Positions 1 through 64,000 of a stretch of 64,000 nt of DNA are shown one piece after another (position 1 is the stretch's first letter; each line of letters starts with the position of its first letter). The stretch spans positions 1-64,000 of the forward strand of contig JAJZUC010000005.1 of NCBI GenBank assembly GCA_021847245.1, given 5' to 3'. The translations under genes and the position numbers were made by a program. Below the pieces are notes generated by a model. It was not told the DNA's origin and made no database searches. It was given only the letters and a program-made list of their open reading frames with translations. This DNA is from Deltaproteobacteria bacterium. Its GTDB lineage: Bacteria; Desulfobacterota; Desulfuromonadia; Geobacterales; Geobacteraceae.

Positions 1-533
1 CCCTCCTGTGAAGTCAGGAAGGTAACATCCGAAACGAATTCAAATCGAAAAAAGAACAATTGTGTCAAAGAACTATAAAAATCAATGGTTTGCAGAAGTA
101 CATTCGTACTTTACCGGACAGTAGTGCCCCCATGTATATAATCACGAGGGGGGGAAGGTCTTTTTCCTTCTCTTGGCTAAAAATGCGGGAAATTGGAAAT
201 GATTTGGATAAACCGAGCTGCTGCCTGGCGGCCGAGGGGGATTACGTGGATGTGCGGGTGAGCGGCTATATAAAATAAGCTCAAAATGTCAACGAATAGT
301 TTACATTCTCGACATAATCTAAAAAAGGCGCTGTTTGCCCTGCCGAAGGGGATAAGCTCGGTCGTCAATGGTAGACACCAAAGGGTTCACGTCGCCTGTT
401 GTTGCTGATTATATTGCCGTTCAAATGCAGTGGGAGCAGGTGAGGGGGCGTCCAGAAAACTGCCAGTATTTCCATAATTATCATTTGCAAAAAATATCAA
501 TTTGCGGTATTTATTGCCTATGATAATAACGGG

Positions 534-1322
534 GTGTTCTCGATGTACATGAAGATTATTGACGAATTTGTGGCACAGGGCCATTTCTGCTTTTCGTTCG
601 CCGAAATGGTAAAACGGCTTGATGCTTCCCCAGTGGCGATCAAGTCTGCCCTGAACCGCTTGAAGAAGAAGGGAGTACTGGCCTTACCCTACCAGGAATT
701 CTACGTGATTCTCCCACCCGAACACCGTGCTCGTGGTTGTCTGCCGCCGCAGCAGTTCATCCCCGATCTGATGGAGTATCTTGGAGAAGCCTATTATGTC
801 GGCCTATTGAGCGCCGCCGAGTTTCATGGTGCAGCTCATCATCGTCCCCAAGTCTTTCAGGTAGTCGTGGCAAAGGCCCGGCGCCCCATTGAGTGCGGAC
901 AGGTCAGGGTGGAATTCATTTTCAGGAAAAATGCAGCCAGTATCCCGACCGAGCCGAGGAATACTACCGCCGGCACTGTGAAAATTTCAACTCCCGAAGC
1001 TACGGCCATTGATCTCGTAGGATATGTTCGCCGCTGCGCGGGTCTCGATAACGTTGCCACCGTGCTGGCCGAGCTGGCAGAGAAGATCGACGTCGGACGG
1101 CTGGTAGAGATGGCTCATTATTCACCCATTGCCTGGGTGCAGCGGTTGGGTTATCTCCTTGAACTACTCGAAGAGCATGACAAAGCGGATCTGCTTGCCG
1201 ATTACCTGAAAACCGGCCATGCAATGCCGACCCCCCTGGAGCCAGGAACCAGCATCAAGGGGGCTAAGAAGAACAGCCGCTGGCAGGTCTTTATAAATAC
1301 TGACGTGGAGCCTGAACTTTGA
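534..1322 (+). CDS. AbiEi-like antitoxin (winged-helix transcriptional regulator of type IV TA system)
   Basis: 262 aa ORF; N-terminal wHTH-like region (FAEMVKRLDASPVAIKSALNRLKKKGVLA) and AbiEi-like body; 4-nt overlap with a downstream nucleotidyltransferase-like gene. Confidence 0.85.
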   Translation: MFSMYMKIIDEFVAQGHFCFSFAEMVKRLDASPVAIKSALNRLKKKGVLALPYQEFYVILPPEHRARGCLPPQQFIPDLMEYLGEAYYVGLLSAAEFHGAAHHRPQVFQVVVAKARRPIECGQVRVEFIFRKNAASIPTEPRNTTAGTVKISTPEATAIDLVGYVRRCAGLDNVATVLAELAEKIDVGRLVEMAHYSPIAWVQRLGYLLELLEEHDKADLLADYLKTGHAMPTPLEPGTSIKGAKKNSRWQVFINTDVEPEL

Positions 1323-2128
1323 TCGATCGTGCCTATATCACTGAATGGCAGCAAACTGCCCCTTGGTCGCAACGCTACCAGGTGGAGCAGGACCTTATCA
1401 TTTGCCGAGCGTTGGTTGAAATATTCAACCACCCCCTGCTAACGGAACAACTTGCGTTCCGGGGCGGCACGGCCCTGTTCAAGCTCTATCTTCCACCGGC
1501 TCGCTATTCCGAAGATATTGACCTAGTTCAAGTCAAGGCCGGGCCCATTGGTCCGGTCATGGATGCGCTACAGGAAAAACTCAATCCTTGGCTTGGCGTC
1601 CCGAAGCGGAAACAGTCCGAAGGACGGGTTACGCTCACCTACCGGATTGAGTCGGAAGAAGGCTTACCATTGAAACTCAAGGTAGAAATCAATTCCCGCG
1701 AACATTTTTCAGTACTCGGACTCGATCGGCGGCGATTTTCTGTTGAGTCACGCTGGTTCAGTGGAAGCACTACCATACTGACCTACCAGCTTGATGAACT
1801 GCTGGGAACCAAGGTCAGGGCTTTATATCAGAGAAAGAAAGGGCGTGATCTTTTCGACCTCTGGAAAGCTTTTTCCTTGATCGAGATAAACCCAGCGCAG
1901 GTTGTCGACTGCTTTCTGAGGTACATGGAGCATGAAGGTCATCGCGTTTCCCGTGCGGAGTTTGAGATGAATCTTGGCGAGAAGCTCAGGGACCCCAGGT
2001 TCCTTGAGGATATCGGGCCGCTACTGATGAGGAACAGCGGGTGGGATCTTCAAAAGGCCGCGGAGTTTGTAATGAATGAACTGGTTGCCCGTTTGCCGGG
2101 GGAAGCGTGGCAGGGCGGAAAAACATGA
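1319..2128 (+). CDS. AbiEii-like nucleotidyltransferase toxin
   Basis: 269 aa; FRGGTALFKLYLPPARYSEDIDLV motif typical of the AbiEii/DUF1814 nucleotidyltransferase family; overlaps AbiEi stop codon. Confidence 0.88.
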   Translation: MIDRAYITEWQQTAPWSQRYQVEQDLIICRALVEIFNHPLLTEQLAFRGGTALFKLYLPPARYSEDIDLVQVKAGPIGPVMDALQEKLNPWLGVPKRKQSEGRVTLTYRIESEEGLPLKLKVEINSREHFSVLGLDRRRFSVESRWFSGSTTILTYQLDELLGTKVRALYQRKKGRDLFDLWKAFSLIEINPAQVVDCFLRYMEHEGHRVSRAEFEMNLGEKLRDPRFLEDIGPLLMRNSGWDLQKAAEFVMNELVARLPGEAWQGGKT

Positions 2129-2304
2129 TCGGCCTGGTGAATGTGGCCTTCTGGTTCCAGCAGCGGGTGTTTGCATAATGACAGTACCAGTCGATATTTC
2201 CGCCTGACTGGGTATACCCCTTTTTGCCATAGAGGATCAATAATCTTGAATTTGTTCTTTGTAGATGATATTAGGATATTCGAATATTGCTTGAGGTTGG
2301 AATG

Positions 2305-2430
2305 ATGGATATTGATACTTCCATGGAATGGGCTGAACTCCTGAAGGCCCTTGCGCATCCTACGCGCCTGCAGATTGTTGCTGAACTGCTCAAGGGGACC
2401 AAGTGTGTCAGCGATATTCCCCCCTCTGCA
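2305..2430 (+). pseudogene. Truncated ArsR-family regulator (N-terminal fragment)
   Basis: MDIDTSMEWAELLKALAHPTRLQIVAELLKGTKCVSDI matches the ArsR HTH start and then departs from the family at about 2420. Confidence 0.7.
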
Positions 2431-3730
2431 AATCTCGCGAGCAGGGGAGAGTCACCGAAACTTTTAGACCTTTTCCTTCGTCTGCGTCGGTAAGGGTTAT
2501 GCTCCCCCCGTGCCGCTCGACGGCGGATTTGACGATGGCGAGGCCGAGGCCGCTTCCGGTGGTGTTCTCCCCCCGTCTGAAAAAACGGTCGAACACCCGC
2601 TCCCGGTCGACCGCGGGGATGCCGGGGCCGGTATCGACAACCTCGATGACAGCTTCGTGTTCGCCACGGCGCACCGCCACATCCACCGTCCCCCCCGGCG
2701 GGGTGTAGCGGACGGCGTTGTCCACCAGGTTGCCGATCATCGCCCGGAGCGCCTCCTCTTCCCCGGTGACGGTCACCGCATCGCTCTCGGTCATCCCCAG
2801 ATCGACACCCTTTTCCATGGCGATACGCGCCCGTTCGGCCACGATCTCTTCGGTCAGTTCGGTTAGCGCCACGTTGGAGAAAAGCGGTGGGGCCTCTGGC
2901 TCGATCCGAGCCAGGGCGAGGAGTTGGCCGACAAGCCTGGCGGCGCGGTCGATCCCCTCCTTCAACCGCTCAAGCGCTTCGGTCCGTTCTGCGTTACCGG
3001 CGCTTCGTTCAAGAACGCGCACTTGGAGTCCAACGGCTGCGAGCGGCGTCCGGAGCTCGTGGGCCGCATCGGCAACGAATCGCTTCTGTGCTTCAATGGC
3101 ACTGGCCAGCTTTTCCAGGAGAAGATTGAGGCGGCCGACGACGGGGAGGACTTCGGCAGGGAGATCGTTCAGCGGGATCGGGTCGAGGGCGGCGGGGGAA
3201 CGGCGGGAGATCTCCTCGGCTACCCGGGTGAGTGGCCGCAACCCGTTGCGCACGGAGAGCCAGATGAACAGGGCGAAGAAAGGGATGGTCAACAGCAGTG
3301 GGACAATTGACCGAAAGGCGAAGTTGACGCTTAGCTCGCGGCGGGCCTCGATCGGCTGGGAGACCTGGATGGCCCGGGGACCGGTCCGGAGGACAAAGAC
3401 CCGCCAGTGTCTGCCGCCGGAGTAAACCGTGCTGATCCCCTCCCGTTGAAGCGGGAGAGTCCTTCCCGGGGGGGTAACGGAGAAGAGGGCGCCGCTTTTC
3501 CAGACCTGTACCGCGAGCTCCGATTCCTCTTCATAATTGATCCCTGCCGAGGGGAGCGGCGCAACGGTTTCCTGGCGGGAGAAGGCGTGGGCCACCTGGG
3601 CGAGTTGATAATCGAAAAGCTCATCCATCTCTTCCCGTGCCTTGAGATAGGTGGCGCCCCCGGCGAGAACGCCGACTATTATCAGGCCACCGAGCAGGAG
3701 CGACAGGAGTTTGCGACTGATGGAGTTCAC
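2408..3730 (-). CDS. Two-component sensor histidine kinase
   Basis: HAMP-like region, HELRTPLAAV H-box, DNAVRYTPPGG N-box, DTGPGIP, GSGLGLAIV motifs. Confidence 0.93.
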   Translation of the reverse strand: MNSISRKLLSLLLGGLIIVGVLAGGATYLKAREEMDELFDYQLAQVAHAFSRQETVAPLPSAGINYEEESELAVQVWKSGALFSVTPPGRTLPLQREGISTVYSGGRHWRVFVLRTGPRAIQVSQPIEARRELSVNFAFRSIVPLLLTIPFFALFIWLSVRNGLRPLTRVAEEISRRSPAALDPIPLNDLPAEVLPVVGRLNLLLEKLASAIEAQKRFVADAAHELRTPLAAVGLQVRVLERSAGNAERTEALERLKEGIDRAARLVGQLLALARIEPEAPPLFSNVALTELTEEIVAERARIAMEKGVDLGMTESDAVTVTGEEEALRAMIGNLVDNAVRYTPPGGTVDVAVRRGEHEAVIEVVDTGPGIPAVDRERVFDRFFRRGENTTGSGLGLAIVKSAVERHGGSITLTDADEGKGLKVSVTLPCSRDLQRGEYR

Positions 3731-4389
3731 AGGGCACCCGCCAGCATGTAACCGACCCCGCGGACGGTGCGGATATGCTCTGCCCCGATCTTCTTCCTCA
3801 GGTTGTGGATATGGACCTCCACGGTGTTACTCTCCACCTCTTCCCCCCATCCGTAAAGCCTTTCCTCAAGCGCCGAACGGGAGAGAAGGGCACCGGGGCG
3901 TTCCATGAGGGCGGCCAGAATCACATGCTCTCGCGCGGAGAGATGCACCCTCTCGCCATTACAATAAAACTCGCGGGTGGCGGGATTGAGGACGAGGGGA
4001 CCGTACTCGATGAGCGGCGCAGCGCGGCCCGCCTGCCGCCGTTGAAGCGCCCGTATCCGGGCTGCCAGCTCGTCCGGGTCGAACGGTTTCACCAGGTAGT
4101 CGTCGGCGCCGGTGTCGAGTCCCCTGATCCGGTCCGGGACCGCGTCCCGGGCGGTGAGGATGATGACTGGAACCGGGTTGGCCTTATCCCGCAACTCTGC
4201 CAGGAGCTCGAGCCCTCCTTTGCCGGGAAGGCCGAGATCAAGGAGAAGCAGGGAGTACTCCCCCGTGGCAAGGGCCAGTTCCGCCTCTTCGGCGTCCCGC
4301 ACCCAGTCGGTGGTGATCCCCTCCTGTTTGAGGGAGCGCCGAAGGGCGTCGCCGAGCATTTGGTCGTCTTCTACGAGCAGGATGCGCAT
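3727..4389 (-). CDS. OmpR-family response regulator
   Basis: MRILLVEDDQMLGDALRRSL...LLLDLGLPGKGG, winged-helix C-terminus; overlaps kinase start. Confidence 0.95.
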   Translation of the reverse strand: MRILLVEDDQMLGDALRRSLKQEGITTDWVRDAEEAELALATGEYSLLLLDLGLPGKGGLELLAELRDKANPVPVIILTARDAVPDRIRGLDTGADDYLVKPFDPDELAARIRALQRRQAGRAAPLIEYGPLVLNPATREFYCNGERVHLSAREHVILAALMERPGALLSRSALEERLYGWGEEVESNTVEVHIHNLRKKIGAEHIRTVRGVGYMLAGAL

Positions 4390-4416
4390 GAAGCTCCTCT
4401 TCTTAGGGGTACCATT

Positions 4417-5016
4417 CTATTCACCGGTTGAGCAGGCGGAGGACCGGTTCGAGATAACCCAAGTGTAAAGCCGCAGCAAGGGATGACTTGCCAGCATGTC
4501 GACAGGGTGTGCCGCGAGTCGGATGACCACGACGGAAAGGGCGGCCGTTCCTAGTGCGCCGACCATATCGAAGGGGAAGTGCACGCCAAGGTAGATCCGT
4601 GCCCAGGCTACCGGCAGCGCGGCCAGCATGAGGACCGCTCCTGCCCGGCGGGTCGTGCGGTCGAGAAACAGGGCTAGCCCCACCGCGCAGAGGACCGTGA
4701 CGTGGTCGCTCGGAAAGGAGCTGTCAGCCGCGTGGGGAAGGTAGGTGTGGCCGAGCCCCGCCACGAACGGTCGCGGATGCTGGTAGAAGAGTCCGATCAG
4801 TTGGTTGACCCCCAGGGCGAGCATTGCCGAGAAGAAAGTGCGCAAGAGCCGTGTGCGCCCCGTTTCCGAGCGGTCGCGGAACCAGAGGAGTATCAGCAGG
4901 GCCGGCACGATCCCGATCAGGTACTCGGCGAGAAAGACCGGGAGGGCGAGCCAGAAACCGGCGAGGCCGGCACCGGCATTCAGAACGTGAAAGAGGGAGA
5001 TGTTGGTCGATTCCAT
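4417..5016 (-). CDS. PAP2-family phosphatase (undecaprenyl-diphosphatase-like)
   Basis: SFPSDHVTVLCAVG and RIYLGVHFPFDMVGA PAP2 motifs; start moved to MESTNISLF. Confidence 0.85.
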   Translation of the reverse strand: MESTNISLFHVLNAGAGLAGFWLALPVFLAEYLIGIVPALLILLWFRDRSETGRTRLLRTFFSAMLALGVNQLIGLFYQHPRPFVAGLGHTYLPHAADSSFPSDHVTVLCAVGLALFLDRTTRRAGAVLMLAALPVAWARIYLGVHFPFDMVGALGTAALSVVVIRLAAHPVDMLASHPLLRLYTWVISNRSSACSTGE

Positions 5017-5267
5017 AGTTTCTCTTTCTTTCTTACGGCAGCCGGAACCAGTGGGGCCAGTGGGGGACATCCATGTATCTGAAGATGAACGAAGAACCTT
5101 AAAGCAGTATGAAGGCAGCAAGTAACATGCGCAGGTGGGTCACGTTTGGGCGCCGGCCGATGGTAAAACGCCCAGGCACAGAAGGTGTGCCGGGTACTTG
5201 TATCCTGCTGCCGCCGGCATGGCTGACGAGCAGGGGTGGCAGTCGCCCTGACCTGGTAAAGGTCTTC

Positions 5268-5296
5268 TTGACAAATGGCAAAATTAATTGGACAAT
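5268..5296 (+). promoter_or_regulatory. Candidate sigma-70 promoter for the RES-Xre pair
   Basis: TTGACA (5268-5273), 17-nt spacer, GACAAT (5291-5296), overlapping the inverted repeat AAATT-N8-AATTT. Confidence 0.45.
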
Positions 5297-5323
5297 TTAC
5301 CCAAAGCTGATTTGGGAGGAGTT

Positions 5324-5731
5324 ATGGGCAATACCGCACTTGCAGAAATACTGGGCTACGACGAGGAGAATCAGACCCCGGTCGAAATCGTTGCCCGCGG
5401 CTTACCGTATGGTGCGGTGGAGCGCCTTGCCAGGATCCTCGACCTGACCATGGAAAAAATGTGCCAGATCATCCCCGTCTCGCGCCGGACTTTGGCCCGA
5501 TACCGGGGCGGAAACCTCGATCCCCATCTTTCCGACCATATCCTGATGCTGGGCCAGGTCTACGAGCGGGCTGTGGAGGTCCTGGAGTCGCCGGAAAATG
5601 CCCTTCTCTGGCTCAAGACACCTAACTATGCCTTTCGTTTCAAGGCCCCTCTGGATTACCTCTCCTCTTTCACCGGTGCCCAGGAGGTTCTCGACGAGCT
5701 CGGGCGGCTTCAGTACGGGGTTTTTGTCTGA
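5324..5731 (+). CDS. Xre/MbcA/ParS-type antitoxin (RES-Xre system)
   Basis: Start MGNTALAEILGYD after GGGAGGAG; helix-turn-helix plus C-terminal MbcA/ParS-like region; overlaps RES gene. Confidence 0.88.
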   Translation: MGNTALAEILGYDEENQTPVEIVARGLPYGAVERLARILDLTMEKMCQIIPVSRRTLARYRGGNLDPHLSDHILMLGQVYERAVEVLESPENALLWLKTPNYAFRFKAPLDYLSSFTGAQEVLDELGRLQYGVFV

Positions 5732-6192
5732 TGCTCCTGTACAGGATTGCCGAAGAGCAGTTCGCCGGCGATCTGTCCGGTGAAGGTGCGCGGCGTTACG
5801 GCGGACGCTGGAACCCCAAAGGTGTCCCGATGATCTATACCGCCGAGTCGGTGGCCCTGGCCGCCCTTGAAGTCCTGATCCGTCTTTCCACACCCAAGCA
5901 TTATTGCCGCGTTGTGTACGAGCTCCCGGACAGCTCAACGAGCGAGACGATTCCCGTTGCCGAACTGCCACCGGATTGGCTGCTGCCGCATCCCAATGCC
6001 CGTCTGATCGAAATAGGCAAGCGCTGGGCGCAGTCGAAACGATCCCTCCTCTTGCGAGTACCTTCCGCCGTGGTACGCGGCGAGGGGTGGAACTACCTCA
6101 TCAATCCGCTGCACCCGCGGTTCTCCGCAGTGGCCATCGCCGATATCGCACCGTTCGAGTATGACGCGCGGCTTCTGCGAAAGAGTCCGTAA
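5731..6192 (+). CDS. RES-domain toxin (NAD+-targeting family)
   Basis: MLLYRIAEEQFAGDLSGEGARRYGGRWNPKGVPMIYTAESVALAALEVLIRL carries the conserved R, E and S residues of RES proteins; ATG overlaps antitoxin TGA. Confidence 0.92.
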   Translation: MLLYRIAEEQFAGDLSGEGARRYGGRWNPKGVPMIYTAESVALAALEVLIRLSTPKHYCRVVYELPDSSTSETIPVAELPPDWLLPHPNARLIEIGKRWAQSKRSLLLRVPSAVVRGEGWNYLINPLHPRFSAVAIADIAPFEYDARLLRKSP

Positions 6193-6217
6193 GGGAGAAG
6201 GGACCACCCTTCGCCGC

Positions 6218-6988
6218 TCACACCGGGTATATCCGGGTGAACCTGCCGATGACCGCCAGGAACTCCTCTGGCAGCAGCTGCCGCGCCGTGTCCGCGATGA
6301 GAGGGGGGATCTCTCCGTAGAACGCCTCTGCGATGCCGCCCGCGATGCATGCCAGGGTATCGCTATCCCCTCCGAGCGATACCGCCTTTCGGACAGCGTC
6401 TTCGTAATCCCGTGAATCGAGAAAGGCGATGAGCGCTTCGGGCACGGAACCCTGGCACGAGACGTCGAAACCGTAGCGCGGCCTCACATCGGCGACGGTG
6501 CGGTTCAGGTCGTAGCCGAAACGCCCGGTGATCTCGTGACGGATGGTCTCCTTGGTCGCCCCCGACCGCGCCAGGAAAACGGCAAGGGCGGTCGCCTGGG
6601 CCCCCTTGATCCCTTCCGGATGATTGTGGGAAACCTCCGCGCTCAGCTGCGCTTCCCGCAGCACCCGCGCGACGCTGTCGAACGCCATGCCGATGGGGCT
6701 CACCCGCATGGCTGCTCCGTTCCCCCAGCTGTTGTACGGCAGCACGGCATCTTCGAATATCCATCTCATGAAGGAGCCGCCATAGCCGGCATCGGGATAT
6801 CTCCGGCCAAAGGACTTCAAGGCCGCGGCGTAATCGATACCTTCCAGAATGGCATGGGCAACGGCCACTGTCATTACCGTATCGTCGGTAAAGCGGTTGC
6901 CTGGTCCGAACAGGGGGAACTCCTCGCTCTTGATCGGCTGGTATTCGTACACCGAGCCGATGATGTCGCCGGCTATCGCTCCGAGCAT
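6218..6988 (-). CDS. ADP-ribosylglycohydrolase family protein
   Basis: MLGAIAGDIIGSVYE, FTDDTVMTVA and SLGGDSDTLACIAGGIAEA metal-binding motifs of the DraG/ARH family. Confidence 0.93.
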   Translation of the reverse strand: MLGAIAGDIIGSVYEYQPIKSEEFPLFGPGNRFTDDTVMTVAVAHAILEGIDYAAALKSFGRRYPDAGYGGSFMRWIFEDAVLPYNSWGNGAAMRVSPIGMAFDSVARVLREAQLSAEVSHNHPEGIKGAQATALAVFLARSGATKETIRHEITGRFGYDLNRTVADVRPRYGFDVSCQGSVPEALIAFLDSRDYEDAVRKAVSLGGDSDTLACIAGGIAEAFYGEIPPLIADTARQLLPEEFLAVIGRFTRIYPV

Positions 6989-7185
6989 GGCGGTTGTCTC
7001 CTGTAGAATATCCTGTTTGTCCGGTCCTCTCCCGCTGCCGAATCGTCCCCGTTACACCTCAGTTCCTGTGCGTACCATTGTACCAGGGAAAGGTTCATGG
7101 ATGCCGCAAGTACATTCCTCTTTCTTGCCGTCGAGTCATGTGCTATACAACGGGGCGCCGTTAACTCCAGCACGAAGGTGGTTCC

Positions 7186-8163
7186 TTGGCTAAACCTGGA
7201 AAGAACGTCCGGTCGAACCGGAAAAAGGGGAAGGGGAGGAGGTCCCTTTTCCCGCTAGTTGTGGTCGCGCTCCTATTACTGTCCGTCGTTGGTTCCCTCA
7301 TTTACCTGAGTCATCCACGCAGGCAGAACCCCTCCCCGGGGCCGGCGCGGGAGTCGGCCGAGAGGCTGCCGGCGCGCGAGCAGCACAAACTCCCTGTACA
7401 CGAACGGGAAAAGGAGCCGGTGCATGAGGATTACACGGCGGTCGTGGTTCCTCCGCCGCTTCCCCGCGCCGAGAGACACCTCGTGCCGAGAAGCACCGGT
7501 CCCGGGACCCTTGCGATCATCATCGACGACATGGGGAAAGGGGTCCAGGAGGCGCGCTCCCTTCTCGACATCGGGGTCCCGCTGACGTTTTCCATCATCC
7601 CCGGTCTGCCCCGCGTGAGACAGGTTGCGGAAGAGGCCCGCCGGCGCGGCATCGAGGTGATGGTGCATATCCCCATGGAGCCGAAGGGGTATCCGGCGCG
7701 GAAGCTGGAGGAGAACGGGCTGTTGCTCGGGCAGGGCGACGAGGAGATCGTGCGGCGGCTGAACGGCTACCTGCAGGAGCTTCCCCAGGCGGTGGGGGCC
7801 AACAATCACATGGGGTCGGGGTTTACGGAGAACCGGGAGAAGATGACGGTGGTGCTCGGGGTGCTCCGGGAGCGGGGGCTCTTCTTCGTGGACAGCAAGA
7901 CCTCGCCGGTCTCGGTGGGGTACGACGTGGCCCGTGCGCTGGGGGTAAGGACGGCATCCCGGAACGTCTTTCTCGACAATATCCAGGAGCGGGGCTACAT
8001 CGCGAAGCAGCTGGCCCAGGCGGCGGCCATCGCCCGCAAGCGGGGGAGCGCCATCGCCATCTGCCACCCCCATCCGGCCACGATCCAGACCCTTGCCGCT
8101 GAACTGCCGCGGCTGCGGGACGAGGGGATCACCTTTGTTCCCGTGTCGCAACTCGTGAGATAG
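7186..8163 (+). CDS. Divergent polysaccharide deacetylase family protein
   Basis: Membrane anchor, then GTLAIIIDDMGKGVQEARSLLDIGVPLTFSIIPGL...NNHMGSGFTENREKM...FFVDSKTSP, typical of the YibQ-like family; TTG start. Confidence 0.88.
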   Translation: MAKPGKNVRSNRKKGKGRRSLFPLVVVALLLLSVVGSLIYLSHPRRQNPSPGPARESAERLPAREQHKLPVHEREKEPVHEDYTAVVVPPPLPRAERHLVPRSTGPGTLAIIIDDMGKGVQEARSLLDIGVPLTFSIIPGLPRVRQVAEEARRRGIEVMVHIPMEPKGYPARKLEENGLLLGQGDEEIVRRLNGYLQELPQAVGANNHMGSGFTENREKMTVVLGVLRERGLFFVDSKTSPVSVGYDVARALGVRTASRNVFLDNIQERGYIAKQLAQAAAIARKRGSAIAICHPHPATIQTLAAELPRLRDEGITFVPVSQLVR

Positions 8164-8221
8164 ACAGGACGTCGCCCGACTTGTGGTCTGTTCGTTTACA
8201 GAGGCGTCGCAACCCGGGCGG

Positions 8222-9625
8222 TCAGGCCATGACCTGCTGGGCGATCCGCTTCCTGAGCCGGGCTATTCCCCGGTAATTGTCCTCGCTCAGGATCGCCTCC
8301 GGTTTTTCCCGGTTCACCGGATGAACCATGAGGAAACAGTCGGCCGTCGTTTCGAGCCGTCCGGCAAAGGTCTCCGCCATCATGGTGTAGAGCCTGCTCC
8401 GCTCCCGCCGCAGCATCCCCCCGTCGTACTCCTTCAGCGCGTAACTCTTCCGCATCAGATGGGCCCCTTCGAGATCGAAGCGGTGGAAGTCGACGGTGGT
8501 GCCGCTGCCGTTGGTGATCGGCCGGAAGACGTACGCCGATTCCCGCGCCGTGTCGCGCAGGATGTGAAGCGTCGGGTCGTTGTCGCCGAGGGTGGCGTCC
8601 AGGTTGTAGATGTTGGTGGTGAGGAGGCCGAAGAAGCACTCCTCTTCCAGGAAACCGGCGGCACTGCCGTCGGAGACCTCGAAATAGAAGGAAACCCGGT
8701 CGTTCCCCTCGCCGGAAACGGGGCGATTGCAGAGGATACACTCCGATTTCAGCCCCGACAGCCGGGCGAAGAAGGCCTCCTTCTTCCGCTCCTCCTCGGA
8801 CTGGAGCCACTGGTGGAAGAGGAGGGCGCGGGGCTCGGAGGTCGCGCGGTATTCCTCCATGATGGTCTGGGCGAGCTGGGCGAACTGGCCGTGGACCTCG
8901 GTCCATTTGGCGTGGGTGAGGATCGGGTAGATCTTGCCGTCGGGGTTGGTGTTGAGGCTCTCGACCTTCGGGCTCTTGGAGATGTAGGTGTCGAAGCAGC
9001 GGTAGCCGCGGTGGATGGCGTAGGCCTTCAGGAGCGATTTCTGGTCGGCGAAGGGGCCGTCGAACTTGATCCGCTCGTCCACCAGGCACGGGATGAGGGA
9101 GAGGCTCTTGCGGTCCAGCCCCTGCTGATCGAAGAGGGCGAAGATATTCTTGCAGTTTTCCAGACTCGGCATGTCCTTCACCGGGATGATCGCCCGATCG
9201 GCGGCGAAGAGGGCGTTCTGGGTCAGGATGTCCAGGTCGGGGCGCGTGTCGACGATGATGATGCCGGGAATGCGGGAAAGCGCCAGGAGCCGCGCCAGCA
9301 CCATCGGCCCTTTGACGGCCCCCTTCAGGTCGGCGAGGGTTCCCGACGACGGGATGTAGCCGACGCCGTACTGGCCGGTGTGGATGAGATCCCTGCCGGG
9401 GGTCTCCATCAGGAGGTCGGCCACGGTACCGGTGGTGCGCTGCCCCCTGATCTCGAACATCCGGTCGACGGTGAAGTGGTTGTCGAAGGAGAAGATGGAG
9501 ACCGGCAGATTTTCGTCGAGCGCCTTGAGGTAGATGGCCAGGTTGGTGGCGAGGGTGGTCTTGCCGACCCCCCCTTTTTCCGAAGAAACGGTGATCACGT
9601 ATGGGTAACTATGCATGGCGACCAT
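8222..9625 (-). CDS. ParA-like P-loop ATPase with an unassigned C-terminal domain
   Basis: SSEKGGVGKTTLATNLAIYL deviant Walker A; about 220 aa extra C-terminus including ECILC. Confidence 0.8.
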   Translation of the reverse strand: MVAMHSYPYVITVSSEKGGVGKTTLATNLAIYLKALDENLPVSIFSFDNHFTVDRMFEIRGQRTTGTVADLLMETPGRDLIHTGQYGVGYIPSSGTLADLKGAVKGPMVLARLLALSRIPGIIIVDTRPDLDILTQNALFAADRAIIPVKDMPSLENCKNIFALFDQQGLDRKSLSLIPCLVDERIKFDGPFADQKSLLKAYAIHRGYRCFDTYISKSPKVESLNTNPDGKIYPILTHAKWTEVHGQFAQLAQTIMEEYRATSEPRALLFHQWLQSEEERKKEAFFARLSGLKSECILCNRPVSGEGNDRVSFYFEVSDGSAAGFLEEECFFGLLTTNIYNLDATLGDNDPTLHILRDTARESAYVFRPITNGSGTTVDFHRFDLEGAHLMRKSYALKEYDGGMLRRERSRLYTMMAETFAGRLETTADCFLMVHPVNREKPEAILSEDNYRGIARLRKRIAQQVMA

Positions 9626-9721
9626 ACTACACTGTCGCCGCTTCGCCGGTCAACCCGGTTTGACACTCCCCGTCCCCTGTGCTAGAAACGGGGAAAGGTC
9701 CGGGCTCATGCAGGGGGAGAT

Positions 9722-11062
9722 GTGGAGCTTTTCGCAGAAAAACGCATACTTACGGTAAGCCAGCTCACCGGTCTCATCCGCGGTGTCCTGGAGGAGAACT
9801 TCGAGCACGTCTGGGTCGAGGGGGAGGTGTCGAACCTGGCGATGCCGGCTTCGGGGCATCTCTATTTCACCCTCAAGGATGCCGGCGCGCAGCTGCGTTG
9901 CGTCATGTTCCGCGCGTCGGCCCGGGCCCTGAGGTTCCGGCCGAAGGACGGGATGGGGCTGATCGTGCGGGGACGGATCACCGTCTACGACCAGCGGGGC
10001 GATTACCAGCTCCTCGTGGAGTACCTGGAGCCCCGGGGGCTCGGGGCGTTGCAGCTGGCGTTCAGCCAGCTCAAGGAGAAGCTTGCCCGGGAGGGGCTCT
10101 TCGCCGAGGAGCGCAAGCGGCCGATCCCGGCCCTGCCGCAGCGGATCGGCATCGTGACCTCGCCGACGGGAGCGGCGATTCACGACATACTCCATGTCCT
10201 GAACCGCCGCTTCGCCAATCTGGAGGTGCTGATCCGTCCGGTGAAGGTGCAGGGGGAGGGGGCCGCCGAGGAGATTGCCGAGGCCATCCATGACCTCAAC
10301 CGCCACGGTGCGATCGACGTCATCATCGTCGGCAGGGGAGGCGGGTCCCTCGAAGATCTCTGGGCCTTCAACGAGGAGGTGGTCGCCCGGGCGATCCACC
10401 GCTCCAGGATCCCGGTCATCTCCGCCGTGGGGCACGAGGTCGACTTCACCATCGCCGATTTCGTGGCGGACCTGCGGGCACCGACCCCCTCCGCGGCGGC
10501 GGAGATGGTGGTAAAGAGCAAGGAGGAGCTGGCAGCCCGGGTCGATTTCCTGCGGCACCGGCTCGTCCAGAGGATGAAGGGGCGGCTCGCCGAGCGGCGC
10601 GGCGAGCTCGAAACCCTCAGCCGATCGCTGCGGGATCCGACCATGCTTCTCGGTCACCTCGCCCAGCGGGTCGACGACCTGGCGCTGCGGAGCGAGCGGG
10701 CGATCGCTGTTGCGCTCCGCCATCGACGCGCCGCGCTCGAAGGGCTGGGGAATCACCTGCGACTGACGAATCCGGCCCTGGAAATTGAACGGGTACGGGA
10801 GCGGATACTGGTGTTGGCGGGACGGAGCGAGGCCGCCCTGCGCCGCCGGCTGGACCGGGTCCGGGAGGCGACGGCCGTGGCGGCGGCGCGCCTCGACTCG
10901 CTCTCCCCCCTCGGGACCCTTGCCCGCGGGTACAGCATCGCCCTCAGGCTCCCGGCGCAACAGGTGGTGCGGGAGTCCCGCCAGATCGCCCCGGGAGACC
11001 GGCTGGAGCTTCGGTTCCACCGCGGCAAGGCCTTCTGCCAGGTCGAGTCGGCTGACGAGTGA
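9722..11062 (+). CDS. xseA: Exodeoxyribonuclease VII large subunit
   Basis: [30 protein letters not shown]... GTG start; adjacent to xseB. Confidence 0.97.
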
Positions 11063-11136
11063 CGGCGCGCAATTCCTTGACTCAAAGTATACAATCGGTA
11101 TAATGATTTCTTCATTTTTGCCGGGAAAGTAGCGAT

Positions 11137-11367
11137 ATGGCCGTCGAAAAATTCGAAACCGCCCTCAGGAAACTGGAAGATATCGTCAAGAAGCTCGAGG
11201 AAGGGGAGCTCTCCCTCGACGATTCGCTCAAGGCCTTCGAAGAGGGGGTCAAGATGGCCTCTTTCTGCACGAAGAAGCTTGACGAGGCCGAGAAGAAGGT
11301 TGAACTCCTCCTCAGGAAAAAGGACGGCAGTTTCGCCAAGGAAGCGTTCCGGCTCGACGACGAATAG
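11137..11367 (+). CDS. xseB: Exodeoxyribonuclease VII small subunit
   Basis: KFETALRKLEDIVKKLEEGELSLDDSLKAFEEGVK. Confidence 0.96.
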   Translation: MAVEKFETALRKLEDIVKKLEEGELSLDDSLKAFEEGVKMASFCTKKLDEAEKKVELLLRKKDGSFAKEAFRLDDE

Positions 11368-11435
11368 ACGCGCCTCCCGGCGCCCCCTGCCCCCCTCCGG
11401 GAACGTCGAATCCATTCATTTCAAAGCGAGATCCC

Positions 11436-12329
11436 ATGGAACTGAAAAGCTATCTCAAAGAACGTTGCGCCCTCGTTGACGAAGCGCTTGAGCGCTCCCT
11501 CCCCGCGGAGGACGAACTCCCGTTCTCCATCCACCGCGCCATGCACTATTCGGTCTTCGCCGGCGGGAAGAGGGTCCGGCCGATCCTGATGCTCGCCGCC
11601 TGCGAGGCGGTGGGAGGAACCATCGCGGATGCGATGCCGGCGGCGTGCGCCATGGAGATGATCCATACCTACTCCCTCATCCACGACGATCTGCCGGCCA
11701 TGGACGACGATGATTTCCGCCGCGGCCGGCCGACGAACCACAAGGTCTTCGGCGAGGCGATCGCGATCCTGGCGGGAGACGCCCTTCTCACCGAGGCGTT
11801 CATCCTGATGAGCTCCCCCGAGTATGCCGCCAGGGTCGGCGCCGAGCGCCTGCTGCCGGTGATCCGCGAGATCGGTCACTGCGCCGGCTCCCGCGGCATG
11901 GTCGGGGGACAGGTGGTCGACATGGAGAGCGAGGGGAACAGAGAGATCGACCTCGCCACGGTCCAGTACATCCATACCCACAAGACCGGTGCCCTCATGA
12001 AGGCTTCGGTCAAAGCGGGCGCCATCCTCGGCGGTGCCGGCAAAGAGGCGCTGGAGGCGATGACCAGGTACGGGGAGGCGGTGGGCCTCGCCTTCCAGAT
12101 CGCCGACGACATCCTCGATATCGAGGGGACCACGGAGCAGCTCGGCAAGGACGCCGGGAGCGACGAGGCCCGGGGGAAGGCAACCTACCCGGCGATCATG
12201 GGGCTGGCCGATTCCAAGCGCCGCGCCCGGGAACTGGTCGACATAGCCCTGGCGGCCGTGGCGCCGTTCGGCGACAGGGCCGAGCCGCTGCGGGAGATCG
12301 CCCGCTACATCGTCTCAAGGAAGTCCTGA
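11436..12329 (+). CDS. ispA: Polyprenyl (farnesyl/geranyl) diphosphate synthase
   Basis: [21 protein letters not shown] and DDILD motifs; operonic with xseB and dxs. Confidence 0.95.
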
Positions 12330-14206
12330 TGTCCGCCATCCTCGACCGCATCGCGTCCCCCGCCGACCTGAAGGGGTTGAGCCCGAAGGAGCTGACGCAG
12401 CTTGCCGGCGAGCTCCGGCAGGAGATCATTGCCGTCTGCGCGAAGAACGGCGGGCACCTCGCCCCGAGCCTCGGGGTGGTGGAGTTGACCCTGGCGCTGC
12501 ACCGCGTGTTCGAGTCGCCGACGGACCGGATCATCTGGGACGTGGGGCACCAGGCCTACGCCCACAAGCTGATCACCGGGCGGCGGGAGCGGTTCGGCAC
12601 CCTCCGCACCCTCGGCGGGATCAGCGGCTTTCCGAAGCGAAACGAGTCCCCCCACGACGCCTTCGACACGGGCCACACCTCCACGTCGATCTCCGCCGCC
12701 CTCGGCTTTGCGGCTGCCCGCGACCTGCGGGGAGGGCGCAACAAGGTGATCGCGGTGATCGGCGACGGCTCCATGACCGGCGGGATCGCCTACGAGGGGC
12801 TCAACCACGCCGGGCACCTGAACAAGGATCTCGTGGTGGTCCTGAACGACAACGAGATGTCGATCGCCGAGAACGTGGGGGCGCTCTCCAACTTCCTCAA
12901 CCGCACCGTTACCAGCGAATTCGTCCACACCATGAAGAAGGAGCTCGAAGGTTTCCTCGGGAGCCTCGACCGGATCGGCCGCGGCGTCCTCAAGGTGGCC
13001 AAGCGGGCCGAGGAGTCGCTCAAGGGACTCTTCACCCCGGGAATGCTCTTCGAGGCGTTCGGGTTCGAGTACATCGGCCCCATCGACGGCCACGACATTG
13101 GCCGGCTGACGGAGACCTTCGAGAAGGTCCGGCGTTTCGACGACGCGGTGCTGATCCATGTCCTGACCAAGAAAGGGAAAGGGTACCCGCCGGCGGAACA
13201 GAACCCGGCTCTTTTTCACGGCGTGGGACCGTTCGAGATCGAGACCGGCAAGGTGCTGAAGGGGAAGGGGGGCGCGGCCTCCTACACCGGCGTCTTCGGC
13301 GAGGCGATCAAAAAGCTTGCCGCCGGGGACGAGCGGATCGTGGCCCTTACCGCCGCCATGCCCGACGGCACCGGGCTTACCCCCTTTGCCGCCGAGTTTC
13401 CGGAGCGCTTCTTCGACGTCGGGATTGCGGAGCAGCACGGCGTCACCTTTGCCGCGGGGCTTGCCGCGGAAGGGTACCGGCCGGTCTTCGCCGTCTATTC
13501 GTCGTTTCTCCAGCGGGCCTACGATCAGGTGTTCCACGACGTCTGTCTCCAGAACCTTCCGGTCACCTTCGCCATCGACCGCGCCGGGGTGGTCGGAAGC
13601 GACGGCCCGACCCACCACGGGCTCTTCGATCTCTCCTATCTGCGGCACCTGCCGAACATGGTCCTGATGGCCCCCAAGGACGAGAACGAGCTGCAGCACA
13701 TGCTCAGGACCGCCCTGGAGCACGAGGGGCCTGCCGCGGTCCGCTATCCCCGGGGAAACGGCTACGGTGTCTCCCTCGACCAGACGTACCAAAGTCTGCC
13801 GCTCGGCAGGGGCGAAGTGCTGAGGGAAGGGCGCCACGGGGCGATCCTCGCCGTCGGCACCACCGTCTACCCGGCCCGGGAGGCGGCGGAAGAGCTGGCC
13901 GGCGAGGGGATCGACCTCGCGGTGGTCAACGCCCGCTTCGTGAAGCCCCTGGACCGGGAGCTCGTCCTCACCCTTGCCCGGCGGTTCGGCCGGCTGCTGA
14001 CCGTTGAGGAGAACGTCGTCCAGGGGGGGGTCGGCACGGCGGTGCTGGAGCTTCTGGAGGAAGAGGGGGTGACGGGGGTCCCGGTCCTGCGGCTCGGCTA
14101 TCCGGACCGCTTTGTCGAACAGGGAGAACAGCCCGAGCTGCGGGCGATCCACGGGCTTGATGCGCCGGGGATCGCGGCCCGGGCACGGGAGTTCTTCGGA
14201 AGATGA
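12329..14206 (+). CDS. dxs: 1-deoxy-D-xylulose-5-phosphate synthase
   Basis: [33 protein letters not shown] and full-length 625 aa. Confidence 0.98.
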
Positions 14207-14216
14207 GAGAGATACG

Positions 14217-14247
14217 AAGGCCGGGTCACCACCCGGCCTTCCTTTTT
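14217..14247 (+). terminator. Rho-independent terminator after dxs
   Basis: AAGGCCGGGT-CACC-ACCCGGCCTTCCTTTTT. Confidence 0.85.
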
Positions 14248-14310
14248 GCAGGTGGTCTTGAACCAGGCTGGCTGATATAATACGACCAGGGTGACGCTTG
14301 GAAACCGGAG

Positions 14311-14607
14311 GTGGAAATGACATATCCAGACCTCATGAAGGCCCTGGAGATATTCGGCCTGACCGACCGGGTGACGCTTCGGGACATCAAGAACAGACAC
14401 CGCGAGCTGGTGAGGCGCTGCCACCCCGATGCCGGTGCGCCCCCCGATTCGGCGGAGATCCGGCTCATCAACGCCGCCTACCGCCTGCTTTGCGACTACG
14501 TCGTAAACTACCGCTTCTCCTTCTCCCGGGAGGAGTTCTACGAGCAGAATCCCGAGGAGCGGCTCCGGATGCAGTTTGAAGGTACGCCCCTTTGGGATGT
14601 CCGCTGA
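14311..14607 (+). CDS. Small J-domain protein
   Basis: TLRDIKNRHRELVRRCHPDAG...EIRLINAAYRLL with HPD motif. Confidence 0.85.
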   Translation: MEMTYPDLMKALEIFGLTDRVTLRDIKNRHRELVRRCHPDAGAPPDSAEIRLINAAYRLLCDYVVNYRFSFSREEFYEQNPEERLRMQFEGTPLWDVR

Positions 14608-14614
14608 GCACGCC

Positions 14615-15895
14615 ATGAAACCGAGATTCACCCCTCTCGCCCCGATCGCCTGCCTCCTTGCCGCCCTCTCTCTCCCCGTCACCCTCCGCAACGCCGTGGG
14701 AGCGGATCCCATCCTGCACAACAATTACGGCGTCCAGCTCCTCGACCGAGGTGAGCTGGAAAAGGGGATCGAGCAGCTGGAGAAGGCTTACAGTCTCTAC
14801 GGCATGGACCAGACCCTCAGGAGCAATCTGGCCATGGCCTATACCCTGCTCGGTCACCGGTTTCTGGACAAAAAGTCCTATCCCGAGGCGGCCGGGGAGT
14901 TCGACAAGGCGAGCGCCCTCTTTCCCGATGATCCCCGCTACCATCTGCTGAAGGGGATTGCCCTCACCCTGGCGAAGAGCTACGAGCCTGCCCGTTACGA
15001 GCTTGAACTCGCCGCTTCCCTCGGGGGGGATACGGCGGAGGGGCTCTATTTCTTAGGCCGGATCCGGTACGAGTCGGGCGAAACGGACGAGGCGCTCCGG
15101 TACTGGGAAAAGGCCGCCGCCCTCGCTCCGTCGGATCCCTCCCTGGCCGCCCTGCTGGAGCGGATGCGGCGGGAGCAGGCAGTGGAGACGAAGATGGACC
15201 GGGGACACAGCTCGCGGTTCATTCTCTCCTATGATGCCGACGTCAGGCCGCAGATCGCCCTTGACCTCCTGAGCGCCCTCGAAACCATCTACAACAGTGT
15301 CGGCACCGATCTCGATTACTTCCCCGAAGCACGGGTGCCGGTCATTCTCTACACCAGGAAGGACTACCGTGAGGTCACCCGCTCCCCCGGCTGGTCGGGG
15401 GGGCTCTACGACGGCAAGATCCGGCTTCCGGTGGGGGGGGTGACGGAGATCACCCCCGAGCTCCGGGCCACGCTGCGCCACGAGTACACCCATGCGGTGA
15501 TCCGCGACCTGACGAAGGGGAACTGTCCCACCTGGCTCAACGAGGGGATTGCCGAACTCCAGGGACGGCTCGAACACAACACGCCGTTGGCGGAGCTGGG
15601 ACGGGCGGCGCGGGAGGGGCGGTTCATCCCCCTCAAGACGATGGAGGGACCGTTCACGGCCCTCGGCGCCGGGGATGTCCGACTGGCGTACGAGGAGAGC
15701 TATGCCGTGGTCAATTTCATGGTGACGACCTACGGCTGGTTCCGGGTGCGGTCGATCCTGACCGCCCTCGGCGACGGGCAGACCGTCGAGGCGGCGATCG
15801 CCTCCGGCCTGAAGGATTTCGGACTGACCTACGATGGGGTTATGGGTGAGTGGCGGGCGTACATGGCGCGGGAATACGGCGGCAGCGGTAGATGA
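14615..15895 (+). CDS. TPR-repeat protein with a peptidase MA-like (gluzincin) domain
   Basis: Signal peptide, TPR units, then TLRHEYTHAVIRDLTKGNCPTWLNEGIAE (HExxH-like HEYTH...E). Confidence 0.85.
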   Translation: MKPRFTPLAPIACLLAALSLPVTLRNAVGADPILHNNYGVQLLDRGELEKGIEQLEKAYSLYGMDQTLRSNLAMAYTLLGHRFLDKKSYPEAAGEFDKASALFPDDPRYHLLKGIALTLAKSYEPARYELELAASLGGDTAEGLYFLGRIRYESGETDEALRYWEKAAALAPSDPSLAALLERMRREQAVETKMDRGHSSRFILSYDADVRPQIALDLLSALETIYNSVGTDLDYFPEARVPVILYTRKDYREVTRSPGWSGGLYDGKIRLPVGGVTEITPELRATLRHEYTHAVIRDLTKGNCPTWLNEGIAELQGRLEHNTPLAELGRAAREGRFIPLKTMEGPFTALGAGDVRLAYEESYAVVNFMVTTYGWFRVRSILTALGDGQTVEAAIASGLKDFGLTYDGVMGEWRAYMAREYGGSGR

Positions 15896-16107
15896 ATCTT
15901 CCCGGATCGAGATGGTAAAAAGAATCCCGGCCTCCTCATGGCGTTTGGCAAGAGCCTCGGATGACAAATAACGATTGTTCCCGCTGATGGCCGACTGGAT
16001 GGTGGTGCTGGTGCGAGGGGGTGAATTGCTATGAGTGGTTGGTGATGGGGATTGCTGAAGATGACGATGATTTATCACTTGACAGAGGCGGAGGTCTCAT
16101 TTATAAA

Positions 16108-16124
16108 AGGACTAAAACGGTCCT
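16108..16124. promoter_or_regulatory. Candidate Rrf2 operator, copy 1
   Basis: AGGACTAAAACGGTCCT, just upstream of the Rrf2-family gene. Confidence 0.75.
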
Positions 16125-16136
16125 AAAGGTGTTTTT

Positions 16137-16547
16137 ATGATGGAACTGACCCGCAAGGGGGAGTACGCAATTAGGGGCATTATCTACCTGGCCCAGCTTC
16201 CGCCGGGGAAAGTCGCTCTCATCAGCGAGATTGCCGAGGCGGCAGAGGTCCCCCAGACCTTTCTGGCGAAGATCCTCCAGAGCTTTGCCAAGATTGGCCT
16301 CGTCAAGTCGTTTCGGGGGGCGGGGGGGGGCTTCACGCTCGGCCGTTCCGCCGAGCAGATCACCCTGCGGGAGGTGGTGGAGGCGGTGGAGGGGCCGATC
16401 CTGCCGAACCGTTGCCTTCTGGGGGCCGGCACCTGCGAGCGTGACGGCACCTGCGGCGTCCACCCCGTCTGGCGCGAGGTACAGGGGAAGGTGGTGGAAG
16501 TGCTCGACGGGGTGTCCATCAAGGAGTTGGCGGCACGCAAGAAATAG
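16137..16547 (+). CDS. Rrf2-family regulator, probably Fe-S binding
   Basis: MELTRKGEYAIRGIIYLAQLPPGKVALISEIAEAAEVPQTFLAKILQSFAKIGLVKSFRGAGGGFTLGR; C-X6-C-X5-C cluster (CLLGAGTCERDGTC). Confidence 0.93.
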   Translation: MMELTRKGEYAIRGIIYLAQLPPGKVALISEIAEAAEVPQTFLAKILQSFAKIGLVKSFRGAGGGFTLGRSAEQITLREVVEAVEGPILPNRCLLGAGTCERDGTCGVHPVWREVQGKVVEVLDGVSIKELAARKK

Positions 16548-16566
16548 TTTTTTTTTGTCCACATAA

Positions 16567-16583
16567 AGGACAAAAACGGTCCT
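16567..16583. promoter_or_regulatory. Candidate Rrf2 operator, copy 2, upstream of cydA
   Basis: AGGACAAAAACGGTCCT, one mismatch to copy 1. Confidence 0.78.
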
Positions 16584-16666
16584 GTATGGTAAGGTTGAAC
16601 CGAATTTTTCCGGTTCGAAATCGCTTCCGAAAATAATTCAGCACCACACTTCAAAGGAGGACGGCA

Positions 16667-18019
16667 ATGGATGTCTTATTCATGAGCAGGCTGCAGTTTG
16701 CGATTACGAGCATGTTCCATTTCATCTTCGTACCGCTTACCCTCGGCCTCTCCATTCTCACGGCGTTCATGGAAACCCGCTACGTCATCAGCGGCGACGA
16801 GACCTGGCTCAAGATGGCCAAGTTCTGGGGGAAACTCTTCCTGATCAACTTTGCCCTGGGGGTCGTCACGGGGATCACGCTGGAGTTCCAGTTCGGGATG
16901 AACTGGGCCGAATACTCCAAGTACGTCGGCGATATCTTCGGGGCGCCGCTGGCCATCGAGGCGACCGTGGCGTTCTTCATGGAGTCGGTATTCATCGGGG
17001 TCTGGATCTTCGGCTGGAACAAGGTCTCCAAGACCTTCCATGCGGTCTCCATCTGGCTGGTGGCAATCGCCACCAACCTCTCGGCCCTCTGGATCCTCCT
17101 GGCCAACGGCTGGATGCAGCATCCGGTTGGGTACGTACTGCGCAACGGCCGGGCCGAGATGGTCGATTTCATGGCGATGGTGACCAACCCTTACGGCCTG
17201 CTGAAATTCGGTCACCAGATCGTTTCCGGTTATACCGTGGCGGCGTTCTTCGTCATGGGAATCTCCGCCTGGCACCTGCTGCGCAAGAACCAGCCCGAGT
17301 TCTTCACCCGCTCCTTCAAGCTGGCGGCGGCCTTCGGCCTTGTTTCCGCGATCCTCGTCGGGGTGATCGGCGATTTCCACGCCGTTGAGGTGGCCAAGAC
17401 CCAGCCGACCAAGTTCGCCGCCATGGAGTCGGTCTGGGAAACCAGGAAGGGGGTGGGGCTGAACCTGATCCTCCTCCCGGACGAGAAGCGCGAATGCAAC
17501 GCCATCGAGCGCCTCTGCATCCCGAACATGGTCAGCCTCCTGGCGTTCCACCAGCCCGAGGCCGAGATCAAGGGGCTCAAGGACTTCCCGCGGGAGCTCC
17601 GGCCGCCGGTGATGCTCACCTATCTCAGCTTCCGGGCGATGGTGGGGCTCGGCACGCTCTTCATCCTGCTCTCGCTGGTGGCCGTCTTCCTCTCCCGCAC
17701 GGGACGGCTCCAGAACTTCCCGCTCTTTCTCAAGGTGCTGGTCTATGCCATTCCGCTCCCCTATATCGCCAACCAGCTCGGCTGGGTGGTGGCCGAGGTG
17801 GGGCGGCAGCCGTGGATCGTGTACGGGGTGCTCAAGACCTCCGACGCGGTCTCCAGGTCGGTCACGACGGCCCAGGTGGTCGGATCGCTCGCCGGCTTCA
17901 CCCTTCTGTACGGGTTTCTCGGCGTGGTCGACATCTATCTCCTGATCAAGTACGCCCGGAAAGGGCCCGACGACGACCTCTCCGGCATCATCAAACCCGT
18001 ATCGGCAAGGAGGGCGTAA
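16667..18019 (+). CDS. cydA: Cytochrome bd ubiquinol oxidase subunit I
   Basis: SRLQFAITSMFHFIFVPLTLGLS, GWVVAEVGRQPW. Confidence 0.96.
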   Translation: MDVLFMSRLQFAITSMFHFIFVPLTLGLSILTAFMETRYVISGDETWLKMAKFWGKLFLINFALGVVTGITLEFQFGMNWAEYSKYVGDIFGAPLAIEATVAFFMESVFIGVWIFGWNKVSKTFHAVSIWLVAIATNLSALWILLANGWMQHPVGYVLRNGRAEMVDFMAMVTNPYGLLKFGHQIVSGYTVAAFFVMGISAWHLLRKNQPEFFTRSFKLAAAFGLVSAILVGVIGDFHAVEVAKTQPTKFAAMESVWETRKGVGLNLILLPDEKRECNAIERLCIPNMVSLLAFHQPEAEIKGLKDFPRELRPPVMLTYLSFRAMVGLGTLFILLSLVAVFLSRTGRLQNFPLFLKVLVYAIPLPYIANQLGWVVAEVGRQPWIVYGVLKTSDAVSRSVTTAQVVGSLAGFTLLYGFLGVVDIYLLIKYARKGPDDDLSGIIKPVSARRA

Positions 18020-18020
18020 C

Positions 18021-19049
18021 ATGGAACTGCAGATTACCTGGTTCGTGCTCTGGGGTGTTCTCTGGGCGGTCTACTTCATGCTCGACGGCTTCGTCCTCGG
18101 CACCGGCATCCTCCACAATTTCCTGGCCCGGACCGACGGCGAGAAGCGGGTCCTCATCAATACGATCGGCCCGGTCTGGGACGGCAACGAGGTCTGGCTG
18201 ATCACCGCCGGCGGCGCCACCTTCGCCGCGTTCCCGACCACCTATGCGCTGATGTTCAGCTATCTCTACACGGCGCTGCTGCTCCTGCTCTTCGCGCTCA
18301 TCGTCCGCGGGGTCTCCTTCGAGTTCCGCGGCAAGGTCGAGGGAGAGGGGTGGAAACGGGGCTGGGACATGGCGATCCAGGTGTCGAGCTTTCTCCCGGC
18401 GCTCCTGTTCGGCGTTGCCTTCGGCAACATCTTCATGGGGCTCCCCATGGATGCCGCCGGCTACCACGGCTCGCTCCTCTCGCTGCTCAACCCCTATGGC
18501 CTGCTGACCGGCGTCCTCTTCGTGCTCCTCTTCACGGTGCACGGCGCGCTGTACCTGGCGGTGAAAACCGTCGGCGACCTGAGCGCCCGCGCCAAGGCCC
18601 TCGCCGACAAGGTCTGGCCGGCACTCCTTGTGGTGGCGGTCGCCTTCCTGGCCTACACCAAATTTGCCACCGGGCTCTTCGACAACTACCTCTCGGCGCC
18701 TCTTCTCTTTGTCGTCCCGCTCCTGGCGGTGACGGCGCTTCTGGCCACGAGAATCCTCTCCGCCAGGGGGGCGACGCCGGGCGCCTTCGCGGCCTCCTGC
18801 GTGACGGTCCTGATGGTGGTCGCCACCGGTGTCACCGGACTCTTCCCGAACCTGATCCCGTCGAGCCTCGACCCGAACTTCAGTCTGACGATCTACAACT
18901 CTTCGTCGAGCCCCTACACCCTGAAGCTCATGACCATCGTCGCCTTCATCTTCGTGCCGATCGTCATTGCCTACAAGATCTGGGTCTACCGGATCTTTCG
19001 GGCGCCGGTGACGGAGGCCGAGGTCCTGGGGGACAAGAACGCCTACTGA
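18021..19049 (+). CDS. cydB: Cytochrome bd ubiquinol oxidase subunit II
   Basis: LDGFVLGTGILHNFLARTDGEKRVLINTIGPVWDGNEVWLITAGGATFAAFP. Confidence 0.96.
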   Translation: MELQITWFVLWGVLWAVYFMLDGFVLGTGILHNFLARTDGEKRVLINTIGPVWDGNEVWLITAGGATFAAFPTTYALMFSYLYTALLLLLFALIVRGVSFEFRGKVEGEGWKRGWDMAIQVSSFLPALLFGVAFGNIFMGLPMDAAGYHGSLLSLLNPYGLLTGVLFVLLFTVHGALYLAVKTVGDLSARAKALADKVWPALLVVAVAFLAYTKFATGLFDNYLSAPLLFVVPLLAVTALLATRILSARGATPGAFAASCVTVLMVVATGVTGLFPNLIPSSLDPNFSLTIYNSSSSPYTLKLMTIVAFIFVPIVIAYKIWVYRIFRAPVTEAEVLGDKNAY

Positions 19050-19070
19050 TCCATAACCGCTGTGAGAACG

Positions 19071-19102
19071 AAAAAAGCCTGCGTGACTGCAGGCTTTTTT
19101 CG
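19071..19102. terminator. Terminator after cydB
   Basis: AAAAAAGCCTGC-GTGACT-GCAGGCTTTTTTCG. Confidence 0.88.
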
Positions 19103-19255
19103 TTGTATAGTACGCCCCTCTTATTGCCCCCCGCCGACAAGCATAATCTCTGTCGAAAAGAATCATTTTTCGGTAAACCGGCGGCATTTCCGGCCGATAA
19201 TAATTAACAGGACCAGGACGGACTCCCCGCCGCCTCCCCAATTTCGTGAGCTGCC

Positions 19256-20620
19256 ATGGCAGACGTCGTTGCCCATAAACTCCTCAGGACCTTCTTCAGA
19301 CGCAGCTTCTGGATTACGGTCATCCTTGCGCTGATCCTGTCGGGGGTCGTTCCCCTGATCATCTACCGCTATCATCTCCACCAGTATCAGGTGGAATCGG
19401 CGGCTCTGCTCCACCGCTTCATCGAGAAGGAAATCTGCTTCAGTCCCCACGATCTGCTCGAAAACCCGAAGAGTCTGGAGGCGACGGTTTCCAACATCAA
19501 CGTCTTCATGGAGTTCGGGGACCTGGTCGAGTTCAAGCTCTGGTCGGCCGACGGCACCCTCATCCATGCCTATCGCGCCCAGGATCTCGTCGGTCACCGG
19601 TTCCCCGGCAACGAGCGCCTGATGGAAACGGTGCGCACCGGCCGGACCTTCGTGGAGATCGAGGATACCCGCGACAGTGAAAACCTCAACCTGAAGGAGT
19701 TCGGCACCCTGGTCGAGATGTACGCGCCGGTAGTCGTCGACGGGACGGTGCAGGGGGCGGTGGAGGTCTATCGCAAGGCGCCGAAGTTCGAGCTCCTCAC
19801 GGGGCACATCGTCCTGGTGGTCTCCATCGCGGTCATCATTTTCCTGCTCCTTTACATGCTGCTCTATGGCCGGTTCCGGGCCGCCGCCACGAGCCTCATT
19901 GATTACGACGAGAAGCTGCAGGACGCCTACCGTTCCCTGGGGCTCTCCTACTTCGACACCATCCGCAGCCTCATCAAGGCCCTGGAACTGCGGGACATGG
20001 AGACGGAGGGTCATTCGGAACGGGTGGTCGCCGTCTCTCTCCACATCGGCGAGCGGCTCGGGATTCCGGAGGACGAGCTCGACAAGCTGGTGCTCGGCTC
20101 CTACCTACACGACATCGGCAAGATCGGGGTTCCCGACTCGATCCTTCTCAAGCCCGGCGGGCTCACCTCCGAGGAGGGAGCGGTCATACGCTCCCACGTG
20201 GAGAAGGGGCTTGAGATCATCGGCACCATCGAGTTCCTCGGTCCGGCGGCCGAGGTGGTCCGTTACCACCACGAGAAATGGGACGGCTCCGGCTACAGCG
20301 CCGGCCTCAAGGGTACTGAAATCCCGCTGGCGGCCCGAATCTTCGCGGTGGTCGACGTCTTCGACGCCCTGATCAGCAACCGCCCCTACCGCAGCCCCAT
20401 GTCGTTCGAAGAGGCGCAGGCGATGATCCTGGCGGGGCGGGGGGGCCATTTCGACCCGCAGGTCGTGGATGTCTTCCTGGAGATCGGGCGGGAGGAGTTC
20501 GAGGCGCTGAAGAAGGAGATCGCCGGGTGCGGCATCCATCACACGGTCAATGCCGCGGTCGAAAACATTCTCTGCCGGCTGAACGTCGTCGCGGATGCGG
20601 AGACGAAGCGCGGCGTCTGA
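19256..20620 (+). CDS. Membrane HD-GYP domain protein (predicted c-di-GMP phosphodiesterase)
   Basis: N-terminal sensor with two TM segments; HSERVV, YLHDIGKIGVPDSIL, RYHHEKWDGSGY. Confidence 0.92.
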   Translation: MADVVAHKLLRTFFRRSFWITVILALILSGVVPLIIYRYHLHQYQVESAALLHRFIEKEICFSPHDLLENPKSLEATVSNINVFMEFGDLVEFKLWSADGTLIHAYRAQDLVGHRFPGNERLMETVRTGRTFVEIEDTRDSENLNLKEFGTLVEMYAPVVVDGTVQGAVEVYRKAPKFELLTGHIVLVVSIAVIIFLLLYMLLYGRFRAAATSLIDYDEKLQDAYRSLGLSYFDTIRSLIKALELRDMETEGHSERVVAVSLHIGERLGIPEDELDKLVLGSYLHDIGKIGVPDSILLKPGGLTSEEGAVIRSHVEKGLEIIGTIEFLGPAAEVVRYHHEKWDGSGYSAGLKGTEIPLAARIFAVVDVFDALISNRPYRSPMSFEEAQAMILAGRGGHFDPQVVDVFLEIGREEFEALKKEIAGCGIHHTVNAAVENILCRLNVVADAETKRGV

Positions 20621-20641
20621 GTCCCGCTGGCATGGAACAGG

Positions 20642-20686
20642 GAAAAACGAAAGGGTGCGACACAGGTGCGCACCCTTTCGTTTTTC
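20642..20686. terminator. Bidirectional terminator
   Basis: GAAAAACGAAAGGGTGCG...CGCACCCTTTCGTTTTTC between convergent genes. Confidence 0.88.
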
Positions 20687-20710
20687 GAGGGAACCGTCGA
20701 TCTCGCCGTG

Positions 20711-21208
20711 CTACTCGCGGACGTAAATGTCCATGTCCGACTCGTGGACCATCGTCATGAGCCGGGCGTACTCCGATTCGATCATCTCGTAGTGGTTGCG
20801 GGTCTCCCGGGCGTTGAGCTCGAAGATGGCGCGGGCCTCGGGATCGGCTATCTGCGCCGCGGTCTCCCGGAGGTTCTTTTCCAGGTTCAGCTCTTTCTCC
20901 ATGGCGAGCTCAAGCGCCATCTGCTCGTTGAAGTCCGAACTTATCGCCCTGGCCATGGAAACCGTCCAACTCGATTCCTCGTCTGGAGGGGCGTCCATGA
21001 ACTCGTCGAAGTCCGGGATGTCGCCTCCCTTGTAGACCCGGAAAAAGTGGCCGGCGTGCTCGCGTTCCTCCCTGGCCAGGAGCTCGAACACCCTTATGGC
21101 GTCCCGCTCCTTCATCTGCTTTGCGCCGAGCTCGTAGAAATTCATGGCGTCCTTCTCGGTCTGGATCGATTTTCTGATGGCTTCCTGTACATCGATTTCC
21201 TCTGGCAT
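20711..21208 (-). CDS. Ferritin-like/rubrerythrin-related protein
   Basis: Ferritin-like E...EREH motifs (ELLAREEREHAGHFFRVY). Confidence 0.8.
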   Translation of the reverse strand: MPEEIDVQEAIRKSIQTEKDAMNFYELGAKQMKERDAIRVFELLAREEREHAGHFFRVYKGGDIPDFDEFMDAPPDEESSWTVSMARAISSDFNEQMALELAMEKELNLEKNLRETAAQIADPEARAIFELNARETRNHYEMIESEYARLMTMVHESDMDIYVRE

Positions 21209-21365
21209 GTATTTTCCCTCCTCCGGTTGGTGGTGTATACGGGGTGGTTACGGATAACCTTAGCGGATAATGCGGCGGTGTCAAATGGGGGGTAGACGTG
21301 GGACGGCGCCTTGTTTCGCCCTGTTTCCCGTGTAAACTGTAAACGAAACTTCGGGAGGGGAGACG

Positions 21366-22253
21366 ATGGAACCACGCACGCCGGGGGAGATGCTGCGCGC
21401 CGCCCTCGATCGGGAAACGCCGCTCCAGGTGGTGGGGGCGATCAATGCCTACACGGCCATCATGGCGGAGCGCTGCGGCTTTCGCGCCCTCTATCTTTCG
21501 GGGGCGGGGGTGGCCAACGCCTGTTTCGGACTGCCGGACCTGGGGATGACCACCCTCACCGACGTCCTGGAGGAGGTGCGGCGGATCACCGGTGTCAGCC
21601 GGCTGCCGCTCCTGGTCGATGCGGATACCGGATGGGGGCACGCCTTCATGATCGGCCGGACGGTGCGGGAGATGATCCGGGCCGGCGCCGCCGCCATCCA
21701 CATCGAGGACCAGGTGGCGGCCAAGCGGTGCGGCCACCGCCCCGGCAAGGCGCTCGTCCCGACCGCCGAGATGGTCGACCGGATCAGGGCCGCGGTCGAT
21801 GCCCGCACCGACCCTGCCTTCGTCATCATGGCCCGCACCGACGCCCTGGCGACCGAGGGGGTGGAGGGGGCCATCGAGCGGGCCTGCCGCTATCGGGAGG
21901 CGGGAGCCGACATGCTTTTCCCCGAGGCCCTCACGGAGCTTGACCAGTACCGGCGCTTCGCCGGGGCGGCCGGCATCCCGGTGCTCGCCAACATGACCGA
22001 ATTCGGCGTCACCCCCCTCTACACCCGCGAGGAACTGGCCTCGGCCGGGGTCTCCCTCATCCTCTATCCGCTCTCGGCCTTCCGCGCCATGAACGCGGCG
22101 GCCCTCCGGGTCCTGCGGGCGATCCGGGAGGAGGGGAGCCAGCGGGGGGTGGTGGAGACCATGCAGACGCGGGAGGAACTCTACACCTTTCTCGGCTACC
22201 ACGACTACGAGCGCAGGCTCGATGAGCTCTTCGGAAAGGAGGAGAAGCCATGA
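21366..22253 (+). CDS. prpB: Isocitrate lyase/PEP mutase family protein, methylisocitrate lyase-like
   Basis: [34 protein letters not shown]...[21 protein letters not shown]; overlaps a citrate-synthase family gene. Confidence 0.85.
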
Positions 22254-23380
22254 ACGGACCATCGGTTTCGTACAGCCCCGGCCTCGAAGGGGTCATCGCT
22301 GGAAAGACGGCCATCAGCACGGTGGGAAAGAAGGGAAAGGGGCTCAACTACCGCGGATACTCCATCTACGATCTGGCCGAGCAGGCCGCGTTCGAGGAGG
22401 TGGCCCACCTCCTGATCCACGGCAGGCTTCCCGCAACGGGAGAGCTCGACGCCTACCGGGCGCGGCTCAAGGGGTTGCGCGGCCTCCCCGTCGCTCTGAA
22501 AAGGGTCCTGGAGCAGCTTCCCGCCACGGCCCACCCGATGGATGTGCTTCGCACCGCCTGCTCGGCCCTCGGCACCATGGAGCCCGAAGGGGAGGGGCGC
22601 GACCAGTATGCCATCGCCGACCGGCTCGTCGCCTCGTTCCCCTCCATGCTCCTCTACTGGCATCATTTCCACGCGGGGGGAAGGGCGGTTGACACGGAGA
22701 CGGACGAGGAGAGCCTTGCCGGCCATTTCCTCTTTCTCCTCCACGGGAGCAGGCCGGTGGAACTCCACCGCCGGATGCTGGACTCCTCCCTCATCCTCTA
22801 CGCCGAGCACGAATTCAACGCCTCCACCTTCTCCGCCCGGGTCACCGCCTCCACCCTTCCCGACTTCTACGCCGCCGTCACCTCGGCCATCGGCACCCTG
22901 CGGGGCCCCCTCCACGGCGGCGCCAACGAGGAGGCGATGAAGCTCATCACCCGTTTCCGCTCGCCTGAGGAGGCGGAGCGGGGGCTCCTCGCCATGCTCG
23001 CCCGCAAGGAGAAGATCATGGGGTTCGGCCACCGGGTCTACAAGGAGGCCGACCCCCGCTCGCGGGTGATCAAGGAGTGGTCCCGGCGCCTCGGCGAGGC
23101 GGCCGGCGACATGACCCTCTTTGCCGTCTCCGAGCGGATCGAGGAGGTGATGCTCCGCGAGAAGCGGCTCTACCCGAACCTCGACTTCTACAGCGCCTCC
23201 GCCTATCACCTGGCCGGGATCCCGACCCCCATGTTCACCCCCGTCTTCGTCTTCGCCCGGATCGCCGGCTGGTCGGCCCACATCATCGAGCAGCGGGCCG
23301 ACAACCGGATCTTCCGCCCCGTCGCCGATTACGTCGGGCCGGAGCCGATGGCGTTCGTGCCGCTCGGGGAGCGGGGGTGA
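22250..23380 (+). CDS. prpC: Citrate synthase family protein, probably 2-methylcitrate synthase
   Basis: [32 protein letters not shown]...[13 protein letters not shown]...[15 protein letters not shown]. Confidence 0.85.
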
Positions 23381-23399
23381 GAACCGCTCTCGACCCGAT

Positions 23400-23601
23400 T
23401 CAGAAACCAAGCGGGCTCCTTGCCTCCTTCTCCGTCCTGACCGGCACGCAGTGGGTGTAGATCATGGTCATTTTCAAGCTGGAGTGCCCCCCGGCCTGGT
23501 GCAGGAAGGAAGCGCGCCGGATGGGGGAGTTCGCCGGGCAGATGGTGGAGGAGATCCTGGCGCCACGTCCTGGTGCATCTGCGCAAGGCCCAGAGCACCA
23601 T
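23400..23601 (-). pseudogene. Remnant of a tyrosine recombinase C-terminus (integron-integrase-like)
   Basis: HQAGGHSSLKMTMIYTHCVPVRTEKEARSPLGF resembles LLGHxxxxTTMIYTHVLxRxGxGxRSPL; upstream part frameshifted. Confidence 0.6.
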
Positions 23602-23803
23602 AGTACAGCCTCCTTTCGGTTACCTGTAATATGATGCAACGTTTTCCTGGCCATACCTCCTTCGGTTACATTTAATTTGAGTTAATTCCCCGGCAAGAAG
23701 ACGCCTTGACCTTTGGCAAGACTCTGCTTCACTTAACAGAGGACGGCAGTATGGGTGACAGCCTTCCTGTCGTGATCTATCCAGAGTTGAAGGGAGGGTA
23801 TCC

Positions 23804-24271
23804 ATGAAAGGGAATGAAACGATTATCGAGCACCTGAATGCGCGCCTCGCCGAGGAACTGACGGCGGTCAACCAGTATTTCGTCCATGCCGAGATGTGCG
23901 AAAACTGGAAGTACGAACGGCTCCACGCCGTGATCAGGAAGCGTTCCATCGACGAGATGAAGCATGCCGAGAAGCTGATCGCCCGTATTCTGTTTCTCGA
24001 AGGGAAGCCGATTGTCAGCAATCTCAACAAGATTCACATCGGTGCCGAGATCCCCAGGATGCACGAATACGACCACGCCGCCGAGGAAGCGGCGATCCGG
24101 GGGTACAACGACAGCATCCGGGTGGCGGTGGAGCTGGGGGACAACGGGACGCGGGAACTGCTCGAATCGATCCTCAGAGAGGAAGAGGGGCATATCGACG
24201 TGATCGAGGCCCAACTCGACCAGATCAAGCAGATGGGGGTCCCGAACTATCTCGGGGAACAGATCGATTAG
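23804..24271 (+). CDS. bfr: Bacterioferritin
   Basis: NETIIEHLNARLAEELTAVNQYFVHAEMCENWKYERLHAVIRKRSIDEMKHAEKLI...EEEGHIDVIEAQLDQI. Confidence 0.95.
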   Translation: MKGNETIIEHLNARLAEELTAVNQYFVHAEMCENWKYERLHAVIRKRSIDEMKHAEKLIARILFLEGKPIVSNLNKIHIGAEIPRMHEYDHAAEEAAIRGYNDSIRVAVELGDNGTRELLESILREEEGHIDVIEAQLDQIKQMGVPNYLGEQID

Positions 24272-24273
24272 GA

Positions 24274-24305
24274 ATGACAAAGCCCGCATCTGCGGGCTTT
24301 GTCAT
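24274..24305. terminator. Bidirectional terminator after bfr
   Basis: Perfect palindrome ATGACAAAGCCCGCA-TC-TGCGGGCTTTGTCAT. Confidence 0.85.
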
Positions 24306-24309
24306 GTTT

Positions 24310-24570
24310 CTACCGAAGGTATTCGAGGACGAACGCCTGCACCTCGCCGGATTCGCGTCCGGCGGCCTCCTGCCGCTCCTCCGGGGTCATCAGCTCGTGG
24401 AGGATCTTCCGTGCCCGCTTGCGGCTGCCGGCAATGGCCTCCGTCATCCGGCAGAGGATGTTGACGGGCAATCCGGCGCGGTATCCCTCCACCAGCTTGG
24501 CGATTTCATCGCGCTGCTGTGCGCTGCTCCACGTCTTGTAGAGTGATGCTCCCAGATCTGCGTGCAACAT
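24310..24570 (-). CDS. Conserved hypothetical protein, 86 aa
   Basis: Start set at MLHADLGASLYKTWSSAQQRDEIAKLVEGYR; ends near shared terminator. Confidence 0.65.
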   Translation of the reverse strand: MLHADLGASLYKTWSSAQQRDEIAKLVEGYRAGLPVNILCRMTEAIAGSRKRARKILHELMTPEERQEAAGRESGEVQAFVLEYLR

Positions 24571-24733
24571 GCTCTCCTCCTCCCCGATGGTGGTGCCCGC
24601 GGGTCGTGATATCGTGCAACAGGATGGCCCAGCATACTGCATGGCGCCTGGAGCGTCCAGCGTTTTTCCGCTGCAATCCGGGAGGGAACCCGGCAGGGGC
24701 GGAAGGGGGCGGGGATTGAAAAGGGAAACTGCC

Positions 24734-25912
24734 ATGGAGAGCCCGGAGCAGCTCGGAGCCCCAACGGAGCGGATTCAGCCCCAGGCCATCTTCACGCTCT
24801 TTCTGTGCGGCGATTGCATGACCGGCCGGGGGATCGACCAGATCCTCCCCCATCCCGTCCCACCCCATCTGTTCGAGCCGTACGTAAGGGATGCCCGCCG
24901 GTACGTGGAGCTTGCCGAGCGTCACAACGGCCCGATACCTCGGAATGCACCCTTCGGCTACGTGTGGGGAGATGCGCTTGTGGAGCTGCGGCTCAGGGCG
25001 CCGGACGTGAGGATCGTCAACCTGGAGACGGCCGTTACGACCAGCGAGGAACACTGGCCGGGGAAAGGGATCCACTACCGGATGCATCCCGCGAACGCCC
25101 CGGTTCTGACAGCGGCGGCGCTCGATGTCTGTGCCCTTGCCAACAACCACGTGCTCGACTGGGGGTATCCGGGGCTTGCGGAGACCGTCGAGACCCTCCG
25201 GCATGCGGGGGTGCGGTGGGCCGGTGCCGGGCGCGATCTGGCGGCGGCAGAGGCGCCTGCTTTCGTGGAGCTTCCCGGAAGGGGGAGGGTGCTGGTCTTC
25301 TCCTTCGGCACCGAGTCGAGCGGCATTCCCGACGAATGGACGGCAGCCCCCGGACGGGCCGGCGTTAACCTCCTCCAGGATCTGTCCGGCCGTGCCGTCA
25401 CCCGCATCGGCAGGATGGTCCGCACTGTAAAGAGGCAAGGCGACATCGTGGTCGCCTCGATCCACTGGGGAGGAAACTGGGGGTACTCCGTGCCGGACGC
25501 GCACCGGGAGTTTGCCCGTCGCCTGATCGACGAAGCCGGGGTCGACCTGATCCACGGCCATTCCTCCCATCACGTGATGGGGATCGAGGTCTACCGGGAA
25601 AAGCTTGTCCTGTACGGCTGCGGCGACTTCATCACCGACTACGAGGGGATCGAGGGGTACGAGGAGTTTCGGGGAGAACTGCGGCTCATGTACTTCCCGC
25701 GGGTCGATGCGCTTACGGGGAGGCTTGCGGGGGTCGAGATGGTGCCGATGGAGATGCGCAACTTCCGGGTGAACAGGGCGGCGCCGCGGGACGCGCTTTG
25801 GCTGCGGGATCTGCTGAACCGCGAGGGAAAGCGCTTCGGCACGGGTGCCGAGCTTTCAGGCGATTCCACACTCGTTTTGCGGTGGGGAAAGCAGGCCGGG
25901 AATGGAAGGTGA
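24734..25912 (+). CDS. CapA-family (poly-gamma-glutamate/capsule synthesis-like) metallophosphatase domain protein
   Basis: FLCGDCMTGRGIDQILPHP...VNLETAVT...ANNHVLDWGYPGL...IHWGGNWGYSV...DLIHGHSSHHVMGIEVYREKLVLYGCGDFI. Confidence 0.9.
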   Translation: MESPEQLGAPTERIQPQAIFTLFLCGDCMTGRGIDQILPHPVPPHLFEPYVRDARRYVELAERHNGPIPRNAPFGYVWGDALVELRLRAPDVRIVNLETAVTTSEEHWPGKGIHYRMHPANAPVLTAAALDVCALANNHVLDWGYPGLAETVETLRHAGVRWAGAGRDLAAAEAPAFVELPGRGRVLVFSFGTESSGIPDEWTAAPGRAGVNLLQDLSGRAVTRIGRMVRTVKRQGDIVVASIHWGGNWGYSVPDAHREFARRLIDEAGVDLIHGHSSHHVMGIEVYREKLVLYGCGDFITDYEGIEGYEEFRGELRLMYFPRVDALTGRLAGVEMVPMEMRNFRVNRAAPRDALWLRDLLNREGKRFGTGAELSGDSTLVLRWGKQAGNGR

Positions 25913-26942
25913 GACGGTGATCGAGATTGACGGCAGTCACGGAGAGGGTGGGGGGCAGATCCTGCGCACCGCCCTTGCCCTGTCGTGCGTCACCGGTCAG
26001 CCGTTCCGGATCGCCGGCATCAGAAAGGGGCGGGAGAAGCCGGGGCTCATGCCCCAGCACCTGATGGCGGTCCGGGCCGCGGCGCGGGTCTCCGGCGCCC
26101 GGGTCACCGGCGACTCCCCCGGCTCCACCGACCTGGTCTTCGCCCCGGGGCCGGTGATACCCGGCGAGTTCCAGTTCGACATCGGGACGGCGGGCTCCGT
26201 CACCCTGGTTCTGCAGACCCTCATCCTGCCGCTTCTCCTTGCCTCCGGGCGAAGCACGGTGATCCTGACAGGGGGGACCCACGTGCCGTTCAGCCCACCT
26301 TACCACTATCTGGCCGAGGTTTTCGCCCCCCTGCTGGCGCGGATCGGGGGGAAGGTCCACCTTGCCATCGATTCCTACGGCTTCTATCCCCGCGGCGGCG
26401 GCCACGTGCGGTGCGTGGTGGAGCCGGCGCTCTCCCTTGCCCCCCTCGACATGACATCGCCGGGACGAGACCCGCGGGTGAGCGGGCTCTCCGTGGTTGC
26501 CAATCTCCCGTTCGCCATTGCCGAACGGCAGCGCCGCAGTGCCCTCGACACCCTCAGCGCTTCGGGAATCCGCGCCGAGATCTCTCTCCTCGATGCCCCT
26601 TCCCCGGGGAAGGGAACTTTTCTCTTTCTGCGGCGCCTGGCGGGGGAGCTGCCGTCGGGGTTCTCCGCCCTCGGTGCGCTCGGGAAACGGGCCGAGGCGG
26701 TGGGGGGCGAGGCGGCGGCAGAACTGGTGAGGCATCACCGGTCCGGGGCCTCCCTCGATCCGCATCTCGCCGACCAGGTGGTCCCCTACCTTGCACTGGC
26801 GCAGGGGGAATCGTCCTTTACCACTTCATGCGTTACCCGCCATCTCCTCACCAATCTCTGGGTCGTCGGGCAGTTCGTCGCGTTCCGGCATCGGGTCGAG
26901 GGGGAAGAGGGGGAGGTGGGGCGGGTTACGATCGGGCGTTGA
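25902..26942 (+). CDS. rtcA: RNA 3'-terminal phosphate cyclase
   Basis: IEIDGSHGEGGGQILRTALALS; RKGREKPGLMPQHL; SFTTSCVTRHLLTNL. Confidence 0.94.
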   Translation: MEGETVIEIDGSHGEGGGQILRTALALSCVTGQPFRIAGIRKGREKPGLMPQHLMAVRAAARVSGARVTGDSPGSTDLVFAPGPVIPGEFQFDIGTAGSVTLVLQTLILPLLLASGRSTVILTGGTHVPFSPPYHYLAEVFAPLLARIGGKVHLAIDSYGFYPRGGGHVRCVVEPALSLAPLDMTSPGRDPRVSGLSVVANLPFAIAERQRRSALDTLSASGIRAEISLLDAPSPGKGTFLFLRRLAGELPSGFSALGALGKRAEAVGGEAAAELVRHHRSGASLDPHLADQVVPYLALAQGESSFTTSCVTRHLLTNLWVVGQFVAFRHRVEGEEGEVGRVTIGR

Positions 26943-26944
26943 CG

Positions 26945-26983
26945 AAAGAAGGCGTCCCCATTGCAGAGACGCCTTCTTCATTT
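26945..26983 (+). terminator. Terminator after rtcA
   Basis: GAAGGCGTC...GACGCCTTC hairpin between convergent genes. Confidence 0.65.
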
Positions 26984-27005
26984 CCGCACCGTTGGCAGAA
27001 GCGGA

Positions 27006-28451
27006 TCAGTTCGGCAGGGAGGGAAGCTCCACTCCGGCCATCTTCTGGACCATGCGCACCACCTGGCAGCTGTAGCCGAACTCGTTGTCGTACCAGACGT
27101 AGAGGACGCAGCGGTTTCCCTGGACGATGGTCGCCAGGGAATCGACCACCCCGGCGTGGCGGGAGCCGACGAAGTCGCTGGAGACGACTTCCGGGGAGTT
27201 GGTGTAGTCGATCTGGTTATGCAGCGGCGAGTTGAGGGAAATCTCGCGCAGGTAACGGTTGATCTCCGCCACGTCGATCGTCCGGGAAAGTTCCAGGTTG
27301 AGGATCGCCAGGGAGACGTTCGGGGTCGGGACCCGGATGGCGTTGCCGGTCAGCTTGCCGGTCAGCTCGGGGAGCGCCTTGGCTACGGCCTTGGCGGCGC
27401 CGGTCTCGGTGATGACCATGTTGAGAGGGGCGCTGCGGCCGCGGCGGGACGCCTTGTGATAGTTGTCGATCAGGTTCTGGTCGTTGGTGTAGGAGTGGCA
27501 CGTCTCCACGTGGCCGCTGACGATGCCGAACCGGTCGTTGACCGCCTTGAGCACCGGCACGATGGCGTTGGTGGTGCAGCTGGCGGCGGAGAAGATCCGT
27601 TCCTCCGGGGTGATCAGGTCGTTGTTCACCCCGGCGACGATGTTCGGGATGTCGCCCTTGCCGGGGGCGGTGAGGACGACCTTGGCGATCCCCTGTGCCT
27701 GCAGGTGACGGCCGAGTCCTTCGCGGTCGCGCCACTTCCCGGTGTTGTCGATGAGGATCGCGTTATGGATGCCGTACCGGGTGTAGTCGACGGTTTCGGG
27801 GGCGTCGGCGTAGATGATGCGGATCAGGTTGCCGTTGGCGATGATGGCGTTTTCTTCCTCGTCGATGGTGATGATCCCGTTGAAATGGCCGTGCACCGAG
27901 TCGCGGCGCAGCAGGCTCGCCCGTTTCGCCAGGTCGTCGGCGCTCCCCTTGCGCACCACGGCGGCCCGCAGCCGCAGCTTCTCGCCGCTTCCCGATTTCT
28001 CGACGAGGATCCGGGCAAGGAGCCGGCCGATCCGGCCGAAACCGTAGAGAACCACATCCTGCGGCTCGCTCAGCAGCGGCACCCGGCCGGTGTTTACCGC
28101 AGCCAGTTCCCGGGTGACGAATTCCTCGACCCCCACCTTGCCACCCTGGGCCTGGTAGGCGACGGTCAGTTTGCCGATATCGATCCGCGCCGGCGCCAGA
28201 TCGAGGGTCGTCATCGCCTTGAGGAGCGGATAGGTGTCGAGGACCGAAAGCTCGTCGTCGAGGATGAGGCGGGCGAAACGGTGCGTCTTGAGGATGTCGA
28301 TGGGGGTACTGTTGACGAGCGAACGGCCGTAGACCGTGGTCACAATGTTGTGCTCCCGGTAGAGATGACCGACCAGCGGCAGCATCTGTTCGGCGCACTC
28401 TTCGAGGCTCTGCCATTCCTTGATGTAGGCTACCTGTTTCCTGTTGTTCAT
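27006..28451 (-). CDS. gap: Glyceraldehyde-3-phosphate dehydrogenase, long form with N-terminal extension
   Basis: VLYGFGRIGRLLARIL, SAASCTTNAIVPVLKAVNDRFGI, WYDNEFGYSCQVVRM; about 130 aa before the Rossmann domain; start at MNNRKQ. Confidence 0.92.
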   Translation of the reverse strand: MNNRKQVAYIKEWQSLEECAEQMLPLVGHLYREHNIVTTVYGRSLVNSTPIDILKTHRFARLILDDELSVLDTYPLLKAMTTLDLAPARIDIGKLTVAYQAQGGKVGVEEFVTRELAAVNTGRVPLLSEPQDVVLYGFGRIGRLLARILVEKSGSGEKLRLRAAVVRKGSADDLAKRASLLRRDSVHGHFNGIITIDEEENAIIANGNLIRIIYADAPETVDYTRYGIHNAILIDNTGKWRDREGLGRHLQAQGIAKVVLTAPGKGDIPNIVAGVNNDLITPEERIFSAASCTTNAIVPVLKAVNDRFGIVSGHVETCHSYTNDQNLIDNYHKASRRGRSAPLNMVITETGAAKAVAKALPELTGKLTGNAIRVPTPNVSLAILNLELSRTIDVAEINRYLREISLNSPLHNQIDYTNSPEVVSSDFVGSRHAGVVDSLATIVQGNRCVLYVWYDNEFGYSCQVVRMVQKMAGVELPSLPN

Positions 28452-28755
28452 CGTCGATCCCTTCTCCCTTCGAATGTAACGCAAGTGCGAATCACTCATT
28501 CTAAAATATGGATGCCACTTTCTCAATAGGAACCACGGGAATACGGATAAAATCCTGATTGAAGGAACGGTTCAACGCTCTCATGAAGAGGACTCCGTTT
28601 TTTCGTTTATTTTACAGTCCTGACGGATATCTTTACAAAAATGCTGAAGACAGACGGGGGGGCTGAAAAAACTCCAATGATATCAATATTATTTTTGCGG
28701 CATGTTATTTGAATTGACGCTGTGTAAGATTGGCTGCGAAAGGAGGGGAAAAACC

Positions 28756-29466
28756 ATGAAAACTTCAGGTGCGAAGGTCTCACTGTCGTTGATGTCACTG
28801 GTCGCCGTACTGCTCCTCGGAGTCATCCAGGCCCACGCGCTCAGCCTGACGACCGATGCCAACGCGGTGCTGGCAAATGGTTCGATCGATTGGGGAGGAT
28901 TGGGACCAGACCGTACCCAACTGTCTCAACCTTTTTCGGTCGCGGTGAACGGAATCTCCGGACTGGAAGCGGTGGTGAGCAAGTCATCGCCAGGTCCGAT
29001 GGAGATTCGCGTCCAGGGGAGTTCGTGGGCTGGCAACTTCGGAACGGGGGAATCGCTCCTCTGGACAATGCACACAAACGGCCCGATGATTCTTGATTTT
29101 AACGCCGGTGTAAGCGGTGTGGGCGCCCAGATCCAGTCGAACTATTACGGCGATTTCCTCGCGACGATAGAAGCCTTCGACCTGAGCGGCGCATCATTGG
29201 GGGCGTTCACCGTGCAGGGACGCTCGGACGACGACGGGAATGATAGTGCCCTCTTCCTCGGAGTGCTGAGTGACCTGGCGAACATCGATAAAATTGCTTT
29301 TAACGTATCGAGAGCAGGCGCAGCGGGTGGTGACGATTTCGCCATAAACGGTCCGGTGGTGAAAGGGCAGTCGCCGCAACCCGCACCGGTGCCGGAGCCG
29401 GCGACTTTCCTGCTGGTCGGCGCCGGACTGGTTGGTGCAGCGTTTGCGAAAAGAAGGCGGAGCTGA
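28756..29466 (+). CDS. PEP-CTERM sorting-domain secreted protein
   Basis: Signal peptide MKTSGAKVSLSLMSLVAVLLLGVIQAHA; C-terminal PVPEPATFLLVGAGLVGAAFAKRRRS. Confidence 0.92.
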   Translation: MKTSGAKVSLSLMSLVAVLLLGVIQAHALSLTTDANAVLANGSIDWGGLGPDRTQLSQPFSVAVNGISGLEAVVSKSSPGPMEIRVQGSSWAGNFGTGESLLWTMHTNGPMILDFNAGVSGVGAQIQSNYYGDFLATIEAFDLSGASLGAFTVQGRSDDDGNDSALFLGVLSDLANIDKIAFNVSRAGAAGGDDFAINGPVVKGQSPQPAPVPEPATFLLVGAGLVGAAFAKRRRS

Positions 29467-29493
29467 GGAGATATCCGGTTTCCTGTCAGACGG

Positions 29494-29523
29494 AAGGGGG
29501 TGCCAGATGGTACCCCTTTTTTT
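29494..29523 (+). terminator. Terminator after the PEP-CTERM gene
   Basis: AAGGGGGTGCCAGATGGTACCCCTTTTTTT. Confidence 0.8.
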
Positions 29524-29582
29524 GCGAGTGCGGTTGAAAGAGGGACGTGATACGGTATTTGGCCGACATGCGTGGCGGCGGC

Positions 29583-29732
29583 TTAGCCTCCTTGCATGTT
29601 CTCGTAGAAGAGAAAGACGAGAAGGACGACGAGGGCCGAGGCAATTACGGTCAGGATGATGGCAATGACCAGGTTCACCGTATCGCGAACCTTCTCCTGC
29701 GGGGTCCGTGTTTCCCTGAAGTATCTCCCCAT
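29583..29732 (-). CDS. 49-aa single-TM small protein, absent from the ORF track
   Basis: MGRYFRETRTPQEKVRDTVNLVIAIILTVIASALVVLLVFLFYENMQGG, preceded by AGGGAGAGT. Confidence 0.6.
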   Translation of the reverse strand: MGRYFRETRTPQEKVRDTVNLVIAIILTVIASALVVLLVFLFYENMQGG

Positions 29733-29955
29733 ACTCTCCCTTTCCGCCCTGCATCAAGGATGGTGGCCCGCTTTCGGTGTATTCACACTGTATCCAAATT
29801 CGGTCCCAATATCAAGCATGCCATCCCTCCTCTCGGCTTCGGGACTTCGACGTATATGAGCTTGCAGGAGAACGGTATTCTGTATACACTGTAGAGAGCT
29901 AGAGGCGCCACGAGATGGCCTGATCGGGAATCCACTCGCAACGGAGCGGAAGGTC

Positions 29956-30420
29956 ATGGACTGCATTGCGCTCAAAAAGTTGATTGCCACCGACAACCAG
30001 CTCTCGCAGATACACTTCCTCCTCAAGACCAAGGCGAAACGGGGGGAATCCGACGCCTTCGTCTATAATGCCGGCCGGTTCTTCGATCGCCACGAGGAAA
30101 CCCATCATCGGACGATCATTTCAAGGCGGGACGACTCAAACGACGCCACACTCTGCCGCGGTCTCGTCAGGCTCGGACTGATGATTCTCACTGCGGGCTT
30201 CGGCATCCTTATACAATCCATCATCGCCATTGCCGTTATTCCTCTGGTCCTCTCCCTGCTTTGGGGGGAGGTGGCCTTGATCCGTCGGGCGTACCTCTAT
30301 GACCGCTGCCTGAAGGAGTACCTCAAGACCCTGCGTCAGACCCGCATTCCTCGCCGGGAGGCGTTCCTGAGGGAGATGATGCAGCAGGTCTCTTACATTG
30401 CCGGCTGCGGCCGCTCGTGA
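29956..30420 (+). CDS. Hypothetical membrane protein
   Basis: 154 aa; TM segment GLMILTAGFGILIQSIIAIAVIPLVLSLLW; followed by terminator. Confidence 0.6.
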   Translation: MDCIALKKLIATDNQLSQIHFLLKTKAKRGESDAFVYNAGRFFDRHEETHHRTIISRRDDSNDATLCRGLVRLGLMILTAGFGILIQSIIAIAVIPLVLSLLWGEVALIRRAYLYDRCLKEYLKTLRQTRIPRREAFLREMMQQVSYIAGCGRS

Positions 30421-30445
30421 CGAGGCCGGCTTCCACGGTGGAGCC

Positions 30446-30469
30446 AACCGGCAACAGGCCGGTTTTTTT
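30446..30469 (+). terminator. Rho-independent terminator
   Basis: AACCGGCAACAGGCCGGTTTTTTT. Confidence 0.85.
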
Positions 30470-30585
30470 GTGCCCGCAACATGGGCAGTCCCCCATCGGC
30501 CGGGATAACCGGTTGCATGGCCTGGATTGATTCATATACTGTATTCCACCGCTGCGGCGACTTCACTCTCCTTTCAGGGCATACC

Positions 30586-33063
30586 ATGAACACTCTGGCC
30601 GATCTGCTGGCTACCTTTACCGCCCATGGCGACCGTACCGCCTTTGTCCACCGGACAGGGGTGCGACGGCTCATCTTTTCCTATGCCGACCTCCATCTCC
30701 TGGCCCTGCGGATGAACGGCTGGCTGGCCGACCGGGGGGTGGGACCCGGGGACCGCGTGCTTCTCTGGGGGCCGAACTCCCCGTGGTGGGGGGCGGCATT
30801 CTGGGGGATCGTCGCCCGCGGGGCCGTGGCGGTGCCGGTCGACTTCATGTCGGGGACGGATCGGGCCGAGACCATCGCCGCTCTCACGGAGGCCTCCCTC
30901 GTGATCCAGAGCCGGGACAAGCTCGACCGTCTCGTCGGGCGGCCATCGGTCCTCTTCGAGGAGCTTCCCTTCCTGCTGGCGGAAAGGGAGCCACTGTCCG
31001 ACGTTTATTCCCCCGAGCCGGACGAGATGGCCGAGCTCATCTACACTTCCGGCACCACAGGCAATCCCAAGGGGGTGATCCTCACCCATCGCAACCTGAT
31101 CGCCAACCTGCTCCAGGTGGACCGCCATATCCCCGTCGTGACGCCGGAGTTCGCCTTTCTCTCCCTCCTGCCGCTTTCCCACATGTTCGAGCAGATGGGG
31201 GGATTCCTCACCCCTCTGTTCAACGGGGCGTCCATCGTCTACATCCGGACCCTGAAACCGTCGGCGATCCTCGAAGCCCTGGGGGAAGAGGACGTATCCG
31301 CCGCGGTCGCGGTGCCGCGGCTGCTCCAGCTCCTGCGAAGCTCCATCGAGCGGGAACTGGCGGCAAAGGGGCTTTCCTGGCTCTTCGAGCGGCTTCTGGC
31401 CGCGGGGAGCCGCCTGCCGCCGGCGTGGCGCCGGCTTCTCTTCTTTCCCGTCCGGCGGAAGTTCGGCCGCTCCTTCAGGCTCTTCGTCTCGGGGGGGGCC
31501 CCCCTTGACCCCGATCTCTTCCGTTTCTGGGACGCCATGGGGTTCACCGTCGTCGAGGGATACGGTCTCACGGAGTGCGCGCCGGTCCTGACGGCCAACA
31601 CCATGGAGCACCAGGTGGCCGGCTCCGTGGGTGCGCCGCTGCCGGGAGTCGAGCTGCGCCTTGAGGGGGGGGAGATCTTGGTCCGGGGGGAGAACGTCTT
31701 TCACGGCTACTACCGGAACGGCGAGGCAACCAGCGAGGCCTTTGTCGACGGGTGGTTCCGCACCGGCGATCTCGGGGAGCTCGACGAAGCCGGATGGCTC
31801 CGGATCAAGGGGCGGAGCAAGGAGCTGATCGTCACCGGTGCGGGGGTAAACGTCTATCCGGACGAGATCGAGGCGATCCTGGAGCGGACGGCGGGGGTGC
31901 GGGAGGGATGCGTCATCGGCCTCGACCGGGGGACGGGGGAGGAGGTTCACGCCGTCCTGATCCCGGACGGAAGCGGCCGTCCGCCCGAGGAGATCGTCGC
32001 CGAGGTGAACGGGCGCCTCGATGAGCTGCACCGGATCACCTCGTTCACGGTCTGGCCCGAGGCCGAATTTCCCAAGACCACCACCATGAAGATCCGGAAG
32101 TTCCAGGTCAAGGAACGGGTGCTCCAGGGGAGCGCCGGCGGCGGAGGGACGGGGCGCGTCGACCGCCTGGCGGCATTGATCGCCTCGGTGACCGGGATGC
32201 CGACGGAGCGGGTGACCGATGAGGCGGTCCTTGCCACCGACCTGGGGCTCACCTCCATCGGCCGGCTCGAACTCGTCAATGCCCTGGAGCTCGAATTCCG
32301 CCTCGACCTGGAGGACTCGGCCATCGGACCCGCAACCCGGGTCGGCGAGCTGCGGGAGATCATCCGGCGGCGGGAAAGGATCGAGGTCCGCGAGCACTTC
32401 CGCCCCTGGGCCGCCGGGAGGGGTGCGCGGGGGGTGCGCCGCTTTCTCGACGCCGTTCTCCACTTTCCCCTGGTGCGCCGCTTCGTCTCCCTGGAGGTCG
32501 ACGGACTCCGGAACCTGGAAGGGATCGAGGGGCCGGTCATGTTCATCTCCAACCACCAGAGCTACTTAGACCACCCGACAATCATGCTCGCCCTGCCGCC
32601 GCCCCTCCGCTACAACACCGCCACGGCGGCCTGGGAGGAGTTCTTCTTCCGCAACTATCGTAACTTCGCCCAGAAGCTCTGGAAACGTCTCACCTACGAG
32701 TACGCCTCCGTCGCCTTCACGGTCTTTCCCCTTCCCCAGAGCAGGGGGTTCAGGGGGGCGCTCCGTCACATGGGGGAGTTGACGGATTGGGGGATGAACA
32801 CCCTGGTTTTCCCCGAGGGTGAACGCTCCTTCGACGGGACGCTCCTCCCGTTCCAGCAGGGGCTCGGGATCATGGTCCGCGAGCTCGGCGTGCCGGTGGT
32901 GCCGGTCAGGATCCAGGGGCTGGAGCGCGTCTTCCCCCGCGGCACGGCGTGGCCGCGGCGGGGACCGGTGCGGGTCCGGTTCGGGAAGCCACTTTACTTC
33001 GGCACCGAGTCGCCGTCGGAGATCGTGGCGCGGGCGCAGCGGGCGGTGGAGGAGCTTTCGTGA
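30586..33063 (+). CDS. Three-domain fusion: AMP-dependent acyl ligase, acyl carrier protein, PlsC-like acyltransferase
   Basis: LIYTSGTTGNPKGVILTHRNL; ACP motif LGLTSIGRLELVNALE; FISNHQSYLDHPTIM and FPEGERSFDGTLLPFQQGLGIM. Confidence 0.92.
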   Translation: MNTLADLLATFTAHGDRTAFVHRTGVRRLIFSYADLHLLALRMNGWLADRGVGPGDRVLLWGPNSPWWGAAFWGIVARGAVAVPVDFMSGTDRAETIAALTEASLVIQSRDKLDRLVGRPSVLFEELPFLLAEREPLSDVYSPEPDEMAELIYTSGTTGNPKGVILTHRNLIANLLQVDRHIPVVTPEFAFLSLLPLSHMFEQMGGFLTPLFNGASIVYIRTLKPSAILEALGEEDVSAAVAVPRLLQLLRSSIERELAAKGLSWLFERLLAAGSRLPPAWRRLLFFPVRRKFGRSFRLFVSGGAPLDPDLFRFWDAMGFTVVEGYGLTECAPVLTANTMEHQVAGSVGAPLPGVELRLEGGEILVRGENVFHGYYRNGEATSEAFVDGWFRTGDLGELDEAGWLRIKGRSKELIVTGAGVNVYPDEIEAILERTAGVREGCVIGLDRGTGEEVHAVLIPDGSGRPPEEIVAEVNGRLDELHRITSFTVWPEAEFPKTTTMKIRKFQVKERVLQGSAGGGGTGRVDRLAALIASVTGMPTERVTDEAVLATDLGLTSIGRLELVNALELEFRLDLEDSAIGPATRVGELREIIRRRERIEVREHFRPWAAGRGARGVRRFLDAVLHFPLVRRFVSLEVDGLRNLEGIEGPVMFISNHQSYLDHPTIMLALPPPLRYNTATAAWEEFFFRNYRNFAQKLWKRLTYEYASVAFTVFPLPQSRGFRGALRHMGELTDWGMNTLVFPEGERSFDGTLLPFQQGLGIMVRELGVPVVPVRIQGLERVFPRGTAWPRRGPVRVRFGKPLYFGTESPSEIVARAQRAVEELS

Positions 33064-35684
33064 CCGCATGGCATACCCTTTCCGCAGAGGCTGCGCTCGA
33101 ACGGCTCAACTCCGCCCGGCGGGGGATTTCGTCCGCCGAGGCGGGCCGCCGCCTGGAAGATACCGGTCCCAATGAGCTGGCCGAACGGGGAGGGCGCTCC
33201 CCCTTTACCATGTTCGTCTCCCAGTTCACCGACTTCATGATCCTCGTCCTCCTGGCGGCCGCCCTGGTGGCAGGGGCCATCGGCGACCTGGGGGACGCGG
33301 CCCCCATCGTGACCATCGTGATCCTCAACGCCATCATCGGCTTTATCCAGGAGTACCGCGCGGAGCGAGCCATGGCGGCCCTGCGGGAGATGGCGGGGAG
33401 CACGGCGACGCTGCTGCGCGACGGCGCGCCGGTCACGGTTCCCGCGCGGGAGATCGTGCCGGGAGACCTGGTTCTCCTGGAGGCGGGAAAGGTGGTCCCC
33501 GCCGATCTGCGGCTCGTGGAGGCGGCCCGCCTGACCATCGTGGAGGCGGCCCTGACCGGCGAGTCATTCCCGGTGGAGAAGACGACGGAGCCGGTTGCCG
33601 GAGACGATCTCCCCCTCGGCGACCGGCGCTCCATGGCCTACAAGGGGACGGTGGTCACCCATGGCCGCGGCGCTGGAGTGGCCGTGGCCACCGGCATGGC
33701 GACGGAGCTTGGCCGGATCGCCGCCATGATCCGGGGGGAGGTGGAGACGAAGACCCCCCTCCAGCGCCGCCTCGCCGCTTTCGGCCGACGCCTCGCCATA
33801 GCCATCATATTCGTCTGCGCGGCGATCTTCACCCTGGGGCTTCTGCGGGGCGAACCGCTTCTCCTCATGTTTCTCACCGCCGTTTCCCTCGCCGTGGCGG
33901 CGATCCCAGAGGCCCTGCCGGCGGTGGTGACCATCACCCTCGCCCTGGGCGCCCGGAGGATGGTGCGCCAGAATGCCCTCATCCGGCGGCTGCCGGCGGT
34001 GGAAACCCTCGGCTCGGTCTCCTACATCTGCTCGGACAAGACCGGCACCCTCACGCGGAACCGGATGACGGTGGAGACCCTCTGCGTCGACGGCGTTCTT
34101 CGCACCGTCGGGGAGATGCGGGCGGATCCCCCGTCCGGCGCTTCGTACCGGCTCCTCATGACGGCCATGGCCCTCTGCAACGATGCCCGCGTCGACGACG
34201 GGGGCAACCTCGTCGGCGACCCCACGGAAACGGCGCTTCTGGCGGCGGCGCAGGACGCGGGCTTCGACCGGTCGGCCCTGGGGGAGGAGCGACCCCGGAT
34301 TGCGGAACTCCCCTTCGACTCCGAGCGCAAGTGCATGACCACCTTGCACCGCGAGGGACCGGCGGTCGTCGCCTTCACCAAGGGGGCGGCGGAGGTGATC
34401 CTCGCCCGGGCGGAGACGATGCTGACGTCCCGCGGGGAGCTCCCCCTCGACCGGGACGAGATCGCCGGGGTCGCCGACCGGCTGGCAGGGGAGGGGATGC
34501 GGGTGCTGGCGGTGGCCATGCGAAGATGGGAGAGCGTTCCCGTCCCCCTGGAGAGTGAGACGGCGGAGACGGGGCTCGTTTTTCTCGGTCTGGCGGGGAT
34601 GCTCGACCCGCCGCGGGAGGAGGTGAAGGAGGCGGTGGCCCAGTGCCGGACCGCCGGGATTACCCCGGTGATGATCACCGGCGACCATCCGCTGACGGCG
34701 CTCGTGATCGCCCGCAGGCTCGATATCGTGCGCGACGGCGACGAGGTCGTCGTCACCGGCCGGGAACTGGCCGCAATGACGCCGGAAGAACTGGCGCGGC
34801 GCGTGGAGTCGATCCGGATCTACGCCCGGGTGGCCCCCGAGCAGAAGCTTGCCATCGTCAAGTCGCTCCAGGCCCACGGGCATTTCGTCGCCATGACCGG
34901 CGACGGGGTAAACGACGCACCGGCCCTCAAGCGTGCCGACATCGGGGTCGCCATGGGGGTTACCGGCACCGACGTCGCCAAGGAGGCGTCGGCCATGGTC
35001 CTGCTGGACGACAACTTTGCGACCATCGTCAAGGCGGTGCGGGAGGGGCGGCGGATCTACGCCAATATCCTCCGGTTCATCACCTACTCCATCACGAGCA
35101 ACACCGGCACCCTGGTCGCCATCACCCTCGCGCCGTTTTTCGGCCTGCCGCTGCCGCTCCTGCCGCTGCAGATCCTCTGGCTCAACCTTCTCTGCGACAG
35201 CCTCCCCGGCCTGGCCCTGGCTGGGGAGCCCGCCGGGCGGGGGATCATGAACCGTCCGCCCGTTAAACCCTCCGAAGGGATCTTTGCCGGCGGCCGGGGG
35301 CTCTACGTGGCCGGCCACGGCCTTCTCATCGGAGCCGTGGCCCTGGCGCTCCAGGCCTATGCCCTGCGCCGCGGCCTTCCCTGGCAGACCATGGTCTTTA
35401 CCTTCCTCGTGGTCAACCGGCTCGCCGTGGCCCAGGCGGTCCGCTCCGACCGCGATTCCCTCTTCCGGATCGGCATCTTCTCCAACCTCCCCCTGGCCGG
35501 CGCCATGCTCATCACCCTCCTCCTCCAGCTGGCGGTGGTCTATGTCCCCCCGCTCTCGGCGGTTTTCTCCACCACTCCCCTTCCGTTCGGGCCTCTTCTC
35601 TTCACGCTGGTACTGGCCGGCGGCATGCTGGCGATGTCGGAGATGCAGAAGCTCGTTCTGCGGCTCCGGCAGAGAGGGCTTTAA
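33060..35684 (+). CDS. Cation-transporting P-type ATPase (P2-type, Ca2+-like)
   Basis: ICSDKTGTLTRNRMTVE, TGESFPVEK, MTGDGVNDAPALKRADIGVAMG; GTG start overlaps upstream TGA. Confidence 0.94.
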   Translation: MTAWHTLSAEAALERLNSARRGISSAEAGRRLEDTGPNELAERGGRSPFTMFVSQFTDFMILVLLAAALVAGAIGDLGDAAPIVTIVILNAIIGFIQEYRAERAMAALREMAGSTATLLRDGAPVTVPAREIVPGDLVLLEAGKVVPADLRLVEAARLTIVEAALTGESFPVEKTTEPVAGDDLPLGDRRSMAYKGTVVTHGRGAGVAVATGMATELGRIAAMIRGEVETKTPLQRRLAAFGRRLAIAIIFVCAAIFTLGLLRGEPLLLMFLTAVSLAVAAIPEALPAVVTITLALGARRMVRQNALIRRLPAVETLGSVSYICSDKTGTLTRNRMTVETLCVDGVLRTVGEMRADPPSGASYRLLMTAMALCNDARVDDGGNLVGDPTETALLAAAQDAGFDRSALGEERPRIAELPFDSERKCMTTLHREGPAVVAFTKGAAEVILARAETMLTSRGELPLDRDEIAGVADRLAGEGMRVLAVAMRRWESVPVPLESETAETGLVFLGLAGMLDPPREEVKEAVAQCRTAGITPVMITGDHPLTALVIARRLDIVRDGDEVVVTGRELAAMTPEELARRVESIRIYARVAPEQKLAIVKSLQAHGHFVAMTGDGVNDAPALKRADIGVAMGVTGTDVAKEASAMVLLDDNFATIVKAVREGRRIYANILRFITYSITSNTGTLVAITLAPFFGLPLPLLPLQILWLNLLCDSLPGLALAGEPAGRGIMNRPPVKPSEGIFAGGRGLYVAGHGLLIGAVALALQAYALRRGLPWQTMVFTFLVVNRLAVAQAVRSDRDSLFRIGIFSNLPLAGAMLITLLLQLAVVYVPPLSAVFSTTPLPFGPLLFTLVLAGGMLAMSEMQKLVLRLRQRGL

Positions 35685-35909
35685 GTTAACTACTTTGTCA
35701 CATTCGACATCAGTGCCCGGGAGGGGGGGCCGGGGACTCTCCCTCCGAAAGAATTCCAAGCGTCACCGCCAGTCGCACGATTCACCTGAACAGGCGATTT
35801 TGCGGCTTTCCTTTCGCATTGACATCGTGGTTTCTTGCGGGATTTTGAAATGAAAGAGGGGTGCCCCTCCTTGCGGATGTCGGCACCCCCTTTGGGAAAA
35901 TCTGATTTT

Positions 35910-36000
35910 GTGAGGCGTGAGGAGTGAGGCGGAAAACCTCTACGTATCGTTCTTGTTGCTGATTTACACCTCACACCTCACTCCTCACCCCTCACTCCTC
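35910..36000. repeat. Inverted heptamer array (GTGAGGN)3 ... (ACNCCTC)5
   Basis: GTGAGGC GTGAGGA GTGAGGC ... ACACCTC ACACCTC ACTCCTC ACCCCTC ACTCCTC. Confidence 0.85.
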
Positions 36001-36855
36001 GATGAAAACCGCCAGTTCCACCCGGTCGCCATCGGCGAGACAGACCGGGAAGCGGAGCGCCGACCGGCCGGCGGGCGCCTCGATTTCCCCTGCCGCCTCG
36101 ACCAGCTCGGGGGGTGCGATCTCGATGGCTTTACCCATCTGGGCCGCCTTGGCGGCCACGTTGCCGAGCACCACGTTTACGAACTCCATGACCGTGTCGT
36201 CGAGCACTTCCTTCGGCTCGCCGTCAACGTTGGCTTCCTTCAGGATCTCCCTGGCGATCTGCTTCTGGGTGGCGGCAGAGACCCCCAGGAGGTAGCGTCC
36301 CGACACGTCGCCGGAAAACTCCATGGCGGCGTAGACCTCCATGGCCGGCAGGCTCCGGGCGGTGGCAATCGGCTCCGGCCGGAAGGTGAGAAGCGCCACG
36401 CGGGTCAGCATCTTGTAGGAGAGGTCGGCCAGCATCTCCCAGAACGGGGCGTCGGTCACCCCCGCCGGGATCGCCACCTTGTCGGTGGCATACTGGGCCT
36501 GGTCGGCCTTGAACTCGTCGAGAAGCGCCGGCAGCTTGTCGGCGGAGAGCCCCCCGACCTTGACGAGCGCCTCGCCGATGTAGAGGTGGGTATTCTTCTG
36601 GCGGGCCAGCACCTGCATCATCTGCTCGCCGGTCAGAAGCCCCAGCTTCACCGCCATGTCGCCGAAGCGGAGATCCTCGGTCCTCTGGGCGTCGTGCACC
36701 TTCTCGATGTCACCCTCGGCGAGAAGCCCCATGGCCATGGCGGTGGCCCCGAAACTGAGATTCACCGATTCCTGCAATTCTATGGCCTGCAAGAGGATTT
36801 CCCTCGAAACAACCCCTTTTTCCACCAGAAACTGTCCGAAAAACTTGACCGCCAT
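35992..36855 (-). CDS. CheX-like chemotaxis phosphatase domain protein with GspE-N-like N-terminus
   Basis: N-terminal FGQFLVEKGVVSREILLQAIELQ repeats; C-terminal CheX-like EVLDDTVMEFVNVVLGNVAAKA. Confidence 0.75.
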   Translation of the reverse strand: MAVKFFGQFLVEKGVVSREILLQAIELQESVNLSFGATAMAMGLLAEGDIEKVHDAQRTEDLRFGDMAVKLGLLTGEQMMQVLARQKNTHLYIGEALVKVGGLSADKLPALLDEFKADQAQYATDKVAIPAGVTDAPFWEMLADLSYKMLTRVALLTFRPEPIATARSLPAMEVYAAMEFSGDVSGRYLLGVSAATQKQIAREILKEANVDGEPKEVLDDTVMEFVNVVLGNVAAKAAQMGKAIEIAPPELVEAAGEIEAPAGRSALRFPVCLADGDRVELAVFIEE

Positions 36856-36912
36856 ATCCGGTCCTCCTTGGGAAGTATAGTGCTGTCCGAACGTAGTGAG
36901 GATCCGCGTGGG

Positions 36913-37299
36913 CTACAGTTCGCGGAGGATCTTCAGGACGTTGTCCCCCTCGAACGGCTTGGAGATGACCGTCCGGGCCCCGAGCCGCAGCGCCTCGGTG
37001 AACTTGTCGCCGACCCCGCCCAGCGAGGTGACCATGACCACCTTTACGTTCTTGTCGAGGGCCACGAGGGTCCGAAGGGCCGTGAGGCCGTCCATCCCCG
37101 GCATGTTCATGTCCATGCAGATGATGTCGGGATGCTCCGTCTGGTGCAGCCGGATCGCCTCCATGCCGTTCTTGCCGTGCCCGACCACCTGGAACTCGCC
37201 GCTGTCGGTGAGGATCTTTTCCAGTTGCCGTGCCACCGAGATGCTGTCATCCACAACCAAAACCTTTTTCATGCGCTCCTCCTCCCTATCGGTACGCAT
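36913..37299 (-). CDS. CheY-like single-domain response regulator
   Basis: KKVLVVDDSISVARQLEKIL...DIICMDMNMPGMDGLTALR...ISKPFEGDNVLKIL. Confidence 0.93.
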   Translation of the reverse strand: MRTDREEERMKKVLVVDDSISVARQLEKILTDSGEFQVVGHGKNGMEAIRLHQTEHPDIICMDMNMPGMDGLTALRTLVALDKNVKVVMVTSLGGVGDKFTEALRLGARTVISKPFEGDNVLKILREL

Positions 37300-37357
37300 T
37301 GCGCGTTCAGTCTCGTCATACAGTAATTTGTATCGGCAGATGGCTGATTATATTTAG

Positions 37358-37391
37358 AAAAAAATATCGGGACCGTCTCCGGTCCCGACAC
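37358..37391 (-). terminator. Terminator on the minus strand downstream of the lut genes
   Basis: TCGGGACCGGAGACGGTCCCGATATTTTTTT on minus strand. Confidence 0.8.
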
Positions 37392-37441
37392 GCTGAAGCA
37401 AGCTGCTGAAAAAGTGGCGGATTTACAGCTAACTCTCCGCC

Positions 37442-37606
37442 AGGAGCCTGTCGGACTTAGGGAATCGTAGCGAGAGAACGGCAGATCGAGGACAGATTTT
37501 CGGGAATTTGCAGGCGAATAGTGGTTCTATTCGTCAAGAATTCCCGGAAATATGGACCGATTTGCCGTTCTCGCAGTAGATTCATTCCTAAGTCCGACAG
37601 GCTCCT
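37442..37606. repeat. About 165-bp palindromic element with perfect 20-bp terminal inverted repeats
   Basis: AGGAGCCTGTCGGACTTAGG (37442-37461) and CCTAAGTCCGACAGGCTCCT (37587-37606); imperfect inner stem (GAGAACGGCAGATCG / CGATTTGCCGTTCTC). Confidence 0.9.
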
Positions 37607-39726
37607 AGTCGCCGTGCCAGCAGGGTGGCGGAGTGCTCGACGGCGATGCCGGCGCCGGCCGCCTCCAGCCCCCCTTCGATCTGGAGCTTGCAGCCGGGGC
37701 AGTCCACCGCCACGGTCCGCGCGCCGGTGGCTGCGATGTTCTCCATCTTGTTCTTCAGCACTTCCCGGGAGATCTCCGGGTACTTGATGGAATAGGAGCC
37801 GCCGAACCCGCAGCACTTGTCGCAGTCGGCCATCTCCCGGATCTCGGCCCCCACCAGCTCCGTGAGGACCCGCCGCGGCTCCTCGTAGACCCCGCACCCC
37901 CGCTTCAGGTGACAGGCGTCGTGGTAGGTCACGGAAATCCCCCCGCCTTCGGCACCCCCCTTTGATAAAGGGGGGATGGGGGGGATTTTTCTCGCCGCCA
38001 GCTCCGAGAAGTTGAAGGTCTTCGCGGCCAGCCGCTCCGCCTTCTCGCGCCAGGCGGGATCGGCGGAGAGGAGCTTCGGGAAGTCGTGGCGCAGCGACAT
38101 GGTGCAGGTGGGGCAGATGGTGACCACGTAGTCGGCCTCTTCTTCCAGCAGGACGTCGGTGTTGATCCGCGCCAGGTCCCGGGCCACCTCCATCTCCCCC
38201 GAATAGCGGGCCGGGATGCCGCAGCAGGTCTGCTTCTGCGGGAACGACATCTCGTAACCGAGGGTCTCCAGGCTCGTCACCGTATCCCGGCACATCTCCG
38301 GAAAGACGAAATCCGCCAGACATCCGGAATAGAACAAAACCTTTTCCCGTTTTGAGTTTTGAGTTTTGGGTTTTGAGTTGTCCTCGTGGGCGATATCCCT
38401 AAACGGCTTCTCGGCGATGGGGGGGAGGGAGCGGTTGGCGGTCTCCCGGTTGAGGATGAGGGGGAGGTGGCGGATGCGCCCCCCTTCGCCCTGGAATGGT
38501 TTCTGGGCGAGGTAGGCGGCCCGCAGCGCGGCATGGAAGAGCTTGCGGTTCTTCATCAGGGTGCCGAAGAGAAACTTCTGCCCCACCGGCTTCCTGACCT
38601 TGTCCCGCAGGTCGACGATGAGCCCCTCGATGTCGATTTTCGAGGCGCAGACCTCGTTGCACTTCTTGCAGCCGATGCAGAGCTTGAGGATCTCCTCCGC
38701 CTTGTCGAAACCGTGGAAGAACGGGGTGAGGACGAGGCCGATGCCGCCGACGTAGATGTGGCCGAAGACGTGCCCGCCGACGATCTCGTAGATGGGGCAG
38801 ACGTTGGCGCAGGCGCCGCACTTGACGCACTTGAGCGCCTCGGAGAAGTCGGGGTCGGCGGCCAGCCGCAGCCGCCCGTTGTCGAGGAGGACGATGTGGA
38901 GCTCCCGCCCCTCGCCGCCGGTGGGCCCCTTGATGAAGGAGACGTAGGAGGTGATCTTCTGGCCGGTGGCGTTTTTCGGCAGGATGTCGATCACGTCGAG
39001 GGCCTCGGCGAGCGACGGGACGATCTTCTCCACCCCGATGAGTGCGATGTGGGTGCGGGGGAGGGTGGTGACGAGCCGGCCGTTCCCCTCGTTGGTGATG
39101 ATGCCGATGGCGCCGGAGTCGGCCATGGCGACGTTGGCGCCGGAGAGCCCCACCTGCCCGGCGAGAAAGCCGCTGCGAAGCGTTTCCCGGGCCACTCGGA
39201 CGAGCTGCGGGATGTCGGGGGGGCACTCCCTGCCGGTGGCGCGGCTGAAGAGCTCCGCCACATCCTCGCGGTTCTTGTGGATGGCCGGCATCACCATGTG
39301 GGAGGGACGCTCTCCCGCCAGCTGGATGATCCACTCCCCGAGGTCGGTTTCGAGGCATCTCACCCCCCGCTCCTCCAGGTAGTGGTTCAGCTCGATCTCC
39401 TCCGAGGTCATCGCCTTCGACTTCACGAGGAAGTCGGCCCCCTTCGCCGCGATGATCCCGTGGATGGTCCGGTTCGCCTCCTCCGGGGTGGCGCAGAGGT
39501 GGACCATGGCTCCGGCCTTCTCGGCGCTGGCGGTGAAGCGTGCCACCAGCTCCGGGAGATCCCGGAGCCCCGCCTGCTTGAAGGCCGAGATCCGCCCCCG
39601 CAGTTCCTCGAAGTCGAGCCCCTCGAACGCCCTGGCCCGGGCCACCGGGTAGGCCGCCGCGAAGTTTTTGAGGGCGCGGCGGAGAAACGCGTCGTTGATC
39701 TTCTGTCTGATGACGTCTTTGGCCAT
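37588..39726 (-). CDS. L-lactate oxidation iron-sulfur protein: LutB-like LUD/ferredoxin region fused to LutA-like CCG domains
   Basis: LUD region GLSGANVAMADSGAIGIITNEGNGR; CxxCxxCxxxCP twice; CCG motifs HDACHLKRGCG and DCDKCCGFGGSYS. Confidence 0.9.
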   Translation of the reverse strand: MAKDVIRQKINDAFLRRALKNFAAAYPVARARAFEGLDFEELRGRISAFKQAGLRDLPELVARFTASAEKAGAMVHLCATPEEANRTIHGIIAAKGADFLVKSKAMTSEEIELNHYLEERGVRCLETDLGEWIIQLAGERPSHMVMPAIHKNREDVAELFSRATGRECPPDIPQLVRVARETLRSGFLAGQVGLSGANVAMADSGAIGIITNEGNGRLVTTLPRTHIALIGVEKIVPSLAEALDVIDILPKNATGQKITSYVSFIKGPTGGEGRELHIVLLDNGRLRLAADPDFSEALKCVKCGACANVCPIYEIVGGHVFGHIYVGGIGLVLTPFFHGFDKAEEILKLCIGCKKCNEVCASKIDIEGLIVDLRDKVRKPVGQKFLFGTLMKNRKLFHAALRAAYLAQKPFQGEGGRIRHLPLILNRETANRSLPPIAEKPFRDIAHEDNSKPKTQNSKREKVLFYSGCLADFVFPEMCRDTVTSLETLGYEMSFPQKQTCCGIPARYSGEMEVARDLARINTDVLLEEEADYVVTICPTCTMSLRHDFPKLLSADPAWREKAERLAAKTFNFSELAARKIPPIPPLSKGGAEGGGISVTYHDACHLKRGCGVYEEPRRVLTELVGAEIREMADCDKCCGFGGSYSIKYPEISREVLKNKMENIAATGARTVAVDCPGCKLQIEGGLEAAGAGIAVEHSATLLARRLGACRT
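37935..37988. repeat. G/C-rich palindromic repeat inserted in frame in the LutB/A fusion
   Basis: AAATCCCCCC...CCCCCCTTTGATAAAGGGGGG...GGGGGGATTTT; encodes KIPPIPPLSKGGAEGGGI. Confidence 0.8.
38349..38376. repeat. Heptamer array GTTTTGA x4 inside coding sequence
   Basis: GTTTTGA GTTTTGA GTTTTGG GTTTTGA, encoding KPKTQNSK on minus strand. Confidence 0.8.
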
Positions 39727-39728
39727 GG

Positions 39729-40232
39729 CTAGTTTTCCTCCACGATCAGGATCTGGAGCTCCTTCGGTCCGTGGACGCCGATGGTGAGGACCCGCTCGAT
39801 GTCGGCGGTGCGGCTTGGCCCGGTGATGAGGGAAAGGTAGGCCGAGCCGGGGGATGAAAGGAGGGCGCCCAGGGTGGTGCCGAGGGCAGAGAGGTCGGCC
39901 ACGATGGTGGCGGCGTCGAGAATCACCAGGTGGACCGGGGGGAGGGCGGTGGCGCTCCGGCCGGCGGGATCGGAGAGGGCGAGCAGAAGCGATCCGGTCC
40001 GGGCGATGCCGGCCTGGGCGAAGCTTAGGCCGATCTCCGCCGTGTGGAGCGCGTCGGCGGGGACGAAGTCGAGCCCGTCGAGGGCGCTCCGGACCGGCGG
40101 GGGAAGCGCCGATGCCGCCACCGCCCTGCCGGCGGCCCGGGTCCGAATGGCGTTAACGGCTTCGTTCATGGTGGGAAACCGTTTTACCTCTGCTCCGACC
40201 GCCTCGGCGGCCGTTGTAAACTGCTCGACCAT
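39729..40232 (-). CDS. lutC: LutC-like LUD-domain protein
   Basis: Small LUD protein immediately upstream of the LutB-like gene; LITGPSRTADIERVLTIGVHGPKELQILIVEE. Confidence 0.88.
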   Translation of the reverse strand: MVEQFTTAAEAVGAEVKRFPTMNEAVNAIRTRAAGRAVAASALPPPVRSALDGLDFVPADALHTAEIGLSFAQAGIARTGSLLLALSDPAGRSATALPPVHLVILDAATIVADLSALGTTLGALLSSPGSAYLSLITGPSRTADIERVLTIGVHGPKELQILIVEEN

Positions 40233-40414
40233 GGGGATGCCTCGCAAGATGTAATACCAACTGTTGTTTTAAGGATATACGAAGCTAAAAGCAGGTGTCA
40301 AGGCAATTTGATCGCGAAAGAAAAATCGTATTGACACGATATGGGTAATTTGATAATTGGTAAGACAAACAAGCAAAACCCTTTTTTATTTCAACGTAGC
40401 GAAAGGAGTCTCGT

Positions 40415-42430
40415 ATGCCGTGGATCCAGACCTACACCCCGGTCGGAGGTAGTCTCGGGCTTTCGGCCCTGGTCGCCGCCGTCCCCCTCGTCGTCATCTT
40501 CATCTGTCTTGCCGTTCTCCGGATGAAGGCCCACAAGGCGGGCCTCCTCGCCGTCGGTTCGGCCGTCGCCCTTGCCGTCGGGGTCTGGGGGATGCCGGCG
40601 AAACTGGCCGGGCTTGCCACCCTTCAGGGGGCGGGCTTCGGCCTCTTCCCGGTCTTCTATATCGTCATTACGACCCTCTTTCTCTACAACATCACGGTCA
40701 AGGGGGGGCAGTTCGAGGTCATCCGCGCCTCCCTCGCCGGCGTTACCGGCGACCGGCGCCTCCAGGCGCTGCTGATCGCCTTCTGCTTCGGTGCCTTCAT
40801 CGAGGGGGCCGCCGGCTTCGGGACCCCGGTGGCCATCGCCGGCGCCACCCTGGTGGGGCTGGGATTCCGGCCGCTGTACGCCGCCGGCGTCTGCCTGGTG
40901 GCCAACACCGCGCCGGTCGCCTTCGGCGCCATCGGCATCCCGGTGGTGGCGCTGGCCGGGGTCATGGGGTACGGCGATGACGGGATGATGAAACTCTCCA
41001 CCATGGTCGGGCGCCAGCTCCCCTTCATCTCGGTCTTCATCCCGTTCTACGTCATCATGATCATGGTGGGCTGGAAAAAGACCATCGAGGTTCTCCCCGC
41101 CATCATCACCTGCGGGGTCACCTTCGCCGTCACCCAGTGGGCCACCGCCAGCTACCTCGGTCCCTACCTACCCGACGTCACCGCGTCGCTTCTCTCCATT
41201 GTGGCCCTGGTGCTCCTGCTGCGTGTCTGGCACCCGAAGACGATCTGGACCTTCGACCACGAGCCGGCATTCGCCGGCAGGGAAGAGCACCGTTACACCG
41301 CCGGGGAGGTTGCCCGCGCCTGGGCCCCCTACCTGGCGCTCACCGTCATGGTGCTCCTCTGGGGAATCCCCTCCATCAAGACCGCGCTTGACAGGAGCGC
41401 CGTGGAGTTCCCGGTGGCCGGGCTCCACAACGCCATCGTCAAGAAGGTCTCCAAGCCCGAGGAAGGGATGCGGAAGGTTGCCACGGTGATCGAAGAGATC
41501 GACCGGCAGCTCGCTCTGCTGGCGCCGGCGGATCCGAAGCAGGCCCCCCTGGCGGCAAAGCTGCAGGAGCTGAAGGGGGCCGAGGCACAGCTGCTCGCCG
41601 TGGAAAAGTCGCTGGCCGACAACGGCGTGGTGCTGACCGCCGGGCGGATGAAGGCGTTCGATGCGGTGGCCGGGATGAAGGATGAACTGCAGAAGCTCGC
41701 CAAGGAAGCGTCGAAGGGCGCCGCCACTGCGGCGGGCGGACCCTCCGTCGGTGTCGCCCCGGCTCTGGCCGCCGTCACGACGGCCCCGATCATCGCCAAG
41801 GACCGGTTCAAGCCCCTCGACAAGGCCCTGGCCGACCAGCTTCCGGCCAAGGTGGCCGCCAAGTACAAGTTCAACTTCATGTCCGCCGCCGGCACCGCCA
41901 TCCTCATCGCCGCCTTCATCTCCGCCCTCATCTGCGGCGTCGGCATCGGCGACACCTTCAGGATCCTCGGCAAGACCCTCTACGACATGCGCTACCCGGC
42001 CCTCACCGTCGCCTCGGTCCTGGGGCTCGCCTACGTCATGAACAGCTCCGGCATGACCAACTGCCTCGGCCTCGCCTTCACCAAGACCGGCCACATCTTC
42101 CCGTTCCTTTCCCCGCTCCTCGGCTGGCTGGGGGTCTTTCTCACCGGCTCCGACACCTCGTCCAACGTCCTCTTCGGCGGCCTCCAGAAGGCGACCGCCG
42201 AGCAGCTCGGCATCAACCCGATCCTGACCGGCGCCGCCAATACGAGCGGCGGGGTCATGGGGAAGATGATCTCGCCCCAGTCGCTGGCCGTCGCCACCGC
42301 CGCCACCGGGATGGTGGGGGAGGAGGGGAACCTCTTCCGCTTCACCCTGAAGCATTCACTCTTCCTGACGGTGGTGGTCGGGATCATCGTCTACCTCCAG
42401 GCCTACGTGGTGCCGTGGATGATTCCGTAG
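40415..42430 (+). CDS. lctP: L-lactate permease (LctP family) with a central insertion
   Basis: MPWIQTYTPVGGSLGLSALVAAVPLVVI, FGAFIEGAAGFGTPVAIAGATLVGLGF, GSDTSSNVLFGGLQ. Confidence 0.94.
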   Translation: MPWIQTYTPVGGSLGLSALVAAVPLVVIFICLAVLRMKAHKAGLLAVGSAVALAVGVWGMPAKLAGLATLQGAGFGLFPVFYIVITTLFLYNITVKGGQFEVIRASLAGVTGDRRLQALLIAFCFGAFIEGAAGFGTPVAIAGATLVGLGFRPLYAAGVCLVANTAPVAFGAIGIPVVALAGVMGYGDDGMMKLSTMVGRQLPFISVFIPFYVIMIMVGWKKTIEVLPAIITCGVTFAVTQWATASYLGPYLPDVTASLLSIVALVLLLRVWHPKTIWTFDHEPAFAGREEHRYTAGEVARAWAPYLALTVMVLLWGIPSIKTALDRSAVEFPVAGLHNAIVKKVSKPEEGMRKVATVIEEIDRQLALLAPADPKQAPLAAKLQELKGAEAQLLAVEKSLADNGVVLTAGRMKAFDAVAGMKDELQKLAKEASKGAATAAGGPSVGVAPALAAVTTAPIIAKDRFKPLDKALADQLPAKVAAKYKFNFMSAAGTAILIAAFISALICGVGIGDTFRILGKTLYDMRYPALTVASVLGLAYVMNSSGMTNCLGLAFTKTGHIFPFLSPLLGWLGVFLTGSDTSSNVLFGGLQKATAEQLGINPILTGAANTSGGVMGKMISPQSLAVATAATGMVGEEGNLFRFTLKHSLFLTVVVGIIVYLQAYVVPWMIP

Positions 42431-42463
42431 CGGGCAGGGCTACCCGCGGGATCGCCTTCGGGG

Positions 42464-42521
42464 GTAGGGGCGACCCTGTGTGGCCGCCCTGAGAATGGGC
42501 AACCACATGGGCTGCCCCTAC
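42464..42521. repeat. Dispersed-type inverted repeat
   Basis: GTAGGGGCGACCCTGTGTGGCCGCCC ... GGGCAACCACATGGGCTGCCCCTAC. Confidence 0.75.
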
Positions 42522-42533
42522 AGGAACACAATA

Positions 42534-43907
42534 ATGAACGAGAACCTTATCAAGAAACTGGCCGCCATTGTCGGTCCCGAGAACACCCTTAGCGACCGGG
42601 AGAGCTTGGCCTGTTACGGCTACGACTCCACACCCGAACACGAAAGCCGCCCCGGCGCCGTGGTCCTTCCGGGCTCGGAGGAGGAGATCTGCCGGATCAT
42701 GGCCCTCTGCCATGACGCCGGTGTCCCGGTCACCCCCCGGGGGTCGGGGACCAACCTCTCCGGCGGCTCCCTGGGTCGCCCCGAGGGGGTTGTCGTCCAG
42801 ACGAGCCGGCTCAACGGCATCGTCGAGATCGACGAGGAGAACCTCACCGCCACCGTCCAGCCGGGGGTCATCACCAGCACCCTCCACAAGGCGGTGGAGG
42901 CCCGGGGGCTCTTCTACCCCCCGGATCCCGGGAGCATGAACATCTCCACCATCGGCGGCAACGTGGCCGAGAACGCCGGGGGGCTGCGGGGGCTGAAGTA
43001 CGGCGTCACCGCCGACTACGTCATGGGGCTGCGAACCGCGCTTCCCGACGGAAGCCTCCTCAGAAGCGGCGGCAAGGCGGTGAAGGATGTGGCCGGCTAC
43101 AACCTGAACCAGCTCCTCGTCTCCTCCGAGGGGACCCTGGGGCTCTTCACCGAGGTCACCGTCAAACTGATCCCAAAACCACAGGCCAGAAAGACCATGC
43201 TCGTCCACTTCCCCCGGCTGGAGGACGCCGCCCTGGCGGTCTCCCGCATCATCGCCGCCCGGGTCATCCCGGCTACCCTGGAGTTCATGGACCGGGTGAC
43301 GATCCGCTGCATCGAGGAGTACGCCAAGGTGGGGCTTCCCCTCGATGTGGACGCCGTGCTCCTGATCGAGGTGGACGGCCACCCGGCCCAGGTTGGGGAG
43401 GAGGCGGCCGCCGTCCGGGCGGTCTGCGAGAGGCACCGCTGCTCTTTCTTCCAGACCGCCGCCACCGCCGACGAGGCCCTGAAGCTCGCCACCGCCCGCC
43501 GCGTCGCCCTCTCGTCCCTGGCGCGGATGAAGCCGACCACCATCCTGGAGGACGCCACCGTCCCCCGCAGCTCCATCGCCCCCATGGTGAAGCTGATCCA
43601 GGAGACCGCCAAGAAATACGACCTCACCATCGGCACCTTCGGCCACGCCGGCGACGGCAACCTCCACCCCACCTGCCTCACCGACGAGCGGGACGCCGAT
43701 GAGATCGCCCGGGCCCACCGGGCCTTCGCCGAGATCTTCGACGCCGCCATCGCCATGGGGGGGACCATCACCGGCGAGCACGGCGTCGGCCTCGCCAAGA
43801 AGAAGTACCTCCTGCGCCTGGTGGGAGAGCCGGGGCTGCGGGTGATGCGGGGGATCAAGGAGGCGTTTGATCCGAAGGGGATCCTGAACCCGGGCAAGGT
43901 GTTCTGA
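42534..43907 (+). CDS. FAD-linked oxidase (GlcD/D-lactate dehydrogenase-like)
   Basis: VTPRGSGTNLSGGSLG; PPDPGSMNISTIGGNVAENAGG; GTFGHAGDGNLHPT; GEHGVGLAKK. Confidence 0.93.
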   Translation: MNENLIKKLAAIVGPENTLSDRESLACYGYDSTPEHESRPGAVVLPGSEEEICRIMALCHDAGVPVTPRGSGTNLSGGSLGRPEGVVVQTSRLNGIVEIDEENLTATVQPGVITSTLHKAVEARGLFYPPDPGSMNISTIGGNVAENAGGLRGLKYGVTADYVMGLRTALPDGSLLRSGGKAVKDVAGYNLNQLLVSSEGTLGLFTEVTVKLIPKPQARKTMLVHFPRLEDAALAVSRIIAARVIPATLEFMDRVTIRCIEEYAKVGLPLDVDAVLLIEVDGHPAQVGEEAAAVRAVCERHRCSFFQTAATADEALKLATARRVALSSLARMKPTTILEDATVPRSSIAPMVKLIQETAKKYDLTIGTFGHAGDGNLHPTCLTDERDADEIARAHRAFAEIFDAAIAMGGTITGEHGVGLAKKKYLLRLVGEPGLRVMRGIKEAFDPKGILNPGKVF

Positions 43908-43928
43908 TGGACGGGAGACGGGAAAGCC

Positions 43929-44000
43929 GTGAGATGTGAGAAGTGAGATGTTACGTCTAACGTCTCACGTCTCACGTCTCACGTCTGTCTCACGTCTAAC
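43929..44000. repeat. Inverted heptamer array (GTGAGAN)3 ... (GTCTCAC)n
   Basis: GTGAGAT GTGAGAA GTGAGAT ... GTCTAAC GTCTCAC GTCTCAC GTCTCAC GTCT GTCTCAC GTCTAAC. Confidence 0.88.
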
Positions 44001-44020
44001 TTCTTTTCATTGAGGCAAAC

Positions 44021-45265
44021 ATGGAATACGTGAAGCTGATCAACTGCATGCGCTGCGGCATGTGCCTCCCGCACTGCCCGACCTACAGGGAGACCTTCCT
44101 GGAGACCGCCTCTCCCCGGGGGCGGGTCGCGCTTATGCGCAAGATCGCGGAGGGGGAGCTGGAAGCGAGCGAGCGGCTCCTCGAATACCTCTCCCTCTGC
44201 CTCGACTGCCAGGCGTGCGCCACGGCGTGCCCCTGCGGCGTGAACGCCGGCGAGATGGTGGCGGAGTTCAAGTGCGAGCGGCACGAAGGAAAGGGGCTCT
44301 CTTTCATGGAGGAGCTGGTGCTGCGAAAGCTTCTGCCGCACCCCGACCGGCTGGAGGCGGCGGTGGCGCCGCTGCGGGCCTACCAGCGGAGCGGCCTGCA
44401 GAAGCTCGTCCGCTCCCTCGGCGTTCTGAAGATGTTCCCCGCACCCCTCGGGCGGATGGAGGGACTGTTCCCTGCGCTTCCGCCACAGCCGCTGCGCCGG
44501 ACCATCGCCGAGGTCACCCCGGCGGTGGGGAAGGAGCGGGGGAGGGTCGGCTTCTTCCTCGGCTGCGTCATGAGCCTCGTCTTCTCCGGGGCGAGCCACG
44601 CCACGGTCCGGCTCCTCTCGGCCCTCGGCTACGCGGTGGTGACGCCGAAGGCCCAGAAATGCTGCGGCGCCCCCAACATGCTGGCCGGCGACCGTGAAGG
44701 GCTCCTGGAGGCGGCCCGCTTCAACGTTGACCTCTTCGCGGGACACGATCTCGACTTCATCGTCACCGACTGCGGCGGCTGCGGCGCCGAACTTAAGAAG
44801 TACGGCCACCACCTGGCGGGGGACGAACGGGCCGCCTCCTTCGGCGAGCGGGTCCGCGACATCTCCCAGATCCTTGCCCTCCATGCCGACGAGCTGCGGG
44901 AGAGGCTCAATCCGCTGTCGCTCAAGGTCACCTACCACGACCCGTGCCACATCGCCCACTGCCAGGGGATACGCCAGGAGCCGCGGCGGCTTCTGAAGCT
45001 CGTTCCCGGCCTTGACTGCCGCGAGATGGCCGAGGCCGACGCCTGCTGCGGCAGCGCGGGCACCTACAACATCGAGAAGCCCGAAATGTCCGACCGGGTC
45101 CTGCGCCGCAAGGTCGCCAACATCAAGGCGACCGGCGCCGAGGTCCTCGTCACCTCCAACCCGGGGTGCCTGCTCCAGCTCAAAAAGGCCCTCGCCGAGG
45201 AGATCCCGCCGGTCCGGGTCATGCACCTCACCGAACTGCTCCATCTAAGCCTCGCCCCCTCTTGA
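44021..45265 (+). CDS. GlcF-like Fe-S oxidoreductase (two CCG domains)
   Basis: CMRCGMCLPHCPTY; CLDCQACATACPCG; HDPCHIAHCQG; ADACCGSAGTYNIE. Confidence 0.92.
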   Translation: MEYVKLINCMRCGMCLPHCPTYRETFLETASPRGRVALMRKIAEGELEASERLLEYLSLCLDCQACATACPCGVNAGEMVAEFKCERHEGKGLSFMEELVLRKLLPHPDRLEAAVAPLRAYQRSGLQKLVRSLGVLKMFPAPLGRMEGLFPALPPQPLRRTIAEVTPAVGKERGRVGFFLGCVMSLVFSGASHATVRLLSALGYAVVTPKAQKCCGAPNMLAGDREGLLEAARFNVDLFAGHDLDFIVTDCGGCGAELKKYGHHLAGDERAASFGERVRDISQILALHADELRERLNPLSLKVTYHDPCHIAHCQGIRQEPRRLLKLVPGLDCREMAEADACCGSAGTYNIEKPEMSDRVLRRKVANIKATGAEVLVTSNPGCLLQLKKALAEEIPPVRVMHLTELLHLSLAPS

Positions 45266-45380
45266 TCCGGACGGGGCGACTCAGCTCCCGCCCAGTTGCC
45301 GGGATAATCTCTGTTGCCTTCCCCGGGCTCATGGTGTATTCATAATCGCTGCATGACCATTTTCTCATCCCGGGAACGCA

Positions 45381-46106
45381 ATGAATTTCAAGCCGATCAA
45401 GCCGAAGAAGATCTCTACCCAGATTGCCGAGCAGATCCGCTCCTCCATCCTCGCCGGCGAGTTCGCCCCCGGTCAGAAGCTCCCCCCCGAACGGGAGCTG
45501 GCGGAGATGTTCGGTGTTTCCCGCCCGTCGGTGCGCGAGGCGCTCAACCTCCTTTCCGCCGCCGGGTTCGTGGAGTCGTACCAGGGGGGAGGCACCGTCG
45601 TCAAATCCCTCGTGGAGTCGGCCTCGGGACCGACCCTGTCGGAGTTGATCAAGGGGGAGAGCGAGCGGGCCCTGGACGTCATCGAGGTCCGCAAGTGCAT
45701 GGAGGCCTGGACCGCCTACTACGCCGCCCAGCGGGCGCTTCCCGAGGATCTCCGGAAACTGGAGGCGATCGTCGCGGGGATGGAGGAGAACCTCCGTGGC
45801 ATGAGCTCCTCCGAGGACCTGGACGCCAATTTCCACATCGTCATCGCCCGGGCGACCCACAACATCGTCTGGCTCCACCTGATGCAGACCATCTTCGACG
45901 CCATGCAGGAATTCCAGCAGGGGGTCTGGCGGGCGGTCTACCTCACCGAGGAGGACCACCGCATCCTCTACGAGCACCACAAGGCGATCTTCGAAGCGGT
46001 CCGCGACCGCTCCCCCGAACGGGCCCGGGATGCGATGCTCACCCACCTCACCTTCGCCGAGAAGCGAAGCAGCGCCTACGTAAGCCTCGCCCGACAGTCG
46101 CGGTAG
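45381..46106 (+). CDS. GntR/FadR-family regulator (LldR-like)
   Basis: QIRSSILAGEFAPGQKLPPERELAEMFGVSRPSVREALNLLSAAGFVE; FCD-like C-terminus; adjacent to lactate genes. Confidence 0.9.
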   Translation: MNFKPIKPKKISTQIAEQIRSSILAGEFAPGQKLPPERELAEMFGVSRPSVREALNLLSAAGFVESYQGGGTVVKSLVESASGPTLSELIKGESERALDVIEVRKCMEAWTAYYAAQRALPEDLRKLEAIVAGMEENLRGMSSSEDLDANFHIVIARATHNIVWLHLMQTIFDAMQEFQQGVWRAVYLTEEDHRILYEHHKAIFEAVRDRSPERARDAMLTHLTFAEKRSSAYVSLARQSR

Positions 46107-46137
46107 AGTCCATCGAATCGTAGCGGGAAAACGAAAT

Positions 46138-46169
46138 AAAGGGTCACGGCAGATGCCGCGACCCTTTTT
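46138..46169 (+). terminator. Rho-independent terminator
   Basis: AAAGGGTCACGGCAGATGCCGCGACCCTTTTT. Confidence 0.85.
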
Positions 46170-46429
46170 CTTTTTGTTTTTTGTTGTTTCTCCCGACACT
46201 TTCCCGGGAGATGTAACAGGGTTTTTACAGCTGTAATGTCACTCCGTTGGGTGCGGACAAGTTCGCGGAATGTTTGTCTTTTGTTCCAGGTGAAACGTTT
46301 GTTTCCCCAGAGCCGGGGAGACACCGTTTCATCATCTTTACATTATTCCGGATTCGTCTGGGCGAAATGGAGCTGAAATAACTGGAAAACTACAATGATA
46401 ACGGCATCATATCCGGTTTACCCGATGGA

Positions 46430-46445
46430 TGGCACGGCGATTGCC
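46430..46445 (+). promoter_or_regulatory. Sigma-54 (-24/-12) promoter of the amyloid-like locus
   Basis: TGGCACGGCGATTGCC: GG-N10-GC spacing, near-perfect match to TGGCACGRNNNTTGCW, 74 nt upstream of ATG. Confidence 0.85.
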
Positions 46446-46518
46446 TTTATGTCTGTATAGATTATGGCTCAGGCATGGTGCCTTGCCGAACACGAACGAA
46501 TGGTCAAAGGAGGATGTT

Positions 46519-48042
46519 ATGAAAGCGAATCACAAACGAGTAGCCGTATCATTGGCCTTCGCCCTTGCTCTGGGAATTTCGGGGCAAGTGTCAGCCCAAC
46601 CGACCGACAGTCTGAACAACAACGATGTTCAACTGGCCGATGATAGGGGAACGAATGCGAACGATGGATCCGCTGCCGTTGGGTCTAATTCGCTGAACGA
46701 CAACACGCTCGGGATTAATTCGAACAACAACAACTCCAATCAGAACAACAAGGACATCGACGTCACGGCCACCAAGACCCAAGACTCCAACAACAACAAC
46801 TCCAACCAGAACAACAAGGACATCGATGTTACCAAGACAACCACGCTTACTGCCACCAAGACCGATGACTCCCACGACAACAACTCCAACCAGAATAACA
46901 AGGACATCGACGTCACTGCCACCAAGACCGATGACTCCTACAACAACAACTCCAATCAGAACAACAAGGACATCGACGTTACCAAGACAACCACGCTTAC
47001 TGCCACCAAGACCGATGACTCCCACGACAATAACTCCAATCAGAACAACAAGGACATTGACATCACTAAAACCAATACCATTACCACAACAAAAACCGAC
47101 ACCGACATAGACAAAGCGAAAGCGGGCGACGGTTCCATGGCGGCAAACGACGAATCGACCATCGAAAACAAGACCAAGGCCGAGGACCGCAGCGCTGCAG
47201 CTACCAACAATTCAACGGCATCAGTAGATAACACGAACAACTCGGACCAGAACAACAACAAGAGCAAGACTTTCACCAATTCCTTCAACAAGGACGAAAG
47301 CGACAAGGCCAAGGCTGAAAAGAATGCTCTCAACAACAGCGATCACAACATAGTCACCAGTGACTCGCTCAACAACAATACCGTCAACAGCAACAACAAG
47401 TCACTCGATGTCGATATTAAAGACAGCAACCTGACCAAGAACGAGAGCGGCAATGCGGTGGTCGACAGCGAAAAAGTCAATATTGACTCCTTCAACGGGA
47501 ACGTGAAAGACGTCGATGAGGGAAGCGCGGTTGCTACCGGTGGCGGGAGCGCGTCCGTCGACAGCAGCATCAACGCCACTGGCGCGAGAAGCATTGCCGC
47601 CGGCGGCGACGTGGATGCAACGTACGACTCGAATAATAACAACAATAACGCAGAAGGTAAAGGCAGTGCAGCGGCCAACAACGGTTCAACTGCCACGGTG
47701 GATAACAGCAAGAGCAAGGCCGGGAATTACGGCGCCGCAGCCAACAACGGCGGAACCGCCAACGTGAACAACAGCGTGAACGACTCCTACAACACCGACG
47801 ACAGCACCAACATAACCGTCGGCGACGTGGGTGTGGCGATTGCCAACAGCAGCCTGCAGGGCCAGGTCAGCGGCAACATGACCGCCCTTCCTCCGGGTTC
47901 CGAAATGCTTACCGGCGACAACAGAATCGACCACAACGCTGTAAACAACGCTGCCGGCATCACCGCATTGTCCCAGAACAGCGGTCCCAACTCCCTGATC
48001 CAACAGTCCGTCAACGTGCAGTCCAACATGAACCTGCCGTAG
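46519..48042 (+). CDS. Secreted Asn-rich repeat protein, candidate functional-amyloid subunit
   Basis: Perfect AAAGGAGG SD; signal peptide MKANHKRVAVSLAFALALGISGQVSAQ; five NNNSNQNNKDID(V/I)T units; C-terminus GITALSQNSGPNSLIQQSVNVQSNMNLP. Confidence 0.75.
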   Translation: MKANHKRVAVSLAFALALGISGQVSAQPTDSLNNNDVQLADDRGTNANDGSAAVGSNSLNDNTLGINSNNNNSNQNNKDIDVTATKTQDSNNNNSNQNNKDIDVTKTTTLTATKTDDSHDNNSNQNNKDIDVTATKTDDSYNNNSNQNNKDIDVTKTTTLTATKTDDSHDNNSNQNNKDIDITKTNTITTTKTDTDIDKAKAGDGSMAANDESTIENKTKAEDRSAAATNNSTASVDNTNNSDQNNNKSKTFTNSFNKDESDKAKAEKNALNNSDHNIVTSDSLNNNTVNSNNKSLDVDIKDSNLTKNESGNAVVDSEKVNIDSFNGNVKDVDEGSAVATGGGSASVDSSINATGARSIAAGGDVDATYDSNNNNNNAEGKGSAAANNGSTATVDNSKSKAGNYGAAANNGGTANVNNSVNDSYNTDDSTNITVGDVGVAIANSSLQGQVSGNMTALPPGSEMLTGDNRIDHNAVNNAAGITALSQNSGPNSLIQQSVNVQSNMNLP

Positions 48043-48060
48043 AAGAGGAGCGTGCCAGGC

Positions 48061-48093
48061 GGGTGGCGGCAAGAGTGCCGCCACCCCGTTTTT
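48061..48093 (+). terminator. Intercistronic terminator/attenuator hairpin
   Basis: GGGTGGCGGCA-AGAG-TGCCGCCACCC followed by CGTTTTT between the repeat protein and the next gene. Confidence 0.75.
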
Positions 48094-48147
48094 CGACCGG
48101 GTGACAAGGTTCCAGTCCCAGTTGGCCACGATCAAGAGGTGTGGGAT

Positions 48148-48549
48148 ATGAGACAGATAACGAAACTCCTACTTGCGGCACTGGTGCTATTCGGGAGCGC
48201 GCTTTCGGTGCGGGAGTCTCTGGCGGAGCCGGTCGATCCTACGATGGCTGGACAGAATGATGTTGTGGATGTCTCGCAATTTGGTTCAGCGGCGTCCGGT
48301 AAAGATCTGATGGCGCAGAACGGACGCCTGGACATGCAGGTCGACCAGCTCAATTTTCAGACGAGCACCAACAATCAGAGCAACTCCTACGTGGGGGGGA
48401 ATTACCTCCTCAACCCCGGTGCAACCGGCATCAACTCGGTGAGCGATTCCGCGTTTGCCAATGCCAGCGGGATTGCCACCGTGATCCAGAACTCGGGCAA
48501 CCAGGTTCTTATTCAGAATTCAATGATTCTCAACCTGTTATTGCGGTAG
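48148..48549 (+). CDS. Small secreted Q/N-rich protein, candidate minor amyloid subunit or nucleator
   Basis: MRQITKLLLAALVLFGSALSVRESLAEP signal; C-terminus GIATVIQNSGNQVLIQNSMILNLLLR resembles that of the preceding protein. Confidence 0.7.
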   Translation: MRQITKLLLAALVLFGSALSVRESLAEPVDPTMAGQNDVVDVSQFGSAASGKDLMAQNGRLDMQVDQLNFQTSTNNQSNSYVGGNYLLNPGATGINSVSDSAFANASGIATVIQNSGNQVLIQNSMILNLLLR

Positions 48550-48676
48550 CATCGGGGAAACATTATGAAGCGGATGCAATAGGCAAAATGTCTGGTAAGC
48601 TGTCTGCAGGGTACGCCGGGTTCCGCCCGGCGCTCCCTGCCTTTCAATTTCGGTCAACAACGGGGAAGAAATCGCC

Positions 48677-49375
48677 ATGAAATCGCCCCTCACGATACGA
48701 CTAATCCTTGGCACCTTCGCCATTCTCGCCGCGTCATCTTCGGCTGCCGCCGCAACCATGACGGTTCGCGGCGGGAGTGGCGATTTCACTGTCAAGGTGA
48801 TGAGCATGCAGGAGCGACGCTTTCGCACCACCATTCGGCAGCAGAACGATTTCAGTTGCGGCTCGGCGGCACTCGCCACCCTGCTCACCTATCATTACGA
48901 GGACAAGGTCAGCGAGCAGGAGGTGTTCGACGCGATGTTCGAGGCCGGCGATCAGGAGAAGATCCGCCGGGAAGGCTTTTCGATGCTCGATATGAAAAAG
49001 TACCTGGAGGCCAATGGTTACACGGCGAACGGCTACAAGATCGACCTGCCAAAGCTGGCGAAGGTCGGGGTGCCGGCCATCGCCCTGATCAACCATAACG
49101 GCTACAAGCATTTTGTGGTGGTCAAGGGTGTAACGGCGAAGGAGGTTCTTCTGGGAGATCCATCGCTGGGGACGAGGACCATTCAGCGGCCCGACTTCGA
49201 GAAGATGTGGAACGGGTTAGTCTTTATCGTGCTTAACAAGAAGAACGTGGCGCAGAATCACTTCAACAATGAGAAGGAATGGCGTGTGAGGGAGAAAGCG
49301 CCGCTTGGCATGGCGCTTAACCCGAGCGAGCTGGCGAATATGACGCTGTTTCTGCCGGGGCGTAACGACTTTTAG
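48677..49375 (+). CDS. C39-family peptidase, FapD-like
   Basis: RTTIRQQNDFSCGSAALATLLTYHYEDKVSEQEVF...GVPAIALINHNGYKHFVVVKGVTAKEVLLGDPSLGTRTI: Cys/His/Asp pattern of C39 peptidases; signal peptide. Confidence 0.85.
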   Translation: MKSPLTIRLILGTFAILAASSSAAAATMTVRGGSGDFTVKVMSMQERRFRTTIRQQNDFSCGSAALATLLTYHYEDKVSEQEVFDAMFEAGDQEKIRREGFSMLDMKKYLEANGYTANGYKIDLPKLAKVGVPAIALINHNGYKHFVVVKGVTAKEVLLGDPSLGTRTIQRPDFEKMWNGLVFIVLNKKNVAQNHFNNEKEWRVREKAPLGMALNPSELANMTLFLPGRNDF

Positions 49376-49387
49376 CGGGGGCAGGCC

Positions 49388-49903
49388 ATGCGTACACCTT
49401 GCATAAAACGGATTCTGGCAGGTGCCACGTCTCTGGTGATCGGAATGGCGGCTTATCCCGCCCTGGCGGACTCCCATGACGTCGACGCGGGAGCTGCAGT
49501 CAGTAACCAGGAGCTGGATACCATGCGCGGCGGCTATGACCTGGGAAGTGGGGTGCTGATACCATTCGGCATCGACATAAGGAGAGACGTATTCATCGAC
49601 GGCGTGCGTGTGGCGACGAGCACCCTGAATATCCCCATCGGGGGGGCGCCGGGTCAGCAATCGTCAGGCCAGGGGAACGCCACCAGTCCGCTCGTGATTC
49701 AGTCGGGCACCGGCAACAGTGTGTCGCCGGACGTGCTCAAGAACCTCGGGCAAGGGCTTTTCACGTTTATTCAGAACAGCCTCGACAACAAGGTGATCCA
49801 GAATGTGACGCAGATCAACGCCACCCTTAACAGCCTGAGCGTCTACAGGCAGATGAACCTCTCATTTTCGCTGAACCAGCAGCTTATCCATTCAATCCGG
49901 TAA
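49388..49903 (+). CDS. Secreted FapE-like accessory protein (tentative)
   Basis: Signal peptide MRTPCIKRILAGATSLVIGMAAYPALA; SNQELDTMRGGYDLGSG; QN-rich C-terminal half. Confidence 0.6.
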   Translation: MRTPCIKRILAGATSLVIGMAAYPALADSHDVDAGAAVSNQELDTMRGGYDLGSGVLIPFGIDIRRDVFIDGVRVATSTLNIPIGGAPGQQSSGQGNATSPLVIQSGTGNSVSPDVLKNLGQGLFTFIQNSLDNKVIQNVTQINATLNSLSVYRQMNLSFSLNQQLIHSIR

Positions 49904-49920
49904 CTTCAGTGCCAATCGGC

Positions 49921-51099
49921 TCAGAAACTGACCGGGACGCGCAGCGTCAACTGGACATCCGGCGCCGATTCCGTAACACCCACCCCCAGTGACAGGTTGA
50001 GATTGGTATTTTCGAAGAGCTTGTAGGAATAGCCGAACAACAGGGTCCCCACATAGGTATTCTGGATATCGGCAAAAAACTGGTTGTTTATCCTGGTCTT
50101 GCCGATAATGCTGTGGTCGTAGCCGATACTGAACGACGCCTTTTCGTTTATTGCCAGTCCCATCCCGAAATTGAATTCAACCACATCTCCCGGATCGATG
50201 GTTCCGAAATCCCGTCCGTTAACCACGCCAACGTTGCGCTCAATATTCCACGTGTAGCTGACGCCGCCGAAGAACACCGCCGGGTCTGAAGGGAAAATGG
50301 CGGTCAATCCTCCCTGGACCGCCCAGAAGCCTGAACCGCGGGGGAGCTCCGTCTGCAGGTTGGTGGCGGGATCTATCGGCACCTCGAAACCGTTCTTGCC
50401 GGTGGGGGCCTTGGCCCGCAGGCTTGCCGTGAAGAAAGGACCGGTGCTGGGCTGGTTCAGCTGGTAGCGCAAACCGAACTCCACGTCACCGATGCCGTTG
50501 CCTTCCGCATCGAAGACACTCTCTCTGTCGTTTTGTTGTTGAGTGAAGGGTCGGGTAGTTGATGTCTCTGACTGGTAGACGTAGGGGACTCTCGCTTCGA
50601 CTTCGAACCGGTTCGTGAGCCCATAGCGGGCGGCCAGGGCGGTAACGTAGGTGTGGCGGGTGACGCTCCGAACGTCGATGAGGCCGATGGTTACCGCTGG
50701 AATGTAGGTATAGCCGATGAGGGCGATCCGTCTGGTTGAAGAGAGCGAATACTGAAAGGACGGTTCCAGCACCAAGGTTCCCCGTGGGGTCAGGATCCCC
50801 GGCTGCTCGAAGATGGGAGCGATTTCAGGGGGTTTTGCTTCGGGGGACGGTTCCGGCGGACGCCCGACCGGCTGCGTTGCCGCCGATTTCTCTTTCGGTG
50901 TGACTTGCTGCTGTGCTGGCTGGCTTTCTTTCTGTCCGCTTTTTTTCGGGGTTGGTTTTCCGGTTTGGGGTTCCTTGGCCGGCGTGGTGGTTTCAGAAGC
51001 AGGTGGGGCGGGTGTGGGATCACCGTGGGCGGTTGTGATTGTCAGTAGAGTGGTAGCCACACAGAGGCAGGTCAAGACTCTGAAACGGTTTGCAGCCAT
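49921..51099 (-). CDS. FapF-like outer-membrane beta-barrel protein
   Basis: Signal peptide; Pro/Lys-rich linker; EQPGILTPRGTLVLEPSFQYSLSSTRRIALIGYTYIPAVTIGLIDVRSV; amphipathic strands ending ...VQLTLRVPVSF with terminal F. Confidence 0.78.
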   Translation of the reverse strand: MAANRFRVLTCLCVATTLLTITTAHGDPTPAPPASETTTPAKEPQTGKPTPKKSGQKESQPAQQQVTPKEKSAATQPVGRPPEPSPEAKPPEIAPIFEQPGILTPRGTLVLEPSFQYSLSSTRRIALIGYTYIPAVTIGLIDVRSVTRHTYVTALAARYGLTNRFEVEARVPYVYQSETSTTRPFTQQQNDRESVFDAEGNGIGDVEFGLRYQLNQPSTGPFFTASLRAKAPTGKNGFEVPIDPATNLQTELPRGSGFWAVQGGLTAIFPSDPAVFFGGVSYTWNIERNVGVVNGRDFGTIDPGDVVEFNFGMGLAINEKASFSIGYDHSIIGKTRINNQFFADIQNTYVGTLLFGYSYKLFENTNLNLSLGVGVTESAPDVQLTLRVPVSF

Positions 51100-51275
51100 A
51101 AAATTTATCCCCCTGAGGTTTGATTGAATTACACGGAAAATAATTAGCATCGATTAAAAGCATCGATGGCACCGAATAAACACCAGCCGGTACCTTTTGT
51201 CAATCTCTATAACAGTGTTTTTGTTTTTGGAAGGTCTTGCCTTGAATTCGACCGGTGCGGGAATCTTTAGCCAAA

Positions 51276-52616
51276 TTACGCACTTATCCCGAACTTGTTC
51301 ATCAACCGGTAGAGGGTTACCCGCGATACGCCAAGTTGCCGCGCAGCTTCCGATACGTTGTTCATGGTGCGTTGCAGGCTGGCCCTGATCGCCTCGCATT
51401 CGGCCTTCTCCCGTGCGCTGTCCAAAGACAAGACCCTTCCTGCCGTATCGGGATTGTCCAGGCCGAGATCCGCTGCGGTGATCAGCCGGCCCTCACACAT
51501 TACCGAGGCCCGCTTCACGCGGTTGATCAATTCACGCACGTTCCCCGGCCACGGGTGACTATACATGGCGCGTAACGCCCTTTTGCTGAAACCCCTTGCG
51601 GCGAGCTTTTCCTTGCGTGCAAACTCTTTCAGGCAGGTATGGGCGAGCAATTCTATGTCCCGTTCCCGTTCCCGCAAAGGAGGCATTTTGAGACGCAGCA
51701 CGTTGAGCCGATAATAGAGGTCTTCGCGAAAGCGCCCATCCTTCACGGCCTGTTCGATGTCTACGTTGGTGGCGGCTATCACCCGGGCATCAACGGGGAT
51801 GACCCGGTTCGATCCGATACGTTCCACGGTTTTTTCCTGCAAGAAGCGCAGCAGGTTGACCTGAAGCTCCAGTGGGAGCTCGCCGATTTCATCGAGGAAA
51901 ACGGTCCCCCGCGCCGCTGCCTCGATCCGGCCGATCTTGCGCTGAAAGGCGCCGGTAAAGGCCCCTTTTTCGTGGCCGAACAGCTCGCTCTGGATCAGCG
52001 GAGTCGGCAAGGCGCCACAATTGACCGCAACAAACGGCCATTGCCGACGCGGGGAGTGAGAATGTATGGCCTGCGCCACCAGCTCCTTTCCGGTGCCGCT
52101 CTCGCCGGTAATAAGGATCGGAGAGTCCGAGCCCTGCATCTTGCACATGTTCTGGTAGAGCTCCTGCATGCTGCTGCTTGTCCCCACCATCCGATGACCG
52201 CCGGCATTCCTGTTCGGTGAGTCGAGCCGGCTCTTCAGTGCGGCTTTGCCGTAGGCATGTCCGAGGGTAACCACCAGGCGCATCGGATCCACCGGGAGGG
52301 TATGGAAGTCGTGGAAATTTTCCATGACAAACCTGCCGGCTTCCGGCGTCTGCAGACCGGCGGCCGGGACGAGTGCTACCCACTCCATGGTGTCTCTGGA
52401 CAGGATGACGTCCTCGATCGTTTCAAGAGTGCTTTCATGGAAATCGGCACAGTGGACGAGACCTACGTGCAGGTTCCCTTTTCCGATCGCGGCCTTGGCG
52501 TCGACACTGTTTGTCGCCATCCGCAGGTCCCAGCCTTGCGACTCGAGTACCCCGGCAGGAAGATGAGGCCGTTCATCCAGGCTCAGTATGAGTATTTCCC
52601 GCCTTGTCACCATCAA
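51276..52616 (-). CDS. Sigma-54-dependent transcriptional activator with degenerate receiver-like N-terminus
   Basis: [35 protein letters not shown] (GAFTGA), [14 protein letters not shown]-terminal Fis [28 protein letters not shown]. Confidence 0.95.
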
Positions 52617-52638
52617 CCTCAGAGTAAATCGGGTTTTT

Positions 52639-54039
52639 CTACAGGGTGATCAATTTCAGCGCCAGTTTGAGAATTATCAGCACGTCCCCGATGGTTATCC
52701 TCCCGTCGGGTAGGGGGGTGCCGTTTGTCATGGGAGAAACGTCTCCGTACAGGATATCGTCGGCGGTCGGCATGGCGAGACCCGTGCTGATTTTCAGTGC
52801 CCTGATGACGTCCAACATGTCCACTTTGTCATCTTTCGTGATATCGCCGACTTTCCCCTGTGCAACGTGAATGATGTTGCGCGGCACGCTCGCCGAGTTG
52901 CCCGCCTCGTCGGACGCCGTGACGGTCACGTGGTAGAGCTTGTCCTCGGTGAAGGTCACATCCTGCTCGAAGCCCTGCCCCGACGTGAGATCCTTGAACA
53001 CGTTGAGGACGGTCCCATCACGGGCAACGGTTACGGAGACTTTGGTCAGGGCGTCGGATACCGTACCTGTGATCCTGATGGTTGGCTGGGCGCTCCTTAT
53101 GTCCTGCAGGGGGTAGGTCAGCTCCAGGGACGGAGCCTGGTCGTCATAGGTGATGGTGCGTTTCTGGGAGGTGCCGGCATTTCCGACCGAGTCGGTGGCG
53201 CTTATCTCGATGGTATTGATGCCGTTGGCAAGGTTTGCGGTTACAGTGAAGTTGTTGCCGCTCGGAGATGAAAGCTGGGGCGCGCCGCCGTTTACCCGCA
53301 TCTCCACCGTGGCGGTTTCGTCAACCGTTCCCGTGACATCCACGGATGACTTTGATGTCACGCTGTTGTCCGCCGGGGATGTGATCACAAGCGTAGGGGG
53401 GGTCAGGTCGAGGGTGACGGTTCTCCGGTTGCTGCTCCAGTTGCCGGCTCGGTCCGTTGCGACGGTCGTTATGGCATTTGCACCGGCATTCAGCTGCAGC
53501 GGATAACTGAACGAGCCATTGGTATTGACCCCGACACCGGCGCCGTTGATGGTGAGGCTCTTGACGCCGTTTTCGTCGCTTACCGATCCCGCGATGTTAA
53601 GGGTCGGATTTCCGGTGACTGCGCCGTCGGTGAGGGTGGATAGTAATAATTCCGGCGCCTTGGTGTCCACCGTCCATTGACTGGTGGAGGCGTCTGCATC
53701 GGCTTGCCAGACGCCGGAACTGTCCCTGCCGACCACGTAGATGGTGTGGGGACCGTCGGGAATATTTGCAAGGGGTACCGCCTCGCTCACCGGGGTAATG
53801 GCCGATTTGGTTCCCGGTTTCCAGTAATCGAGCCAGTATTGGTAGGCGACGATATCGTAGCCGCTTACCGTAATGGTGGCGCTGGTCAGACGGGTAGGGC
53901 TCTGGGGAGCGCCGGTGATTTCGGCCATGGGCGCCCCTTGGGCCTCCAGCGCGTAAAGGAGACAGAAGCCGGTGACAGAAAGTGCGGACCGCAGTAATCG
54001 TAATAGCTTGCTCATTGGTCTTGACATTTTGCCCTCCAT
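52639..54039 (-). CDS. Secreted Ig-like repeat protein with C-terminal dockerin-like domain
   Basis: Signal peptide; Big-type repeats; C-terminus GDITKDDKVDMLDVIRALKISTGL...GDVSPMTNGTPLPDGRITIGDVLIILKLALKLITL. Confidence 0.8.
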   Translation of the reverse strand: MEGKMSRPMSKLLRLLRSALSVTGFCLLYALEAQGAPMAEITGAPQSPTRLTSATITVSGYDIVAYQYWLDYWKPGTKSAITPVSEAVPLANIPDGPHTIYVVGRDSSGVWQADADASTSQWTVDTKAPELLLSTLTDGAVTGNPTLNIAGSVSDENGVKSLTINGAGVGVNTNGSFSYPLQLNAGANAITTVATDRAGNWSSNRRTVTLDLTPPTLVITSPADNSVTSKSSVDVTGTVDETATVEMRVNGGAPQLSSPSGNNFTVTANLANGINTIEISATDSVGNAGTSQKRTITYDDQAPSLELTYPLQDIRSAQPTIRITGTVSDALTKVSVTVARDGTVLNVFKDLTSGQGFEQDVTFTEDKLYHVTVTASDEAGNSASVPRNIIHVAQGKVGDITKDDKVDMLDVIRALKISTGLAMPTADDILYGDVSPMTNGTPLPDGRITIGDVLIILKLALKLITL

Positions 54040-54095
54040 GGCAGAAATGCCTCCGATCGGGGCCCTCGGGAAGGGCCGTGATTTCGGAAGTCCAT

Positions 54096-55382
54096 CTATT
54101 CCGTCACCGTTGCGTTTATGAATTTGCCGTTTGGGCCGTCGTTAGACGGGGTCGATCCGCCGTTATTCGGATCGTACAGGGCCGCATCGAACGAGACGAT
54201 CTTGAAATCGGAGATGGGGGGTGGTGTCCCCGCCGGGACGTCGCACTTGATCGTCAACAGCTCGCCAATCCCGAAACTCCCCGACACCATTCCCACCGTT
54301 ACCCGCCCCCTGGCCGTATCCGATGGGGGGATGTAATTTCCCATCGGGTAAATCCCCTGCGGAAGCGTCGCGGAGGTGGTCACCACCCCGCTCAGGGTTT
54401 GGTACGCCTCTCCGGAAAAGTCTGCCTTCAGCGTTACCCCTTGCGGCAATTCCACTGTCACCACAAACCCGCCGAAGGAGAAACCGGGGGGTGGTTCTCC
54501 GGTGGTTGTCACCTTGACGGTCCTGGTTGTTCCCCCTGCGTTGGCCAGGTTGGTCAGTCTGATATCTTTCACAACGGTCGGATTCCTGTCCGATGCCAGG
54601 AACTCCTTCAAGGCGGTCTGAAAGGCCGCGGCGTTCTCGGCGGACATGGCGCCGTCGTCGGCCAGATCGGTGGCCAGGGTGGTCAATACGTCGGACAGCT
54701 TACCGTTCTTGGCCAGCTGGGAGATGGCTGCCAGCGCCAGGGTGTAATCTTTCTGCGCCTGGTCAGTACCCGATTTCAGGAATTCGTCGCCAGTGAGTGC
54801 CACAGGTTGCGTCGCAATGATATCCACCTTGAAGAGGTCCGAAATCAGGGCATTTGCGCTGTTGACCTTGTCCGCGGTAAGGGTGCCGCTTCCCTTGGTG
54901 GCAATTTGCGCCGCAAGCTCCGTCAGGGGGGTGACTGCCACCTTCATTTTATCGGTGGGATTGGCAATGAGCGCCCGTAGCGGTTCCTCCGTGGTCACAG
55001 TCTTGTCCACAGCGGTGGCCTCATCGGTGTACGTGCCGGTGGCCTCTATCTCCACCACACCGCTGTAGGAACCGTTGAAGGTTTTGGTGGAGCTGATGTG
55101 CGTAGAGTAATTCCCGAAGGAGTTGATCCTGATCGGCTCCTTCTCCGGTATCGAAATTTCTTGTCTGGTCCTGTCGGGATTCACGGCATAGACCTTGACG
55201 TACCCGTCCTTGAAGAGCCCCTTCGAGACAACGCCGCTTATTTTGGTATCGGTATCCGTCGGATTGGTCTGCTCGGTTGTCGATCCGCCGCCGCTGAACC
55301 CGCCGAACCCGCAACCGCATATGTTTGTTGTCACGAGGATAAGTATCAGCCAGAAGAATGTCTTTGCTTTCATAACGGGCAC
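54096..55382 (-). CDS. Lipoprotein with a C-terminal cohesin-like domain (tentative)
   Basis: Lipobox-like TNICGCGF; FGGFVVTVELPQGVTLKADF...GRVTVGMVSGSFGIGELLTIKCDVPAGTPPPISDFKIVSFDAALYDPNNGG. Confidence 0.65.
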   Translation of the reverse strand: MPVMKAKTFFWLILILVTTNICGCGFGGFSGGGSTTEQTNPTDTDTKISGVVSKGLFKDGYVKVYAVNPDRTRQEISIPEKEPIRINSFGNYSTHISSTKTFNGSYSGVVEIEATGTYTDEATAVDKTVTTEEPLRALIANPTDKMKVAVTPLTELAAQIATKGSGTLTADKVNSANALISDLFKVDIIATQPVALTGDEFLKSGTDQAQKDYTLALAAISQLAKNGKLSDVLTTLATDLADDGAMSAENAAAFQTALKEFLASDRNPTVVKDIRLTNLANAGGTTRTVKVTTTGEPPPGFSFGGFVVTVELPQGVTLKADFSGEAYQTLSGVVTTSATLPQGIYPMGNYIPPSDTARGRVTVGMVSGSFGIGELLTIKCDVPAGTPPPISDFKIVSFDAALYDPNNGGSTPSNDGPNGKFINATVTE

Positions 55383-55423
55383 CTCATGATGTCCAACCCC
55401 TTCAAATCGCTGTTACTGCATGG

Positions 55424-58400
55424 TTACTGTTGAATGATTTTCAACCACTTTTTCAGGATTACCAGTGTGTCACTTATGTCGATCTTGCCGTCGGGAACGG
55501 ATATGCCGTTAACGAACGGCGAGACGTCGCCGACGATCAGGTCACCCTCCGTCGGCTGTCTGAGACCCACGGCAATCCTCAATGCAATGAGAACGTCGAG
55601 GACGGAGAGTTGGCCATCGGCGTTGAGATCGCCGCTTGGCGGGTCTGCCCAAGTGATGTTCCGTGGGACGCTGCTCTCGTTCCCCGCTTCGTCCGTTGCT
55701 TTGACGATTACGTGATAGATGAGGCCTTTTGTCGGGAAAATCAGCTTCTGTTCGAAAGTCTGCCCGGAACCGTCGTTTACCAGCGGAGGCGGGTCGAGTG
55801 GTTCGCCGTTGCGGGTGATGCTGACGGTGACATTGGTCAGGGCATCGGCCACTCTGCCCTTGATCGTCAGGTACCCGTCCGGGATCCTTATGTCCTTCGG
55901 GGGGTAGGTGATCTCCAGGGACGGCTTCTGGTCGTCAAAGATGACGACCTGGCTGTACGAGCCCTTGCTTCCGGCCAGGTCGGTGACGGTGAGCACGATG
56001 TTGTTGCACCCCTCAACCAGCGGGACCGAAGCGGTGAAATGTGTATCGGTCATTTCCGCAAGCTGGGTGGAACGGAGCACCGACTCCGTCTGGCAGTCGT
56101 AAACCGAGACCTCGATCTGCCCGATGGCGCTGGCAGGTTTACTCATGGTGCCGGTAACATCCACTGGAGACTTTGCAATCTTGCTGTCGGCCGCCGGGGA
56201 GATATCGGAAAGCGTGGTGCCGTTCGGATCGTAGGTGATGTTTCTGGTAAAGCGGGGGGTGCTCTCATTCCCCGCGCGATCGGTGGCTATGATGGTGATC
56301 CGGTTCGCCCCGAGGCTCAGTTTCGGGATGTTGTGCCTGTAATCGCCGTTTGCCTCGATCCCGTTCCCCGGCGTCAACTCGGCCGAGTAGTACATATTGT
56401 TGCCGCTGTCAGAGGCTGAAATGACCAGAGTCCGGATGCCGTTTAGGTCGCCGGCGTTTCCGCTGACGTTGAGATCTTCCTTGTTGGTGAACGAGTCGGG
56501 TTGGAGCATTGTTACGTTCAGGGTCGGCGGCGTCGTGTCTATGACAATGGCCAGAGTGCCGCTTGCCGACCAGTTCCCCGCCGTGTCGCGTTCCTGCACG
56601 TAGAGGGTGTGGGTTCCCTCGCTCAGTGACGCGGCCGGTGTAAAGGTCGTGGCGGCGGTCTCTGTCGCCCCGGTGGCGAGATCGGCGTCGTCAAGCCTGA
56701 AGCGGAAGGTCCCGTTGCCACTTTCGTCCGAGGTCCAGCTCCAGGTCGGTCTGGTATTGTTGGTCGGCGATGGTCCCGCGACTGCGGGAGCGGCCGGCGC
56801 GGTGGTGTCCACGACAATGGTGAAACTGCCGGTTGCCGACCAGTTCCCCGCCGCGTCCCGTTCCTGGACGTAGAGGGTGTGGGTTGCCTCGCTCAGCACA
56901 TCGGTCGGGGTGAAAGATGTTGCCGTGGTTTCCGTCGCCCCGGTGGAGAGATCGGCGTCGTCGAGCTTGTAGCGGAAAGTTCCGTTCCCGCCATTGCCCC
57001 CCGAGCTCCAGCTCCACGTCGGGGTGGTGCTGTTGGTCGGCGTCGTGCCTGAGACCGTCGTTGCGCCTGGGGCCGTGGTATCCACGACTATGGTGAGGGT
57101 GCCGCTTGCGGACCAGTTCGCCGCCGCGTCCCGCTCCTGCACGTAGAGCGTATGGCTTCCATCGTTCAGCGCGTTGGCCGGAGTGAAGGTCGTGGCGGTG
57201 GTTTCCATTGCACCGGTCGAAAGATCGGCATTGTCGAGCCTGTAACGGAAATACCCGTTGCCCCCGTTTCCTCCCGAGGTCCAGCTCCAGGCAGGCGTTG
57301 CCGTGTTGCTCGGCGTCGTGCCGCTCACTGCCGGCGCGGCCGGCGCACTCCTGTCTATCACCAGCGGTCCGTCACTGGAGGCAAAGACCGCTGTCTTCCC
57401 GTCTTCTATCCTGGCATAGACGTAATAGGCTCCGTCCGGCAGGGTTGACGTATCCCAGGAGTAACTGGTCTTCCCCAAGACGATGCCGGAAACTATCTGC
57501 GTTACGTTCTGGCTGCCGTCGTAAACAAATTTTTCATTACCGTAATAAAGGGTGATCTGGGCGGCCGGGCTGTCCGGGTCGGAGGCGTTCCAGGTTATGG
57601 TGTAGCGTGTGGCGTTGGTCGCCGGTTCGGCTGCGCCCGGAGCAGTCAGTGTGATGCTCGGCGGCTGGTTGACCCCCTGGTTCTTGACCGTGAACGAGCT
57701 TGTCGCCATCCACGTGCTGTAATAGCCGTGCTCGTCCTTGGCCTTGGCTCTCCAGTAGTATCGGGTGTTGTCGGCAAGAGGCGTGTTGTCGGCAACCTTC
57801 CAGCTCGTTCCCGGGACTTCTGCACCGGCCACGAATGTCTTGAGGGTGCTGTCGCTGTAAATCTCGAAGTTGCAGGAGATGGCATCGTGGTCCACATCGG
57901 TGGTGCTGACGGTAAGAGTAGGCGTAGTGGAAGTCACCTCGCCGTTGTCGGAGGGAGCGACAATGGTCGGCACGTTAGGGGCCTCATTCTGCAGGTTGAC
58001 GAAAAACTGGGCGCTCATCCACGGACCGTCGGCCTGGCCGTCGTTTGCCTTCACTCGCCAGTACCAGACGGAGTTGTCGGTGAGAGGTTTGGCAACCGCC
58101 CAGCTCGTTGTCCCCGCCCCCTCGGCGATAATGGGTGAAGTCTGCTTGTTGGGACTGTCGAAGGTGTTGACGGTGTCGATCTCGAAAGCGTAGCTCAGGG
58201 TGTCCCTGTCCGCGTCGGTGGCGTTGTTGACCTTCAGGGTCGGGGTTAGCGTAACGACTTCATTCAAGTTGTACGTCCCGTTTGGCGGTGTATTGACCGT
58301 CGGAGCGGTCGGGGCGTCGTTGGCGGTGTTCGTGAAGAAGGCGGCGCTCACCCAGTTGCTGGTTGCCCCGTGCTGGTCAACAGCCCTGCTTCTCCAGTAG

Positions 58401-61400
58401 TATTGGGTGTTGTCGGCAAGTTTCCCTGCAGGAACTGTCCATGGCGTACTTCCGTCATTCCCCTGCGCAATCCCGGAGGCATTCGCCGCGATGTTCGCGA
58501 AGCCGCTGTCTGTTGCCACGACAAATTCGTAGGTGATGGTGTCTTCATCCATGTCGGCTGCGTTGGTGACGGTGAGGGGAGGGGTCAGCGTCGACACCAC
58601 GGTATTGTCGCCCGGCGAGCTGATTCCCGGATCGGTGGGCTTGTCGTTCGCAGTGTTGACGAAGAAGCTGGCCGTGGGCATGTCGCCGCTGTTCCTGTAT
58701 CCGTCATTTGCCCTGCATCTCCAGTAATACAGGGTGTTGTCGACAAGCTTGCCGGATGGAATCGTCCAGGAGGCGACCCCGCCGCTGGCGGCAATCCCGC
58801 TCTGAGAGGCTGAGACTGTGCTGAAATCGTTTGCCGTGCTGATCTCGAAGATATAGGTGACCGGATCGTTGTCCGGGTCGGTTGAAGCGTTTACCTTGAG
58901 GGTCGGAGTGAGCGAAGTGACTTCGCTGACATTCGCTACCCCGTCGGGCGGTGAATTTAGCGACGGTATGCCCGGCGCGCCGTTGGAATCGGAGGGTCTT
59001 GTAAAGGAAGCGGTCCTCGCGCTGCTGCTCACGGCGTTCCCTGCCGGGTCGGTAATGTTGGCCTTGGCGGTTATGGTGTATTGCGTCCCGATAGCCTGGG
59101 GGCTCGTGGTCAGACGATAGGTGGCGCCGTTCTGCGAGACTTCCGTTACGGCCAGGCCGTTGTCGGCCGTGTAATTCGCCGCAACCGCCGCACCGAGAAC
59201 CGTTTCGCTGAAGGAGACATCCACATGGGTCGAGTCCACATATGACGCCGTGGCGTTCATGGTCGGCGCGGTGGTGTCGACCATTATGGCGAAGCTGCCC
59301 CTGGCCGACCAGTTCCCCGCCGCATCCCGTTCCTGCACGTAGAGGGTGTGACTCCCTTCGGTCAGTCCCGCGCCCGGGGTGAAGGATGTTGCCGTGGTTT
59401 CGGTCGCGCCGGTCGCCAGGTCATTGTCGTCGAGCTTGTAGCGGAAGGTGCCGTTGCCGCCATTACCTCCCGAACTCCAGTTCCAGGTGGGGGTCGTGTC
59501 TTTTGTCGGCGTCGTGCCGGTGACTGTGGGAGCCGCCGGGGCCGTAGTGTCTACAACTATGGCGAAGCTGCCGCTGGCCGACCAGTTGCCGGCCCCATCC
59601 CGCTCCTGGACGTAGAGGGTGTGGGTTCCTTCGCTCTGCGCAATGGAAGGAACAAAGGTGGTAGCCGTGGTTTCGGTCGCGCCGGCTGTCAGGTTGTTGT
59701 CGTCGAGCTTGTAGCGGAAGGTCCCGTTGCCGCCACCTCCGCCGGTACTCCAGCTCCAGGTGGGGGTCGTGTCGTTGATCGGGCTTGTGCCGGTGACTTT
59801 AGGGGCGGTCGGGGCCGTAGTGTCGACGACGATGGCGAAGCTGCCGCTGGTCGACCAGTTCCCGGCCGCGTCCCGTTCCTGGACGTAGAGGGTGTGACTC
59901 CCTTCGTTCTGCGCCGCTGAAGGGGTAAAGGTCGTGGCCGTGGTTTCCGTCGCGCCGGTTGTGAAATTATTGTTGTCGAGCTTGTAGCGGAAGGTGCCGT
60001 TGCCGCCCCCCGAACTCCAGCTCCAGGTGGGGGTCGTGTTGTTGACCGGCGTCGTGCCGGTGACTGTCGGGGCCGCTGGTGCCGAAGTGTCGACTACGAT
60101 GGCGAAGCTGCCGCTGGCCGACCAGTTCCCGGCCGCGTCCCGTTCCTGGACGTAGAGGGTGTGACTCCCTTCGTTCTGCGTCGCGGAAGGGGTAAAGGTC
60201 GTGGCCGTGGTTTCCGTCGCGCCGGTTGTGAAATTATTGTCGTCGAGCTTGTAACGGAAGGTGCCGTTGCCGCCCCCAGAACTCCAGCTCCAGGTGGGGG
60301 TCGTGTCGTTGGTCGGCGTCGTGCCGGTGACTGTCGGGGTTGTCGGGGCCGTGGTGTCGACGACGATGGCGAAGCTGCCGCTGGCGGACCAGTTCCCGGC
60401 CGCGTCCCGCTCTTGCACGTAGAGGGTGTGACTCCCTTCGCTCTGCACATCGGTCGGTGTGAAAGATGTTGCCGCGGTCTCCGTCGCGCCGGTCGCCAGG
60501 TTGCTGTCGTCCAGCTTGTAGCGGTAGGTGCCGTTGCCGCCATTGCCCCCTGAACTCCAGCTCCAGGTGGGTGTCGTGTCGTTGGTCGGCGACGTGCCGG
60601 TGACTTTGGGTGCGGTTGGAGCCGTGGTGTCGACGACGATGGCGAAGCTGCCGCTGGCGGACCAGTTGCCGGCCGCGTCCCGCTCCTGGACGTAAAAAGT
60701 GTGGGTTCCCTGGCTCTGTTCCGAGGTAGGGGTAAAGGTCGTAGCCGTGGTTTCGGTCGCGCCGGTCGCCAGGTTGTTGTCGTCCAGCTTGTAGCGGTAG
60801 GTGCCGTTGCCGCCTCCGCCTCCCGAACTCCAACTCCAGGTGGGGGTGGTGTCGTTGGTCGGCGTCGTGCCGGTAACTGTCGGTGCCGTTGGTGCGGTGG
60901 TATCCACGTCGATGGCGAAGCTGCCGGTTGTCGACCAGTTCCCCGCTGCATTCCGCTCCTGGACGTAGAGGGTGTGGGTTCCCGGGCTCTGCGCCGAGGT
61001 CGGGGTAAAGGTCGTGGCCGTGGTCTCCGTCGTGCCAGTCGCCAGGTTGCTGTCGTCCAGCTTGTAGCGATAGGTGCCGTTGCCGCCGCCTCCGCCGCTA
61101 CTCCAGCTCCAGGTGGGTGTCGTGTCGTTGGTTGGCGACGTGCCGGTGACTGTCGGGGCGGTTGGGGCTGTGGTGTCCACGACGATGGCGAAGCTGCCGC
61201 TCGCGGACCAGCTTCCGGCCGCGTCCCGCTCCTGGACGTAAAGAGTGTGGGTTCCCGGGCTCTGCTCCGAGGTCGGGGTAAAGGTCGTGGCCGTGGTCTC
61301 CGTCGCGCCGGTCGCCAGATTGTTGTCGTCCAGCTTGTAGCGATAGGTGCCGTTGCCGCCGCCGCCGCTACTCCAGCTCCAGGTGGGTGTCGTGTCGTTG

Positions 61401-64000
61401 GTCGGTGACGTGCCGGTGACTGTCGGGGCGGTTGGGGCTGTGGTGTCCACGACGATGGCGAAGCTGCCGCTGGTCGACCAGTTCCCGGCCACATCCCGCT
61501 CCTGGACGTACAGGGTGTGGGTCCCTTCACTCTGTGCCGAAGCCGGGGTGAAGGTCGTAGCCGTGGTTTCGGTCGCGCCGGTCGCCAGGTTGCTGTCGTC
61601 GAGCTTGTAGCGGTAGGTCCCGTTACCGCCTCCGCCCCCCGAACTCCAGCTCCAGGCGGGTTTGGTATTGTTGGTCGGCGTCGTGCCGGCTACGACAGGT
61701 GCTGACGGCGGAGTCCGGTCTATCACCAGCGGGCCGGCGCTGTAGGCATAGGCGGTCGATTGCTCGTCTTTTATCATCCCATAGACGTAATAGTTGCCGT
61801 CGGGAAGGGCCGAAGTGTTCCAGGTGTAACTGTTGGCGGTATCATCCTCTTTGATCCCGGTGATTATCTGGGTGCCGTTGTAGCCACTGTTGTCGCTGTC
61901 GAAATAAAGGGTGATGGTGGCGTTGCTGTCAGGGTCGGCGTCGGTCCAACGGATGGTGAAGCTTGAGGCGTTGGTCGGTGAAAGACCTGCGCCGGGAGCG
62001 TCTATGGCAATAGTGGGGGGATCGTTGACACCGTTGTCGTCGACATAGAATGATTTTGCCGCCATCCAGGGGCTCAGATAGTTGTGCTGGTCCTTGGCCC
62101 TGGCTGTCCAGTAGTAGGTCCTGAGATTATCGAGGGGGGGATCTACCGTCCAGCCAATCCCCTGGTCTGTAGCGCCGGCAACTTGTGACTGGGGAGTCAG
62201 GCTGCTGTCGGTGAATACTGCGAATTCATATTTCAGGGTGTCGTAGTCAATGTCAGTGGCTGCATTGATGGTAAGTGTCGGTGTTCGTGTGGAAACTCTC
62301 GCGTTGTCGGCAGGGTTGTTCACTGACGGTGCAGTGGGAGCGTTGTTTGCCGTGTTGACGAAGAAACTCCCCGTTGCCATCCACGGACCGTCGATCTTGC
62401 CGTCGTTTGCCTTAGCGCGCCAGTACCACGTGGTGTTGTCGGTCAGTGCCGGGGTTGTCCATTGTGTGGTGCCGGCGCCTTCGGCTACGGGGGAAGATGT
62501 CTTTTTGTTCGGACTGCTGAATGTGTCGACCGTGTCTATTTCAAATGTGTAGCTCAGGGTATCTCCATCCAGGTCCGATGCGTTGTTTACTACCAGCGCA
62601 GGAGCAGTAATCGTGACTTCGTTCTGGTTGGGTATGCCGTTCGGCGGTGTATTGAGAGTTGGCGCGGTCGGTGCGTCGTTGACTGCGGTGACGGTAATGT
62701 TCACCGTGGCGGCGTTCGAGTCGGCAGTGCCGTCATTGGCCTTGAAGGTGAAGCTGTCGGAGCCGTTGTAGTTGGCGTTGGGGGTGTAGCTGTAGGCGCC
62801 GGTCGCTGTGTTGGTGATGGTGACGGTTCCCTTGGTTGCCGGGCTGACGATGGAGTAGGTGAGAGAGGTACTGTCGACGTCGGTGGCCACGAGAGTCCCT
62901 GTGGCTGCCGTGTCCTCGCTGGTGGTGAGGGTGCCGCCTTGTGCCACTGGCGCGTCGTTTGAGGCATCTATGGTGATATTCACCGTGGCGGCGTTCGAGT
63001 CGACAGTGCCGTCGTTGGCCTTGAAGGTGAAGCTGTCGGAGCCGTTGTAGTTCGCTGCCGGCGTATAGGTCAGGTTCGGGGCGGTGCCGGAAAGGGTCCC
63101 GTGGGTGGGTGAAGATACATTGTAAGTGAGGGTGTCCCCGTCGACGTCGCCGGCGGAGAGCGTGATCGCCTTGGCCGTATCCTCGGCCGTGGTAACGCTC
63201 TGGTCGCTGGTTACCGGGGCGTCGTTGACCGGGGTGACAGTAACGCTTGCCGTGCCGTCCACATGGAGCCCCCCCTGGTCGGTGGCGCGGTAGGTGAAGC
63301 TGTCGGGGCCGTTGTAATTTGTAACTGGGGTATAGACCAGCTGGTTGGCGACTACGGTCGCCGAGCCGTGGGCCGGGTTGGTCAGGATGGTGAAGGTGTG
63401 AGTGTCGCCGGGATCGGGATCGGAAACCGAAGGGGTCACTCCCGCGCTCGCTGTGTCCTCCAGGGTGGTGATGCTGGCGCTGGTGGCGGTCGGGGGATCG
63501 TTGGTGTTAGTGACCGCGAGGTTGAAGGCGGGCAGGGCTGCGCTCTCTTTGCCGTCGCTTACGCTGATCACGATCCCGTTGGTGGTGCCGACGTCGCCGT
63601 TTTGAGGCGTGCCGGTCAGGGCGCCGGTGGCGGGATTGAAGGCGGCCCACGACGGCTTGTTGGTAATGCTGAAGGTAAGGGTGTCGCCGTCGACATCGGA
63701 GGCGGTCGGGGTGAAACTGTACGCTGCTCCCTGCTGAATGCTGGTGGCGGGCGTGCCGCCGATTGTCGGCGCATCGTTTGCCGCAGTGACGGTGATGTTC
63801 ACCGTGGCGGCGTTCGAGTCGGCAGTGCCGTCGTTGGCCTTGAAGGTGAAGCTGTCGGAGCCGTTGTAGTTCGCAGCCGGCGTGTAGGTCAGGTTCGGGG
63901 CGGTGCCGGAAAGGGTCCCGTGGGACGGTGGAGTTGCGACAGTGTAAGTGAGGTTGTCACCGTCGACATCGCTGGCGGAGAGCGTGATCGCCTTGGCCGT
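55424..64000 (-). CDS. Giant multi-repeat surface protein (cadherin-like, FnIII-like and Ig-like repeats, C-terminal dockerin); N-terminus beyond window
   Basis: Frame stays open to base 64000 (...SDSFTFKANDGTADSNAATVNITVT), so the track start at 63802 is internal; C-terminus GDLNADGQLSVLDVLIALRIAVGL...GDVSPFVNGISVPDGKIDISDTLVILKKWLKIIQQ. Confidence 0.88.
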   Translation of the reverse strand, partial: TAKAITLSASDVDGDNLTYTVATPPSHGTLSGTAPNLTYTPAANYNGSDSFTFKANDGTADSNAATVNITVTAANDAPTIGGTPATSIQQGAAYSFTPTASDVDGDTLTFSITNKPSWAAFNPATGALTGTPQNGDVGTTNGIVISVSDGKESAALPAFNLAVTNTNDPPTATSASITTLEDTASAGVTPSVSDPDPGDTHTFTILTNPAHGSATVVANQLVYTPVTNYNGPDSFTYRATDQGGLHVDGTASVTVTPVNDAPVTSDQSVTTAEDTAKAITLSAGDVDGDTLTYNVSSPTHGTLSGTAPNLTYTPAANYNGSDSFTFKANDGTVDSNAATVNITIDASNDAPVAQGGTLTTSEDTAATGTLVATDVDSTSLTYSIVSPATKGTVTITNTATGAYSYTPNANYNGSDSFTFKANDGTADSNAATVNITVTAVNDAPTAPTLNTPPNGIPNQNEVTITAPALVVNNASDLDGDTLSYTFEIDTVDTFSSPNKKTSSPVAEGAGTTQWTTPALTDNTTWYWRAKANDGKIDGPWMATGSFFVNTANNAPTAPSVNNPADNARVSTRTPTLTINAATDIDYDTLKYEFAVFTDSSLTPQSQVAGATDQGIGWTVDPPLDNLRTYYWTARAKDQHNYLSPWMAAKSFYVDDNGVNDPPTIAIDAPGAGLSPTNASSFTIRWTDADPDSNATITLYFDSDNSGYNGTQIITGIKEDDTANSYTWNTSALPDGNYYVYGMIKDEQSTAYAYSAGPLVIDRTPPSAPVVAGTTPTNNTKPAWSWSSGGGGGNGTYRYKLDDSNLATGATETTATTFTPASAQSEGTHTLYVQERDVAGNWSTSGSFAIVVDTTAPTAPTVTGTSPTNDTTPTWSWSSGGGGNGTYRYKLDDNNLATGATETTATTFTPTSEQSPGTHTLYVQERDAAGSWSASGSFAIVVDTTAPTAPTVTGTSPTNDTTPTWSWSSGGGGGNGTYRYKLDDSNLATGTTETTATTFTPTSAQSPGTHTLYVQERNAAGNWSTTGSFAIDVDTTAPTAPTVTGTTPTNDTTPTWSWSSGGGGGNGTYRYKLDDNNLATGATETTATTFTPTSEQSQGTHTFYVQERDAAGNWSASGSFAIVVDTTAPTAPKVTGTSPTNDTTPTWSWSSGGNGGNGTYRYKLDDSNLATGATETAATSFTPTDVQSEGSHTLYVQERDAAGNWSASGSFAIVVDTTAPTTPTVTGTTPTNDTTPTWSWSSGGGNGTFRYKLDDNNFTTGATETTATTFTPSATQNEGSHTLYVQERDAAGNWSASGSFAIVVDTSAPAAPTVTGTTPVNNTTPTWSWSSGGGNGTFRYKLDNNNFTTGATETTATTFTPSAAQNEGSHTLYVQERDAAGNWSTSGSFAIVVDTTAPTAPKVTGTSPINDTTPTWSWSTGGGGGNGTFRYKLDDNNLTAGATETTATTFVPSIAQSEGTHTLYVQERDGAGNWSASGSFAIVVDTTAPAAPTVTGTTPTKDTTPTWNWSSGGNGGNGTFRYKLDDNDLATGATETTATSFTPGAGLTEGSHTLYVQERDAAGNWSARGSFAIMVDTTAPTMNATASYVDSTHVDVSFSETVLGAAVAANYTADNGLAVTEVSQNGATYRLTTSPQAIGTQYTITAKANITDPAGNAVSSSARTASFTRPSDSNGAPGIPSLNSPPDGVANVSEVTSLTPTLKVNASTDPDNDPVTYIFEISTANDFSTVSASQSGIAASGGVASWTIPSGKLVDNTLYYWRCRANDGYRNSGDMPTASFFVNTANDKPTDPGISSPGDNTVVSTLTPPLTVTNAADMDEDTITYEFVVATDSGFANIAANASGIAQGNDGSTPWTVPAGKLADNTQYYWRSRAVDQHGATSNWVSAAFFTNTANDAPTAPTVNTPPNGTYNLNEVVTLTPTLKVNNATDADRDTLSYAFEIDTVNTFDSPNKQTSPIIAEGAGTTSWAVAKPLTDNSVWYWRVKANDGQADGPWMSAQFFVNLQNEAPNVPTIVAPSDNGEVTSTTPTLTVSTTDVDHDAISCNFEIYSDSTLKTFVAGAEVPGTSWKVADNTPLADNTRYYWRAKAKDEHGYYSTWMATSSFTVKNQGVNQPPSITLTAPGAAEPATNATRYTITWNASDPDSPAAQITLYYGNEKFVYDGSQNVTQIVSGIVLGKTSYSWDTSTLPDGAYYVYARIEDGKTAVFASSDGPLVIDRSAPAAPAVSGTTPSNTATPAWSWTSGGNGGNGYFRYRLDNADLSTGAMETTATTFTPANALNDGSHTLYVQERDAAANWSASGTLTIVVDTTAPGATTVSGTTPTNSTTPTWSWSSGGNGGNGTFRYKLDDADLSTGATETTATSFTPTDVLSEATHTLYVQERDAAGNWSATGSFTIVVDTTAPAAPAVAGPSPTNNTRPTWSWTSDESGNGTFRFRLDDADLATGATETAATTFTPAASLSEGTHTLYVQERDTAGNWSASGTLAIVIDTTPPTLNVTMLQPDSFTNKEDLNVSGNAGDLNGIRTLVISASDSGNNMYYSAELTPGNGIEANGDYRHNIPKLSLGANRITIIATDRAGNESTPRFTRNITYDPNGTTLSDISPAADSKIAKSPVDVTGTMSKPASAIGQIEVSVYDCQTESVLRSTQLAEMTDTHFTASVPLVEGCNNIVLTVTDLAGSKGSYSQVVIFDDQKPSLEITYPPKDIRIPDGYLTIKGRVADALTNVTVSITRNGEPLDPPPLVNDGSGQTFEQKLIFPTKGLIYHVIVKATDEAGNESSVPRNITWADPPSGDLNADGQLSVLDVLIALRIAVGLRQPTEGDLIVGDVSPFVNGISVPDGKIDISDTLVILKKWLKIIQQ
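56520..57350 (-). repeat. Three tandem Ig-like repeats of about 270 bp (coding)
   Basis: PTNxTxPTWSWxSGGNGGNGTFRYKLDDADLSTGATETTATxFTP...HTLYVQERDAAGNWSASG units. Confidence 0.85.
59260..61720 (-). repeat. Nine tandem Ig-like repeats of about 273 bp (coding)
   Basis: TAPTVTGTSPTNDTTPTWSWSSGGGGNGTYRYKLDDNNLATGATETTATTFTP...HTLYVQERDAAGNWSASGSFAIVVDT units; high DNA identity. Confidence 0.9.
62690..64000 (-). repeat. Cadherin-like/VCBS-type repeats (coding), running off the edge
   Basis: NDAPVTSDQSVTTAEDTAKAITLSAGDVDGDTLTY...YTPAANYNGSDSFTFKANDGTVDSNAATVNIT; 62980-63190 nearly repeated at 63780-64000. Confidence 0.88.

Follow-up and report, generated by a model that had tools for sequence, protein, structure and literature searches.

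A probable divergent Fap-like operon in Geobacteraceae, with a repeat shared by the C-termini of its secreted subunits

Introduction

Fap is the amyloid system behind a biofilm fibre of Pseudomonas. Cryo-EM has placed the repeats of FapC in the cross-beta core of the Fap amyloid fibre, and the published consensus of FapB repeat 3 has a Gly, a Gln at +6 and a Gly at +9 (PMC12392863). FapE is processed at its N-terminus in Pseudomonas; its C-terminus, as noted by Rouse et al., is N/Q-rich and akin to the repeats of FapB and FapC (PMC5557850). In 2018, fapD and fapF were reported as co-located in five more phyla, the subunits being unnamed in the part of that text cited here (PMC6173800). Published Fap surveys rely on a FapB/C repeat profile. 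We found no report of Fap in Geobacter in the literature searched, and supplementary tables of the Fap surveys may already list some of the genera found here. The Geobacteraceae are known for their electroactive biofilms.

Here we analyse a window of 64,000 nucleotides from a Geobacteraceae genome (assembly GCA_021847245.1, contig JAJZUC010000005.1). It probably carries a divergent Fap-like functional-amyloid operon, in which the C-terminus shared by the secreted subunits is a Fap-type repeat unit. We call these subunits X, Y and E.

Results

The first gene of the operon, X (46519–48042, forward strand), encodes a secreted, Asn-rich subunit of 507 aa that has polar repeats (NNSNQNNKDIDVT...) and, at its C-terminus, a single Fap-type repeat (TGDNRIDHNAVNNAAGITALSQNSGPNSLIQQSVNVQSNMNLP, 47911–48039, forward). 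A sigma-54 (−24/−12) promoter element, TGGCACGGCGATTGC, lies at 46430–46444 on the same strand, 89 bp before the start codon, and is the sole exact match in the window. Next comes Y (48148–48549, forward), a small secreted subunit of 133 aa whose start is placed at ATG 48148 rather than at the longest-ORF start, 48052. It is FapB-like by size and by its C-terminal repeat (TGINSVSDSAFANASGIATVIQNSGNQVLIQNSMILNLLLR, 48424–48546, forward), and it occupies the fapC position. Y also contains a degenerate leader-like motif (GKDLMAQNGR, 48289–48327, forward), of which G59 and R60 are invariant in Geobacteraceae Y.

Downstream on the forward strand lie a gene for a FapD-like periplasmic C39 cysteine peptidase (48677–49375) and one for E (49388–49903), a secreted FapE-like protein of 171 aa. 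E has a double-glycine leader (SNQELDTMRGG, 49502–49534, forward), with FapD cleavage predicted after the GG, and a degenerate repeat (GLFTFIQNSLDNKVIQNVTQINATLN, 49754–49831, forward). Convergent with E, on the reverse strand, are the genes of a FapF-like outer-membrane beta-barrel (49921–51150) and of a sigma-54-dependent activator with a VpsR-type N-terminal domain (51276–52616), the latter probably co-transcribed with fapF.

Following these genes, the reverse strand of 52639–63802 encodes a lipoprotein that is flanked by a protein of 466 aa and one of 2792 aa with bacterial Ig-like repeats; the C-termini of both flanking proteins are dockerin-like. Several Geobacteraceae (L017, L020, L022, L039) have similar giant proteins next to their operon; the giant Ig-like repeat protein is a possible adhesin partner of the fibre. 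Upstream, positions 40415–46106 are occupied by an ordinary gene cluster for lactate utilisation (lactate permease, FAD oxidase, Fe-S/CCG subunit and GntR-type regulator) unrelated to the finding.

For the window peptidase, the best match is the NCBIfam model C39_FapD, with 173 bits against an equivalog cut-off of 330; FapD proteins of Pseudomonas-type genomes reach 371–441 bits with this model. Pfam C39 gives 91 bits. The protein has the signal peptide of a periplasmic C39 enzyme, and its catalytic residues Cys61, His145 and Asp161 are invariant in the alignment. The barrel matches NCBIfam FapF over positions 66–420 of 420 with 149 bits, the curated cut-off being 700. These sub-threshold scores count against reading the locus as a Fap-like operon. 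The FapD tree leaves many inner forks open and brings several long branches together; in it, the 12 canonical sequences are united in a single long-stemmed clade (100/100), to which none of the other 55 rows, that of the window among them, belongs. Because both proteins score below the equivalog cut-offs and each subunit has one repeat, we name the locus a Fap-like sister lineage and not a Fap member. Judged by its sequences, it is a Fap-like variant or sister lineage rather than Fap in the strict sense.

The sequence-only reading had held that X and Y end in a common motif while their bodies are dissimilar, and both points hold: the ORFs and C-termini are confirmed. Related segments of 18–40 aa (G-I-x4-QNS-G-x3-LIQ) are common to the C-terminal ends of X (GITALSQNSGPNSLIQQSVNVQSNMNLP), Y (GIATVIQNSGNQVLIQNSMILNLLLR) and E. 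In a direct BLASTP of X against Y, the single significant match is the C-terminal region, with 22/49 residues identical (45%, E = 7e-5); the remainder is unrelated or of low complexity. The similarity covers about 40–49 residues, longer than first noted. It starts with TGxNxIxxxAFxxASG, and its extended consensus is TGxNxIxxxAFxxASGIxxVIQNSGNxVLIQNSxIxNL. The QN-rich segment noticed earlier in E is indeed present and related, but in it L-D replaces S-G (QNSLDN), and about 23 further residues follow, which puts the motif near the end of E and not at its terminus.

To avoid circularity, profiles were built from one protein class and scored on the others; the Y profile comprised 39 Y C-termini and was free of X, E and canonical Fap sequences. 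Each protein was recovered by the profiles of another's relatives at 19–27 bits; in 3000 shuffles of each protein, the highest score was 12. The Y profile scored 25.5 bits on window X (best shuffle 7.7) and 18.9 on window E (7.9); window Y scored 25.4 bits with the X profile (10.7) and 26.6 with the E profile (7.5). In profile-profile comparison, Y matched X with a probability of 97.7% and a score of 52.5, and E with 97.0% and 42.7, the maxima of 150 column-shuffled controls being 16.8 and 16.6, respectively. An alignment of 19 diverse Y proteins has invariant columns.

Pfam and NCBIfam returned no credible family for X, Y or E, Pfam curlin repeats included (E ≤ 1). A PDB sequence search with Y, as profile and as single sequence, gave nothing relevant. 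As an exact back-translated DNA pattern, which is too strict, the motif had no match in its own genome. AlphaFold models of low confidence lend weak support: in Y (pLDDT 58) the motif is modelled as two short strands, and in E (pLDDT 60) it is a strand pair, with a helix that ends at RGG.

The operon X-Y-FapD(C39)-E, accompanied on the opposite strand by FapF and the sigma-54 regulator, is found again in Geobacteraceae, Nitrosomonas, Vibrionaceae, Marinobacter, Nitrospira and Alphaproteobacteria, and the same cluster is present in 8 more genomes of the family. In 58 related genomes, all matches of the Y profile are to Y and X of this locus, and the genomes that have them are precisely the nine in which a close fapD is present. 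When 85,462 species genomes were scanned with the FapD alignment, 46 loci emerged, distributed over Geobacteraceae (Geotalea, Geomonas, Oryzomonas and others), Desulfobulbaceae, Nitrosomonas, Burkholderiales, Vibrio, Photobacterium, Marinobacter, Halomonadaceae, Nitrospira and Alphaproteobacteria. Several of the compared loci come from metagenome-assembled genomes. Searching for the motif beside FapD/FapF-like genes, as the sequence-only reading had suggested, bore out the association: nearly all FapD-anchored loci of sufficient length encode X, Y and E, in which the motif is present as such or in divergent form; the X gene is doubled in some. A further sample of 296 Desulfobacterota genomes had no Y by the Y profile, so that the operon is distributed patchily in this phylum. 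A sigma-54 −24/−12 element stands 74–155 bp upstream of X at 8/36 loci, against an expectation of 0.17 calculated from the remainder of the loci, and relatives have an additional upstream gene for a PilZ/sigma-54 activator.

Several variations were observed among these loci. One Marinobacter-type genome (L139) has the X-Y-D-E block tandemly duplicated, with identical Y. In one gammaproteobacterial group (L030, L034, L036, L041, L043), E is a protein of about 400 aa whose long N-terminal extension contains a hydrophobic segment, and the GG leader is shifted to about residue 260–350 (not found in L034). Upstream of X, small secreted proteins with an LWDE motif are encoded at L020:9029-9451 (−), L022:5151-5501 (+) and L039:5485-5850 (+); the motif also occurs in the canonical FapA of L137 (FVILWDE). 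These proteins, absent from the window, are probable FapA relatives. Pseudomonas/Marinobacter-like genomes (L089:408-2298, L126, L077, L098) have a second FapD/FapF-type pair beside secreted DUF6160 proteins, which in mature form begin with ELVAMDESALAAATGQAGIDI, a sequence that resembles a C39 leader. One Geobacteraceae genome (L023) has a second, more distant C39/barrel cluster, with a different secreted protein of 149 aa (L023:8102-8551, −) that carries LLTDQLLDAITAG near its N-terminus.

For comparison with canonical Fap, operons were taken from ten genomes of one family with FapD above the NCBIfam cut-off (371–441 bits) and from a Halomonas-like genome that has two fap copies and whose FapD falls slightly short of this cut-off, 'canonical' being assigned by the FapD score together with gene content. 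There are three repeats in canonical FapB, two of them internal; the last (AFxGSRGVVQLNQSAGVGNRxANTLSIRV) forms the C-terminus, as in Y. On canonical sequences, the Y profile scores best on FapB repeats 2 and 3, weakly (7–10 bits each) and in the same register. The register of X and Y, with Q at +6 and G at +9, is also that of the published FapB repeat 3.

In the reverse test, a profile of 33 canonical FapB repeats was run against 3392 ORFs from non-canonical loci. At the top stood the X protein of L053, with four tandem copies (E = 2e-5). Among the 20 ORFs with E < 1, 17 were in the X/Y/E set, which makes up 125 of the 3392 ORFs and was assigned by simple patterns; two more, L053 X and a Y fragment of L142, belong to X/Y/E and were missed by these class patterns. 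The homology of FapB repeat 3 and the FapC repeats is accepted; their profiles score 26.1 against each other, and Y scores 26.0 against FapB repeat 2, above all 150 column shuffles. The shared motif is, by these profile comparisons, homologous to the FapB imperfect repeat.

Further results count against the Fap reading, as does the low confidence of the AlphaFold models of Y and E. Sequence by sequence, the likeness of Y to canonical FapB is about 10 bits (6.7 bits for window Y, E = 1.2). FapC repeats gave no significant match with the X or Y profiles. Window X and Y have one repeat each, compared with three in canonical FapB. As the E profile gave no signal on FapB repeats, the link of E to the FapB repeat runs via Y; a degenerate copy in E fits the N/Q-rich FapE C-terminus described by Rouse et al. 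(PMC5557850).

The gene downstream of fapD encodes a FapE homologue, with both the N-terminal motif and the C-terminal QN segment. N-termini of E and canonical FapE align as (D/N)QELxxxRG[G/K/R][Y/F]xxxGxxIxFGI. A double-glycine leader of the ELxxxRGG type, RGG or CGG, is present in 42/43 E proteins, where canonical FapE has RGK or RGR. In window E, this ELxxxxGG-type leader follows shortly downstream of the signal peptide (SNQELDTMRGGY); a classical C39 leader context is seen in the E lineage, for example in L051 (LSDPELEKLRGG). Because the double-glycine leader is conserved in E, FapE is the leading candidate for the predicted FapD substrate.

Y has a weaker version of the leader (SxxxLxxxRG[GRK]), which is faint in window Y and clear in L045, L062 and L056. 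Scored with the E-leader profile, 21/41 Y N-termini lie above the 95% level of scored shuffles (1.1 bits), the best at 17.0 bits against a shuffle maximum of 9.0. The canonical FapA of the Halomonas-like genome carries LEDGDLASIRGRF. We claim no leader for X, since the same profile gave no signal on X N-termini.

Discussion

The mechanism that we propose starts from homology, conservation, the operon, the promoter element and the leader, for which there is direct support. From the sequences we infer amyloid assembly, a division of labour between the subunits, and cleavage and its role. X, Y and E would reach the periplasm by Sec and then leave through the FapF-like pore. The shared segment would be one Fap-type imperfect repeat unit (strand-turn-strand, TVIQ-NSGN-QVLIQ), and, once outside the cell, every subunit would contribute a single cross-beta layer to a fibre of mixed composition. 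X may be the bulk subunit, its long Asn-rich body forming a polar fibre coat; Y may be a small nucleator-type subunit, and E an initiating or capping one. FapD would cut E, and possibly Y, after the N-terminal double-glycine leader, licensing secretion via FapF, and expression is predicted to be sigma-54 dependent via the neighbouring activator.

The shared C-terminus is most likely a fibre-forming or nucleating repeat, one copy per subunit. Of the three roles first guessed for it (export, protease recognition, nucleation), nucleation is the best supported, the motif being homologous to the FapB repeat in the profile tests and FapC repeats forming the fibre core (PMC12392863). The main rival takes the motif primarily for an export tag recognised by the FapF-like pore, with any fibre formation left to the Asn-rich body of X. 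It keeps some weight because the motif occurs once in each of the three presumed FapF substrates, at or near the C-terminus of otherwise divergent sequences. We consider it unlikely: the homologous FapB repeats come three per protein, two of them internal, the related FapC repeats build the fibre core (PMC12392863), and L053 X has four copies whereas a tag needs one.

QN-rich beta-arch motifs converge easily, and the per-sequence likeness to FapB is weak, as would be expected if a curli-like or independent QN amyloid motif had acquired Fap-like spacing by convergence and had then been recruited to a place beside fapD/fapF. This origin appears improbable to us, as X, Y and E have no credible Pfam match, curlin repeats included, at E ≤ 1, a canonical FapB profile untrained on X/Y ranks X/Y proteins top, and E is homologous to FapE at its N-terminus too.

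Nearly every operon with this FapD has the motif, which could suggest a FapD recognition site. The motif is devoid of any double-glycine and the proper C39 leader sits elsewhere, at the N-terminus of E, making such a role very improbable; the guess of protease recognition is unsupported at the C-terminus and finds its counterpart in the C39-type leader of E and, more weakly, of Y. Chance likeness of two low-complexity proteins that are both rich in N, Q and S is refuted by the profile and profile-profile controls, in which composition-keeping shuffles never come close, by the invariant columns of 19 diverse Y proteins and by a Y profile that matches this locus only in 58 relatives.

Returning to the Fap-like reading, we see about even odds that a broad sister lineage of Fap builds a hetero-amyloid from single-repeat subunits and keeps an ancestral double-glycine leader in FapE, with a relic in Y and FapA, which would identify FapE as the FapD substrate. 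If true, this answers a question that the Fap literature has left open. The conserved RGG leader of FapE-like proteins turns the question of the FapD substrate into a one-mutation test. Candidate subunits are now available for the fapD/fapF pairs in the additional phyla, and the predicted Fap-like amyloid extends to Geobacteraceae. Subunits with one repeat per chain would constitute a minimal model of Fap layer stacking.

Among known systems, the locus shares with the Fap of Pseudomonas (fapABCDEF) Sec-exported subunits with imperfect QN repeats, a periplasmic C39 peptidase FapD, a FapE-like protein with a conserved N-terminal motif, a FapF-like barrel and clustered genes. Pseudomonas FapB and FapC have about three imperfect repeats of 37–39 aa each, whereas most members of the window lineage have one divergent repeat. 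Gene order differs as well: the large Asn-rich subunit comes first and the small one second in the window, while canonical Fap has the small FapB first and the large FapC second. Contrary to Pseudomonas Fap, the window lineage has a true double-glycine leader in FapE; the window is without fapA, has fapF on the opposite strand beside a sigma-54 activator, and its FapD falls outside the canonical clade.

The FilB (C39) and FilC (barrel) models of the putative Fil pilus of Acinetobacter match the same two window proteins with 125 and 53 bits, less than the FapD and FapF models; likeness to Fil was judged on FilB and FilC alone. Substrates of PCAT/bacteriocin ABC transporters with C39 domains have the ELxxxxGG-type leader also seen in E, and PCAT/LahT peptidase domains are among the PDB matches of the FapD profile, but the window peptidase is a stand-alone periplasmic enzyme whose substrate would first be exported by Sec. 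With curli (CsgA/CsgB), the locus shares a QN-rich strand-turn-strand repeat and a small nucleator-like subunit; unlike curli, X, Y and E have no curlin repeat match (Pfam, E ≤ 1), and the secretion machinery is different.
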